In this document: one piece after another, positions 1 to 48,786 of the stretch
How positions within the stretch are numbered: position 1 is the first letter of the stretch
Layout: each line of letters opens with the position of its first letter
Assembly: GCA_005773635.1 (NCBI GenBank)
Contig: SXHN01000070.1
Location: 1-48,786, forward strand
DNA length: 48,786 nucleotides
Direction of reading: 5' to 3'
DNA from: Actinomycetota bacterium
Lineage (GTDB): Bacteria; Actinomycetota; Acidimicrobiia; IMCC26256; PALSA-610
The notes under the pieces: model-generated
Told to the model about the DNA's origin: nothing
Databases searched by the model: none
The model's input: only the letters and a program-made list of their open reading frames with translations
Program-made: the position numbers and the translations under genes

Positions 1-175
1 ATCGGCGTACCATAAGAAGGCGCGCTGGCGAAGTCAAATGTGCGCGAGCCCATCAAAACTCACGCCGAAATTTTTTCGGAAATGATGTTGGCGCGAGTGT
101 CCGGATCTTGCGTTGCCGTTCGTCGTGTGGGTGACAAGCAACACACGATCAACCCGAGTCAAAGGACATCACACA

Positions 176-529
176 ATGAAGTACATGCTCATCCTTGCAA
201 GTAACCCTGCCGACGAACCGACCCCGGACAGCGACACGTTTGGGGAGTATATGGGCGAATGGGAGGTCTACACCCAGGCCCTCATTGAGGCGGGTGCCAT
301 GGTCGCGGGCGAAGCGCTACACGGTGCAGAGACCGCGAGCACTGTCAAGGTTCGCGACGGCAAACGCATCGTGAACGACGGGCCGTTCATCGAGTCGAAA
401 GAAGTGATCGGCGGCTTCTATGTGATCGATGTTGCTGACCTCGACGCGGCACTCAGCTGGGCCGCCAGGATTCCGAACTCTCACTTCGGGACGATCGAGG
501 TTCGACCAGTCATGGATTTCGACGAGTGA
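176..529 (+). CDS. YCII/DGPF-domain protein
   Basis: Small cytosolic protein of 117 residues of the YCII-related (DGPF) family, a ferredoxin-like fold whose members usually have no assigned reaction. The hallmark DGPF motif followed by the run ESKEVIGGFYVID is present at about residues 70-86, and the length is normal for the family. I start at the ATG at 176 rather than the upstream GTG at 113 because AAAGGA lies 9 bases before it and homologues begin with MKYMLIL. In many actinobacteria such a gene directly precedes an ECF sigma factor gene; here the next reading frame carries only the first third of such a sigma factor, so the pair is broken. Family call is secure, function unknown. Confidence 0.85.
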   Translation: MKYMLILASNPADEPTPDSDTFGEYMGEWEVYTQALIEAGAMVAGEALHGAETASTVKVRDGKRIVNDGPFIESKEVIGGFYVIDVADLDAALSWAARIPNSHFGTIEVRPVMDFDE

Positions 530-562
530 GGAGCCACACCGGCCGGGTCTATTCGCCGATCC

Positions 563-734
563 GATGAGTGTCGCCGACGTCTTTCGCCTGGAGTGGCCGC
601 TGCTGGTTGCCACGCTCATGCGCGATGTCGGCGACCCCTTCGAGGACTCCAGGCTGCCACGCTGGGCTGAGCAACCATTCGGTGCGGGTTTCGAAGTACA
701 ACGATTCGTTGAGATGCTAAAACCGGCGGGATGA
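563..734 (+). pseudogene. Truncated ECF sigma factor remnant
   Basis: A 56-codon frame starting 33 bases after the DGPF gene. Its first 20 residues (VFRLEWPLLVATLMRDVGD) match the start of region 2 of the large ECF sigma factors that accompany DGPF proteins, but the helix that should follow is replaced by an unrelated tail ending in KPAG. Sigma region 4, the helix-turn-helix and the C-terminal extension (over 300 residues expected) are absent. Its TGA overlaps the ATG of the GH3 gene (ATGA), so it could still be translated and couple translation to the sugar operon. I read it as deletion debris of a DGPF-sigma pair; the origin of the tail is not recognised. Confidence 0.55.
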
Positions 735-2929
735 CGAACGATTCAGTTCCGGGGGCTGCCGGTGCGTTTGCTCGTGCTGTTGATGCAGTGCGTGCCGGCA
801 CTTCCGCGCAACGCGAGGCCCTCGCGCTGTACGAGCAACTCACCGCAGAAGAACGGCTCGGCTTGTTGGATGGTGATGAGCCGTTTTGGCCGTTGCTGCG
901 GTCGATGCTCATCGAGGGCTACAACGTGCGACCGTATGTGCATGGTGAAGTCGCTCGTCTCGGAATTCCGGGTACGAGATTCGTCGATGGTCCGCGTGGT
1001 TGTGTCGCGGGGCAAGGTACGGCGTTCCCCGTTGCTATGGCGCGCGGCGCGTCGTGGGATGTCGATCTCGAAGAAACGATCGGCGAAGCCATTGGGCGCG
1101 AGATTCGTTCGCAAGGCGGAAACTTTTTCGGCGGTGTGTGCATCAACTTGCCGCGGCATCCAGCGTGGGGCCGCGCGCAAGAAACATACGGGGATGACCC
1201 GTATCATCTCGGTGAGTTCGGCGCGGCGCTTACTCGCGGTAGCGAGCGTTACGTGATGGCATGCGTGAAACACTTTGCGCTCAACAGCATGGAAAACGCT
1301 CGATTTACCGTCGATGTGTTGGTTGATGACGCACCACTGCACGACGTGTATCTCCCGCATTTCAAACGAGCGCTTGATGCTGGCGCAAGCGCGGTCATGG
1401 CTGCCTACAACTCAGTGAACGGTGAGTGGGTAGGACAGAACCATGACATGTTGACTGGCGTACTACGGGAGCAATGGGGGTGGGGCGGTATCACAGTTAG
1501 CGATTTCATCTTTGGCCTGCGTGATGGTACTGCGGCGCTTGAGGCCGGCATGGACATTGAGGAACCTGCCTCGCAGCAACGTGCCACCCAATTGCGAGAG
1601 CAACTCGAAGCGGGCGCCACTTCATGGGCCGCTGTGCAACGAGCGGGTGTGAGAATTCTTGCGACCCAGTTGCGGTCGTATGCATCCCGCATCGTCGTCG
1701 ACCCTGGCCCTGAAGTCATGGCGTGTGACGGGCATCGTGCGTTGGCGCGCGACGCCGCGGCGCGTTCGATGGTGCTGTTGAAAAACGATCGCGTTGGCGA
1801 AACGGCGGTGCTGCCAATCGACGACAACGTCGGCGCAATCGCAGTAATTGGTCGTCTCGCGGTGGCGGCCAACCTGGGTGATCACGGTTCTTCCAACGTG
1901 CGACCACCGAGTTTTGTGAGCGCCATCGATGGCATCCGTGCCGCCTTCCCGAACGCATCGATCACGCTGGTGTCCGGTGACGATCCAGTCGCCGCAGCCC
2001 AAGCCGCCCGTGCGGCCGACGTCGCGATTGTTGTTGTCGGCTATACCGCAGCCGACGAAGGCGAGTTTGTTGGGGGCAACACAATGACGCGCCCCGAGTT
2101 GCTCGCGCTCTACCCGCCGATGCCCGACGGCTTCGAGCTATTCAACGAAGAAGGGCTCACACGCAATGCTGCAATTCCGCCAGTGATGTCGGATGGATCC
2201 GGCGGTGATCGAGCTTCGCTGAGTTTGCGACCGATCGATGAAGAGATCATCGCTTCGGTCGCGGCGGCGAACGCTCGAACGGTGGTAGCGATGGTGGCAG
2301 CCGGGGCAGTAATCACTGAGTCGTGGCGGCATCAAGTGCCGGCGATGTTGATGATGTGGTACGCGGGCATGGAAGGCGGCCACGCACTCGCGGATGTTTT
2401 GATTGGTCACCACAATCCATCGGGGCGACTACCGTTTTCCATCCCAACTTCGCAAGAACATCTACCTTTTTTTGACCGCGATGCAACAACGATCACCTAT
2501 GACCGCTTCCACGGCCAACGGTTGCTCGACAAACTAGGTGTCGCCGCCGCGTTTCCCCACGGATTTGGCTTGTCGTACACAACGTTTTCGATCGACTCGG
2601 CCACCGTCATTGACACCAACGCCGAAATCTGGTTGCGAGTCGCAGTGCGCAACACCGGAAAGAGCGATGGGCGTCATGTCGTGCAGGTGTACGGCCGCCG
2701 CTCTACAGGAACATACGCAGGGGAACTGTTGCTCACTGGGTTCGCAATCGCCGAAGTTGCCTCCGGCGAAACGCAAACCGTCGACGTTGCGGTGTCGTTG
2801 TTGGCGCTTGCAGAATGGGATGCAGTGGTGGGCGCGCGAGCCTTGCCGCGGGCCAGCGACGTGAGCCTCGAAGTTGGCGCCTACGCTCACGACCCCGATG
2901 CCGTGCGGGTTGACCTTGGCGCACGGTGA
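731..2929 (+). CDS. GH3 family beta-glycosidase (probable beta-xylosidase/glucosidase)
   Basis: A 732-residue glycoside hydrolase family 3 enzyme that should release sugars from the non-reducing end of beta-linked glycosides. The N-terminal TIM barrel (about 70-310) shows the family pattern GRAQETYGDDP (147-157), the substrate-binding KH pair at 180-181 and the nucleophile Asp258 in VSDFIFGLRD. The alpha/beta sandwich follows (about 340-600, with the DEGE and GGDR motifs usual in this subgroup), and a fibronectin type III-like domain ends the protein. No signal peptide is visible, so it is probably cytosolic and acts on imported oligosaccharides. It lies 55 bases upstream of xylose isomerase and xylulokinase on the same strand, which suggests xylosides as substrate; a glucosidase role cannot be excluded. 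Confidence 0.88.
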   Translation: MTNDSVPGAAGAFARAVDAVRAGTSAQREALALYEQLTAEERLGLLDGDEPFWPLLRSMLIEGYNVRPYVHGEVARLGIPGTRFVDGPRGCVAGQGTAFPVAMARGASWDVDLEETIGEAIGREIRSQGGNFFGGVCINLPRHPAWGRAQETYGDDPYHLGEFGAALTRGSERYVMACVKHFALNSMENARFTVDVLVDDAPLHDVYLPHFKRALDAGASAVMAAYNSVNGEWVGQNHDMLTGVLREQWGWGGITVSDFIFGLRDGTAALEAGMDIEEPASQQRATQLREQLEAGATSWAAVQRAGVRILATQLRSYASRIVVDPGPEVMACDGHRALARDAAARSMVLLKNDRVGETAVLPIDDNVGAIAVIGRLAVAANLGDHGSSNVRPPSFVSAIDGIRAAFPNASITLVSGDDPVAAAQAARAADVAIVVVGYTAADEGEFVGGNTMTRPELLALYPPMPDGFELFNEEGLTRNAAIPPVMSDGSGGDRASLSLRPIDEEIIASVAAANARTVVAMVAAGAVITESWRHQVPAMLMMWYAGMEGGHALADVLIGHHNPSGRLPFSIPTSQEHLPFFDRDATTITYDRFHGQRLLDKLGVAAAFPHGFGLSYTTFSIDSATVIDTNAEIWLRVAVRNTGKSDGRHVVQVYGRRSTGTYAGELLLTGFAIAEVASGETQTVDVAVSLLALAEWDAVVGARALPRASDVSLEVGAYAHDPDAVRVDLGAR

Positions 2930-2984
2930 ACCCACCATTGTTCCATCCGCTGAGCCGAGTGATCGGCAGTACTGCTGAGGTGCC

Positions 2985-4133
2985 ATGTCTGACCACTTGA
3001 TTCCACGCCCCGAACACAAGTTCACCTTCGGTCTTTGGACCGTGGGCAATCAAGGTCGAGATCCTTTCGGGCATGAAGTGCGCGCACCGCTCGACCCGAG
3101 TGAATCGGTACGTCGGCTGGCGACGCTCGGCGCGTACGGCGTGAACTTTCACGACGACGACTTAATCCCGTACGGCTCCTCGCCTGCCGACCGGGCAACG
3201 ATTATCCGAAGGTTTCGGATTGCCCTCGATGAAACCGGAATGAAAGTTCCGATGACGACAACCAACTTATTTTCGCGGCCAGTGTTCAAAGAGGGTGCGT
3301 TTACTGCCAATGATCCGAACGTCCGCCGATTTGCCGTGCGCAAGGCGTTTGAATCCATTGACCTCGGCGCAGAGTTTGCCGCTCAAATCTTTGTGATGTG
3401 GGGCGGCCGCGAGGGCGTCGAAGCTGACGCCGCCAAAGATGTGCGGCTGGCCCTCGACCGATACAGAGAAGCAGTCGATCTTTGCTGTGAACACATTCGC
3501 GATCGCGGTTACGACGTGCGCATCGCGCTTGAACCGAAACCTAACGAACCGCGCGGCGACATCTTGCTTCCCACCGTTGGTCATGCACTCGCGTTTATCA
3601 ACGAATTGGAATGGCCCGCAATGGTCGGCCTCAACCCTGAGTTTGCGCACGAAACCATGTCCGGATTGAATTTCACCCATGCAGTCGCACAAACGCTGTG
3701 GCACAACAAGTTGTTTCATATCGATCTCAACGCACAACGTATCGGCAAATTCGATCAGGATTTCCGGTTTGGTTCAGAAGGAATTCGCGACGCCTTCTAT
3801 CTCGTACGTTTGCTAGAAGACTCGGGGTGGGATGGCATGCGGCACTTTGATGCACACGCCTATCGCACCGAAGACGCCGACGGGGTGTGGGATTTCGCAC
3901 TCGGCTGCATGCGTACGTATTTGATTTTGAAAGACAAAGCCGAACGCATGCGTGTCGATAGCGAAATACAAGACGCGTTGCGGGCAGCAATGGCTGATCA
4001 ACTCGCTACGCCAACGGGGCCACTTGATGCTGTGCGAACGGCCGTGCTCGATGAAAGCGCCCTCGCCGCACAAGGCTACGGACACGAACGCCTTGATCAG
4101 TTGGTGACGGAACTGCTGCTCGGCGTGCGCTGA
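2985..4133 (+). CDS. xylA: Xylose isomerase
   Basis: Converts D-xylose to D-xylulose (cytosolic, metal dependent, homotetramer in the family). At 382 residues it has the short actinobacterial class I form. All expected active-site residues are visible with an offset of two from the Streptomyces enzymes: catalytic His56 and Asp59 in NFHDDD, Trp139, Glu183 and Lys185 in [12 protein letters not shown], Glu219 and His222 in NPEFAHE, Asp247 in HIDLNAQ, and Asp257 and Asp259 in KFDQD. GAGGTG precedes the ATG by about 4 bases. The TGA shares one base with the ATG of the kinase gene (TGATG), so the two are translationally coupled. No xylose-specific regulator or transporter is in the window. Confidence 0.97.
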
Positions 4134-5545
4134 TGCCTCTGGTTGCGGGCGTCGATTCGTCGACCTCGTCGTGCAAAGTTGAAGTACGCGATCTCGATTC
4201 GGGGGCACTGATTGCGTCTGGTCGTGCGCCACACCCATCAACAACACCTCCGCGCAGCGAACAACACCCGCACGATTGGTTGACAGCCTTTGAGATCGCC
4301 TGCGGCGAAGCGGGCATTACAGGTCGCAATCGTCCCGCGGCGATCGCGATCGCAGGACAACAACATGGAATGGTGGTGCTCGACAGCAACCGCGCTGTCT
4401 TGCGCAAAGCAAAGCTTTGGAACGATACGGAATCCGCAATCGATGCCGACGAACTTGTCGCGGCCCTTGGCGCGCAGACGTGGGCGCGCGCGTGCGGCAG
4501 CGTGCCCGTCGCGAGTTTCACCATCACGAAACTGCGGTGGTTGGCGCGGTGCGAACCGCAAGTATTTCGCGCCGTTCGCCATGTGCTGCTGCCGCACGAT
4601 TGGCTCACCTCACAACTTACAGGTTCCTTCACCACCGATCGAGGAGACGCGTCGGGTACCGGGTGGTGGTCGCCCGCCGAGGAGCGATACCGCCCCGATC
4701 TCTTGGCTCTGGTCGACGACGCTGCGCCGTGGGAGGCAATGCTCCCAACCGTTGTGCCGCCCAATGTCGCGGCCGGTGAATGGAACGGCATCGTTGTCGG
4801 GCCTGGTACGGGCGACAACATGGCCGCCGCGCTCGGGCTCGGTCTACGACCCGGTGACCTGGCGCTCAGTCTCGGCACCAGCGCCACCGCATTTCGGATC
4901 AGTGACACACCGTCGGCCGACGCATCAGGAACGATCGCAGGGTTCGCCGACGCAACGGGCCGCTATTTGCCGCTGGTGTGCATGCTCAACGCCACGAAAG
5001 TGACCGATGCGGTTGCTCGACTGCTTGGCGTCGACGCGTCTGAATTCGACGCGCTTGCGCTTCAGGCATCAGGTGGAGCAGACGGACTGGTTCTCATGCC
5101 GCATTTCGATGGCGAACGCACGCCGAATCGGCCGGATGCGACCGGCAGCCTCGTTGGCATTCGTTCGGACGTAACTCGCGAACAACTTGCGCGAGCCGCC
5201 GTCGAGGGCGTGGTCTGCAATCTTTTGGATGGCGTCGATGCGTTGACTCGAATCGATGATCAGAATGCCGAACGGCGCGTGATGCTGATCGGAGGCGGAT
5301 CTCACAGCGATGCGTACCGTCAGATTGTCGCCGATCTCCTTGGGCGGCCGGTGCTGGTGCCGTCTGGCGACGAGTTGGTGGCGCGTGGTGCGGCGGTGCA
5401 GGCCGCGGCCGTGTTGAGCGGCGATGCATTCCACAAGATCACACAGCGGTGGGATGACGGCGACGCGCCGGAGGTAGAGCCCAACGCGAATGTCGATGGA
5501 GCGGCTGTGCGGGCCGCGTACGGCCAGGTTCTGGCGAAAGAATGA
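4133..5545 (+). CDS. xylB: Xylulokinase
   Basis: FGGY-family sugar kinase of 470 residues that phosphorylates D-xylulose to xylulose 5-phosphate for the pentose phosphate pathway. The N-terminal ATPase-fold motif GVDSSTSSCKVEV is at residues 6-18, the substrate-binding GQQHGMV at about 75-81, and the C-terminal lobe carries GTGDNMAAALGL and LGTSAT. Linkage to xylA with a one-base overlap supports xylulose over the other FGGY substrates. The product is slightly shorter than typical XylB proteins (about 480-500) but complete at both ends. It ends 45 bases before the stop of the convergent sulfatase gene. Confidence 0.95.
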   Translation: MPLVAGVDSSTSSCKVEVRDLDSGALIASGRAPHPSTTPPRSEQHPHDWLTAFEIACGEAGITGRNRPAAIAIAGQQHGMVVLDSNRAVLRKAKLWNDTESAIDADELVAALGAQTWARACGSVPVASFTITKLRWLARCEPQVFRAVRHVLLPHDWLTSQLTGSFTTDRGDASGTGWWSPAEERYRPDLLALVDDAAPWEAMLPTVVPPNVAAGEWNGIVVGPGTGDNMAAALGLGLRPGDLALSLGTSATAFRISDTPSADASGTIAGFADATGRYLPLVCMLNATKVTDAVARLLGVDASEFDALALQASGGADGLVLMPHFDGERTPNRPDATGSLVGIRSDVTREQLARAAVEGVVCNLLDGVDALTRIDDQNAERRVMLIGGGSHSDAYRQIVADLLGRPVLVPSGDELVARGAAVQAAAVLSGDAFHKITQRWDDGDAPEVEPNANVDGAAVRAAYGQVLAKE

Positions 5546-5548
5546 AAT

Positions 5549-5590
5549 CCGAGCCGATTGCGTATCGCAGCGAGCGCGATTTCGGTTCGG
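5549..5590. terminator. Candidate bidirectional hairpin between convergent genes
   Basis: CCGAGCCGA (5549-5557) can pair with TCGGTTCGG (5582-5590), nine pairs including one G-T, with a partly self-complementary loop. It fills the 45-base gap between the xylulokinase stop and the sulfatase stop. There is no T-run on either strand, so intrinsic termination is uncertain. Confidence 0.3.
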
Positions 5591-7024
5591 TTAGCCCGAG
5601 AAGTTCAGCTGACAGGTATTGCTGGAGCAATTCGTCAACGTCGCAAGCGCGGCAGCAAGCAAAGCTTTCTTGTTCTGCTGCGCAGCCACTGCATGTTTAC
5701 TTTTGAGTTGCAACGGGTCGGAGATGATGTTGTACATCTCCTCCTCAGCGGTGCCAAGGAGTGAGTATGTCCAGCGCTTTGTGCGAATAGCGTTGAAGGT
5801 GTTCGATGCCGTTGGCGCGATCTCCAACAGCACTGCGCGGTTGGCCTTGTAGGTTGCGCTAGTCGCGTACGGAGTGAGTGAAATTCCGTCGACTATTAAG
5901 CCTGGCGTCACTCCCGCGAGGGAAGCGATCGTTGGAGCGAGGTCGGTATTGGCAACGACTTGGTTTCGAGTGACTCCACCCGCGAACACCCCACCTGAAA
6001 TTATCAGGGGTACGCGAGTTGCTTCTTCGTGCACTTTCATTTTGCCTGATGCGACGCGATGTTCGCCGAAGAAGAATCCGTTGTCGGATGTAAACATGAT
6101 GACGGTGTTGTTGAGCACGCCCTGAGCGTCGAGTTCGTTCACGATGCTTTCGACAAGATCATCGACCGATTGCAAACCTTCAAGTTTGTCGCGCCAGGAC
6201 TGTGCAATACCGTCTTGTTCGGTCTGAGTGAGTAATGGCAGAGCGCTGATGTAGCTCGGCTTGTCGGTTACAACTGCTTCGTTGAAGCTGGCTTTGACGG
6301 GAAACGGTTCGTTCGCGAATATTCCTTCGTGGCGCGGCGCGGCTCGCACACTCTGCCCATCTTCGCCGAACTCTCCATGCGGTGCAGTGACGGTTACGGC
6401 CATAAAGAACGGCCCATTCGCAGCCTGCGCTTGAATATTGCTCACCGCTTTTTGCGCGAACACGTCGGTCTTGAAGTCTTGCGCTGCGCTGCCGTAGGAA
6501 ACTGGAATGCCGTTTTCATTGAGCGTGTAGTCGTAGAGATTTTGAGTTGTGCCGCTGATGCCCGCAACCCAGTTGTCCCAGCCGGGTGGCACGTAGGTAT
6601 TCGACGAATTTCCTCCGTAGCCATTGAGATACTTACCGATCAACGACGTGTGATAGCCCGCATCATTGAGCCACGTTGCGACTGTGTTTGTATCGTTGAA
6701 ATTCGCGAAGCCACCGTTGGCTTCGGAATTCGTTTCAACTCCGTGGTTATGCGAATACATACCCGTGAGGAAGGTGCTACGCGAAGGGCAACACAGCGGG
6801 TTCGAAACGTGGAAGTTCGAAAATGTCACGCCTGTCCCGCCCAAGAGAGCGTTGGTTTTGGGCATGTAACTCATCGAATCGAACCACTGGTCATCAGTCA
6901 TAATGACGATGACGTTGGGTTGCGTTGCGGCGCGGACTGATGAGGAGTCGATTTGCGTCAAACCTGCTGCGGTGACTCCGGTGATGGCGAAGACCACCGC
7001 TCCGAGCCGTTTGCCGTATTTCAT
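5591..7024 (-). CDS. Exported sulfatase (formylglycine type)
   Basis: A 477-residue arylsulfatase-family hydrolase that cleaves sulfate esters, probably on sulfated polysaccharides or glycans. An N-terminal signal segment (KRLGAVVFAITGVTAAG, likely cut near SVRA at residue 31) indicates export. The family core follows: metal-binding DD at 44-45, the formylglycine site C78-C-P-S-R82, and TSDNGFFFGEHR near residue 300. Activity needs a formylglycine-generating enzyme, which is not in the window. The start at 7024 is preferred over 7099 because GGAGGGG lies 4 bases upstream and the signal peptide begins there. The C-terminus carries a Cys pair (NCSSNTC). It is convergent with the pentose operon. 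The exact substrate cannot be told; N-acetylglucosamine-6-sulfatase-like enzymes are the closest kind I recognise. Confidence 0.88.
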   Translation of the reverse strand: MKYGKRLGAVVFAITGVTAAGLTQIDSSSVRAATQPNVIVIMTDDQWFDSMSYMPKTNALLGGTGVTFSNFHVSNPLCCPSRSTFLTGMYSHNHGVETNSEANGGFANFNDTNTVATWLNDAGYHTSLIGKYLNGYGGNSSNTYVPPGWDNWVAGISGTTQNLYDYTLNENGIPVSYGSAAQDFKTDVFAQKAVSNIQAQAANGPFFMAVTVTAPHGEFGEDGQSVRAAPRHEGIFANEPFPVKASFNEAVVTDKPSYISALPLLTQTEQDGIAQSWRDKLEGLQSVDDLVESIVNELDAQGVLNNTVIMFTSDNGFFFGEHRVASGKMKVHEEATRVPLIISGGVFAGGVTRNQVVANTDLAPTIASLAGVTPGLIVDGISLTPYATSATYKANRAVLLEIAPTASNTFNAIRTKRWTYSLLGTAEEEMYNIISDPLQLKSKHAVAAQQNKKALLAAALATLTNCSSNTCQLNFSG

Positions 7025-7209
7025 TGCCCCTCCGTTGCGTTGTTGATGGGCGTCCAAGCGCCAATAAGTCTCCGTTGCGAACCAGTCTTTCGCAGGCAAA
7101 GGCGAATGTCAATCGACACCGTTTCGCAGGGTCTTGCGCCGTTGCGCCCGTGGTTGCGCCCTGTGGCAACCAAATATGGCGCGGGTCCGTGCCTAGCGGG
7201 TAACCGCCG

Positions 7210-7215
7210 TAATCT
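7210..7215 (+). promoter_or_regulatory. -10 box of a leaderless-type promoter
   Basis: TAATCT fits the actinobacterial TANNNT -10 element and lies 7 bases before the ATG at 7223. No Shine-Dalgarno sequence precedes that start, so transcription probably begins at or beside the A of the ATG. No good -35 hexamer is visible. Confidence 0.45.
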
Positions 7216-7222
7216 TTAGACC

Positions 7223-8128
7223 ATGACCGACTTGTTTGGTAAGCAACACATCCGAATTCATGGCCATGATGTGAGCTACCGCACAGCGGGCTCGGGTCCC
7301 GTTGTGCTGTTGGTACATGGCATGGCAGGTCGCAGCGACACATGGCTCCCAGTCATGGAAGCCCTCAGCCAACACTGCACAGTGATTGCACCCGACCTTC
7401 TCGGCCATGGTGATTCCGCGAAACCGCGTGCCGACTATTCACTCGGCGGATTCGCAAGTGGATTGCGCGACTTGATGGTGGCGCTTGGTCACGAACGCGC
7501 GACGGTCGTCGGCCATTCGCTAGGTGGGGGAGTGGTGATGCAATTCGCATATCAATTTCCCGAACGTTGCGAACGGATCGTGCTCGAATCAAGTGGTGGT
7601 CTCGGCGACGAAGTGAACATGTTGCTTCGCGTGCTCACCTTGCCGGGTGCTGAGTACGTCATGCCGCTCGCGTGCCATGACCGAGTCCACAATGCAGGGG
7701 TTGTAGTCGCGGGATGGCTCAACAACATTGGTTTGCAGGTCAGCCCTCACCTTGAACAGATGTGGACGAGTTATGGTTCGCTCGCCGATGGCGAGACCCG
7801 TGCTGCGTTTCTGCAAACGCTGCGCTCGGTGGTGGACCATGGTGGCCAACGCGTCAGCGCTTCAGACCGCCTATATCTCACCACCGGCGTGCCGACACTC
7901 ATTGTGTGGGGCGATCGTGATCGCATTATCCCAGTAGAACAAGGCTTCGCCGCACACGAAGCGATTGTGAACAGCCGCCTCGAGATTTTTGAAGGCGCCG
8001 GGCACTACCCCCATTCGCTCGACCCCAAACGCTTCGCGACAGTGCTGCTCGATTTCTTGCACACCACGGTCGCTGCAACGAACGATGCCTCGGCGTGGCG
8101 CGAAAGATTTCTCGCCGCCGCGCACTAA
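7223..8128 (+). CDS. Alpha/beta hydrolase
   Basis: A 301-residue cytosolic alpha/beta-fold hydrolase, probably an esterase or a C-C bond hydrolase. The oxyanion-hole motif LVHGMAG is at 30-36, the nucleophile elbow GHSLGG puts the catalytic Ser at 99, the acid is Asp231 or Asp233 in WGDRDRIIP, and the base is His261 in GAGHYPH. Length is standard and there is no signal peptide. The gene is divergent from the sulfatase across 198 bases and has a leaderless-type promoter. Its substrate cannot be inferred; the next gene on the same strand is a broken sterol-desaturase-like gene. Confidence 0.88.
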   Translation: MTDLFGKQHIRIHGHDVSYRTAGSGPVVLLVHGMAGRSDTWLPVMEALSQHCTVIAPDLLGHGDSAKPRADYSLGGFASGLRDLMVALGHERATVVGHSLGGGVVMQFAYQFPERCERIVLESSGGLGDEVNMLLRVLTLPGAEYVMPLACHDRVHNAGVVVAGWLNNIGLQVSPHLEQMWTSYGSLADGETRAAFLQTLRSVVDHGGQRVSASDRLYLTTGVPTLIVWGDRDRIIPVEQGFAAHEAIVNSRLEIFEGAGHYPHSLDPKRFATVLLDFLHTTVAATNDASAWRERFLAAAH

Positions 8129-8148
8129 CTCCGACAACGCCTTCTGAA

Positions 8149-8166
8149 ATCCCCTAGACGGGGGAT
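8149..8166 (+). other. Small hairpin downstream of the hydrolase gene
   Basis: ATCCCC (8149-8154) and GGGGAT (8161-8166) form a perfect 6-pair stem with a 6-base loop, 20 bases after the hydrolase stop. It could be a weak terminator or part of the control region of the following gene. No T-run follows. A short (ATTGC)x3 tract lies at about 8206-8220. Confidence 0.3.
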
Positions 8167-8216
8167 GATCCACGTATCTCATCAGACGATGATGACGATA
8201 TGGATATTGCATTGCA

Positions 8217-9169
8217 TTGCATCGACGTCTGCGGCGACCGCGTTGGTCGTCGTTGATTGTATTCGCAGGGATTGTTGCGTCGCTGGCCTACGGGCTCGAC
8301 ACACTGTTCACTGTGATGTTCGTGTTTGTGTTGGTCGTGCCATTCGAGAAATGGTTCCCGCGTCATTCCCAACGATTGCGCCGTGATCATCTCGGTACCG
8401 ACGTTGCGTACGCGCTGGTTGCCACGCCGCTTGCCGCGGCTGGCGTTGTCGTTGGTATCGCGCTGACCGCAATCTCGTTTGTTTGGCTGCCCGGTTGTTA
8501 TTCCGGCCGCTGGTGTTGGCGTTGCCGGATGCGCTGCGCGGCGTGCTGGGGATCTTGGTCTTCGACCTAGGGATCTATTGGACCCATCGTTTTAGTCATG
8601 AGATCCCCTTTATGTGGCGATTTCATCGCATCCATCACTCAACCAAGCATCTCGACTGGGTGAGTGGATTTCGTGGCCACCCGTTCGACGGCGTCCTTGC
8701 GGCACCCGCGTTTGTATTTCTCTTGGTCGCAGGTTTCAGCGCTGAGTTCAGCGGAGCTTTGTTGGTGATTCAAATCGTGACGGGACTGTTTCTGCATGCA
8801 AATGTGCGCTGGCGTTGGCGACCGCTGCACAAAGTTGTGATCACTCCCGAGTTTCATCATTGGCATCACTCAAACGAAGTCGACGCTCGGTCGACGAACT
8901 ACTCAGTGTTCCTTCCGATTTGGGACATCATGTTTAGGACCTACTTCATGCCGAACGACCGCCGACCGATGGTCTACGGCATCGATGGGGAGGTCTCGGA
9001 CGGGATCATCGGGCAACTCTGGGATCCTGTGCGAGGGTTGCGCAACCCATTGCGGATGTTGCGTCATCCTGTCCAAGCGCTTCGGACGTTGCTGAAGATG
9101 CTACGACGCGGCTTGCGTCAGATGCGTGACTCGGCCATGCGTCACCGCATGGTCGAATCGGTGTCGTAA
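8217..9169 (+). pseudogene. Sterol desaturase / fatty acid hydroxylase family gene with a frameshift
   Basis: Two overlapping frames together encode one membrane-bound di-iron hydroxylase of about 315 residues. The first frame (from 8217) supplies the N-terminal membrane segments up to SFVWLPG; the second supplies the rest from about 8495, starting LLFRPLVLALPDALRG. The second frame has the His clusters of the family: HRFSH, HRIHH and FHHWHH. The switch needs one extra base near 8493-8496 (GGTTG where GGTTTG or similar would keep frame), so it is a one-base deletion, real or a sequencing error. The start is also poor: only a TTG 24 bases after an in-frame stop, without a ribosome binding site. 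If intact, the product would hydroxylate or desaturate a lipid or sterol. Confidence 0.75.
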
Positions 9170-9249
9170 GCATCGGCGTGATCTCTAAACTGCAGGCTAT
9201 GCCTGCGGCCTTGGTTTGGTATAGGTCTCCCAAGTTGATTCGTGTCGTA

Positions 9250-9647
9250 GACGCGGTGCTCTTCGCGTGCGCGGTCGGCGTCGGAATCTCGGGCCACGTT
9301 GCAGCTCGAACCAATGCTCGTGTTGAAGCTGCACCGTTGAGTGCCGCAACCAACAGGTTTCGAACGGTGACGCGGTACTCGACGCAGAGGTCGCGCCGAG
9401 GGTTTTCGCACAGTTCGCTCGACGTGAAGTTGCACGCGATAGTTCGTTGCTGGAGAACCTCACTGTGCGCGAGCGCGACGTTCTGCGATTGTTATGTATA
9501 GGCCTCACGAATCGAGAGATTGCGCGTGAACTGGGCACCGGCGATGAGACGGTAAAGAGTCACGTGTCGCGCGTCTTGTTGAAGCTCGACGTACGTGATC
9601 GAGTGCAGGCCGTGATCTATGCCTACGAAACCGGGTTCGTTTCGTAG
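9250..9647 (+). pseudogene. Decayed NarL/FixJ-type response regulator
   Basis: Remnant of a two-component response regulator. The frame holding residues like GVGISGHVAARTN (about 9275-9313) resembles the end of a receiver domain, but the conserved Lys position is altered. A frameshift near 9345-9362 moves to the frame that begins NGDAVLDAEVAPRVFAQFARR, the usual linker, and continues into a complete LuxR helix-turn-helix (LTVRERDVLRLL ... IARELGTGDETVKSHV). The phosphoacceptor half is absent and an in-frame stop lies at 9324, so only the last 66 codons (from a TTG at 9447) could be expressed. It overlaps the 3' end of the convergent acyltransferase gene by 25 bases. No sensor kinase is nearby. 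Confidence 0.7.
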
Positions 9648-11359
9648 GGCTCCGCGACCGCAGGCTCGAGACGGTGGACTCCTTTGGGTTGCCATGAGAG
9701 TCCCTCGCTTTCACCTAGATAGTCGGCGAGGAGATACATGATCGAGAGCCACATTTCTGTGCCCTGCAGACCGCACGGTCTCGACAGTTCGAATGCGAAT
9801 CCTTCACCATCGACCCAACGAGTTGCGGTGTCGTTCAGCATGTCGGCGAGCGCGTCACGTAGTTCAGCTCTTCGGTAGTCACTTTGGCGCGCCGCAAGCC
9901 AGAGCGGATGCACGACATCGAGCACGTTGCAAGCGGTGCGATTACGTTGTATGAACCAATTGTTTTCTCGGCAGTGTGATACGACAGTGTCGACCGCAGC
10001 CTCAGGATGCGGCAACGGAATACCGAACTGAGCGTAGGTTCCGCGAGTGAGTCGGTAGAAGCCGTTCACTGGCATGAGCCATCCCCAGCCTCCGGGATCG
10101 ACTTGTCCCCACATCCCAGATCGTTTGTCCACGCGAGTCGTGAGCCATCCGAGTGCACTTTCGAGGCCGCGGGTTGATCCATGATGGCGACGATTGAGAT
10201 AGACCGCAGTGGCATAGAAATCGAGCCAACTTCCGGCAGGCCACGCGAGGCGAGTCCAAGGGAGATCATCGAGTCGCGCGACGAGTTCGTCTCCCGTGAG
10301 CTGATCGACGACATGGATTGCTGTAGTTGGCGCTGCGCCTAACACTTCGAGGGCGTAACCACACGAAAGGACGCCATACGTTTGGTATTCGGCGTCGAAT
10401 CGTAGAGCGAGTGGATCTTCACCCAGAGGTGGCTCCGTGGGGTCCAAGAACAATCCTGTGAGATCGTCCTGCAAGCCTGCGATCCAGATTGCAAGCGAAG
10501 TAGCCGAACCCGCCGCGGTCGTGTTGTTAAATGCCGCGGCGATCTCGATGGCATCGCAGGTTGGCCGCACGCGCCATGGCTCGTTCGGCGTGTCGACGTA
10601 TAGGGCGACTCCTGCGCCATCGCTAACAATTCGTTCATAATTTGCATGGCTGAGATCAACGACGCGGCAACGTTCTAGGACCTCGGGCCACTCCTCGCGA
10701 ACCCGCTGATCAAACGATGTCAGCACATCACGACGCGCGCGACTTGTGCGATTCGCCCGGCCTTGCGTTTGGTCATCGCGATCATGTCGGTCGTATAAGA
10801 CCCTCGCTGGAACCCCTCCCACGACTGACCACGCAGGCACATCCTTTGTGATCACACTGCCCGCCGCGAGCACCGAATGTGCACCGACCGTGACGCCGTC
10901 GCAGATCACGACGTGGGTCCCGATCCACACGTCGTCTTCCACGACTATTCCCTTTTCGGTCAGTCCTTGCACCCAAATCGGATGTTCGAGACTGTCGAAG
11001 TTGTGATTGAAGCCGTAGAGCGAGGCGAATTGAGCGATGCGCACTCCATTGCCGAGTGTGACTCTGCCTGCGAGCACCACATAGGGGTTGAGCGAACAGT
11101 CGTCGCCCATGGTCACTCTGTCGCGCAATACGCAACCGGTTGCTACGAAGCTGCGGTCGCCCACTGATAACGATTCGCACACGATGTGCGCGCCCCATGC
11201 GAGATATACGCGTTCACCGAGAGTTGCTGAACTCTGTTGACGAATTTGAGCTTGTCGATCTTCCTGCCCCGGCCAGGTGCCAGACTGCGACCAGACCACA
11301 TGCCACGGTTCAGCTTCTACGATCTCGTCAGTGAGATTGGTCGCGCCAACTTCACTCAT
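9623..11359 (-). CDS. Hexapeptide-repeat acyltransferase fused to an alpha/alpha-toroid-like domain
   Basis: A 578-residue protein with two halves. Residues about 45-190 are a left-handed beta-helix acetyltransferase of the WbbJ/maltose O-acetyltransferase kind, with hexapeptide turns (LGNGVRIAQFASLYGFNHN, VWIGTHVVICDGVTVGAHSVLAAGSVITKDV in outline), catalytic-type His119 and the closing VVGGVPAR. Residues about 290-560 contain helix pairs of the prenyltransferase/terpene-cyclase toroid type (for example FDAEYQTYGVLSCGYALEVLG, WGQVDPGGWGWLMPVNGFYR), without an obvious terpene DxDD motif. The ATG at 11359 is chosen because the longer frame upstream overlaps the divergent lipoprotein gene. Probable role: O-acylation of a sugar or natural product; the second domain's role is unknown. 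Confidence 0.75.
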   Translation of the reverse strand: MSEVGATNLTDEIVEAEPWHVVWSQSGTWPGQEDRQAQIRQQSSATLGERVYLAWGAHIVCESLSVGDRSFVATGCVLRDRVTMGDDCSLNPYVVLAGRVTLGNGVRIAQFASLYGFNHNFDSLEHPIWVQGLTEKGIVVEDDVWIGTHVVICDGVTVGAHSVLAAGSVITKDVPAWSVVGGVPARVLYDRHDRDDQTQGRANRTSRARRDVLTSFDQRVREEWPEVLERCRVVDLSHANYERIVSDGAGVALYVDTPNEPWRVRPTCDAIEIAAAFNNTTAAGSATSLAIWIAGLQDDLTGLFLDPTEPPLGEDPLALRFDAEYQTYGVLSCGYALEVLGAAPTTAIHVVDQLTGDELVARLDDLPWTRLAWPAGSWLDFYATAVYLNRRHHGSTRGLESALGWLTTRVDKRSGMWGQVDPGGWGWLMPVNGFYRLTRGTYAQFGIPLPHPEAAVDTVVSHCRENNWFIQRNRTACNVLDVVHPLWLAARQSDYRRAELRDALADMLNDTATRWVDGEGFAFELSRPCGLQGTEMWLSIMYLLADYLGESEGLSWQPKGVHRLEPAVAEPYETNPVS

Positions 11360-11495
11360 TGCTTCCACCGACAACGGCGCGCTGACTCCAGGCCGAAGCT
11401 GCACGGTTGGTATACATCGTGAGCATGCTGGAAGCGTAAGTGCCGCAATTGAGCTGCGTCCACTGTAATTGTGCGTTTGGCGCGAGACTCCGCAC

Positions 11496-12503
11496 ATGAC
11501 GTATCGAACTTCACGGGTAGCCATTGGTATCGCAGCGCTGGTCGTCGGCCTCGCGAGTTGTTCATCGGGGGATGGGACCGACGTGCGGCCATCAACGACT
11601 CGTGCCGATCGCCCCGGCACAACTACCACCCGTCGTCCTCCAGCGGTCGTCATTGAGACGGTCACGATTCGAGCCAATGGACTGATCTTTGATGCGCGTT
11701 CGAGCGGGCCCGTGGATGGCGAGCTCGTGGTATTGCTGCATGGTTTCCCGCAGTCCTCGTACGAGTGGCGTTCGCAGTTATTGGCGCTCGGCCGTGCGGG
11801 TTTCCGCGCGGTGGCACCAGATCAGCGGGGGTATTCCACAGGTGCTCGACCGACGAGCGACTCCGAATACACCATTGATCACATGGTCGACGACACAATT
11901 GCAATAGCCGACGAGCTCGGCGCGCAACGGTTTCATGTTGTGGGCCATGACTGGGGCGCAGGTGTTGCATGGGCGGTGGCGATCGCGCACCCGAACCGAA
12001 TCGCGAGTTTGAGTGCCCTGTCGGTGCCGCACCCCGCGGCCTACGCAAAGGCCACACGTGATGAAAATGGTGAGCAGCGATCAAAACAGGGGTACATCGG
12101 CGCATTCGTTGCTCCGGGCGCCGCCGCTGCGCTTGGTGCTGACATCGAGGGCTTCCTGCGTATCGCGTTTGGCAGCGCCGCAACTGATGCCGACGTCGCC
12201 GAGTATGCGAAGGTGCTCGGCGAGCCCGGCGCGCTCGACGCTGCGTTAGCTTGGTACCGCGCTAACAATTTGCGCGGCGGGCTGGGCGACGGGGCCGGCG
12301 CAGTGACGGTCCCAACATTATTTGTCTTCGGCACCGCAGACTGCTGCCTCGGACGAGACGCCGCGGATCTCACTGAGAACTATGTAACCGGTCCGTATCA
12401 GTATGAAGTCCTTGAAGGTATTTCGCATTGGCTGCCCGAAGAAGCCGCGGAATCAGTCAACGAACTGTTGCTGCAACACGTGGCAAAATATCCCGCCAAC
12501 TGA
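11496..12503 (+). CDS. Lipoprotein epoxide hydrolase-like alpha/beta hydrolase
   Basis: A 335-residue alpha/beta hydrolase with a lipoprotein signal: a hydrophobic stretch ending in the lipobox LASC puts the acylated Cys at 22, followed by a Ser/Thr/Pro-rich linker to residue 50. The catalytic core is of epoxide hydrolase or haloalkane dehalogenase type: HGFP oxyanion motif at 82-85, Asp152 as nucleophile in GHDWGAG (Asp in place of Ser), Asp282 as likely acid in FGTADCCLG and His311 in ISHW. The ATG at 11496 is chosen because the lipoprotein signal starts there. A surface-anchored epoxide hydrolase-like enzyme is unusual; most relatives are cytosolic. Substrate unknown. Confidence 0.82.
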   Translation: MTYRTSRVAIGIAALVVGLASCSSGDGTDVRPSTTRADRPGTTTTRRPPAVVIETVTIRANGLIFDARSSGPVDGELVVLLHGFPQSSYEWRSQLLALGRAGFRAVAPDQRGYSTGARPTSDSEYTIDHMVDDTIAIADELGAQRFHVVGHDWGAGVAWAVAIAHPNRIASLSALSVPHPAAYAKATRDENGEQRSKQGYIGAFVAPGAAAALGADIEGFLRIAFGSAATDADVAEYAKVLGEPGALDAALAWYRANNLRGGLGDGAGAVTVPTLFVFGTADCCLGRDAADLTENYVTGPYQYEVLEGISHWLPEEAAESVNELLLQHVAKYPAN

Positions 12504-12550
12504 GTAGAGGGCTAGTGCAGAGTCTTCGCTGAGAGCGCCGCGTGCCTGGC

Positions 12551-12556
12551 TAGAAT
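12551..12556 (+). promoter_or_regulatory. -10 box of a leaderless-type promoter
   Basis: TAGAAT lies 6 bases before the ATG at 12563, with no Shine-Dalgarno sequence between. This matches the -10-to-start spacing of leaderless actinobacterial transcripts. Confidence 0.5.
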
Positions 12557-12562
12557 TTTCCA

Positions 12563-12862
12563 ATGGCTTTGACGCATTGGGCATTTCTATATACCGACGA
12601 TGGCGCGAGTGAATCTGGCGACGTGACCGTGGTCGACAATGGAATGTGTCGGAGTGTCTTCGTTGGAGTACCAAACGTTGACGCTGGCGTAGCAATTACC
12701 GCATCCCTCGTCGATGATGGTGCCCAACTCATTGAACTATGTGGCGGGTTCGGCCCGGTCGGTACTGCGAAGGTGCTTGAGGCTATTCAGCATCGTGTGC
12801 CCGTTGGCTCAGTTGGTTACGGCCCCGAGTCAGTCGATGGTGTTCACGCGCTGTTCTCCTAG
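12563..12862 (+). CDS. DUF6506 family protein
   Basis: A 99-residue cytosolic protein of the DUF6506 family, recognised by the start WAFLYTDDG and the strongly conserved segment LIELCGGFGPVGTAKVLEAI at residues 57-76, followed by VPVGSVGYGPESVDG. Length is complete. The family has no known reaction. It stands alone, with a leaderless-type promoter, and is convergent with the DNA glycosylase gene, 21 bases from its stop. Confidence 0.8.
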   Translation: MALTHWAFLYTDDGASESGDVTVVDNGMCRSVFVGVPNVDAGVAITASLVDDGAQLIELCGGFGPVGTAKVLEAIQHRVPVGSVGYGPESVDGVHALFS

Positions 12863-12883
12863 GCGGGCCTCGGCCCTTCTCCT

Positions 12884-13789
12884 TCACCAGCCACGGATAT
12901 CGCGCGGTGCTGTTCTTGGTCCGTATTTGGGTGGAGAGATGTTGCCGAGATGAAGAAGTTTCACCACGCGTCGTCGGTGTCCTCGATAGGGCTCGAGGAG
13001 TTCAATCATCCGTTCGTCGGTGCCGCGAGCTTCGCGGGCGAGCGCCCAGCTGACCACGTTCGGTACGTGAAAATCGCCGACAGGAATCGCGTCGGGATCT
13101 CCCAACGCAGTGCCGATCACCAACGATGCCGTCCAGATGCCGATGCCCGGAATCGCGGTCATGCGTGTGTACGCATCTGTTGTGGGAATGTCGACGATGG
13201 CCTCTAGCTTCGCAGCGACACGCGCGCAGGCGATGAGGATGTCGGCCCGTTTGCGTTCGATACCGTGCTGATGCAGGTCGTGGTAGGCCAGTTTTGCGAG
13301 CGTCTCAGGCGCTGGGCCTATCCGCAGGGTCGTCGGTCCGGGCGCTGGTTCGCCGAAGGCGCGAGCCAGACTTCGCCAACTTCGGTTGGCTTCGATTGTC
13401 GTCACCTTTTGGCCCAAGATCGTTGGGGCTAGCGCGTCCCACACAAGCCCGGTTCGCCCCAATCGCAGCCCTCGATGATCGCGATGAAGATTCGCGACGA
13501 CGCGATGATGTGCGGTGAACGCATCGATGTGATCATAGAGACCCAACAGTGCTGGAACCTGCGTGGTTGCCCAATGCGCGCCCGGCCCCCACGCGGTTGC
13601 GTGAACAGTTGACGCAGTCGCGCGTAACCGAACGGTGGCGAGGCCGTGTGGAGTACGTGAAGCGCGCCAAGCTTCGTGCACGAGTTGGTCGTCGTGTCGT
13701 GCGACGTTCACTCGTGTCCCAAGGGTGGCGCGGAGATCGAGCTGGCCTTCGAACTCGAAGCGCTCAGATATTGCGTGGTCTATTGACAC
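12884..13789 (-). CDS. DNA-3-methyladenine glycosylase (AlkA/HhH-GPD family)
   Basis: Base-excision repair enzyme of 301 residues that removes alkylated purines from DNA. The C-terminal half is an HhH-GPD domain: the segment ILGQKVT at about 124-130, the helix-hairpin-helix AIPGIGIWTASLVIG at 212-226, and the catalytic Asp239 in PVGDFHVPN. The N-terminal half is an AlkA-like domain without clear motifs. No iron-sulphur cysteines are present, which fits AlkA rather than Nth/MutY. It starts with GTG at 13789, 51 bases downstream of the DUF2505 gene on the same strand, so the two may be cotranscribed. Confidence 0.85.
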   Translation of the reverse strand: MSIDHAISERFEFEGQLDLRATLGTRVNVARHDDQLVHEAWRASRTPHGLATVRLRATASTVHATAWGPGAHWATTQVPALLGLYDHIDAFTAHHRVVANLHRDHRGLRLGRTGLVWDALAPTILGQKVTTIEANRSWRSLARAFGEPAPGPTTLRIGPAPETLAKLAYHDLHQHGIERKRADILIACARVAAKLEAIVDIPTTDAYTRMTAIPGIGIWTASLVIGTALGDPDAIPVGDFHVPNVVSWALAREARGTDERMIELLEPYRGHRRRVVKLLHLGNISPPKYGPRTAPRDIRGW

Positions 13790-13840
13790 GATTATCCGAG
13801 AATAGAAACGACGCGTCGAATGGCTACAAGAAATCCACGC

Positions 13841-14338
13841 CTACGAATTCGCAGTCTTTAGCCAACGGTCCGCGGCTGCAAATTCCTCGGTCAACGTTCG
13901 GCGCGCATCGTTCTTTCCAATCCAATCAGCGATTTTGCCACCGACGATCGGAATCTTCACGTCGACGCGGATCGCAACGGTGTGCGTGCACCCTTCGCCG
14001 TTGGGCACGAGACGCATCGTGCCCGAGATCTTTACCGGCGCACCTTGCACCTCAACGTTGAAGGTACCTTTCCATGCTTGGCCGTCATGTTCCCAAACGT
14101 CGGTTTGCACCATGGTGTTGGTCGGCTTCAGCACCTTCTTCGCGAAGCTTGGGAGCTCGACGTCGACGACCCGTGACGATGTGATCCGTAACTGCGAGGC
14201 GTTGAGGTCACACTCGGTGATCGTGATATTGCGGTGGCCCATCGAGGTGTAACGCTCGGTGATGGCGTCACGGTTGGCGAACATCGCCAGCACAGTGTCG
14301 ATCGACGCGTCGTAGTCGTGTGATTCGCTGAGTTCCAT
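13841..14338 (-). CDS. DUF2505 family protein (SRPBCC-like)
   Basis: A 165-residue protein of the DUF2505 family, common in actinobacteria, with a START/SRPBCC-like ligand-binding fold by family knowledge. Visible hallmarks are the opening LSESHDYDASIDTVLAMFA, the RVVDVELPSFAKKVL stretch at about 56-70, and the terminal helix ending EFAAADRWL. No signal peptide or membrane segment. AAAGG lies 6 bases before the ATG. Probably a hydrophobic-ligand or lipid-binding protein; no enzymatic residues can be pointed to. It heads a possible two-gene unit with the DNA glycosylase. Confidence 0.8.
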   Translation of the reverse strand: MELSESHDYDASIDTVLAMFANRDAITERYTSMGHRNITITECDLNASQLRITSSRVVDVELPSFAKKVLKPTNTMVQTDVWEHDGQAWKGTFNVEVQGAPVKISGTMRLVPNGEGCTHTVAIRVDVKIPIVGGKIADWIGKNDARRTLTEEFAAADRWLKTANS

Positions 14339-14408
14339 AGTGCACCTTTCAGTTCGCGCTCATGGTTGCCGAAGTCGCGCGCTCACGCAAGTGATTCTTT
14401 GAAGGCAT

Positions 14409-15902
14409 CTAGCGTTGAAGCCCGCGAATCATGAGATTGTGGGTGATTTGTTCGACTATGGGGGAGTTGCCGGTAAGGCCGCACGCCCAATCGGTGGATC
14501 CTGAGGTGAAAACGAAACCACCCGGTTCGTGAATGCCCATCACCGCGTGGCCGTGATGGAGTGCCGCGACAGCTTCCGCACCTTCGTTGGCCAGGGCGCG
14601 CGCCGCGATGAATTCAATCTCCGACGGCACTCCGTCGGCCGGCGGTCGCGGCGCGTTGGTGCGATTGAAGTGTTGTGCGGGTGCGAGCCCGAGGATCGCG
14701 AAGTCGGCGGGTGTTCCGTCGCTGCCTGTGGGCGTGGGTATGCCGTTGTGCATGGTGAAATCGCAGCCGTCGCATTCGTACCCCACCACCACTGCATCGG
14801 ATCCAATGAGATCTCCGTAGGTAACTCCGGTGTTATCAAACACCCAATGGTCTGGCTGATACGTGGTGTAACCACCAGCACCCGACGCAACAACATTGCC
14901 GATGCGGTGATATCCGCCGCGCACAAAACTCACGCCCGTCATGTGATTTTCGGGACGTTGGATGAGATGGTCCGACCACATCGCGGTGAGGAGATGCTGT
15001 TGGTCGGTGCCGAATACTGGGTCGCGTTTGAATAGCCCTTTGTACCCGACCATCGTACGGCCACCGTCATCGAGACGTACCTGCCAAAATGCAGTATTGC
15101 CCGAAAGAAATAGTGCGTTGCCCCCGCCATTTGTGAATGCTTCGACGGTGTCGCGCATTGGCGACGACCAATATTCGTCGTGTCCGACCGAGAGGTAGAG
15201 CCGGCGATCTTCGAGTGCTCGCGGGTCTTCAAGATCTGAGTTGAGTGCGTAGTCGAGTTCGTAGCCGTTGCGTTCGGCCCAACGAACAAACGGCAACTCG
15301 TAGTTCGGCCAACCGGCAGACCCCGCCCACTGTGTGAATTGATGATTGCGCAGATACGCTACGTGCGCGCGGTTTCCGGGGTCGGGTGTGTTCATCACCG
15401 TGACGCGACTACCAGGGCCTTCAGGTTTGCGCAGTAGGCCTTTCGCCATCGGCCGTTGAAACGAGACGTGCGTGCCGTTTTCGTAGAGGTTGCGGCCACC
15501 AAAATCGTTGTAGGCATTCCAAGTGTTCGTGGCAAGTGCGATCAACGGTCGTGATGGATCCGGTTTCGTGGCGCGTACAACAAAAAATGCGATGGCCTCG
15601 TGAGCCGAACGCGCTGCGTTCGTTGCGACGACCACTTCGTAGTACCCACTGCGCCAATCGGCACCAATTGTGATCAGGAGTGCCGCCGGCCATTCGCAGC
15701 CGTGCGCGGCAGCGTTGTCAGGTAGTTCGTGGGGTTCGATTGCGCACTCTCCGCGCCAGACAACTTCACGTCTAGCCCCGATGCGCGCGATCATGACTTG
15801 GGCAAGCCCAGCAGGCCCGGCGACATGCACACCGACTGCTTCGCCCGCGACGACGGATTGTGGCCACGCGTAGACTGCAGATTCGCTCAACACTTCGCTC
15901 AT
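14409..15902 (-). CDS. N,N-dimethylformamidase large-subunit-like protein
   Basis: A 497-residue protein matching the C-terminal domain of the N,N-dimethylformamidase beta (large) subunit. Characteristic stretches are TNTWNAYNDFGGRNLYENG (about 124-142), LNSDLEDP, and LYLSVGHDEYWSSPMRD (about 235-251). The iron-binding residues of the amidase are a Tyr pair and a Glu; the conserved HDEYW is in the right place but I cannot assign every ligand. True large subunits are about 760 residues and act with a small subunit; here the protein is shorter and no small subunit is adjacent, so the substrate may differ from dimethylformamide. The gene has a leaderless-type promoter and follows the monooxygenase gene on the same strand. 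Confidence 0.75.
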   Translation of the reverse strand: MSEVLSESAVYAWPQSVVAGEAVGVHVAGPAGLAQVMIARIGARREVVWRGECAIEPHELPDNAAAHGCEWPAALLITIGADWRSGYYEVVVATNAARSAHEAIAFFVVRATKPDPSRPLIALATNTWNAYNDFGGRNLYENGTHVSFQRPMAKGLLRKPEGPGSRVTVMNTPDPGNRAHVAYLRNHQFTQWAGSAGWPNYELPFVRWAERNGYELDYALNSDLEDPRALEDRRLYLSVGHDEYWSSPMRDTVEAFTNGGGNALFLSGNTAFWQVRLDDGGRTMVGYKGLFKRDPVFGTDQQHLLTAMWSDHLIQRPENHMTGVSFVRGGYHRIGNVVASGAGGYTTYQPDHWVFDNTGVTYGDLIGSDAVVVGYECDGCDFTMHNGIPTPTGSDGTPADFAILGLAPAQHFNRTNAPRPPADGVPSEIEFIAARALANEGAEAVAALHHGHAVMGIHEPGGFVFTSGSTDWACGLTGNSPIVEQITHNLMIRGLQR

Positions 15903-15908
15903 GCTGCG

Positions 15909-15914
15909 AACCTA
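15909..15914 (-). promoter_or_regulatory. -10 box of a leaderless-type promoter
   Basis: On the minus strand TAGGTT lies 6 bases before the ATG at 15902 and no Shine-Dalgarno sequence is present. It sits next to the first copy of the palindromic repeat. Confidence 0.4.
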
Positions 15915-15922
15915 TGTCGTTT

Positions 15923-16056
15923 GGCGCGACGCATCCCCGTCGCGGTCCCACAGAAGCCGCGCGTACCGCCAGATCGTGGGACTACTGGGCGTCCGGCGCG
16001 GCGCATCCCGTCGTGGTCCCACAGAAGCCGCGTGTGCCGCCAGATTGTGGGACCAC
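15923..16056. repeat. Two tandem copies of a 62-63 bp palindromic (REP-like) element
   Basis: Copy 1 is 15923-15985 and copy 2 is 15995-16056, period 72 bases, differing by six substitutions and one indel. Copy 2 carries a perfect 11-base inverted repeat: GTGGTCCCACA (16013-16023) and TGTGGGACCAC (16046-16056) with a 22-base GC-rich loop. Copy 1 keeps only the inner 7 bases (GTCCCAC/GTGGGAC). The pair fills the gap between two genes on the minus strand, starting 7 bases after the stop of the monooxygenase gene, a usual place for REP elements that stabilise or end transcripts. Confidence 0.75.
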
Positions 16057-16062
16057 GCGGGG

Positions 16063-17853
16063 CTACGCGTTGTGGGTTACTTCGAGACCTTCGAAGGTGC
16101 CGTCGGCTCGCCATTGTTCGAGGCGCTCAATGTATTCGAACGGTCGACCCATGTACGCGCCAGCGCGGGCAGAGCGCATATCGCCGGCGCCCTCATTGTT
16201 GAGGTATCCAGGCGTGCATGCCTCGTTGTAGCGGCCGAGCTTCATCAAATTGGTTAAAATGATGTTGAACCACTCGGCTTCAGCTTCGGCAGTTGGTTCG
16301 ATCGTGTCGATCGCTTTGGATTCGCACATTGCGATGACTTTCGCGATGTGCAGCGCGGTCGCAGTAATTGTGTGCAAGAAGTTGATTGCTTGGCCGCCTT
16401 GTACTGTGCTGATCATCAGCAGGTTTGGGAAGCCACGCGTATGAATGCCGTACAACGTTGACGGCCCCTCGTTCCACGCTTCGCTGAGGGTGATTCCGTT
16501 GTGACCAGTCGGATCGAAACCGAGACGATGGGTGTAGTCGGTCATGACTTCGAAGCCTGACGCGTAGATCAAACAGTCAACTCCGTACTCGATCCCACCG
16601 GCAACAACGCCCGTCGGCGTGATGCGATCGACTCCTCTGCCATCAGTGTCGACAAGCGTGACGTTGGGTTGGTTGAACGTGGGGAGATATTCGTCGTGGA
16701 AACAAAGTCGCTTGCACAGTTGGTTGTAATAGGGCTTGAGCGACTCGGCAGTCGTTGGATCTTTGACAATTGCCGCCACGCGTTGTCGAACGCGTTCCAT
16801 GTTCTCAAAATCGATGCGCTCGAGTGCAGCTTCGTGTTCCTTCGTAGCGGCCGGACCTCGCGTGTCGACGTACAACATCTCGCCCCAGCCGTCTTGTATG
16901 AGATCCACGTCGGGTTGATCGCCGATTACTAGCGCTGTGAAGTTGTCGATTCGCTCCTGTTGCCAACCGGGTTTGAGCGACGCCACCCACTCGGGGTCGG
17001 TTGGTTGATTGTTGCGAACGCCGACGCTCGATGGCGTGCGTTGGAACACGAAGAGTTCCTTGGCGGCCTCGCCCAACTTCGGGATTGCCTGCACAGCAGT
17101 TGCGCCAGTCCCGATGATGCCAACGCGCTTGTCAGCCAGCTTGTCCATGAACTCCAGCGGATTACCGCCGGTGTACGCATAGTCCCAACGGCTCGTGTGG
17201 AAGCTGTGCCCAGAAAACGATTCGATGCCTGCGATACCTGGCAGCTTGGCTTTGTGGAGCACTCCACCCGCCACGACCAAAAAGCGCGCAGACAGCCGGT
17301 CGCCGCGCGTCGTTGCAACGGTCCAGCGATGCGTGGTGTCGTTCCATGCCGCGGCCTCGACCTCCGTTTGGAATAGCGCTGCTGGGTAGAGGTCGAAGTG
17401 TCGGCCGATGAGTTGGCAATACGCGAAGATTTCGGGAGCCTTCGCATACTTCTCGGTGGGGATGTATCCGGTTTCTTCAAGCAGCGGGAGGTAGCTATAC
17501 GACTCCACATCGCAGGCAGCTCCTGGGTAACGGTTCCAATACCAGGTGCCGCCAAAATCGGCGGCCTTATCAATGATTCGAAAGCTGTTCACACCCTCCT
17601 TGCGCAGGTTTGCGGCAGCCAACATGCCACCGAAGCCGCCCCCGACGATGACAACTTCAATCTCTTCGACGATCGGGTCGCGTGTGAAGCCGGGTGCCGC
17701 GTAGGGGTCCGCATCGATATCTTTAAACACCGCGTCGAGTTCGAGATATTGACTATTTCCGTCGGATCGCAAGCGCTTTTCGCGTTCAATCCGGTAACGC
17801 TCACGAAGTTCGGCTTCGGCAATGACCGGCGCGCCGGCGTCTCGGTTGGCCAT
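16063..17853 (-). CDS. Baeyer-Villiger flavin monooxygenase
   Basis: A 596-residue FAD- and NADPH-dependent type I Baeyer-Villiger monooxygenase, inserting oxygen next to a ketone to give an ester or lactone (or oxidising heteroatoms). The FAD motif GGGFGG is at 71-76, the family fingerprint [12 protein letters not shown] at 212-223, and the NADPH Rossmann motif GTGATA at 247-252. An N-terminal extension of about 60 residues resembles that of the cyclododecanone and steroid monooxygenases rather than the shorter cyclohexanone enzymes. AAGGAG precedes the ATG by 11 bases. It lies within a set of lipid- and steroid-type oxidation genes. The precise ketone is unknown. Confidence 0.92.
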
Positions 17854-18290
17854 CGTGAACCCTGCTCCTTGATCGTTCCTGCGCTACTGAATTTCACCCC
17901 AAGAACAGAACTCCACTCTGTGTCCTGCGAGTGCTGCAGGCTACGTGCGGCGGTGCACTCTGGCCGATACGCGACGGTCCCCAGTCGCCGACCTTGCACC
18001 AATAGTCACAAGCGAAGCCGATGGGCCTGACGGTTCAGAGCGCGCGCATCCGATTGTTACGGGCGTTGTGTTCGAGTTCGGCGAGGCCTAGGTGTTCCAG
18101 CAACGGCGGAATGTACATTCCGAATCGGCCCCTCAGACCCTTCTTGAGGCCGTACCAACCACCGATTGGATTTTCATCGGATCGACCCCAAGCCTCGACG
18201 GTTCCGTCCTTGGCAGGTTTTGTTCGTCGGCCGAGCCGAGATCCATCCAGTCGCCATGGTTTCTGTAGCATCGCGAGAAAAGGAGACGCC
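17854..18290. other. Intergenic stretch with an unassigned coding-like frame
   Basis: The 437 bases between the divergent monooxygenase and SnoaL-like genes hold no gene I can name. On the minus strand, 18035-18304 is an open frame of 89 codons with coding-like codon use that ends in LLEHLGLAELEHNARNNRM and a TGA. It overlaps the start of the SnoaL-like gene, so it may be the 3' remnant of a lost gene. The remainder shows no repeat or RNA-like structure. Confidence 0.3.
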
Positions 18291-18713
18291 ATGAGCGATG
18301 CCACCGCATTACGAGCTAGCCGGGAAGCGGTGATTCGGCGGCATATGGAGGCCGAGAATGCGCTTGATTTCGATGCTGCGCTAGCTACGTTTGCGCACCC
18401 TCGCTACGAACTCATTGGTCTCGATCAGGTGCACGACGGCGAGCAAGCTGTAGCGGAGTATTTCCGTCAAAGCCGCGAACCGTTTCCAGACCAACGCAAT
18501 GAAATGATCGCGATGCATCACGCTGATGATGTAGTGATCACGGAGTTTTGGTTGATGGGTACGCACCTAGGCGAACTGTTTGGTATTTCCCCGACAGGCA
18601 AGGAGTTCCGTGTACAGATGTGCGCGGTGTTCATGTTTGAAGGCGAAGGGCTCGTATGCGAACGCGTCTACTTCAATCCAAATCAGATTCTCGCGCAACT
18701 CGGTTTGGCGTAG
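18291..18713 (+). CDS. SnoaL-like / ester cyclase family protein
   Basis: A 140-residue NTF2-fold protein of the SnoaL-like polyketide cyclase group. Features are the opening helix REAVIRRHMEAENALDFDAAL, the HPRYEL strand, and the conserved F-x-x-P-x-x-R-x-E segment (FPDQRNEMIAMH) about residue 65, then ISPTGKEFRVQMCAVFMFEG. Members act as small-molecule cyclases, isomerases or hydrolases, and many have no known activity. The ATG at 18291 has AAAAGGAGA 4 bases upstream, which decides the start over the longer frame at 18021. It lies alone between the monooxygenase and the acyl-CoA synthetase operon. Confidence 0.8.
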   Translation: MSDATALRASREAVIRRHMEAENALDFDAALATFAHPRYELIGLDQVHDGEQAVAEYFRQSREPFPDQRNEMIAMHHADDVVITEFWLMGTHLGELFGISPTGKEFRVQMCAVFMFEGEGLVCERVYFNPNQILAQLGLA

Positions 18714-18750
18714 TCGACGACGAGGGCCGAGCGTGACGGTGCTCAAGGTA

Positions 18751-19041
18751 TTAGTTGGCAGCGATTTTGAACGGCGCCCGTAAGCCTTTGAATATTGGGA
18801 AGCGTCGGATGTTCAATGTCGCGAGTTCCAGGCCACGAGTCTCGGCTGCCGCCGCGATCAGATAATCGCCGAGACCGATGTTGCTATGGGATTTGCGGAA
18901 GCGCCGCATCATTTCACCGGCTCGCCTGGCGAGGACCTCATCGACGGTTTCGATTTTCATCGAATCAAGCAACGCCCACACTTCTCGCCGAAGCGGAATC
19001 TTACCGTTCGAAGCCGCAGTAGGTGATGGTTGGCAGAGCAC
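18751..19041 (-). pseudogene. 5'-truncated VapC-type PIN-domain toxin
   Basis: A 96-codon frame whose last 65 residues match the C-terminal half of a VapC/PIN ribonuclease: helix DEVLARRAGEMMRRFRKSH, the acidic motif IGLGDYLIAAAAE carrying one catalytic Asp, and the terminal ELATLNIRRFPIFKGL. The first 40-50 residues of a PIN domain, including the first catalytic Asp, are missing and replaced by unrelated sequence running from a GTG at 19041 that overlaps the stop of the acyl-CoA synthetase gene. No antitoxin gene is next to it. With half the active site absent it should be inactive. Confidence 0.7.
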
Positions 19042-20666
19042 TAAGGGTTGGAGGTTGTGAGGCTGGCGAGTGCGGTTTCTTTGGCCCAGCGATAGTCGGG
19101 TTTTCCTGATGGCGAACGCACGGTGTGATCGACGAACACGACGGCACGCGGCACTTTGTACCCGGCGAGATGCTGGCGGCAGTGGTCTTGAAGCTCGGCG
19201 AGCGACGGTTCGTTGCTCTTGTTGGCGCTGCGCAACTCCACCACCGCGGTCACCTGCGAACCGAAGCGATCGTTGGGTGTGCCCACGACAGTCGCGTCGA
19301 ACACTGCAGCATGGCTTTTCAACGCCTTTTCGACTTCTTCAGGGAAGATCTTCTCGCCGCCCGAATTGATCGACATCGAACCCCGTCCGTACACCGCAAT
19401 GGAACCATCGGCATCCAGTGATGCCATATCGCCCGGCACTGCGTAGCGCACACCGTTAATCGTCGGAAACGTTGCCGCAGTTTTCACTTCGTCTTTGTAG
19501 TAGCCGAGCGGAATGTAGCCACTGTTGGCGAGCATGCCTACACGCCCGTCTCCCGGTTCGCACAGCGTCCCGTCGTCGGCGATCACCACGTTGCCCGGTT
19601 CCATTTTGAATCGAGGCGCTCCGTCTTCACCTGTGCCGACGAGTGCTCCTTGGCCGCCAGTTTCGGAAGCGCCGAAACCATCGTGCACAAACGAGGTCGG
19701 GAGCAATCGAGCGAGATCTTCTTTCACCGACGGCGACAGGATTGCACCGCCTGATCCGTATACCAACAGCGATGACAAATCGTAGCTGTCTGGTCCCGCG
19801 GTTTCGAGATGGTCGACGATGGGACGCGCGTAGGCATCACCGATGGTCATCAACAACGCGACACGTTCCTCAGCGACGACGCGCAACGCGAACGCCGGAT
19901 CGAAACCTAAGTCGCGAATCAACACGCTGGTGCTGCCACCGAGGATCGCAGAAAACGCAAGCCAAAAACCCCCGCCATGCATGAGGGGGCACAAGGTGAG
20001 TGTTGCCGGAAGGATCGAGGGCTTTGATGCTTTCTCCGCGACATCATCAAGATTCGAGACCGCGGGTATGCCGAACGTCGCGTTGCCACTTCCGCCGATC
20101 GCCGACATGTAAATGTCTTCTTGACGCCACATCACACCCTTGGGCATGCCTGTGGTGCCACCGGTCCACAATCCGTAACGATCATCGGGTGAGCGGTCGC
20201 CGACGTTGGGGGCGGTCGTTGGATATTTGGCGAGCAATTGCTCGTAGTGATCGTTCGCGACGATTACAGGACACGTCCAAGCAAGTTTCGCGGCAGCGCG
20301 TGATGCTCGATCTTCAAGGTCGGGTTCAGTGACGACCACTTTCAGGTCAGCATTGTCGAACAGGTAGCTCAACTCTTCGTCGACGTAACGGAAGTTCACA
20401 TTCACGGGCACGGCTCGCACTTTGTACGCAGCCAGCGTGACTTCGATGTATTCGTTGCCGTCATAGAGGTGGCAGCCGACGTGGTCGCCTTCGCCGATGC
20501 CAAGTGCAACGAACGCGTGGGCGAGTTGGTTGACGCGTGCGTCGAGTTCGCTAAACGACGCTCGCATCTCGCGGGTACCGTCACCAGAACGCACAACTAG
20601 CGCGGGTTTGTCGGGCACCGTCGCGACGACGGTTTCGAAGATGTCGGCAATGTTGAGTCCAGTCAT
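19041..20666 (-). CDS. Acyl-CoA synthetase (FadD19-like, AMP-binding)
   Basis: A 541-residue ANL-superfamily ligase that activates a carboxylic acid with ATP and CoA through an acyl adenylate. The phosphate-binding loop WTGGTTGMPKGVMW is at 167-180, the A5-type DGFGASETGGQG at about 330, and the catalytic Lys522 is in SGKPDYRWAKE at the C-terminus. The WTGGTTGMPKGVMWRQED signature is typical of the mycobacterial FadD17/FadD19 group, which activates steroid side chains, so a steroid or branched fatty acid is a reasonable but unproved substrate. The gene follows the P450 gene by 44 bases on the same strand, and AAGGTGAG lies upstream of the ATG. Confidence 0.88.
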   Translation of the reverse strand: MTGLNIADIFETVVATVPDKPALVVRSGDGTREMRASFSELDARVNQLAHAFVALGIGEGDHVGCHLYDGNEYIEVTLAAYKVRAVPVNVNFRYVDEELSYLFDNADLKVVVTEPDLEDRASRAAAKLAWTCPVIVANDHYEQLLAKYPTTAPNVGDRSPDDRYGLWTGGTTGMPKGVMWRQEDIYMSAIGGSGNATFGIPAVSNLDDVAEKASKPSILPATLTLCPLMHGGGFWLAFSAILGGSTSVLIRDLGFDPAFALRVVAEERVALLMTIGDAYARPIVDHLETAGPDSYDLSSLLVYGSGGAILSPSVKEDLARLLPTSFVHDGFGASETGGQGALVGTGEDGAPRFKMEPGNVVIADDGTLCEPGDGRVGMLANSGYIPLGYYKDEVKTAATFPTINGVRYAVPGDMASLDADGSIAVYGRGSMSINSGGEKIFPEEVEKALKSHAAVFDATVVGTPNDRFGSQVTAVVELRSANKSNEPSLAELQDHCRQHLAGYKVPRAVVFVDHTVRSPSGKPDYRWAKETALASLTTSNP

Positions 20667-20710
20667 GAACTCACCTTAGGTTGATTCAGCAGCGATGTGC
20701 CAAGGGTTGC

Positions 20711-21883
20711 TCAGCTTGCGTCCCAACGTGCGCGCAGTCGAGGTGAGGACCGCAATATTCCGCCCGCAGGTTCGGCGCCATCAACGAGTTCAAGATTCGC
20801 GAGTCGAGAGACCAGCACCGAAAGTGCCGCGGTCATTTGCCGCCGGGCGAGGTGCGCTCCGGGGCAGAACTTCTCACCGAATCCAAAGCTCAGGGTCTCT
20901 CGCTGATCGCGATCAGGGTCGAAGGTGTTGGGGGCGTCGAACACTGCAGGGTCACGGTTGGCTCCAGCGATCGCGCACAGCACCAGCGAACCTGCAGGTA
21001 TCTCAGCTCGGCCAATCATTCCTGGCCGGGCCGCGATCCTTGGCAATACCGAAACCGGTGGTTCGAACCGCAGCGCTTCGATTACGAGTGATTCGCACTC
21101 ACGAGGCCCCGTGCGTGCCCGTTCGAGCATTTCCGGGCGGCTCAAGACGTGAAACAGCAAGCTGCTCAAGCCGTCGGAGGTTGTCGCTGCTCCAACAACG
21201 TAGAGCAGGCGGATGTGGTTGATGATTTCGTCGTCGCTCATACTGTCGCCGTTGTGTTTGTGCATCAACAAATGTGAGAGCACGTCGTCGCCAGGATTAT
21301 TTCGACGTTCGGTCAAGATCGGAGAAAGGAATTCGAAGACCTCCTGTTTCGCGATTTCTGAGCGTGCAGGGTCGACGGGGTGCGACAACAATGCTGCGGT
21401 CCACTTGCGTTGTCGATGTTCGCTGCCCATTGGGAGACCGAGCTTGCGCGAGATCGCCCAGAGTGGGAGCACTGATGAAAATGTGGTGACGAGATCTGCT
21501 TCGCCTTGGGCAGCGAAGCGGTCGACGATTTCGTGGGCGAGCGGCACGAGCGACTCGTCGACCCAACGGGTGATTCCTTGTGACCGAAACGCGGGTGTGG
21601 CGAGTCTGCGGGTGCGATCGTGATCGTCGCCGTCCATGGAGATGAACGTTGGTCCGACGGCGGGTTCGACCATGAACTGGTACGACGATCCGCCGGGAAA
21701 CTGTTTACTGTCTGCAAAATATGCTTTGAGGTCGTCGAATCGCGCGATGACGCGGGCAGGCATGCCGAGTAGCGAGGCAGTCGGCGGATCGACAGCCTCA
21801 CGAGCATCCGCAAGCATGCGATGCAACGCATCTCCTGGCACTGCATCGACCACGAGATCGGCAGGGAATTGGGTGACCGACAT
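20711..21883 (-). CDS. Cytochrome P450
   Basis: A 390-residue soluble bacterial P450 monooxygenase. The heme-ligand motif FGFGEKFCPGAH puts the thiolate at Cys340; the I-helix oxygen-activation motif GAATTSD is at about 230, and the K-helix ExxR is in EALRFEPP. It is similar in build to the CYP125/CYP142 and related steroid or fatty-acid hydroxylases, but the exact family cannot be assigned by eye. No ferredoxin or reductase gene is in the window. It starts with a leaderless-type promoter and is probably cotranscribed with the acyl-CoA synthetase, giving a hydroxylate-then-activate pair. The next gene upstream, the amidohydrolase-transporter operon, is divergent. Confidence 0.9.
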   Translation of the reverse strand: MSVTQFPADLVVDAVPGDALHRMLADAREAVDPPTASLLGMPARVIARFDDLKAYFADSKQFPGGSSYQFMVEPAVGPTFISMDGDDHDRTRRLATPAFRSQGITRWVDESLVPLAHEIVDRFAAQGEADLVTTFSSVLPLWAISRKLGLPMGSEHRQRKWTAALLSHPVDPARSEIAKQEVFEFLSPILTERRNNPGDDVLSHLLMHKHNGDSMSDDEIINHIRLLYVVGAATTSDGLSSLLFHVLSRPEMLERARTGPRECESLVIEALRFEPPVSVLPRIAARPGMIGRAEIPAGSLVLCAIAGANRDPAVFDAPNTFDPDRDQRETLSFGFGEKFCPGAHLARRQMTAALSVLVSRLANLELVDGAEPAGGILRSSPRLRARWDAS

Positions 21884-21889
21884 GGGACC

Positions 21890-21895
21890 ACGATA
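21890..21895 (-). promoter_or_regulatory. -10 box of a leaderless-type promoter
   Basis: On the minus strand TATCGT lies 6 bases before the ATG of the P450 gene at 21883. No Shine-Dalgarno sequence is visible. Confidence 0.4.
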
Positions 21896-22009
21896 GGTCG
21901 GTCAGGAGAGATTGCCCAGCGTCGTCGGTTGCGGGGCGCATAAGAGCGACGTAGGGTTCGCGAAAACCAGTTCGCTGTGTACCGGTTGCCGCCATCTGAA
22001 GGAGTCACG

Positions 22010-23206
22010 ATGTCCCTGAGTGATTCGACCGATTCCGCTGAGTCTCGTCCCGCAATTATTTCGTGCGACGGTCATGCATCCGGTCGCCCGAGTGATTACG
22101 CGCCGTACATCGAGGCTGCCTACCGCGAACGCTACGACGAATTCGTTGCGGTGTTGGAGCAACGCCGAATTTCGATGGAGGCGGCGCGCGACGCTGACAA
22201 GTCATTGTTTTCGAAACAAGGCAGCGACGCGTTCAACGATGAAGTAGGCGACGGTCGCGACGGTGAATGGAACTCAGACGTGCGCACCCGCGTGCTCGAT
22301 GGCGAAGGGGTCGTGGCGGAAGTGCTGTTCCCGAATCCGGGAGTACCGTTTGGAGCGTTTGGCGAAAGCGCCCAACACGAGCTTCGCGGGGTTGGCAATC
22401 GCGCCTATGACCGATGGTTGTTGGACTTCGCGAGTGACTTGCCGGGCCGTCGCGCCGCACTCGCCATGCTCGCGGTGCACGACATCGACGCTGCAGTCGC
22501 AGAGATCGAATGGGCTGCGGCTTCTGGTATGAAGGGTGTCATCATTCCGACGGTTCCTGGAGAAGGCTTGGCGCCATACGTCGATGATCGCTACGACCCC
22601 ATTTGGGCAGCATGCCAAGCTACGAGTTTGCCTGTCCATCTGCACAGTGGCGGAGGTACGCCGGAATATGGCAATTATGGCGTCGCGAGCATGATGTTGT
22701 ACGCGACCGAAACCACCTTTTTTGGACGCCGGCCGTTTTGGTGGCTGTTATGGGGTGGAGTGTTTGAGCGATTCCCGGAACTGCGCTTGGTGATCACTGA
22801 GGCTCGCGCCGACTGGGTGCCTGACACGCTGAAGTTGCTGGACGGCATTTACTCGGCGAAGTTCTTTAGCCACGCGCGCACCACTCTGAAGTCGACCCCA
22901 AGTGAATATTGGGCTCGGCAGTGCACGGTGGCTGCTTCGTTCATGGGCCCTGATGAGTCGGCACTGCGATACAAAATTGGTGTCGACAACATGATGTGGG
23001 GTGCCGACTATCCCCATATCGAAGGCACGTGGCCTCGTACCCGAAAATCACTTGCACGGTGTTTCCGTGGAATTGCGATCGACGAAACTGAACGGATGCT
23101 CAGTAGCAACCCTGCAAAAATTTACGGGTTCGATCTTGAAATGCTGCAAGCAGTCGCTGATCGTATTGGCGGACCGACGTACGAAGAACTTGTAGGTGCT
23201 GTATGA
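22010..23206 (+). CDS. Amidohydrolase family protein (metal-dependent TIM barrel)
   Basis: A 398-residue member of the amidohydrolase-2 superfamily, a metal-dependent hydrolase or decarboxylase. The first metal motif appears as DGH at 20-22, the second as PVHLHSGGG at about 205, followed by VITEARADWVPD and the C-terminal metal Asp in WGADYPHIEG. Such proteins are numerous in Acidimicrobiia and mycobacteria and are usually linked to degradation of aromatic or cyclic compounds. GAAGGAG precedes the ATG at 22010. Its TGA overlaps the ATG of the binding-protein gene (ATGA), so hydrolase and transporter are translationally coupled, implying that it processes the transported substrate. A second paralogue lies at 38123. 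Confidence 0.85.
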   Translation: MSLSDSTDSAESRPAIISCDGHASGRPSDYAPYIEAAYRERYDEFVAVLEQRRISMEAARDADKSLFSKQGSDAFNDEVGDGRDGEWNSDVRTRVLDGEGVVAEVLFPNPGVPFGAFGESAQHELRGVGNRAYDRWLLDFASDLPGRRAALAMLAVHDIDAAVAEIEWAAASGMKGVIIPTVPGEGLAPYVDDRYDPIWAACQATSLPVHLHSGGGTPEYGNYGVASMMLYATETTFFGRRPFWWLLWGGVFERFPELRLVITEARADWVPDTLKLLDGIYSAKFFSHARTTLKSTPSEYWARQCTVAASFMGPDESALRYKIGVDNMMWGADYPHIEGTWPRTRKSLARCFRGIAIDETERMLSSNPAKIYGFDLEMLQAVADRIGGPTYEELVGAV

Positions 23207-24573
23207 ACCGTCGCACGTTGCGGTTGGTGGTGACGACAACGCTTGTTGCTGTGGTGGGTTTGAATGCGTGCACCACGAGCAAGGCTGACAAGAACGGTAC
23301 TGACGACGGCAAGGGCACGACTGCGAGCGTTGACACGCGAACTGTCGCGGCCGGACCAACAACAGGGTTAACCGCCGACACCATCAAGATTGCAGTGCTA
23401 TGGCCCGACTTCGGTTCGCTCGTCGCGACCGGGCTTGTGCCCGACCTCGGACCGATCGAACAAGAAGTGACGGGGTACGTCAACTATCTCAATAAGAACG
23501 GCGGCATCGCGGGACGTCAAATCATCGCCACGTTCCACGATTTCGATCCTTCTGACCTGTCCGGTGCGAGTGCTCGGGCCGCGTGCTTGGAAGCAACTGA
23601 AGAAGATAAAGCTTTCGCAGTGATCGGGATGCCATCGTGGCCGCAAACCGGCACGTTATGTGTAGCCGAGGAACATGAAACGCCCATGATCGCTACCACA
23701 TCGTTGACGCCATCGGTTTCCAAACGAACGAACGGGCGAGCATTTTCGATGGCCATGGACTTGGTAAGAATGTCGCAAGGCTGGGTGCAAGTGCTCGATG
23801 ATCGAGGCGCACTCAAGGCTAAGCGCATTGGATTGGTCGTGGGCGATGGCGATATCGGCATCAAAGAAGCAGCCACCGACGGGATCGAAGCCGAACTCAA
23901 AGCACGAGGCTACGAGGTCATTGAGACAGTGGTGTTGCCGTGTTCAACTCAGTTTTGCGAACAGCATGAGAACGCCGTAGAAAAACTGCGCTCCGCTAAC
24001 GTCAATCTTGTTTTCGATCTTCTTGGTGCGGTATCCAGTCCAACGTTCATCAGCGCCGCGAACGCGGCGGGTTTCAAACCTCAATACACTTTCAGTTCGT
24101 CGTTGTTGAGTTCGACGGTTGCGAAGTTTCATGAGAGCGTCGCCCCATCGCTTGACGGCATGATCGGGGTTGGAGAATTCGGACCGAATCGACCGGGCGA
24201 CAAGCCACTGGCGCCATCGGAGTTTTCGGTCAAGTGCAACGATATCTATGAGAAGGCCTTCGGGTCGCGCCTCACAGCCGACGCAGCTGGTATGGCCAAT
24301 CAAGGTTGCGCAATGCTTGAGGTACTGAAGCGTGGCGCCGAGGGGGTTCCCAAACTCGGTCAAGAGTCGCTTGTGGCCGGGATCGAAGGCATCGGCGAAC
24401 TTGTGCTCGGTCCGCCGGCGCCTTCGTATTGCGACACACCCGAAGGGTCTATCTATTCGTTTGGGCCAGGCAAACATGATGCCGGTGATTGGGTGACCAG
24501 TCTCGCATTCGACGGTGCCACATCGCAGTTCTACCGCGAGGAACCTTGTCAGTGGATCGAGATCGATTCCTGA
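23203..24573 (+). CDS. ABC transporter substrate-binding lipoprotein (Liv/type 1 fold)
   Basis: A 456-residue solute-binding lipoprotein of the branched-chain amino acid/amide family. The lipobox LNAC puts the lipidated Cys at 23, followed by a Lys/Asp/Thr-rich linker to about residue 55. The type 1 periplasmic-binding fold begins DTIKIAVLWPDFGSL and continues through NKNGGIAGRQI, VIGMPSWPQTG and GLVVGDGDIG. Several cysteines (for example PCSTQFC) could form extracellular disulfides. Such proteins bind amino acids, amides, urea, aromatic acids or hydrophobic ligands; nothing here fixes the ligand. Coupled to the amidohydrolase by ATGA and to the next gene by a gap of at most 22 bases. Confidence 0.9.
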   Translation: MNRRTLRLVVTTTLVAVVGLNACTTSKADKNGTDDGKGTTASVDTRTVAAGPTTGLTADTIKIAVLWPDFGSLVATGLVPDLGPIEQEVTGYVNYLNKNGGIAGRQIIATFHDFDPSDLSGASARAACLEATEEDKAFAVIGMPSWPQTGTLCVAEEHETPMIATTSLTPSVSKRTNGRAFSMAMDLVRMSQGWVQVLDDRGALKAKRIGLVVGDGDIGIKEAATDGIEAELKARGYEVIETVVLPCSTQFCEQHENAVEKLRSANVNLVFDLLGAVSSPTFISAANAAGFKPQYTFSSSLLSSTVAKFHESVAPSLDGMIGVGEFGPNRPGDKPLAPSEFSVKCNDIYEKAFGSRLTADAAGMANQGCAMLEVLKRGAEGVPKLGQESLVAGIEGIGELVLGPPAPSYCDTPEGSIYSFGPGKHDAGDWVTSLAFDGATSQFYREEPCQWIEIDS

Positions 24574-24595
24574 TCTTGCCGTGACTCAAGACGAG

Positions 24596-26791
24596 ATGAG
24601 CACGACACCGGGCGATGCGTCGGAACTGGCACGAACAGTTCTCGAAGAAGAGTCGCGACGTCATACCCGCCAACATGAGCGATCGGCGGAAGTCGTGCTC
24701 CCCGACGACTTACTCCCAGGGGTTGGTGGCGCAGAAATTCCGTTGCGTGAGGCATTGCAGCGTGAGGGCGTTCGCACTGCGCTGATCGTCGGGCTGCTGG
24801 GTTTCGTAGGCGAGTTCGACAACACTGCAGTGAGCGTGCTCGCCCCGGAAATACAAAAGAATCTCGGGATTTCACAGGGTGCGGTGGTGGTGCTCGGCGT
24901 GATGTCGACCGCGATGTTTTTGTTAGGCGCGGCTCCGATTAGCACATTGGCCGACCGTTACCCGCGTAAGTGGGTTGCAGCCGCGTCGGTTGCATTTTGG
25001 ACTCTCGTCGTGTTTTCCACCGCGTTCGTTCGCAATGGTTTCCAATTCTTCCTCGTCCGGCTGGCCGCGGGGCTTGGTCATTCATACCAACTGCCCGTCA
25101 ATGGACCGTTGCTGATTGACACGTATCCCATCGAAGCCCGATCTCGTATCTTCGCGCTCACAGGTGCGTTGACGATGGTTGGTATCGCCGTATCGCCGGT
25201 GTTCGCGGGGACTGTCGCATCGATCGGTGACGGTACCGATGGTTGGAGATTGGTGTTTTTGATGACGGCCGTGCTGGCGTTACCTTTGGTGTTTGCGTCA
25301 TTGACGTTGCGAGAACCCAAACGCGGTCGCCATGAGATGCAAGCGGTGCTGGGTACTGAGATCGAATCATTGGGAACTGAATTGCCAATTTCGTTGTCAG
25401 TGGCGTTCGAGCGCCTCCGAAAGATTCGTAGTTTCTCCTACTTTCTCACGGGCATGGCCGCGCTTGGATTCGGACTGATTTCGTCGGGATACTTCGTCAA
25501 CTTCTATTTCGACAAGGAGCTTGGTCTCGACGCGCTGGAACGAGGGCTCGTCGGTTCGCTTACGTTCATTCCTGCGCTGTTCGTCATCCCGATTGTCGGG
25601 GCGCGGGCAGACGCACGGTTTCGTAAGAGCCCTCCTGCAGCGATGGTCTTGGTTGGTGCATTGATTGCAGGATTTGGCGCGGTGTTCACACTCGGATTGT
25701 GGATGCCAACGTTGTGGCTCATCGTGCCGCTGTTGGCAGCGGCAAACGCCATGTCGCGGGCAGCATTTGCGATTCTGCCTGCAGTGATTTCAACGATTAT
25801 TCCGTACCGTTTGCGCTCGCGGGGGAGCGCGCTCGTAGGGGTCTACATTCTGTTGGTTGGTGGGCTGGGTGGAGCCATCCTCACTTCGTTGTTTTCGAAT
25901 GCTTGGGGTGAACGACCTGCCCTCACCGCGATGATGTTGCCATCGACCGCATTGGGTGGAACGTTGATCGCGATGGGCGCCCGGCACGTGCGACGAGATA
26001 TTTCGCTGGTGGTCGAGGAACTCCGAGAAGAACAAGAAGAACACACGCGGCTCAAGGCGACTGACGCCGAAGTGCCGATGCTGCAAGTACGCAATCTCGA
26101 TTTCTCGTACGGCATGGTGCAAGTTTTGTTCGATGTTGAGTTCGAAGTGCGCAGCGGCGAGGTACTCGCGTTGCTAGGCACCAACGGAGCTGGAAAATCG
26201 ACTTTGCTTCGGGCTATAGCTGGCCTCGGTGTCCCCGAGCGTGGGGTCGTGCGACTTGAAGGGCGTACGATCACCTACGCCGACCCCGAGGCGCGTGCCC
26301 GGGCCGGAATCGTGATGGTGCAGGGCGGAAGCGCAACGTTTGGCGCGCTCAGCGTTGCCGAGAACCTTGCAATGGCTTGCTTTCGTTATCCGCCCCGCGA
26401 CGCCGACCAACGTATTGAGCGTGTGCTGGGGCAGTTTGCAATCTTGGCCGAGCGACGGCGCGATCGAGCCGATCTGCTGAGCGGTGGTCAGCAGCAGATG
26501 TTGGCGTTGGCGATGGCGCTCGTGCATGAGCCCAATGTGTTGTTGATCGATGAGCTCAGCTTGGGCCTTGCTCCGGTGGTCGTGCAAGAGCTATTGGCTA
26601 TCGTGCAACAACTTCGCGACCGCGGTCAGACGATGTTGATTGTAGAACAATCCATCAATGTTGCGTTATCGATTGCTGATCGAGCGGTGTTCCTCGAAAA
26701 GGGTGAGATCCGGTTCGTCGGCCCCGCGGAGCAATTGCGATCGCGCGACGACCTGGCGCGCGCGGTGTTCCTGGGTCACGAAGGCGGATGA
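24596..26791 (+). CDS. MFS permease fused to a LivF-type ABC ATPase
   Basis: A 731-residue fusion. Residues about 50-460 form a 12-helix major facilitator permease with the cytoplasmic loop motif LADRYPRKW between helices 2 and 3. A charged linker (VEELREEQEEHTRLK) leads to a complete ABC ATPase from about 495: Walker A GTNGAGKST at 528-536, signature LSGGQQQ at 628-634, Walker B VLLIDE at 648-653, and the VEQS switch typical of LivF instead of the usual His. It supplies the second ATPase for the fused LivHMG protein encoded next, overlapping it by ATGA. The start could instead be the GTG at 24581, which gives five more residues; no ribosome binding site is clear for either. Confidence 0.9.
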   Translation: MSTTPGDASELARTVLEEESRRHTRQHERSAEVVLPDDLLPGVGGAEIPLREALQREGVRTALIVGLLGFVGEFDNTAVSVLAPEIQKNLGISQGAVVVLGVMSTAMFLLGAAPISTLADRYPRKWVAAASVAFWTLVVFSTAFVRNGFQFFLVRLAAGLGHSYQLPVNGPLLIDTYPIEARSRIFALTGALTMVGIAVSPVFAGTVASIGDGTDGWRLVFLMTAVLALPLVFASLTLREPKRGRHEMQAVLGTEIESLGTELPISLSVAFERLRKIRSFSYFLTGMAALGFGLISSGYFVNFYFDKELGLDALERGLVGSLTFIPALFVIPIVGARADARFRKSPPAAMVLVGALIAGFGAVFTLGLWMPTLWLIVPLLAAANAMSRAAFAILPAVISTIIPYRLRSRGSALVGVYILLVGGLGGAILTSLFSNAWGERPALTAMMLPSTALGGTLIAMGARHVRRDISLVVEELREEQEEHTRLKATDAEVPMLQVRNLDFSYGMVQVLFDVEFEVRSGEVLALLGTNGAGKSTLLRAIAGLGVPERGVVRLEGRTITYADPEARARAGIVMVQGGSATFGALSVAENLAMACFRYPPRDADQRIERVLGQFAILAERRRDRADLLSGGQQQMLALAMALVHEPNVLLIDELSLGLAPVVVQELLAIVQQLRDRGQTMLIVEQSINVALSIADRAVFLEKGEIRFVGPAEQLRSRDDLARAVFLGHEGG

Positions 26792-29649
26792 TGGCCGCGA
26801 TCGTTGCATTCGCTGCGGACCGACAGGTGGTGTTCAACGGTCTGGTTGCCGGGATTACCTATGGCGTGTTGGCAGTCGGACTCATTTTGGTATTTCGCGC
26901 CAGTCGGGTGCTCAACCTCGTTCACGGCGAAATCGGGGCTTTCGCAGCGGCGCTGGTTGCCCGAATGGTGATCAATTGGCATATCAATTTTGCAGTTGCG
27001 GTTGTGGTTTCGGTGTTGGTCGGTGGCGTGTTTGGGGCCGCACTCGAACTCTCGGTTGTGCGGCGTCTCGCCCGCGCGCCGCGGGTGATTGTGATGGTGG
27101 CAACGTTGGGTATTACTCAGTTGGTGTTGCTTGCGCAGCTCAAACTCCCGCGACTTGTCCGATTCGATCGGTATCCGACCCCATTTCGTTCAACGTGGCG
27201 CATAGGCGGAGTTTTAGTGCGCAGCGAACACATGTTGATTCTGGTCATTGTGCCCGTGCTGGTTGCGTGTTTGAGTGTGTTCCTCAATCGCACACGGATT
27301 GGCACTGCGATTCGTGCAGCAGCAGCCAATCGCGACGCTGCTCGTCTATCCGCGATCAATGTTCGCGGGTTATCCACGTTGGTTTGGGCACTCGCCGGCA
27401 TGCTGGCAGCGCTAACGGCAATACTTGTCGCGCCGATCAAGGGATCTACGGCGGCGACCACGTTGGCGCTGGGCCCGTCGTTGCTTGTGCGGGCATTGGT
27501 GCCCGCGCTGATAGCTCGGTTGCGATCGATGCCAATCGCGCTCGTGGCGGGTGCCGGTATCGGCATCGTCGAAGCACTGTTGTTTTTCAACTTTTCGACG
27601 CAACCCGGACTCATCGATGCGGTGCTCTTTGTAGTGGTGGTAGTTGCAATTATCGCCGTTGTGCGCGACGAACGACCCGAACGTTCGGCATGGATGGCGA
27701 CCCCTCGCGGCAAGGCGATTCCCGTAGAACTGCTGGGCCTATGGTGGGTCCGGAGATTGCGACAACTCTTCATTTCGTTCTTGCTTGTCATCGTGGTGAT
27801 CGCCCCGCTCGTCGTCGATCGCCCGTCGCGTCACATGATGTGGGCGCGGATTGCGATCTACTCGCTTGTGGGATTGTCATTGACGGTGCTTTCAGGCTGG
27901 ACGGGCCAACTGTCGCTCGGTCAGTTCGCGTTGGTTGGTTTGTCGGGGATGCTGACGGCCGCATTTACCAACGGCCTTGAGTTCAGAATTGGATCGACAC
28001 TCGTGCAACTTCACGCATTGCCCTTCGGGGTCGCAGCGTTGATTGGTGTGATTGTCACGGTGTTGGTCGCGTTGGGCTTGGGTGCTCCGGCTCTGCGGAC
28101 GCGCGGGTTGTTTCTCGCGGTTACCACGCTTGCGTTTGCCGTGATGGCCCAGACATGGTTATTGGAGCGACCGCTACTTACTGGTGGCGAATCGATTGCA
28201 TTTCTCGGCCGCGCAAGTTGGGGTGATCGCATCTCACTTCAGTCGCAACGGAGCTACTACTACCTGTGCGTAGCGGTGCTGATCGTTGGCGCAGCGGTGC
28301 TTGGGCGAATTCGTAGGAGTGGTATCGGCCGATCGATGATTGCAGTGCGCGAAAATGAAACAGGGGCCGCCGCGCTCTCGGTATCTCCGACGCGTATCAA
28401 GATTGTCGCGTTTGGCGTTAGCGGTGCCTACGCGGGAGTAGCCGGCGCACTATTTGTGTCGTTGGTCGGTCAGCTCGACCCCGGACAACTCTTCACGCCC
28501 GATGAGTCGCTGCGCTCGGTATCTATTGCGGTCATCGGCGGCTTAGGTTCGATCGCTGGCGCGATACTCGGTGCGTTGTGGGTGATTGGCCTCCCGGCTT
28601 TTTTCGAAGATGCGGCAGAGGTGAAATTGCTAACGAGTGGCATTGGCGTGGTGATACTGCTCATGTATCTGCCTGGTGGTCTTGCCCAGATTGGTTATGC
28701 CGCTCGTGATGGCGTTTTTGGGTGGTTGGCTCGTCGAGTGAGCCAATCGGCGCCGGCGCCGATTGACCGTACCTCGATGCCGGTTCGGACGCGAGCGAGG
28801 CGACAACACGACGAAGTGTCGGCAAACGAAACGCTGGCTAGCGAGGCTCTCGTCAATGACGCGCTCATAACGAAAGAAGTGAGCGTTAACTTCGGGGGCC
28901 GCACCGCGGTCGATGGCGTATCGATACGGGTTGGTCGCGGCGAGATAGTTGGATTGATCGGCACCAACGGTGCTGGCAAGTCGACATTGATGAATGCAGT
29001 CGGCGGTTTCATTGCGTACCGCGGTTCAATTTCAATGCTCGGGCGCGAGATCGATGGTGTCTCTGCTGCTGGGCGAGCTCGATTAGGTCTGGGTCGTAGT
29101 TTCCAAGGCGCGGAGCTGTTTGGGGATCTCACGATCCGCGAAACAATCCAGCTTGCGTTTGAAGCGAGGGCCCGCACCGCACTGTTTGCAACGATGTTGG
29201 CGACGCGGTCTGCCCGCCGTGCGGAACGCCACAAAGTGTCGGAGGCCGAGGAGCTTGTTGCGTTCTTTGGGCTCGGTCGATACGCGGATCATTTTGTGAG
29301 CGATCTGTCGACAGGCACACGTCGCATTGTGGAGTTGGCGTGTCTCTTGGCATTGGATGCTCAAGTGTTGTGCCTCGACGAACCAACTGCGGGCGTTGCG
29401 CAGCGAGAAACAGAGGCGTTCGCGCCGTTGTTGCTGCGGGTGCGTGACGAACTTAACGCGTCGTTGTTGGTGATAGAGCACGACATGCCGTTTGTCATGG
29501 GAATCAGTGATCGGGTGTATTGCCTCGAAGCCGGCCGCATCATTGCTGAAGGCAGTCCCGTTGATGTACGCCGAGATCCGTTGGTGATTGGGTCGTATCT
29601 CGGCACCGATGCTCGTGCGATCGCCCGTTCCGGGGTTTCGCGCCAGTAG
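26788..29649 (+). CDS. LivH-LivM-LivG fusion (two permeases and one ATPase of a Liv-type ABC importer)
   Basis: A single 953-residue protein. Residues about 1-295 are a LivH-type permease (GITYGVLAVGLILVFRASRV opening), 320-650 a LivM-type permease (TVLSGWTGQLSLGQFALVGLSG, IGGLGSIAGAILG), and about 695-945 a LivG-type ATPase with Walker A GTNGAGKST at 725-733, the variant signature LSTGTRR, Walker B VLCLDEPTAGV and H-loop VIEHDM. The LSTGTRR signature is usual in actinobacterial permease-ATPase fusions. Together with the binding protein and the MFS-LivF fusion it completes a five-part Liv transporter in three chains. It is the last gene of the operon; the next gene begins 109 bases downstream with its own ribosome binding site. 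Confidence 0.92.
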   Translation: MMAAIVAFAADRQVVFNGLVAGITYGVLAVGLILVFRASRVLNLVHGEIGAFAAALVARMVINWHINFAVAVVVSVLVGGVFGAALELSVVRRLARAPRVIVMVATLGITQLVLLAQLKLPRLVRFDRYPTPFRSTWRIGGVLVRSEHMLILVIVPVLVACLSVFLNRTRIGTAIRAAAANRDAARLSAINVRGLSTLVWALAGMLAALTAILVAPIKGSTAATTLALGPSLLVRALVPALIARLRSMPIALVAGAGIGIVEALLFFNFSTQPGLIDAVLFVVVVVAIIAVVRDERPERSAWMATPRGKAIPVELLGLWWVRRLRQLFISFLLVIVVIAPLVVDRPSRHMMWARIAIYSLVGLSLTVLSGWTGQLSLGQFALVGLSGMLTAAFTNGLEFRIGSTLVQLHALPFGVAALIGVIVTVLVALGLGAPALRTRGLFLAVTTLAFAVMAQTWLLERPLLTGGESIAFLGRASWGDRISLQSQRSYYYLCVAVLIVGAAVLGRIRRSGIGRSMIAVRENETGAAALSVSPTRIKIVAFGVSGAYAGVAGALFVSLVGQLDPGQLFTPDESLRSVSIAVIGGLGSIAGAILGALWVIGLPAFFEDAAEVKLLTSGIGVVILLMYLPGGLAQIGYAARDGVFGWLARRVSQSAPAPIDRTSMPVRTRARRQHDEVSANETLASEALVNDALITKEVSVNFGGRTAVDGVSIRVGRGEIVGLIGTNGAGKSTLMNAVGGFIAYRGSISMLGREIDGVSAAGRARLGLGRSFQGAELFGDLTIRETIQLAFEARARTALFATMLATRSARRAERHKVSEAEELVAFFGLGRYADHFVSDLSTGTRRIVELACLLALDAQVLCLDEPTAGVAQRETEAFAPLLLRVRDELNASLLVIEHDMPFVMGISDRVYCLEAGRIIAEGSPVDVRRDPLVIGSYLGTDARAIARSGVSRQ

Positions 29650-29758
29650 CTCCGAGTGGGCCGAGATCCGACTTCGCGCCCGTCGTGGCACTCAATTCTT
29701 CATACTGTGGAACTCTCCACTCGAGGTGCGCGATACTGCGCGAGCGAAAGGAGTGCCA

Positions 29759-31006
29759 ATGACGGTTGATACTCGCACTCGGCTCTTGAAGGACATCCGA
29801 ACGCTTGAGCGCAATGAGGTTTTTGACTCGGTGCTTCCCGATGCAATTGCGGTGCACGGCGAACTCGCGGGGCGAGGCGTCGCGTACAAGCAGCTTCCGG
29901 CTGTTGGTTTGGTTGTTGATGGCAGAGGTGTGACCCTGTTCGAGGCGGGTGGTGAGTTGCGAATGCGCTCGGGTACCGAGGGCGCCGGTGTGGTCGCGGT
30001 ACTCGCGGAAGGGGCGTTGTCTGATCTTGTACAGGATGTGCAGTCCACGATGGGGCTCGCCATGACGGCGGAGGTGAAGCTCATCGAAGGCAATATCAGC
30101 ACGTGGATTGCGTGGGAACCGGCATTGCGCGCGCTGCTCGATGGTCGCAAGGTGCATGAGAGCGGAGACGTCACGTTTGTTGACCTTGATGGGCGAGCAC
30201 TCGACCTTGATCGCGTGTTCACCATCAATGATGACCGCGAGGAAGTCGCGCACTTTCTTGAACAAGCAGGGTTCCTGCATATTCGTGGTGTGTTCGAAGA
30301 GCATGAAATGGCAGCAGTCGGGGCAGACATCGACGAGTGGATTGCGCGTGCAACTCCCGACGACGGAGCTTCGTGGTGGGCTGAAACTGCCGACGGAGCG
30401 TCGCAGGCCGTGCGTGTGCTGTTCTTCTACGATAAGTCCGCAGCGCTGCGGGAGCTTGTCCACGATGCTCGATATCAATGGATCGGTTCGCTCACTGGTG
30501 GATGCCACGTGCATCGTGGTGGCGGTGAGGGTCTTGTAAAACCACTTGGCATTGTGCGCGGGCTGTCGGATTTGCCGTGGCACAAAGACTGCGGCCAAGG
30601 AAAACACTCGTATTCATGCAGTGGATTGACGTGTGGTATCTCAGTGACCGGTGCCGATCGCGTCAGCGGTGCGTTGGGCGTGATACCGGGCTCGCACCGA
30701 GCGAACACGATGGCTACTGGGCGCGACCCGTCGCTCGATTTGCGGCCTCGCATGTTGGAGACGCTCACCGGTGATGTGACTGTGCATTGCAGCGACACGT
30801 TGCATCGAGCGCATCCACCAATTGAACGACCGCGCCAAGTGGTGTATTCCGGTTTCGGTCTTGCACCGATTCCTGGCGACGAAGTGAAACCTGATCCGCG
30901 TTATAGCGCCGAGGCGCGAGCGAAGCTCAGCAGCGTGCAAGATCGCATCGCAGCCGCCGACAACGAATCAGACGACCGCAGATATCGGGCCAGCCGCGGC
31001 CGTTGA
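29759..31006 (+). CDS. Phytanoyl-CoA dioxygenase (PhyH) family protein with an N-terminal extension
   Basis: A 415-residue Fe(II)/2-oxoglutarate dioxygenase, hydroxylating a lipid or CoA ester. The metal motif is HKD at 275-277 (LPWHKDCGQGKHS), with the distal His at 349 or 352 in SDTLHRAHP and a 2-oxoglutarate Arg just after. PhyH core enzymes are about 280 residues; here about 160 extra residues precede the core. That part (ending DLDGRALDLDRVF) has the strand-helix rhythm of sterol-carrier SCP2-like domains, but I cannot confirm it. The ATG at 29759 follows GAAAGGAG by 5 bases. It stands after the transporter operon and is convergent with the carotenoid oxygenase, leaving only 4 bases between their stops. 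Confidence 0.85.
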   Translation: MTVDTRTRLLKDIRTLERNEVFDSVLPDAIAVHGELAGRGVAYKQLPAVGLVVDGRGVTLFEAGGELRMRSGTEGAGVVAVLAEGALSDLVQDVQSTMGLAMTAEVKLIEGNISTWIAWEPALRALLDGRKVHESGDVTFVDLDGRALDLDRVFTINDDREEVAHFLEQAGFLHIRGVFEEHEMAAVGADIDEWIARATPDDGASWWAETADGASQAVRVLFFYDKSAALRELVHDARYQWIGSLTGGCHVHRGGGEGLVKPLGIVRGLSDLPWHKDCGQGKHSYSCSGLTCGISVTGADRVSGALGVIPGSHRANTMATGRDPSLDLRPRMLETLTGDVTVHCSDTLHRAHPPIERPRQVVYSGFGLAPIPGDEVKPDPRYSAEARAKLSSVQDRIAAADNESDDRRYRASRGR

Positions 31007-31010
31007 GCGA

Positions 31011-32444
31011 TCAGTCGGCGGCGAACCAGTTGGCGTGAAAGCCGAACGGAATCCGCTGCGTGATGTGTACCCGCGCCACTGGCCCCGAGTTGAGGTCCTG
31101 AGCGTTGAAGACACAAAGATCGGTGCGATCCGTGGCGTCGTCGTAGACCGCGTTGAGTAGCCACCCATCGCCTTCGGATTGTGTCACGGGATTGGGAGCG
31201 AACACGCTTTCGCCCACGTGGCCGCTAGGGCCTGAGTTCCAGATTTGGCGGTCGCCGGTGACGTCGTCGTAGCGAACGATGCTGTCAAAATCTCCGAGGC
31301 GTCGTTCGGGCGCTACCGCAGCCGACATGTAGTGATAGCGAGTACGAACGCCGTTGTAGTCGTCGTTGAAACGGGCGAAGTCACCGCCGAGATCGTCGGT
31401 CTGTTCCCATCCGGCGGTACCGGACGCGAGGTCGACCCAAAACTTCGCGGGATATGGGGATGTGTTGTCGGCAGTCGAGGCGCCGGGTTCTGAGGCTGGG
31501 TTGATTCCGAAGTCGGGGTGTTCGAAGCGAGTCCCGGAGAATTCAATGCGGTCGCCTTCGGCCCATCCGTTCCAGAAATGCTGTACGTGTCCGGGATCTA
31601 TTTCGAACCAACGAATCTCATCTGCGTTGCCGAAACGGGGGAGTACTCCGATGCGCGTGCCGTTTTCCGGACGCCATTGCACCAACGGGCCTTTGCCCAT
31701 GTTGGCGATGTCCATCACGATTGGTGAATCGAGAAACACCGCGTGTTGTTCAGTGATGATGAAGTCGTGCATCATCACTGGTGCAGGGATGTCGATCTTG
31801 GTGTAGTGCACAATGGTGCCGCTGGCATCTGCGACGTAGTAACGAATCACTGGTTCAACGGGTGAGTACGAAAAGAAAAACATTTCGCCGGTACGGGGAT
31901 CGAGACGCGGGTGCGCAGTCATGGCGCCGTGCAACTTGCCATTGAAGTTGTATTCGCCAACGGTGTCGAGTGAGGCAGTGACCTCGGTTGGTAAGCCGCC
32001 TTCCCACAATGCGAGGTATTTCCCCGCGTGGCGGATGATGTGCGTATTCGCAGGGTTCTTCACTGGCCCCGCATCGCCGACGAGTGCGGGGTCGGGAAAC
32101 TCCATCACTTCACTGAGTCCGCGATACACCGAACGTCCGAGTGCGGCTTCGGCCTGAAGACCGCGAGACCGGATCCAGCGATTGCGATACGACGCCTGAC
32201 CGTTGTCAAGGGTGATGCCGTGCAGCATGCCGTCGCCGTCGAACATGTGATAATGGCCGATGGGCTGGAACAACGGGTTTGGACCGTTGCGTACGAAGGT
32301 GCCTTGCAAGCCAGCCGGGATCTGTCCGGTGACCTGGAGTGCTGTCACGTCGACTTCGGTACCGACCGGGAACATGTTGCCCGAGAGGTCTGGTTGGCCG
32401 TCGTTGTTGGTGACGTGGCCGATAAGGGTGGTTGCGCTGCTCAT
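31011..32444 (-). CDS. Carotenoid oxygenase (RPE65/CCD family)
   Basis: A 477-residue non-heme iron dioxygenase of the carotenoid/apocarotenoid and stilbene cleavage family. The seven-bladed propeller opens with FVRNGPNP, and the four iron His ligands are visible: H178 (TAHP), H226 (MMHDF), H289 (HVQHFWN) and H470 (FGFHANW). Length fits the bacterial members. Possible substrates are carotenoids, apocarotenals, stilbenes or lignin-derived styrenes; the context of oxidative lipid genes does not decide. A leaderless-type promoter precedes it. No carotenoid synthesis genes are in the window. Confidence 0.92.
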   Translation of the reverse strand: MSSATTLIGHVTNNDGQPDLSGNMFPVGTEVDVTALQVTGQIPAGLQGTFVRNGPNPLFQPIGHYHMFDGDGMLHGITLDNGQASYRNRWIRSRGLQAEAALGRSVYRGLSEVMEFPDPALVGDAGPVKNPANTHIIRHAGKYLALWEGGLPTEVTASLDTVGEYNFNGKLHGAMTAHPRLDPRTGEMFFFSYSPVEPVIRYYVADASGTIVHYTKIDIPAPVMMHDFIITEQHAVFLDSPIVMDIANMGKGPLVQWRPENGTRIGVLPRFGNADEIRWFEIDPGHVQHFWNGWAEGDRIEFSGTRFEHPDFGINPASEPGASTADNTSPYPAKFWVDLASGTAGWEQTDDLGGDFARFNDDYNGVRTRYHYMSAAVAPERRLGDFDSIVRYDDVTGDRQIWNSGPSGHVGESVFAPNPVTQSEGDGWLLNAVYDDATDRTDLCVFNAQDLNSGPVARVHITQRIPFGFHANWFAAD

Positions 32445-32450
32445 GGCTGC

Positions 32451-32456
32451 ACTCTA
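32451..32456 (-). promoter_or_regulatory. -10 box of a leaderless-type promoter
   Basis: On the minus strand TAGAGT lies 6 bases before the ATG of the carotenoid oxygenase at 32444, with no ribosome binding site between. Confidence 0.45.
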
Positions 32457-32540
32457 CTAAACAGTGTTCACCAAGCTGCCAAGGCTGCAGAATCGTTGTC
32501 TAGGGCGGCCTGTAGCCCTAGAGAACTGCCGCAGGTCGAG

Positions 32541-33119
32541 TTACGGGGAACGTTGCGCCTCGAGTTCGGCGATCCGTTGCTGGAGTGGTTCGATCGCGGC
32601 CTGCACCATTTCCTCGGTGTAGCGCGGGGTGATGAACTTTGGACAATTCCAGTCGAATGCTTCGATGGTCACGACGACTGCCGCGTTGGCGCGCCCACCT
32701 CCGAGTCGTTCGACGAGTGCCGCGTCGGGGTTGTCGATGCGCTTGGCCCGACCGAGCAATTTGAGACGTGTCCGGCGCGGGTAATCCATCACGAAGATCG
32801 AAACCTTGTCGTTCACGTCGAGATTGCCGGCGGTGACAAATTGACGGTTACCGCTGCGCTCCAGCCACGCGATAGTTGTGTCGTCGATCAGACCGACGAA
32901 ACCGCTCGGGCCGCCGCGATGTTGGATATAGGGCCAGCCATCGTTGTTGACGGTAGCGAGATACAAGCTGTCGGCAGCAGTCAGGAACTCCTGTTCATAT
33001 TGCCCCAACGCTGCGGGTGGCGCGTGGGTTGCCGCGGCGGCATAGTGCTCGCGCGAGCCGTCGGTTGTTTGCCGTTGTTGTACAGCATCGGTGAATGCGA
33101 TGTCGGCGAAGTGTTGCAT
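32541..33119 (-). CDS. Pyridoxamine 5'-phosphate oxidase family protein
   Basis: A 192-residue flavin-binding split-barrel protein of the PPOx family (FMN or F420 reductase type). The core has FLTAADSLYLATVNNDGWPYIQHRGG in outline, with PYIQHRGGP at about 64-72 and the DYPRRTRLKLLGRAKR strand at about 113-128, and ends in a short coiled tail (PLQQRIAELEAQ). It follows the TetR gene by 2 bases, so both are one operon controlled by the palindrome upstream of tetR. Members with this architecture bind FMN and reduce quinones or nitro compounds; the substrate here is unknown. Confidence 0.85.
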   Translation of the reverse strand: MQHFADIAFTDAVQQRQTTDGSREHYAAAATHAPPAALGQYEQEFLTAADSLYLATVNNDGWPYIQHRGGPSGFVGLIDDTTIAWLERSGNRQFVTAGNLDVNDKVSIFVMDYPRRTRLKLLGRAKRIDNPDAALVERLGGGRANAAVVVTIEAFDWNCPKFITPRYTEEMVQAAIEPLQQRIAELEAQRSP

Positions 33120-33121
33120 AA

Positions 33122-33703
33122 TCAGTTCCTTTGGTCATCGTGGCTTGTGAGTTGGTTTGGGAGTGATTTCAATGAGCGTTCGAAAGCCGTGGTGTCTCCG
33201 GTGACCCGAGCAAGTACGAGCGCGCCTTCGATGTTGGCGACCGCGTCTTGCGCGCATTGGCGAGCGCGACGGCGAGGCATGCCCGCTTCGACTCCGATAG
33301 CGGCAAACACGCCAATCCAAGCTTCGGCGGCGCTGCGCAGATTCGCGCTGATTGACTCGTTGACGGCTTCGACCGACAATGCTTCGAGCAAACACGGCAT
33401 CGTGCCCTCTTTGTAGAATTCGCGCAAGTTTGCAGCGATCGTTTCGACGCGTTTCGCGACGGGCGTTTCGTGCTGCAGCGCGGGCGCCAAGACCACATTG
33501 GCAAAGGTCGCGCCAACGCGCTCGGTGACTTCGAGAGCCATTTGTTGCTTGCCGTTTGGAAAGCGGTGATACAAGCTCGACTTTTCGAGTCCCGTTGCCG
33601 CGGCGATGCGGGCCATGGACGCCGATTCGTACCCGACCATCCGAAACAGATGGGTCAAGCGGTCGAGCAGTACATCGTTGCTGACGGTCGGGTTTCGCGG
33701 CAT
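33122..33703 (-). CDS. TetR family transcriptional regulator
   Basis: A 193-residue repressor-type regulator. The helix-turn-helix is at about 13-50 (THLFRMVGYESASMARIAAATGLEKSSLYHRFPNGK in pieces), matching the YxxF-type subgroup that often pairs with flavin proteins, and a C-terminal ligand domain follows. The ATG at 33703 is chosen because a leaderless -10 box lies 6 bases before it and the longer frame would run through the operator. Autoregulation is very likely, since a palindrome overlaps the -10 box. Downstream target: the PPOx gene, 2 bases on. The inducer is unknown, likely a small electrophile or hydrophobic compound. Confidence 0.9.
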   Translation of the reverse strand: MPRNPTVSNDVLLDRLTHLFRMVGYESASMARIAAATGLEKSSLYHRFPNGKQQMALEVTERVGATFANVVLAPALQHETPVAKRVETIAANLREFYKEGTMPCLLEALSVEAVNESISANLRSAAEAWIGVFAAIGVEAGMPRRRARQCAQDAVANIEGALVLARVTGDTTAFERSLKSLPNQLTSHDDQRN

Positions 33704-33709
33704 GTCTGT

Positions 33710-33715
33710 ACTATA
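33710..33715 (-). promoter_or_regulatory. -10 box of the tetR-PPOx operon (leaderless type)
   Basis: On the minus strand TATAGT lies 6 bases before the ATG of the regulator at 33703. The operator palindrome overlaps its upstream end. Confidence 0.5.
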
Positions 33716-33729
33716 CCGAACGATCGGTA
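33714..33729. promoter_or_regulatory. TetR operator palindrome
   Basis: TACCGA (33714-33719), a 4-base spacer ACGA and TCGGTA (33724-33729) form a perfect inverted repeat, matching the ACCGA-N4-TCGGT pattern of many TetR operators. It starts 11 bases upstream of the tetR ATG and overlaps the -10 box, so binding would block RNA polymerase. It is also 134 bases before the divergent SnoaL-like gene, which it might control too. Confidence 0.7.
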
Positions 33730-33862
33730 CAATTACAAGCGCGTTCACTCAGGTACAAATCCGCCGCTCCTTTGGCCCTCGCCGTGGCTTTTCCTGGGCA
33801 ATTGGCCAATGATGCTGCGCAAAGCATTGACGCCCCGTGGTTTGCAATGTGAGTATCGCAAC

Positions 33863-34201
33863 ATGGACGCAGTTGCAGCAGTTGAAATGTTTGGTGAAGC
33901 CTGGGCGAGCCACGACCTTGAACGGACGTTGAGTCTGATCACTGAGGACTGTGTGTTTGATGCCACGGGCCCCGCACCCGACGGCACGCGCAGCGTGGGG
34001 CGGGCTGCGATTCGCGACGCTTGGGGACCAATCTTCGCCGACTCCACGAGCTTGTTTGAAGTCGAATCCACCTTCGTGCTCGGCGATCACGTGGTGCAAC
34101 AGTGGCGATACTCATGGGCCGACGGCCATGTGCGCGGCATCGACCTGTTTCGGGTCGAAGGCAACCTAATCGCCGAGAAACATTCGTACGTTAAGGGTTG
34201 A
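33863..34201 (+). CDS. SnoaL-like / NTF2 family protein
   Basis: A 112-residue NTF2-fold protein of the nuclear transport factor 2 or SnoaL-like family. It shows the typical opening (FGEAWASHDLERTLSLITEDCVFDATGP in outline), the VGRAAIRDAWGPIF helix at about 43-56, and the ending VRGIDLFRVEGNLIAEKHSYVKG. The shortest start, ATG at 33863, fits the fold; no good ribosome binding site is seen. Enzymatic role unknown. It is divergent from the TetR operon, and may share its control region. Confidence 0.7.
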   Translation: MDAVAAVEMFGEAWASHDLERTLSLITEDCVFDATGPAPDGTRSVGRAAIRDAWGPIFADSTSLFEVESTFVLGDHVVQQWRYSWADGHVRGIDLFRVEGNLIAEKHSYVKG

Positions 34202-34279
34202 TTCCGGCTCGCGCGGGTCGAAACAGACCACTGCACGCGCTGCGGGTGTGACACCGAATCAGGCGGTAGTTAAGGTCAG

Positions 34280-35329
34280 CTACAGCATGTACGCGTGTTG
34301 TCGGTCGCCGATGAAGAAGGCGTCCGAGTCGGCTGCCTGTATTTCGAACGGTGGTATGCCTTCGGCGAATGGCGACGGATCCGCGACCCACAGCGGACGC
34401 TTGTGCATGGGACGCAACGCATTCGCGAGCATCGCACCACGAGTGGTGTTTGACGAACCCGTCGCGACCACTTCGCAGGTTCTTGGGTCAGAGCCCGCCA
34501 GTTCGATAGCCAGCGCGTAGGCGTTTTCCCAGTCGTCGTCGCGACCTGACGCAATGCGAAGCTCAGCGATGCGAGTTTGTCCCCACATGTGACTGAACAG
34601 CACGTAACCCATAGCGTCTACACCCCGTGAAAGCGTATAACCGCTGCAATTCGCGGGGCAGGCCAGCAGATAGTCGAGCACCTCTGGCGTTCGCTCCGTC
34701 TGTGTCACGTCGTCTCGGCGAACGTTGACAAATTCTGATGCACCGGCGAAGCTCTGAAGGCGTTCGGCGTGCCATCCGACGGCGTGGCGGGGTTTGTGAA
34801 GTCGTAGGTGTTTGGCGTTGCGCGTGAACGCCACTGCTCGCTTCGGGCGCAGTATCGGTCGACTTGTACGTAGCTGCTTCCATGGCCGCAGCGATATTGC
34901 GAATGTGTCGCTACTACCGATCACTCGCATTCCATCTTGCTGTATGGCTGCTCGCGCGCTTTCGGTGCCACCGATGCCGAAACGGAAATTCTTTGAGAGG
35001 CGCTCTCTCACCGCAGCGGACAGTACCCGGCCTGCTTTCGGTACTGTCGAGGCCCAATCAATGCCATGCCACGTGCGTTGCGTTCCTGTCGGGAGCGCAA
35101 AGGTCAAAAAGACCAGCCCAATGTGGGCAACGATGCGGTTTTCTTCATCGCGTAACACCCAGCTACGAGGATCCTGACGATCAGAGCGTTCCTGCACGTA
35201 TTTCCAAGCCAGCAGGTCGTCGTCGAGAAACGCGCCGTCTGCATTTTTAAAGACGCGACCTAAGAACTCTTTGAGTTCCGGCATTTCATGTGCCTCGAGT
35301 GCACAAACTGTCATGTCTTCAGGCCGCAT
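34280..35329 (-). CDS. GNAT-like acetyltransferase, paralogue 1
   Basis: A 349-residue protein of the GNAT N-acetyltransferase superfamily (the family of polysaccharide-linked acyltransferases by general build). Recognisable parts are the N-terminal VCALEAHEMPELKEFLGRVF, the acetyl-CoA-type beta strand RIVAHIGLVFLTFALPTG, and the C-terminal second lobe RIAELRIASGRDDDW. It is a clear paralogue of the gene at 39896, with more than half of residues identical, including WKQLRTSRP, ASTVPKAGRVLS, DAMGYVLFSHMWGQTRIAELRI and the ending ADSDAFF. The ATG at 35329 matches the start of the paralogue; an ATG at 35374 is also possible. AAGGAG lies 12 bases upstream. Substrate unknown. Confidence 0.65.
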   Translation of the reverse strand: MRPEDMTVCALEAHEMPELKEFLGRVFKNADGAFLDDDLLAWKYVQERSDRQDPRSWVLRDEENRIVAHIGLVFLTFALPTGTQRTWHGIDWASTVPKAGRVLSAAVRERLSKNFRFGIGGTESARAAIQQDGMRVIGSSDTFAISLRPWKQLRTSRPILRPKRAVAFTRNAKHLRLHKPRHAVGWHAERLQSFAGASEFVNVRRDDVTQTERTPEVLDYLLACPANCSGYTLSRGVDAMGYVLFSHMWGQTRIAELRIASGRDDDWENAYALAIELAGSDPRTCEVVATGSSNTTRGAMLANALRPMHKRPLWVADPSPFAEGIPPFEIQAADSDAFFIGDRQHAYML

Positions 35330-35397
35330 TTCGACAGGCGTCTCCTTGTGTCTGGCGCTGCGGACACTCAGCATTGCTCACCGTCGTTAAATTGCTT

Positions 35398-36216
35398 TCA
35401 CGCAAGGTGCGCAGCCGCGAATGTTTCGATAGTTGCGTGGCCACCTGGTGGCCACCCACACACGAGATAGTCAAATCCGGCGGCGGCGAATGCATCGATG
35501 GCACGCGCGATCGAATCGGCGTTTCCTTCCAGTGACAACGATGCAGCACGGCGGATGCTCGCAGGGTCGCGTCCGCCGGCTTCCGCAAGGCCGTCGAGTA
35601 GCAGCGACTTTTCGGCAAGAACCTTTGGAGAGCCGAAGCAGTGCCACACATCCGCGTGCCGCGCGACGATCGGCAACATGCGCTTTTCGCCGGACGCTCC
35701 GATCCAAATCGGCGGATGCGGGCCTTGCACGGGACGCGGTTGCAACGTTGCATCGGTGACACTGAAGTGCTTGCCTTCAAAGGTGAAGTTGTCGGTAGTA
35801 AGCAGCCCGCGAATGATCGTGATTGCTTCTTCGAAGGCATCGATGCGCTCGCTCAATATCGGAAGCCGAATGCCCAGCTCATTGTGCTCTTTGTCGAACC
35901 ATGCCGCGCCGTATGAAAGCTCGAGTCGGCCGGCTGATGCATGATCGATCGTGATCGCTTCCGCGGCAAAAACTGACGGGTGCCGGTACGTCATGCCCGT
36001 TACGAGGAGCCCGAGCCGCACTCGCTGGGTCACACCCGTGAGCGCGGCCAACGTGGTGTTGCCTTCGAAACATTCACCTGGGCCTTCGCCGTACATCGGT
36101 TGAAAATGATCGAATCCCCATACACCGGTGAACCCGAGACTCTCCGCAAATTGGGCTCGAGACACGATCTCAGTCCAAGGCATCCGTTGTTGGGCAATAT
36201 CTAGTCCAAAGTCCAT
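35398..36216 (-). CDS. LLM class F420-dependent oxidoreductase
   Basis: A 272-residue bacterial luciferase-like TIM barrel, of the F420-dependent flavin-free type common in actinobacteria. Diagnostic parts are DFGLDIAQQRMPW at the start, GFTGVWGFDHF, the strand RVRLGLLVTGMTYRHP, the active-site stretch GRLELSYGAAWF, the PPIWIGASG motif at about 170-178 and the C-terminal FDYLVCGWPPGG. It probably reduces or oxidises an unknown small molecule using F420. I start at the ATG at 36216 rather than the TTG at 36222. It sits 21 bases or more upstream of the acetyltransferase on the same strand and 118 bases after the DinB-like gene. Confidence 0.88.
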   Translation of the reverse strand: MDFGLDIAQQRMPWTEIVSRAQFAESLGFTGVWGFDHFQPMYGEGPGECFEGNTTLAALTGVTQRVRLGLLVTGMTYRHPSVFAAEAITIDHASAGRLELSYGAAWFDKEHNELGIRLPILSERIDAFEEAITIIRGLLTTDNFTFEGKHFSVTDATLQPRPVQGPHPPIWIGASGEKRMLPIVARHADVWHCFGSPKVLAEKSLLLDGLAEAGGRDPASIRRAASLSLEGNADSIARAIDAFAAAGFDYLVCGWPPGGHATIETFAAAHLA

Positions 36217-36334
36217 CCACAACTTCTAGCAGGCATTCACCGTGCCAACGCAGACTTGCCGGAAACCTTTGCGTTTGCAAGCGTTTATCGACGTGCAACG
36301 CACAACTTTGACGGATGGGCGAGGCGCGAATCGG

Positions 36335-36790
36335 CTATGCAACTAACGCGTCGGCGGTGACTTCCATGTGGCCGAGGTGTTGGAAGAGCTCTTCGAGCAC
36401 GTGAACTACGAGTGCGCCATCGCTGCGGTCGGCCCCTGGCATGAAGTCTCTCAAAGGATGATCGACGACGGTGGGCCCGACGACGAATTCTTCGACGACT
36501 GAGCAGGTGCGTTCCGTGGCTGTCGCGATGCGCGCCCGCAGTTCCTCGATAGTTGCTTGGGCCCGAAACTCTGCGTCACGGTCGCGCACACTTTCGCGAC
36601 CCATGCCAGGCAGTTCAAACCATGACGGCGCGAGCTCGCAGCAGTGCACGATGAGCCCCGCAACAGTGTTGGTGCCCCAAACTGGAGGCAATGTGTTGAC
36701 TGTCGTGTCGTCGAGTCGATTGAGGACTTTGTCCATGCCCGAAAACGCGTGACGGACGTAGAGGCTGATGCTGTCGGAATTCAGTTCCAT
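36335..36790 (-). CDS. DinB/MDMPI-like protein
   Basis: A 151-residue four-helix DinB-superfamily protein of the mycothiol-dependent maleylpyruvate isomerase/DUF664 group. The helix pattern and the metal-type His residues are visible: H49 in GLIVHCCELAPSWF and HLGH near the C-terminus (LEELFQHLGHMEV). Such enzymes use mycothiol with a divalent metal. The ATG at 36790 gives a product of family length. It is divergent from the YceI-like gene. Confidence 0.78.
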   Translation of the reverse strand: MELNSDSISLYVRHAFSGMDKVLNRLDDTTVNTLPPVWGTNTVAGLIVHCCELAPSWFELPGMGRESVRDRDAEFRAQATIEELRARIATATERTCSVVEEFVVGPTVVDHPLRDFMPGADRSDGALVVHVLEELFQHLGHMEVTADALVA

Positions 36791-36899
36791 CTTTGCATTG
36801 TTAGTCGGGACGCGACCGTTCCGCAATGCGCGGCCGTTGTACCGCTGAGAGCCGCGGCATCGCGCCGCAGATAGCCTGCGACTGAAGGAAGTGGTGAAC

Positions 36900-37415
36900 A
36901 TGTTGACAACATTCCAGATCGACCCGCAGGCCTCGAAGGTCTGGATCGCGGCTCGTTCGAGTTTGCACCCAATCCACAGCCAGGCCGACGGTTTGCAGGG
37001 TTCGATCCAAGCCGTCTTCGATGGCAACGGCATCCTCGACGTCACTGCGACTTGCGCCATGTCCGTGGAGTTTCCCGTGACGCGCATGCGATCATCTAAT
37101 CCGCTCGAACAGCGTGAACTGCATCGACGTATCGAAGCGAAACGATTTCCCACCATTCGCGGGGTAGTTACAGACATCTTGACAACTGAAACCGCCAACG
37201 TGTTTGCAGTAGCGGGCACGGTCACTTTTCGCGGGGTCGCTCGGCGCCATTCTGGCCTGTTGACCATCGAAATGATCGGCGATGACCACCTGCGTATCGC
37301 TGGAGTATCAACATTCGATGTCCGGGATTACGGGATGGAACCACCAAAGATATTGATGATCAAAGTTGAACCCCTGGTTGAAATTCAAATCGAAGTGGTC
37401 GCCGGCCGGAGCTAA
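36900..37415 (+). CDS. YceI-like lipid-binding protein
   Basis: A 171-residue protein of the YceI family, an eight-stranded lipocalin-like barrel that binds isoprenoids or lipids. Family landmarks are the opening FQIDPQASKVWIAARSSLHP, the segment FPTIRGVVTDI (about 84-94) and the strand VTFRGVARRHSGLL. Many YceI proteins are exported; no clear signal peptide is present here, so it should be cytosolic. GAAGGAA lies 9 bases before the ATG at 36900; an in-frame GTG at 36894 is an alternative. Confidence 0.85.
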   Translation: MLTTFQIDPQASKVWIAARSSLHPIHSQADGLQGSIQAVFDGNGILDVTATCAMSVEFPVTRMRSSNPLEQRELHRRIEAKRFPTIRGVVTDILTTETANVFAVAGTVTFRGVARRHSGLLTIEMIGDDHLRIAGVSTFDVRDYGMEPPKILMIKVEPLVEIQIEVVAGRS

Positions 37416-37495
37416 GCGAGAGTCATTGACGCCGATGGTCTGAGTTCTCGATCTGCGGATCCCGCTACGCCGTGCGTTCAAATGGCTCGATAGAA

Positions 37496-38029
37496 CTATT
37501 CGGCGATGCTCGCCCAATGTGAACGCAAATCCTGTAACCATTCGGGAAACTCAAGCGGTGGGTCGGGGAGTGCGGTCGCGCCTTGTGCTGCTAGTGCTGT
37601 TTCGAACAACTGAGGCTGATCCCCCCAACTCCGCGGGTCGCCCATCATCACTTCGAACATCACCGCGCCGTTTGGACCTGCAACGATCGGCCCAAACGCG
37701 GCGCCGTACGGCAGTTCGACATGAGTGCCAGCTGGACAGTGGCGATCGCCGAAGGTTGCGTCACCTTCGAGCATGAACACGATGTGCGAACTGAAATGGC
37801 CGTGTCTGCGCACCACCATCTCAGGGTCGTAGCGCGCGTAGAGCGAGAGATACTGCGGGTCGGGCGAGAACGCGAGCCATTTCTCCCATACGTGTGATTC
37901 GGTGCCATCGGCATTGCGCTGTGACTTGACTGCCTGCCAAGGAATATCAAGATCGTCAAGATGGCGAAACGTAGGGGTGTAGCCCGCCACAGGTAATTCG
38001 GCGGGCGGTGGATCAACTCGGTCAGCCAT
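37496..38029 (-). CDS. Cupin-domain protein
   Basis: A 177-residue single-cupin protein. The barrel contains the metal motif built from RRHGHFSSHIVFMLEG (about 74-89), GDRHCPAGTHVELPYG and an E at the second motif FEVMMGDP. Cupins of this size are dioxygenases, isomerases or simple binding proteins; this one has the His residues needed for metal but no class signature. It is divergent from the amidohydrolase-MarR operon across 93 bases, and its start has a leaderless-type promoter. A shared palindrome in the gap suggests joint control. Confidence 0.8.
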   Translation of the reverse strand: MADRVDPPPAELPVAGYTPTFRHLDDLDIPWQAVKSQRNADGTESHVWEKWLAFSPDPQYLSLYARYDPEMVVRRHGHFSSHIVFMLEGDATFGDRHCPAGTHVELPYGAAFGPIVAGPNGAVMFEVMMGDPRSWGDQPQLFETALAAQGATALPDPPLEFPEWLQDLRSHWASIAE

Positions 38030-38035
38030 TTGCTG

Positions 38036-38041
38036 ATATTA
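38036..38041 (-). promoter_or_regulatory. -10 box of a leaderless-type promoter
   Basis: On the minus strand TAATAT lies 6 bases before the ATG of the cupin gene at 38029, without a Shine-Dalgarno sequence. Confidence 0.5.
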
Positions 38042-38055
38042 CGCTGCACAAAGTA

Positions 38056-38069
38056 GCTTTGCGCAAAGC
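38056..38069. promoter_or_regulatory. Candidate MarR operator palindrome
   Basis: GCTTTGCGCAAAGC is a perfect 14-base palindrome in the gap between the divergent cupin and amidohydrolase genes, 15 bases upstream of the cupin -10 box and 54 bases before the amidohydrolase start. The operon on the right ends in a MarR gene, a family that often binds such sites in divergent promoters and represses both sides. Confidence 0.4.
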
Positions 38070-38122
38070 GAAAGTACCTGAGCGCAATCAACGCCGCACA
38101 CCGCCGAAGTCGGAGACTCACA

Positions 38123-39379
38123 ATGACCGCAATTCTTGAACCAACAGACCTTGCCGACAACGGGATCACGCCACCCGAGCACGAATTTCCCTTGATCATC
38201 TCCGTCGACGATCACATTCTCGAACCCCGCGACCTGTGGCAACGGGAGTTGCCCGCGTCAATGCGTGACCGCGGCCCGAAAGTGTTTCGCGAAAAGGCTA
38301 AGAGCACCTTTATGGGTGGCGTGCTGAGTTTCGAACGTGATGCGCCCGATGGCGACTGGTGCGATGTGTGGGTCTACGACGACCTCGTGCTCGGCACCAA
38401 CCTGCTCCATGCCGCCGGAGGGATGCCAATCGAAGACCAGAAAAACGTACCGGCCATCTATGAAGACTTCCGCCCTGGCGCCTACGACCAGGCGGCTCGA
38501 ATCGCCGACATGGATGCGAACCACCAACAGGTGGGGATCAACTACCCCAACACGTTTCCGCGATTTGCGGGCCAAGGTTTCGCCGAGCGCGCCGACAAAG
38601 AAATGGCCCTCACCTGCCTGAAGATTTATAACGACTGGATGATCGACGAATGGTGTGGCGGTATCGGCACAGGGCGACTGATCCCGCTGACGCTGATCCC
38701 ATTGTGGGATCCGATTGCCGCCGCCGCCGAAGTGCGACGCTGCGCCGCAAAAGGCAGTTTCACGATCGCGTTCAGCGAAAACCCAGCGAAACTTGGGTTC
38801 GATTCGCTCTACACCGGCACATGGGATGTCCTGTGGGACGCGTGCGAAGAAACCAACACCACGATCTCGATGCACATCGGATCGTCCTCGTCGATGCCTA
38901 CTACGTGCGCGGAAGCGCCACTTGCGGTGTCGATGTCGCTGAACGCTCACAACGCCCAAGGTTCAGTCTGTGATTGGGTCTACAGCCGTACGCTCGAACG
39001 GTTTCCGAAACTCAAGCTCGCCTACGCTGAGAGCCAAGTGGGGTGGATGCCATTCCAATACGAACGCATGGACGGCGTGTGGCACGAACAGGTGGGCGGC
39101 ATCGATTTGCCGAATCCTCCATCGACCTATTTGAAATCGCGGGTGTTCGGATGCATTTTTGATGATCTACATGGTCTTCGTTGCCGCGACGAGGTTGGCA
39201 TGGATCAGATCATCTTCGAATGTGACTTTCCGCACCCCAACGGTTCATTTCCGAACTCACGACGGCGGGCATGGGAACTGTCGACCAAAGCGGGCCTCAA
39301 TGCCGATGAGGTCTACAAACTGCTGCGTGGCAACGCGATCAATGTGTACGGCCTCGAACGCTTCGGCATCGCACAGTGA
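38123..39379 (+). CDS. Amidohydrolase family protein, paralogue 2
   Basis: A 418-residue metal-dependent amidohydrolase-2 family protein. Metal motifs are ISVDDHILEP (26-35), IGINYP-type strand (VGINYPNTFPRF), MHIGSSSSMP at about 250 and the C-terminal CDFPHPNGSFP. Related enzymes decarboxylate or hydrolyse aromatic acids or lactones. GGAGA lies 7 bases before the ATG. Its TGA overlaps the GTG of the MarR gene (GTGA), so regulator and enzyme are cotranscribed. It is more distant in sequence from the paralogue at 22010, sharing only the general fold and motifs. Confidence 0.85.
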   Translation: MTAILEPTDLADNGITPPEHEFPLIISVDDHILEPRDLWQRELPASMRDRGPKVFREKAKSTFMGGVLSFERDAPDGDWCDVWVYDDLVLGTNLLHAAGGMPIEDQKNVPAIYEDFRPGAYDQAARIADMDANHQQVGINYPNTFPRFAGQGFAERADKEMALTCLKIYNDWMIDEWCGGIGTGRLIPLTLIPLWDPIAAAAEVRRCAAKGSFTIAFSENPAKLGFDSLYTGTWDVLWDACEETNTTISMHIGSSSSMPTTCAEAPLAVSMSLNAHNAQGSVCDWVYSRTLERFPKLKLAYAESQVGWMPFQYERMDGVWHEQVGGIDLPNPPSTYLKSRVFGCIFDDLHGLRCRDEVGMDQIIFECDFPHPNGSFPNSRRRAWELSTKAGLNADEVYKLLRGNAINVYGLERFGIAQ

Positions 39380-39849
39380 CCGCATCGAAACGGGTTATCC
39401 CGTTCACGAATCCCGGTGAACCTGGCCTGATGGCGCGCATCGTGCGGGTGCAGATGCTTGCGGGTGAACAACTTGAAGCCGTGGCAGTAGATCACGGCAT
39501 TGCGTTCGGTGACTACCTCGTGCTCGGTGTGATCCGACGTTCACCCAATGGGCGTTGTGCGCCGTCGGATGTGTGCGAAACGCTGCACCGCACCTCGGGT
39601 GGGATGACGTTGACTTTGGATCGCTTGCAAGATGCGGGTTGGCTACGCCGCGAACCCGACCCGGATGATCGTCGCAAGATTGTATTGACCCTTACGAATA
39701 CGGGCCGATCGCTCGCGAAATCAGTCAACGCGGCACTGCATGAATGGGAAGACGCGGTCGTAGCCGGGCTCAGGCGCAAGCAGGTGATGCTGAGTTCGCT
39801 CGATGAACTCCTCTGCCTGTTGGAACCCCGACTCGTAGCGACCTCGTAG
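39376..39849 (+). CDS. MarR family transcriptional regulator
   Basis: A 157-residue winged-helix regulator. The DNA-binding core is at about 55-105, with SDVCETLHRTSGGMTLTLDRL as the recognition region and the wing DAGWLRREPDPDDRRKIVLTLT, a very typical MarR DPDDRR signature. The start codon is GTG overlapping the amidohydrolase stop. It probably represses its own operon through the palindrome at 38056 and responds to a phenolic or lipophilic ligand, perhaps the substrate of the amidohydrolase. Convergent with the second acetyltransferase gene, 46 bases apart. Confidence 0.9.
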   Translation: MTASKRVIPFTNPGEPGLMARIVRVQMLAGEQLEAVAVDHGIAFGDYLVLGVIRRSPNGRCAPSDVCETLHRTSGGMTLTLDRLQDAGWLRREPDPDDRRKIVLTLTNTGRSLAKSVNAALHEWEDAVVAGLRRKQVMLSSLDELLCLLEPRLVATS

Positions 39850-39895
39850 TTCCTCGCGGCAGCGCCTCCGACGCAGGACCTGCACGCCTCATTGG

Positions 39896-40951
39896 TTACA
39901 ACATGTAGGGGCGAGTGGGGTCGCCCACAAAAAAGGCATCCGAGTCGGCCGGTTGGAGTTCGAATGGGGCAAGCCCATCCGCAACCGGACATGGGTCCGG
40001 CAACCAGATCGGGCGTTGAAAAATCGGTCGCAACCCGTTCGCAACGATCGCGTGTTTCAACATTGCTGACGATCCCGCGGCAAGAACTTCACAGGTTCGT
40101 GGATCTGCGCACGCGACCTCTAAAGCGAGCGCGTACGCTTGTTGCCAATCGCTGCTGCGATCGGACGAAATTCGAAGCTCCGCGATTCGAGTCTGGCCCC
40201 ACCGATGGCTGAACAGCACGTATCCCATCGCGGCACCTTGGTGGCGAATCAGATGCGCAGAGCAGTCCGCCGGACATCGCAGCAGATAGTCGAGCATTTC
40301 GGGTGTCCGCTCGGTGCGAGTGACGTCGTCGCCGCGAGGACCCAAGAATTCGGATTTCCCGGCGAAACTTGTCACGGGTTCCGCCGCCCATCCAACGAAC
40401 TGAACGCGTCGACGCGACCGGTGGTGACGAGCGTTGTTGATGAACGATTGGACGCGTTTCGGGCGCAGTAAGGGTCGACTCGTTCGAAGTTGCTTCCAGG
40501 GCCGCAACGACAACGCGAACGTATCGACGCTACCGACTGCGTGCTGGCCCATCTGGGGAGCGACGTGCTTCGACATTACGGTGCCCCCTACACCTATACG
40601 CAAATTATTTGACAGTTCGCTCATGACCGTTTCGGACAGAACTCGGCCTGCCTTTGGCACAGTGGAGGCCCAATCCATCCCGTGCCATGTGTGTTGTGTG
40701 CCAGTCGGTAACTCGAAACGCAATGGCAGCAAACCAATGTGCGCGACGATTCGTTGTTCGTCGTTGCGCAACACCCAACTCCGAGGCTTATCCCAATCCG
40801 GGCGTTGATGCACGTACTTCCATTCGAGGAGTTGAGGCTCGAGGAATGTGCCATTGGGATCGTTGAACACTGGCCCGAGGAACTCGCGAAGTTCTGGCAT
40901 CTCATGGGATTCGAGCGCGCACACTTGCATGGTCTGAGGTTGCTGAGTCAT
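39896..40951 (-). CDS. GNAT-like acetyltransferase, paralogue 2
   Basis: A 351-residue paralogue of the gene at 34280, of the same length and the same strand, 4.6 kb further on. Shared stretches include VCALESHEMPELREFLG, RIVAHIGLLPLRFELPTG, LSLRPWKQLRTSRP, ASTVPKAGRVLS and DAFFVGD; differences are spread evenly, so the copies diverged long ago. By comparison with the first copy the ATG at 40951 is right; there is only a poor ribosome binding site. A GNAT-type acyltransfer is the likely reaction, but neither copy carries a specific substrate signature. Confidence 0.65.
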   Translation of the reverse strand: MTQQPQTMQVCALESHEMPELREFLGPVFNDPNGTFLEPQLLEWKYVHQRPDWDKPRSWVLRNDEQRIVAHIGLLPLRFELPTGTQHTWHGMDWASTVPKAGRVLSETVMSELSNNLRIGVGGTVMSKHVAPQMGQHAVGSVDTFALSLRPWKQLRTSRPLLRPKRVQSFINNARHHRSRRRVQFVGWAAEPVTSFAGKSEFLGPRGDDVTRTERTPEMLDYLLRCPADCSAHLIRHQGAAMGYVLFSHRWGQTRIAELRISSDRSSDWQQAYALALEVACADPRTCEVLAAGSSAMLKHAIVANGLRPIFQRPIWLPDPCPVADGLAPFELQPADSDAFFVGDPTRPYML

Positions 40952-41000
40952 CGATTCTGCCTGTCACCCACCGTGTTTCCCCCACGAATGTACCGGATCA

Positions 41001-41029
41001 TTGCGTAGTCCCTCATGCTGGCCTACTCT
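41001..41029 (+). promoter_or_regulatory. Candidate sigma-70-type promoter
   Basis: TTGCGT (41001-41006), a 17-base spacer and TACTCT (41024-41029) resemble a housekeeping promoter. A transcript starting near 41036 would have a leader of about 38 bases ending in GGAGGA before the ATG at 41074. The -35 is a moderate match only. Confidence 0.35.
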
Positions 41030-41073
41030 GTCAGTATCTGGGAACACTTTGTTGTCTCAGCATCGGAGGAATC

Positions 41074-42681
41074 ATGAAATTACGTTGGTGCGCTGCCCTT
41101 GTGGGCGGTCTAGCGATCTCTGCGGGCCTTGTCGCTGTGCCCGGTTCGCCTGCCACCGCCGCAGCTGTCGCTCGTGTCGATGTTGGGGATGCGAGCACGG
41201 TCGAAGGCGACAGCGGGTCGTTTCGGTACATCACATTTCCCGTGACGCTGTCAGACCCGGTCACCTCGACGGTAACCGTCTCGTATCACTTGATGCCAGG
41301 CACGGCTACCGCACCAGCTGATTTCGACGACCTTGGGATGGCCACGAAGACGGTGACGTTCCTCGCGGGCAAAGGTCAGCACAAATACATCAACGTGAAG
41401 GTGAACGCTGACACCGCGGTGGAAGGCGACGAGACAATGCAGGTAATGGTGTTGAGCGTGAGCGGCGCCGACCAAGGCACCACGACTGCGACGGGCACGA
41501 TCATCGACGACGACCCCGGCACAGGAATGCGTGCCGGAGTCGGCGATACGACAATCAGCGAAGGAGATTCCGGCAAGAACCGCGTCGCGAAGTTCTGGGT
41601 CAATCTTTCTGAGCCTGCCACGAGTGCAATCACGCTGCACGCAATGACGATGGATTCCGGAGCAACCGCAGGAACCGACTTCACCGCGAAAATGAAGGAT
41701 GTTGTTTTCGCTCCAGGCCAGTATCGGAAGCCATTTACCGTTACCGTCACGCCCGATACATTGGGCGAGAGCGACGAATCGTTTCACGTAATGTTGTCGG
41801 TTGTATCAGGAACAGTTTCGATCTCCGACGACACAGGCCTCGGCACGATCATCAACGACGATGCCAGTGCACTCACGACAGAATCATTCACGACGGGGCC
41901 GTTCAACCTGACCGCACTTGGTGGTGCCTCGTCAGAAAACGAATCATCGGGAATCCTCGGCCGGCCTGCTGGCTCCTTCGCCATTAAGAACATGACGTTC
42001 GACCTTGTTGATCAAAACGGTGATTCGATTGATCTTCATGCTGTGCACCTTCATCACATCGTGTTCCTTGATTGGTCGCAGCCCGATGCCGTGTGTCCTT
42101 CGTTTCCGAGCCGGTTCACGGGCGCTGGTAAAGAGAAAACACCGTTCGCATTAGGGGGCGACTACGGCTACAAGGTTGAATCAACCGATCCCGATTGGAC
42201 CGGTCAATGGCACATCATGAATATGTCCGCCCAGGCCCGCACGGTGTACATCAAATGGAACGTGAGTTATGTGCCCTATTCGAGCCCGCTCGCGGCCCGA
42301 AATGTCACGCCGTATTGGTACGACGTGACTGGTCCTTGCACGAATTCTGAGTACAACGTGCCGGGGACTGGCGGATCGGGAAGTGTCCACAACAAGACAC
42401 GAACGTACACGGCGCCTGCTGCTGGCACCCGGGTGGCTGTGGGTGGCCACCTCCACGACGGCGGTATCGACATCACAATGAAACGCACCGCGAATAACCA
42501 AGTGATCTGTAACAACGTTGCGGATTACCCAATGCCGGGAATGTTGCACTCGATTAGTGCTTGCAACAACGAGACAACGGTCGCGGCCGGCGAACAGTTC
42601 ACGACGACTGCCCGATATGACAACAGCGCAGCGATTCTGGGAGCTATGGGGATCCAGGTCAATTACGTCTGGCACCCCTAA
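41074..42681 (+). CDS. Secreted Calx-beta protein with SURNod19-like C-terminal domain
   Basis: A 535-residue exported protein. A signal peptide (WCAALVGGLAISAGLVAV, cut near ATAA about residue 31) leads to two Calx-beta domains (about 35-150 and 150-265), each with the VDVGDAST or VGDTTISEGDSG opening, the EGDE or ESDE turn and GTIIDDD or GTIINDD end. The C-terminal 270 residues resemble the SURNod19 (stress up-regulated Nod 19) family: the HLHHIVF motif near 325, YGYKVESTD, and GGHLHDGGI near 460, with Cys residues for disulfides. Two His clusters of this kind suggest a bound metal, perhaps copper, but that is inference. GGAGGA precedes the ATG. Confidence 0.78.
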   Translation: MKLRWCAALVGGLAISAGLVAVPGSPATAAAVARVDVGDASTVEGDSGSFRYITFPVTLSDPVTSTVTVSYHLMPGTATAPADFDDLGMATKTVTFLAGKGQHKYINVKVNADTAVEGDETMQVMVLSVSGADQGTTTATGTIIDDDPGTGMRAGVGDTTISEGDSGKNRVAKFWVNLSEPATSAITLHAMTMDSGATAGTDFTAKMKDVVFAPGQYRKPFTVTVTPDTLGESDESFHVMLSVVSGTVSISDDTGLGTIINDDASALTTESFTTGPFNLTALGGASSENESSGILGRPAGSFAIKNMTFDLVDQNGDSIDLHAVHLHHIVFLDWSQPDAVCPSFPSRFTGAGKEKTPFALGGDYGYKVESTDPDWTGQWHIMNMSAQARTVYIKWNVSYVPYSSPLAARNVTPYWYDVTGPCTNSEYNVPGTGGSGSVHNKTRTYTAPAAGTRVAVGGHLHDGGIDITMKRTANNQVICNNVADYPMPGMLHSISACNNETTVAAGEQFTTTARYDNSAAILGAMGIQVNYVWHP

Positions 42682-42691
42682 ACAGCGTCAA

Positions 42692-42716
42692 GCCGCCGGA
42701 CGGCTCGTCCGGCGGC
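42692..42716. terminator. Perfect hairpin downstream of the Calx-beta gene
   Basis: GCCGCCGGAC (42692-42701), loop GGCTC and GTCCGGCGGC (42707-42716) form a perfect 10-pair GC-rich stem 11 bases after the stop at 42681. It is the strongest hairpin I found in the window; no T-run follows, as is common in actinobacteria. Confidence 0.7.
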
Positions 42717-42760
42717 CGCGGGTCTTAGGGCCGCGGGTCTTAGGGCCGCGGGTCTTGGGG
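42716..42760. repeat. 15-bp tandem repeat, three copies
   Basis: CCGCGGGTCTTAGGG is repeated at 42716-42730, 42731-42745 and 42746-42760 (last copy with one change, TTG for TTA). The array begins on the last base of the hairpin stem. Each unit has the palindrome CCGCGG. Confidence 0.85.
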
Positions 42761-42868
42761 TGCCTGCGTTGTGCGTCAACAGTCACAGTGCGAGAACGAA
42801 CACTTGATCGCAATAGCTCGACGCGGGAAGGTCCGTATCCCGGAAACATCACGGTGAACGGAGCATGT

Positions 42869-42985
42869 ATGAAAAAGGCCCTTGGCGCATGTGCAACCGC
42901 GGCAGCAATTTCGTTGGCCACCGGCGTGTGGCTCAATCGCGCGATTGATCGCGCGAGCACGACGATCGGACGCGTTTCGAGCTGA
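42869..42985 (+). CDS. Possible 38-residue small protein
   Basis: Short open frame beginning MKKALGACATAAAISLATG and ending in IGRVSS. GGAG lies 5 bases upstream of the ATG. The N-terminal positively charged pair followed by a hydrophobic Ala-rich segment looks like a small membrane or exported peptide. It lies in the 354-base gap after the Calx-beta gene and before the methyltransferase; the rest of that gap is the hairpin and the repeat array. No homologue is recognised and it may be chance. Confidence 0.35.
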   Translation: MKKALGACATAAAISLATGVWLNRAIDRASTTIGRVSS

Positions 42986-43035
42986 TCTACCGATAGCTTC
43001 GCGTGGAGCGATCGCCAATCACGTGAGGCAGAACA

Positions 43036-44100
43036 ATGGATCCCGACAAGCTCAAACTGTTTTCGTTTCTGGTCTTTTCCAAGCTTGAAGGTGCCGTCAC
43101 CTCGGGCATGATTCATCTCGGTGACAACCTTGGTTTATACACGGCGTTGCGAGATGCTCCTACCTCGTTGAGCTCGCACGAACTGGCCGAGCGAACCGGT
43201 TTGCATGAGCGATGGGTGCGTGAATGGGCTTACAACCAGGCATCCGCACGCATCATTGATTGTGACGACAACGAGCGTTTCAGCATTGGCGAAGAGGCCG
43301 CCGCCGTTCTCGCCAATCCGGATCATCCTGCGTATGGCATGGGGATGTTTCATCGGTTGCCGCGCACGATGGAGAGTTTGCGCGCGATGCCCGAGAGCTT
43401 CCGCACCGGAATCGGTCACAACTACGACAGCCATGGTCCCGAGGGCGCGGTTGGTATTGAACGGAGTTTTGAGCCTTGGAGTCGTGCCCACTTGGTGCCG
43501 ACGGTGCTCCCGGTGCTCAGCGATGTGGTGAACAAACTCGAATCGGGGTGTCTCGTTGCCGACATCGGTTGCGGAGCCGGTGGCGCGCTCTTACGTATGG
43601 CGCAACAGTTTCCTCGTAGTGCTTTCCTCGGATACGACATCAGCCACTATGCGCTCGGACGAGCGGCTGAAAAGCTCGATGAGTCAGGCCTCAACAACGC
43701 TCACTTCCACGACCCGCGCGATACACCATTACCAGTTGATGGAACTGTGGACTTCGTAACTACGTTCGATTGCATCCATGACATGACGCACCCGTTTGAA
43801 ATGATGCAATCGATCCGGCGCGCGATCCGAGATGATGGCACTTGGCTGCTTGTGGACATCAAAGCGCACGACACGTTCGCACTGAATGCGGCGAAAAACC
43901 CAATGGCCTCGTTGATGTATGGGATCAGCGTGTTGTCGTGCATGTCGTCGGCGATGTCGACGCCTGACGGTGCGGGTCTCGGCACCCTCGGGCTACCAGG
44001 AAGCAAAGCCGAAGATCTTGCGCGCGCCGCAGGTTTCACTCGCTTTGCGCAACTCGAAATCGATCATCCGGTCAACGCGTTCTACGAGATTCGCCCGTAG
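43036..44100 (+). CDS. SAM-dependent methyltransferase with N-terminal winged helix
   Basis: A 354-residue class I methyltransferase. An N-terminal winged-helix region (SSHELAERTGLHERWVREW at about 45-65) is followed by the Rossmann domain with the SAM motif VADIGCGAGG at about 174-183, then FLGYDISHYALGRA and the post-motif DCIHDMTHPFEMM. This two-domain layout is that of the Rv2258c-like group of mycobacteria, where substrates are unknown. GAGG lies about 10 bases before the ATG. It ends 22 bases before the stop of a convergent secreted-protein gene. Confidence 0.85.
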   Translation: MDPDKLKLFSFLVFSKLEGAVTSGMIHLGDNLGLYTALRDAPTSLSSHELAERTGLHERWVREWAYNQASARIIDCDDNERFSIGEEAAAVLANPDHPAYGMGMFHRLPRTMESLRAMPESFRTGIGHNYDSHGPEGAVGIERSFEPWSRAHLVPTVLPVLSDVVNKLESGCLVADIGCGAGGALLRMAQQFPRSAFLGYDISHYALGRAAEKLDESGLNNAHFHDPRDTPLPVDGTVDFVTTFDCIHDMTHPFEMMQSIRRAIRDDGTWLLVDIKAHDTFALNAAKNPMASLMYGISVLSCMSSAMSTPDGAGLGTLGLPGSKAEDLARAAGFTRFAQLEIDHPVNAFYEIRP

Positions 44101-44122
44101 GCGTAACGCGACTCGCCGGTTG

Positions 44123-45568
44123 TTATTCGTCGCTCAAAATGAAGCCGAATGCGGATTCGCCCAGCGTCACCGGCGAGGATGCACTGATCAAACGCACAAT
44201 GAATCCCTCATCCATCTCGCTCAGGATGTCGGAGTTGATGGGCACGCTCAATGGCTTACTCACCGCACCGGGGAGGAACGTCACTGTCCTTTGGAATGCA
44301 CCTCCATAGTCGCCGGTTCCACGGGTGGCTGTGCCTGGGACTACCTGCACGATGACAGTGATCGCGGTCGCTTGGGGCGCCGAAAGCGTGACGGGAAACC
44401 TCAAGGCATGTGGAGTCCCGAGGTCGCCTTCTGGGCTGGTTGCGGAGCCGATGTTCACGGTCGGATTTCCGACTGCTGGGTCGTTGATTGTGCCAAGGCC
44501 AATGGCTTTGCGAATCACGTACCCGCCCGTCGGGTTCGATAGCGTGATGCTGAAAGTGCGACTCCCACCCGTGTGAATGTTGTTGAGTAATTTCACGGTG
44601 ACATAACGCGTCTGCTGTTTGCCCGCTTTGAACAACAGCGGCTTCGGGACGCCGGCTACGTAGTCAACGCCGGGGACCGCAGTTCCTGGCGTAATCGCAT
44701 AGTTGACTGTGACGTTGGCCGATGGCTTGTGAGACAACACGATTGGAAACGTCATGGAACGATTCCCGCCGATACCGCTATAGATAGCGACGTCGCCGAT
44801 CGTGATGTTGTCCGGACTCGTGATTTCAATGTCAGTTGACGATGAATCGGAGGCCTCGAAGGATCCGTTCCCGCCGTAGTGAGCGACGAGTGCGTGCGTC
44901 CCGAGCGACAACGCACTCAGCGGAACATCCGCAACACCCGCCGAGAGTGTCGCGGTGCCGACTACAAGTGCGCCCTCAGTGACGGTGACGAGGCCATCGG
45001 GAGCGAAGAGGCCACCGGATACCACGACTTGTGCGTGGGGCGTCTTACCCATGGCGACCGGTGAACCGACGGGCGTCAATGTGGTTGTTGTTGGTTCTGG
45101 TTGCGCGCCAGTGATGTCTCCTGAAAAAAAGATGTCGACGGGTGCTGGGAACGTCGGAACGTTGATGCCTGAGGGCGTGTATATGAAGCATGGCGCGATC
45201 GCTGGCGGTGCCGGTATGCAAGCGCGGTTGGCGGAGCCGATTCCGGTTTGTTTCGCCGTATACGAAATCGTTCCATTCGGTCCGTCGATCCATGCGCTGG
45301 TTTCGCAGTCGGTCGCGGCATTGACCGACGGCAGCGGCGTGCCGTTGCCGTACGCGTTCGAGCATTGACCGATGAAAATTCTTCCCAGCGGAGTCGGAGT
45401 TATCCCCGAGACGGTCACGTCAACGATCTCGCCGTCGGCGAGCCCCGTCGACGGCGTAACCGCGAGTGCAGGCGTATCGGCATGCGCGGTGCCGAATCCT
45501 CCCGCGGCAGCAAGCAAGCTTGACGCGATCAGCGACACGAGGATTTTTGGGGCGCGAGGTCGTGCCAT
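44123..45568 (-). CDS. Secreted neocarzinostatin-like/Ig-like/Calx-beta protein
   Basis: A 481-residue exported protein. The signal peptide (KILVSLIASSLLAAAGGFG, cut near AHAD) is followed by a neocarzinostatin-like domain (LAVTPSTGLADGEIVDVTVSG opening, QC and DC cysteines), an Ig-like domain of the bacterial Big_3/Ig_3_5 kind (ALSLGTHALVAHYGGNGSF about 225-245), and two Calx-beta domains (about 270-375 and 375-478) with strands similar to those of the gene at 41074. The end (FGFILSDE) lacks a sorting motif or membrane anchor, so the protein should be released or loosely bound. AAAGGA is 6 bases before the ATG at 45568. Adhesive or cell-surface role is the natural guess. Confidence 0.75.
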   Translation of the reverse strand: MARPRAPKILVSLIASSLLAAAGGFGTAHADTPALAVTPSTGLADGEIVDVTVSGITPTPLGRIFIGQCSNAYGNGTPLPSVNAATDCETSAWIDGPNGTISYTAKQTGIGSANRACIPAPPAIAPCFIYTPSGINVPTFPAPVDIFFSGDITGAQPEPTTTTLTPVGSPVAMGKTPHAQVVVSGGLFAPDGLVTVTEGALVVGTATLSAGVADVPLSALSLGTHALVAHYGGNGSFEASDSSSTDIEITSPDNITIGDVAIYSGIGGNRSMTFPIVLSHKPSANVTVNYAITPGTAVPGVDYVAGVPKPLLFKAGKQQTRYVTVKLLNNIHTGGSRTFSITLSNPTGGYVIRKAIGLGTINDPAVGNPTVNIGSATSPEGDLGTPHALRFPVTLSAPQATAITVIVQVVPGTATRGTGDYGGAFQRTVTFLPGAVSKPLSVPINSDILSEMDEGFIVRLISASSPVTLGESAFGFILSDE

Positions 45569-45712
45569 GGTTGTCCTTTCGACCTTGTTGGCGCGCTGCT
45601 CCGCCCCGCGACGCGCCGTGAGCATGGCATACTCGTTGGTCATAACGCAACCATCGGGTTTCGCAAGCAGTTGCGGTCGGAGTCGCGATCCTGTACCGTC
45701 ACGGTTGCGCGG

Positions 45713-45724
45713 GCGAAGCTTCGC
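45713..45724. promoter_or_regulatory. Perfect 12-bp palindrome between divergent surface genes
   Basis: GCGAAGCTTCGC is a perfect palindrome within the 221 bases separating the divergent genes at 45568 and 45790. It could be an operator shared by both; there is no other support. Confidence 0.2.
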
Positions 45725-45789
45725 AGTCAAGGGCGGCTCTGATATTTTGCGAATTGGGTTCTACCGCGCACTGATCGCGGGGCCCGCCC

Positions 45790-48786
45790 ATGTCAAGCAT
45801 GTCGAAAACGCAACCAAAATCGAAGGTTTTTGTTGCAATTGCCATCACTGTTGCGTGCGCGCTAGTGCTGCCATCACCTGTCAACGCAGTGATCTCGGGC
45901 ACCAGCGGTCAGGTGACAAAGATTGCCCCGCCCGCGTCGGTTGGTCGATCGGCTGGCTTGGCTTCACTCACGACGAACTGGGCATGGGACGAACAGCAAG
46001 GTGTCACCCTGGCATCCAATCTCACAGCCGATATCACGCAACTCGGGAGTTACGAACTTCAAAGCGGGCTCAGTACTGGGACTATCCCGGCAGGAACGAC
46101 AGTTGACAGTCACTTCTTTGATGCGGTGCGACCAAACAACAGTGGCACCACAGTCCTCACAAGCACGCTTACGTTTGCGGCCGACATCGTTGGAATCATG
46201 GTGTTGCGCGGTCGCTTGCTGAACAGCAACTTGCTCGGCAGCCCGACCACCGATTATTCCACCGGAACTTCGGTGACCAATGACCTTGAACTCGGTGCAG
46301 CAGGCGACGGCGTCTTTTTCACAAGTTTGAGGACGGTCACCATCCGCACCTCGACAGGCAACGACTTCGACCAAGTCCGCATCCTGACCCGTCACGACGC
46401 GCCTCCAGTTGCGAATGCGGGAGGCCCTTACAGCGCCGGTGAGAACGGCACCATTGGACTTCTGGGTGCAGCGAGCGACCCTGAGGGAAGCACGATTCAA
46501 AAGTCTTGGACGTTCAACGTCGCAGCGCCGGTAGGCACGGTGTGTACGCCAGCCGCGACGAACACTCTGAACCCGACGGTGACCTGCAACGACGACGCTG
46601 TCGTTACTGCGACGTTGTCGGTGACCGACGGATTCCACGCGCCCGTCACATCATCGGCGACGCTGACATTCAACAATGTCGCGCCAACAGTGGCGACCCC
46701 TACAGGTCCGACTGGGCAGATCCCGATCACGACACCGGTTGCGATCAACGTCGCGTTCTCGGACGCCAGTCCACGAGACACTCACACGGCGACAGTGGAG
46801 TGGGGCGACACGACATCAGACAACGTTGTTGTGACTGAAACCAATGGTGCCGGTTCACTCAATGCCACCCATATCTATGCGAATCGTGGTCACTACACGG
46901 TGACGGTAACTGTGCGAGACGACGACGGTGGCCTGACGACGCGCAACATTGGTGTTGACGTGAACGGGCCTCCGACCGCGTCGGCAGGCGGGCCCTTCGC
47001 TGGTGCCGAAGGCGCCACGACCAGTTTGACTGGAACGGCAAATGACCCCGATGCCGACAACCTTGTCACGACCTGGACGTTGACCCCAACGCTGAGCGAC
47101 CCTGGCACAAGTTGTGTGACCACAGACGTCGCGACACTGACCCCGAATATCACATGCGACGACGAAGCCGTCGTCGCAGCGCAACTCACTGTTGATGATG
47201 GCGTCAATGCTGCGGTTGTTGCGAACACCACCGTGGCGATCGCGAATGCGGATCCAGTGTTAGGCAGCGTGGCGGTGACGGCGGGGCCAATACCGGTCGG
47301 ATCCCTCGTTGCGGTCTCAGCACCATTCAGCGACCCCGGTACCCACGACACTCACACCGCGACGATTAACTGGGGCGACCTCACATCGTCGAATGCCACA
47401 CTAACGGAAGCTCAGGGTGCTGGAGCGTTTGCGTCGGGTCATGCTTACAGCCAGGCCGGCTTGTACACCATCACAGTGACATTGACCGACGACAACGGTG
47501 GAACGGCCGTCTCGACGACGCAGATCCTCGTGAATACGCCTCCCACTGTGGATGCAGGAGGGCCCTACGCAGGCCTTGAAGGCACTGAAATGTTATTGAG
47601 CGCGTCTGCGTTCGATCTGGATGGCGATGCCCTGACGTATTCGTGGACCTATTCAGTGGCTGGCGAACCTGGAATAACCTGCGAGGTCACTGGCGCGGGA
47701 TCGTCCGCTGCAACCTTGACGTTGCGTTGTGATGACGACGCCGTGATAACCGCGACGATCACAGTGAACGACGGCGTCAACACCGCGGTCCAGAGCTCCG
47801 CGACCCTTGTGGTTGGCAACGTTGCTCCCGTTGTTGGAGCACTGGAGCAATCGTCGATTGTTCCGAACGGATCGACGGTCGCAATTGAATTGCCGTTCAG
47901 TGATCCTGGAAGTAACGACACGCACACCGCCACAGTTGATTGGGGCGACGGTTCGGTGACCGGTGCGGCGATCAGCGAAAGCGCGGGTAACGGCACGGTA
48001 AGTGCGGCGCATCTTTTCGCGGTCGACGGTGAATACACCGTGGTGGTTACTTTGAACGACGACGACGGCGGTACCGTGGTCGCGACTCGGATAGTGATTT
48101 CGGATACGACTGCACCGCTGGTGGCTTCGACAGTGCAACCGACTCCGAACGCCAACGGCTGGAACAACTCGCCGGTCACAGTGGGTTGGGATGTCACTGA
48201 CTCGTTGACACCAATCGACTCGAGGATCGGTTGTGATCCAGTAACTCGCTCGACGGACACGTCGGTGAGCGGCGTCTCGTTTACCTGCACCGCAACCAGC
48301 GCAGGTGGCTCCACCTCGTTGACGGAAACCGTCAAGCTGGATCAGGTGGCCCCGAATCTTTCGGGTGTGCCGACGACTGCGGCGAATGGCAATGGTTGGT
48401 ATTCGGCGCCGGTGACGATCGACTGGAGTTGTGACGATGCGCTGTCGGGCATTAACGGTTCGTGTCCAGCTGACAGCACACTGAATTCTGAAGGAGCAGC
48501 AGTTTCCGCAAGCGCTTCGATTGCTGATAATGCAGACAACAACACGAACACGACAAGTGATCCTGTGAAGATCGATCTCCACGCGCCGACCACGTCAGCC
48601 TTGACGTTGCCAGAATGGAACAACGCAACAGTCACGGTGTTGCTCGCGGCGTCGGATGGTTTGTCGGGTGTGGATGTGACGAGGTTTGTGGTTGATGGTG
48701 GTGGGGTGCAATCGGGGTCGTCGGTGTTGTTGGCTGATGAGGGTGTGCATTCGGTTGAGTTTTGGAGTGTGGATTTTGCGGGCAAT
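45790..48786 (+). CDS. Large secreted PKD-repeat protein, cut by the window end
   Basis: Partial gene of at least 999 codons, open to the last base, so its C-terminus is missing. A signal peptide (KVFVAIAITVACALVLPSPVNA, start at 45790 or the ATG at 45799) precedes an N-terminal domain of about 170 residues. From 46402 onward, three pairs of beta-sandwich domains alternate: a PKD-like domain starting PPVANAGGPYS, PPTASAGGPFA or PPTVDAGGPYA, and a second domain marked DTHTATVEWGD, DTHTATINWGD or DTHTATVDWGD with a DDDGG-type end. After 48103 Ig-like repeats with NGWNNSPVTV-like openings begin. It resembles large adhesion or surface proteins. No good ribosome binding site is seen before either start codon. 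Confidence 0.85.
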   Translation, partial: MSSMSKTQPKSKVFVAIAITVACALVLPSPVNAVISGTSGQVTKIAPPASVGRSAGLASLTTNWAWDEQQGVTLASNLTADITQLGSYELQSGLSTGTIPAGTTVDSHFFDAVRPNNSGTTVLTSTLTFAADIVGIMVLRGRLLNSNLLGSPTTDYSTGTSVTNDLELGAAGDGVFFTSLRTVTIRTSTGNDFDQVRILTRHDAPPVANAGGPYSAGENGTIGLLGAASDPEGSTIQKSWTFNVAAPVGTVCTPAATNTLNPTVTCNDDAVVTATLSVTDGFHAPVTSSATLTFNNVAPTVATPTGPTGQIPITTPVAINVAFSDASPRDTHTATVEWGDTTSDNVVVTETNGAGSLNATHIYANRGHYTVTVTVRDDDGGLTTRNIGVDVNGPPTASAGGPFAGAEGATTSLTGTANDPDADNLVTTWTLTPTLSDPGTSCVTTDVATLTPNITCDDEAVVAAQLTVDDGVNAAVVANTTVAIANADPVLGSVAVTAGPIPVGSLVAVSAPFSDPGTHDTHTATINWGDLTSSNATLTEAQGAGAFASGHAYSQAGLYTITVTLTDDNGGTAVSTTQILVNTPPTVDAGGPYAGLEGTEMLLSASAFDLDGDALTYSWTYSVAGEPGITCEVTGAGSSAATLTLRCDDDAVITATITVNDGVNTAVQSSATLVVGNVAPVVGALEQSSIVPNGSTVAIELPFSDPGSNDTHTATVDWGDGSVTGAAISESAGNGTVSAAHLFAVDGEYTVVVTLNDDDGGTVVATRIVISDTTAPLVASTVQPTPNANGWNNSPVTVGWDVTDSLTPIDSRIGCDPVTRSTDTSVSGVSFTCTATSAGGSTSLTETVKLDQVAPNLSGVPTTAANGNGWYSAPVTIDWSCDDALSGINGSCPADSTLNSEGAAVSASASIADNADNNTNTTSDPVKIDLHAPTTSALTLPEWNNATVTVLLAASDGLSGVDVTRFVVDGGGVQSGSSVLLADEGVHSVEFWSVDFAGN

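Follow-up and report, generated by a model that had tools for sequence, protein, structure and literature searches.

A Spinster-like MFS domain fused to the LivF-type ATPase of an actinobacterial HAAT-type importer

Importers of the HAAT type, which use ATP to take up branched-chain amino acids, urea or similar solutes and include LivKHMGF of E. coli and UrtABCDE, combine a Peripla_BP-type solute-binding protein (SBP) with two BPD_transp_2 permeases and LivG/LivF-type ATPases. In actinobacteria some of these parts occur on one chain, as LivM-LivG and LivH-LivM-LivG fusions; to our knowledge, none of these fusions has a secondary carrier added to it. Here we describe a locus in which one has been added. 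It lies in a window of 48,786 nucleotides, contig SXHN01000070.1 of the Acidimicrobiia assembly GCA_005773635.1. The parts of a HAAT importer are complete, with two BPD_transp_2 permease domains, LivG- and LivF-like ATPases and a Peripla_BP SBP. In contrast to the described importers, the permeases and LivG form one chain, a domain fusion similar to those just mentioned, and LivF carries an MFS carrier at its N-terminus. Among the NCBIfam profiles, LivG and UrtD fit one ATPase best and UrtE and LivF the other, albeit with scores that fall far short of the equivalog cut-offs for LivF, LivG, UrtD and UrtE. The parts belong to known families, and what is new about this HAAT importer is how they are combined. 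The literature searched, which omits most journals behind a subscription, yielded no earlier description of an MFS-ABC or MFS-LivF fusion, and the architecture may well appear uncommented in public domain databases.

The order of a membrane domain followed by an ATPase is also that of ABC exporters in which the transmembrane and nucleotide-binding domains share a chain. However, what precedes the ATPase here is not an ABC-exporter transmembrane domain but a PF07690 MFS_1 domain with a Spns-like structure, and it is accompanied by separate LivH/LivM permeases. The PDB matches listed by Foldseek include ATPase chains and whole ABC exporters but no MFS-ATPase chain, an absence that proves nothing.

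Gene calls based on open reading frames, Pfam and NCBIfam place four genes (Table 1) where the sequence-only reading had put them. Given that the first and second genes overlap by ATGA, that the third and fourth overlap by ATGATG, and that 22 bases separate the SBP gene from the MFS-LivF gene, the region looks like a single tight operon, apparently with translational coupling. The LivH-LivM-LivG (LivHMG) frame contains two BPD_transp_2 domains, a LivG-type ABC domain and BCA_ABC_TP_C, and also matches the LivM, UrtB and UrtC profiles. As had been noted from the sequence, Walker A (GTNGAGKST) and Walker B (LLIDE, LCLDE) are intact in both ATPases, as is the MFS loop motif LADRYPRKW.

Table 1. 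Coordinates of the operon and of the domains of the fused chain, numbered along the whole window.
Feature	Position	Strand	Evidence
Amidohydro_2 protein; PtmU3/DitZ nearest solved relatives; accessory to transporter	22010..23206	+	Pfam, PDB sequence search
Solute-binding lipoprotein, Peripla_BP_6 (PF13458)	23203..24573	+	Pfam; lipobox-like VVGLNACTT
MFS-LivF fusion, 731 aa; Spinster-like part at about aa 54-462	24596..26791	+	Pfam, NCBIfam, alignment, AlphaFold model, structural match
Spinster-like MFS domain, about aa 49-462; motif A LADRYPRK aa 118-125	24740..25980	+	
Last MFS helix extending into cytosol, aa 439-487, MFS-to-LivF joint	25910..26056	+	AlphaFold, alignments
LivF-type ABC ATPase, aa 495-728	26078..26779	+	NCBIfam; 1ji0 Z 32.9
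LivH-LivM-LivG fusion, 953 aa	26788..29649	+	Pfam, NCBIfam

The fusion proposed by the sequence-only reading is real: MFS_1 (aa 68-426) and a LivF/UrtE-type ABC_tran domain lie in a single open frame, for which the ATG at 24596 is most likely the start since the N-terminus aligns with relatives from there. AlphaFold models the whole chain with a pLDDT of 92.1 and a pTM of 0.88, and its LivF half matches the structure 1ji0. In this model the last MFS helix runs unbroken through the joint and points towards LivF. Alignments show a conserved helix motif, ARxxRxDxSLVVEELxEEQEE, between the two domains, whose spacing agrees to within a couple of residues in nearly every locus, as far as domain envelopes, a rough measure, can tell. 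For the three-domain chain of the second arrangement described below (type B), the model reached a pTM of 0.69, a middling confidence in the overall arrangement, and for this reason it was left out of the geometry.

The fusion is recurrent. MFS-LivF precedes a LivH-LivM-LivG chain in about 100 loci (type A, as in the window), and in about 30 loci MFS-LivF-LivG forms one chain that follows LivH-LivM (type B). Type B was seen at first in 10 rows, two of which are the same gene of this genome; all 20 of the regions examined next, themselves picked from type B matches, have it as well. In both arrangements the MFS domain is joined to LivF, N-terminal to it in every fused locus mapped, and the set of LivH, LivM, LivF and LivG is complete. 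The genome studied here holds three copies: that of the window, one 48% identical to it with LivHMG after it (C45), and one in which MFS, LivF and LivG are a single chain downstream of LivH-LivM (C60). Within the class, 85 of 296 genomes carry the MFS half (E <= 1e-60). A thinner phylum sample gave strong full-length matches in 19 of 396 genomes, and a scan with the junction alone returned 240 relatives among 84,980 species genomes. The best 80 of these 240 come mainly from Acidimicrobiia metagenome-assembled genomes (MAGs), and also from isolates of Frankia, Parafrankia and Embleya, whose genomes have one to three copies each; the fusion thus spans Acidimicrobiia and other actinobacteria. Given its recurrence across Acidimicrobiia and cultured Frankia and Embleya, we consider the fusion no accident. 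One MAG filed as Acidobacteria also carries it (bin assignment as filed). Among plasmids, the full fusion was found only in Embleya sp. NBC_00888, where the same junction lies on a long replicon in a stretch that carries no annotation. No relative was found in the viral contigs searched, and a phage origin was rejected.

Where a type A locus has enough flanking sequence, the LivHMG fusion nearly always lies beside MFS-LivF, and an SBP adjoins most type A loci, on either side. No intact MFS/LivF pair encoded as adjacent separate genes was seen among the homologous loci examined; the sole apparent split (L122) is an assembly gap of ten N. Of the other short-frame MFS matches examined, two (L123, L125) are at contig ends and the rest (L124, L126-L131) are free MFS genes whose fetched flanks contain no Liv genes. 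Relatives without an MFS domain do exist in the LivF tree, as a single LivH-LivM-LivF-LivG chain or as LivHM plus LivFG, so the ABC core can do without it. Type B clusters with these MFS-less forms (support 99/94) and type A is a separate group (support 90/89). Either of two histories fits this topology: the MFS domain was gained once and then lost several times, or it was gained twice. Just two free MFS genes (L124, L131) nest among the fused ones, within type B, which suggests occasional fission. In a first tree, a fully supported split separates the fused LivF domains from the ordinary LivF in the same genome.

According to the sequence-only reading, nothing in the fused protein looks dead. 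The MFS half has a confidently predicted fold, and the median dN/dS of close pairs is 0.063 for MFS, 0.057 for LivF, 0.102 for LivH, 0.062 for LivM and 0.071 for LivG, although the MFS of L044 and L052 belongs to another fusion next to theirs, so that a few maxima are too high while the median hardly changes. By this estimate, purifying selection on the MFS half is as strong as on the ATPase. The MFS domain nonetheless diverges faster, with a mean identity of 45% compared to 65% for the ATPases, which fits a changing substrate and also a less constrained domain. Across 54 loci MFS, LivF, LivH, LivM, LivG and SBP co-vary (r 0.90-0.97), as would be expected of one inherited unit.

Several comparisons place the 12-helix fold of the MFS half nearest to Spns. 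Its profile matches HnSpns best (6e8j, 3e-34), and its model matches human Spns1 in the lysophosphatidylcholine-bound form (9boi, Z 38.1) and Spns2 best, with Z 37-38 for the two over about 400 residues. With the Spinster carriers HnSpns, MsSpns and human SPNS1 and SPNS2, a family that moves lysolipids, S1P or other amphipathic solutes, it shares the fold and motif A and, in most copies, the TM1 acid and the TM4 Arg; it differs in its C-terminal ATPase, in an identity of ~17% to human SPNS, and in the lack of the TM4 Glu switch. In HnSpns and MsSpns this Glu (E129 and E126) is the main proton switch, tuned by a TM1 Asp and a TM4 Arg (PMC9440201; PMC13192786). It is found in just 2 of 119 fused copies. 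The position otherwise holds K, Q, R, H or A (His162 in the window protein), and that of the TM1 Asp mostly an acid. Because the switch is missing in nearly all copies, we call the MFS half Spinster-like rather than a member of Spns, and proton coupling is not assumed. Seven free MFS homologues are also without the Glu; the loss is therefore independent of the fusion, and weakened as a sign of ATP coupling. Other residues have been retained. Among type A copies, 107 of 109 have the motif A Asp (Asp120) and 90 of 109 have Arg155 of TM4; for type B the figures are 10 of 10 and 9 of 10. Asp175, the charge-relay residue of TM4, is present in all fused copies (it and Asp120 each at 98% or above), and Trp217 and Arg407 in nearly all.

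The transporter had been described as linked to an amidohydrolase. While LivHMG and the SBP do recur beside the fusion, only 4 of about 120 loci have a strong match to the Amidohydro_2 protein beside them, so the link does not generalise and, given its absence beside most loci, we regard the enzyme as accessory. One such locus repeats the entire order of the window, from this gene through SBP and MFS-LivF to LivHMG (L055), and two have a strong match nearby (L076, L111). The family assignment stands, albeit with PtmU3 and DitZ as the best matches in a PDB sequence search; a second copy resembling them is encoded at 38123-39379. PtmU3 hydroxylates diterpenoid-CoA and is a non-heme diiron enzyme (PMC7782822; PMC10127204). 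The window protein has the metal-ligand motif DYPHxEGTxPRT in common with it, and the alignment covers the His residues of HxH, the Glu of TEA/AEA and DYPHxEGT; a DGH near the N-terminus, read from the sequence, is outside the alignment. The amidohydrolase-superfamily ligand pattern (DxH, H, E, DxxHxE) is present, and the protein, with its resemblance to PtmU3 and DitZ, is probably a diiron oxygenase. The genes around the operon encode a P450, an FMO-like protein, an RPE65-type oxygenase, a PhyH dioxygenase, a luciferase-like monooxygenase and an acyl-CoA ligase, and elsewhere the fusion has acyl-CoA dehydrogenases, acyl ligases, enoyl-CoA hydratases and P450 among its neighbours, counted without a background rate. 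These genes would fit the import of hydrophobic acids, terpenoids for example. Neither LivH-LivM nor the SBP had a match in PDB sequence searches, which therefore gave no substrate hint.

Our preferred model, which we hold with a little less than even confidence, is a HAAT-type importer with a tethered, working MFS carrier, one per complex. The SBP, LivH/LivM and LivG/LivF would import their solute at the expense of ATP. LivF and LivG would form a heterodimeric ATPase pair and, since they are different domains, each complex would contain one MFS domain. Gene adjacency and co-inheritance point to a complex shared by the MFS domain and LivH/LivM, in which the continuous helix would fix the MFS domain next to the LivH/LivM channel. 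At that spot it may move another solute, probably an amphipathic one, or else a product or the importer's own solute, and its transport would most likely not be driven directly by ATP.

We think that a regulatory or assembly domain is the next most likely explanation, ahead of an ATP-powered MFS. A non-transporting membrane sensor or assembly domain would read a ligand and tune LivF in the manner of a transceptor, which we see as a possible but less likely account. The conserved ARxxRxDxSLVVEEL helix, its nearly fixed length and the pTM of the model suggest a set geometry and not a loose tether, the Spinster proton switch is missing, and MFS-less sister transporters exist, all of which speaks for such a role. 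However, nearly all copies retain the gating elements of a carrier (the motif A Asp, the TM4 Asp and, for the most part, the TM4 Arg), and strong purifying selection acts on the whole 12-helix fold. The sequence-only reading had suggested two translocation paths with one shared ATPase pair, which is one of several readings; that the LivF/LivG cycle drives, gates or allosterically locks the Spinster-like carrier through the shared helix, the pair serving both translocators, we consider improbable. Slightly more doubtful still is an ATP-energised MFS pump, in which binding or hydrolysis of ATP at LivF/LivG would change the conformation of the MFS domain through that helix. The direct continuity of the helix with the ATPase, the near-constant linker and the lost TM4 Glu would suit such a pump, but ATPase-free homologues lack the Glu as well, and LivH/LivM already partner the ATPases in every complete locus. 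Moreover, we know of no MFS protein that is driven by an ABC ATPase.

The fusion might instead just equalise the amounts and location of two independent, uncoupled transporters in one catabolic island. Neighbouring genes of the lipid- and terpenoid-catabolism type would agree with this, as would one locus (L078) in which the identity of the MFS half falls to 80% with LivF at 95-99% and the SBP at 85-98%. We nevertheless find it quite unlikely, as the fusion has long been kept with little fission, the two nested free MFS genes being the only cases. Finally, that a misassembly, a sequencing error or a chance read-through joined two genes is next to inconceivable to us, as the junction recurs in more than 100 loci, in independent assemblies and isolates and on a 5.7-Mb replicon reported as complete, and the lone apparent split is itself the assembly gap described above.

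MFS secondary carriers and ATP-driven ABC transporters are usually held to be mechanistically separate worlds. Kept across several actinobacterial classes and selected about equally strongly in its two halves, the fusion offers a natural system for asking if an MFS carrier can be gated, regulated or powered by an ABC ATPase, and as cultured Frankia, Parafrankia and Embleya carry it, it is open to testing.

The MFS-LivF fusion has a second architecture within the window's own genome, MFS-LivF-LivG. On contig C60 (L003 and L137), a LivH-LivM chain is followed by MFS-LivF-LivG as a single chain. Relatives of this [LivH-LivM][MFS-LivF-LivG] type (type B) also include chains that lack the MFS domain, in which LivH-LivM-LivF-LivG unites the full HAAT permease and ATPase set in about 1200-1300 aa.

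Features and their locations
Feature	Location
Single-chain MFS-LivF-LivG	C60 7364-10429
Single-chain LivH-LivM-LivF-LivG without MFS	L144, L146, L147, L148, L149, L150, L151
MFS-LivF fusion with divergent MFS half	L078 6714-9011
Oxidative gene island	window 14409-21883 and 29588-37267
Amidohydro_2 protein, first	window 22010-23206
Amidohydro_2 protein, second	window 38123-39379
Calx-beta domain protein with SURNod19 match	window 41074-42681
Calx-beta domain protein with Big_3_5 and weak neocarzinostatin-like domain	window 44123-45730

At locus L078, identity to the nearest relatives is ~80% for the MFS half versus 95-99% for LivF, and the MFS differences are clustered in patches; it looks as if the MFS half alone has diverged or recombined. 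Three loci (L044, L052 and L053) carry two distinct MFS-LivF systems with their binding proteins, in head-to-head orientation and separated by a few kilobases. The Acidimicrobiia-type fusion of L063 (CAMDCC010000291.1), filed as a Bifidobacterium breve MAG, gives the same match as that of L018 (G055, of the same order as the window), and the Bifidobacterium label is probably a mislabel.

Both Amidohydro_2 proteins of the window, whose nearest solved structures are PtmU3 and DitZ, are probably diiron oxygenases acting on acyl- or terpenoid-CoA, not amidohydrolases; the first retains the diiron ligand motif DYPHxEGTWPRT. Further along, a methyltransferase gene separates the two Calx-beta protein genes.

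The island around the operon encodes a DMFA2_C protein, FMO-like and SnoaL proteins, an acyl-CoA ligase, a P450, a PhyH dioxygenase, an RPE65-type oxygenase, a luciferase-like monooxygenase and a mycothiol-transferase-like protein, which suggests the breakdown of hydrophobic compounds.
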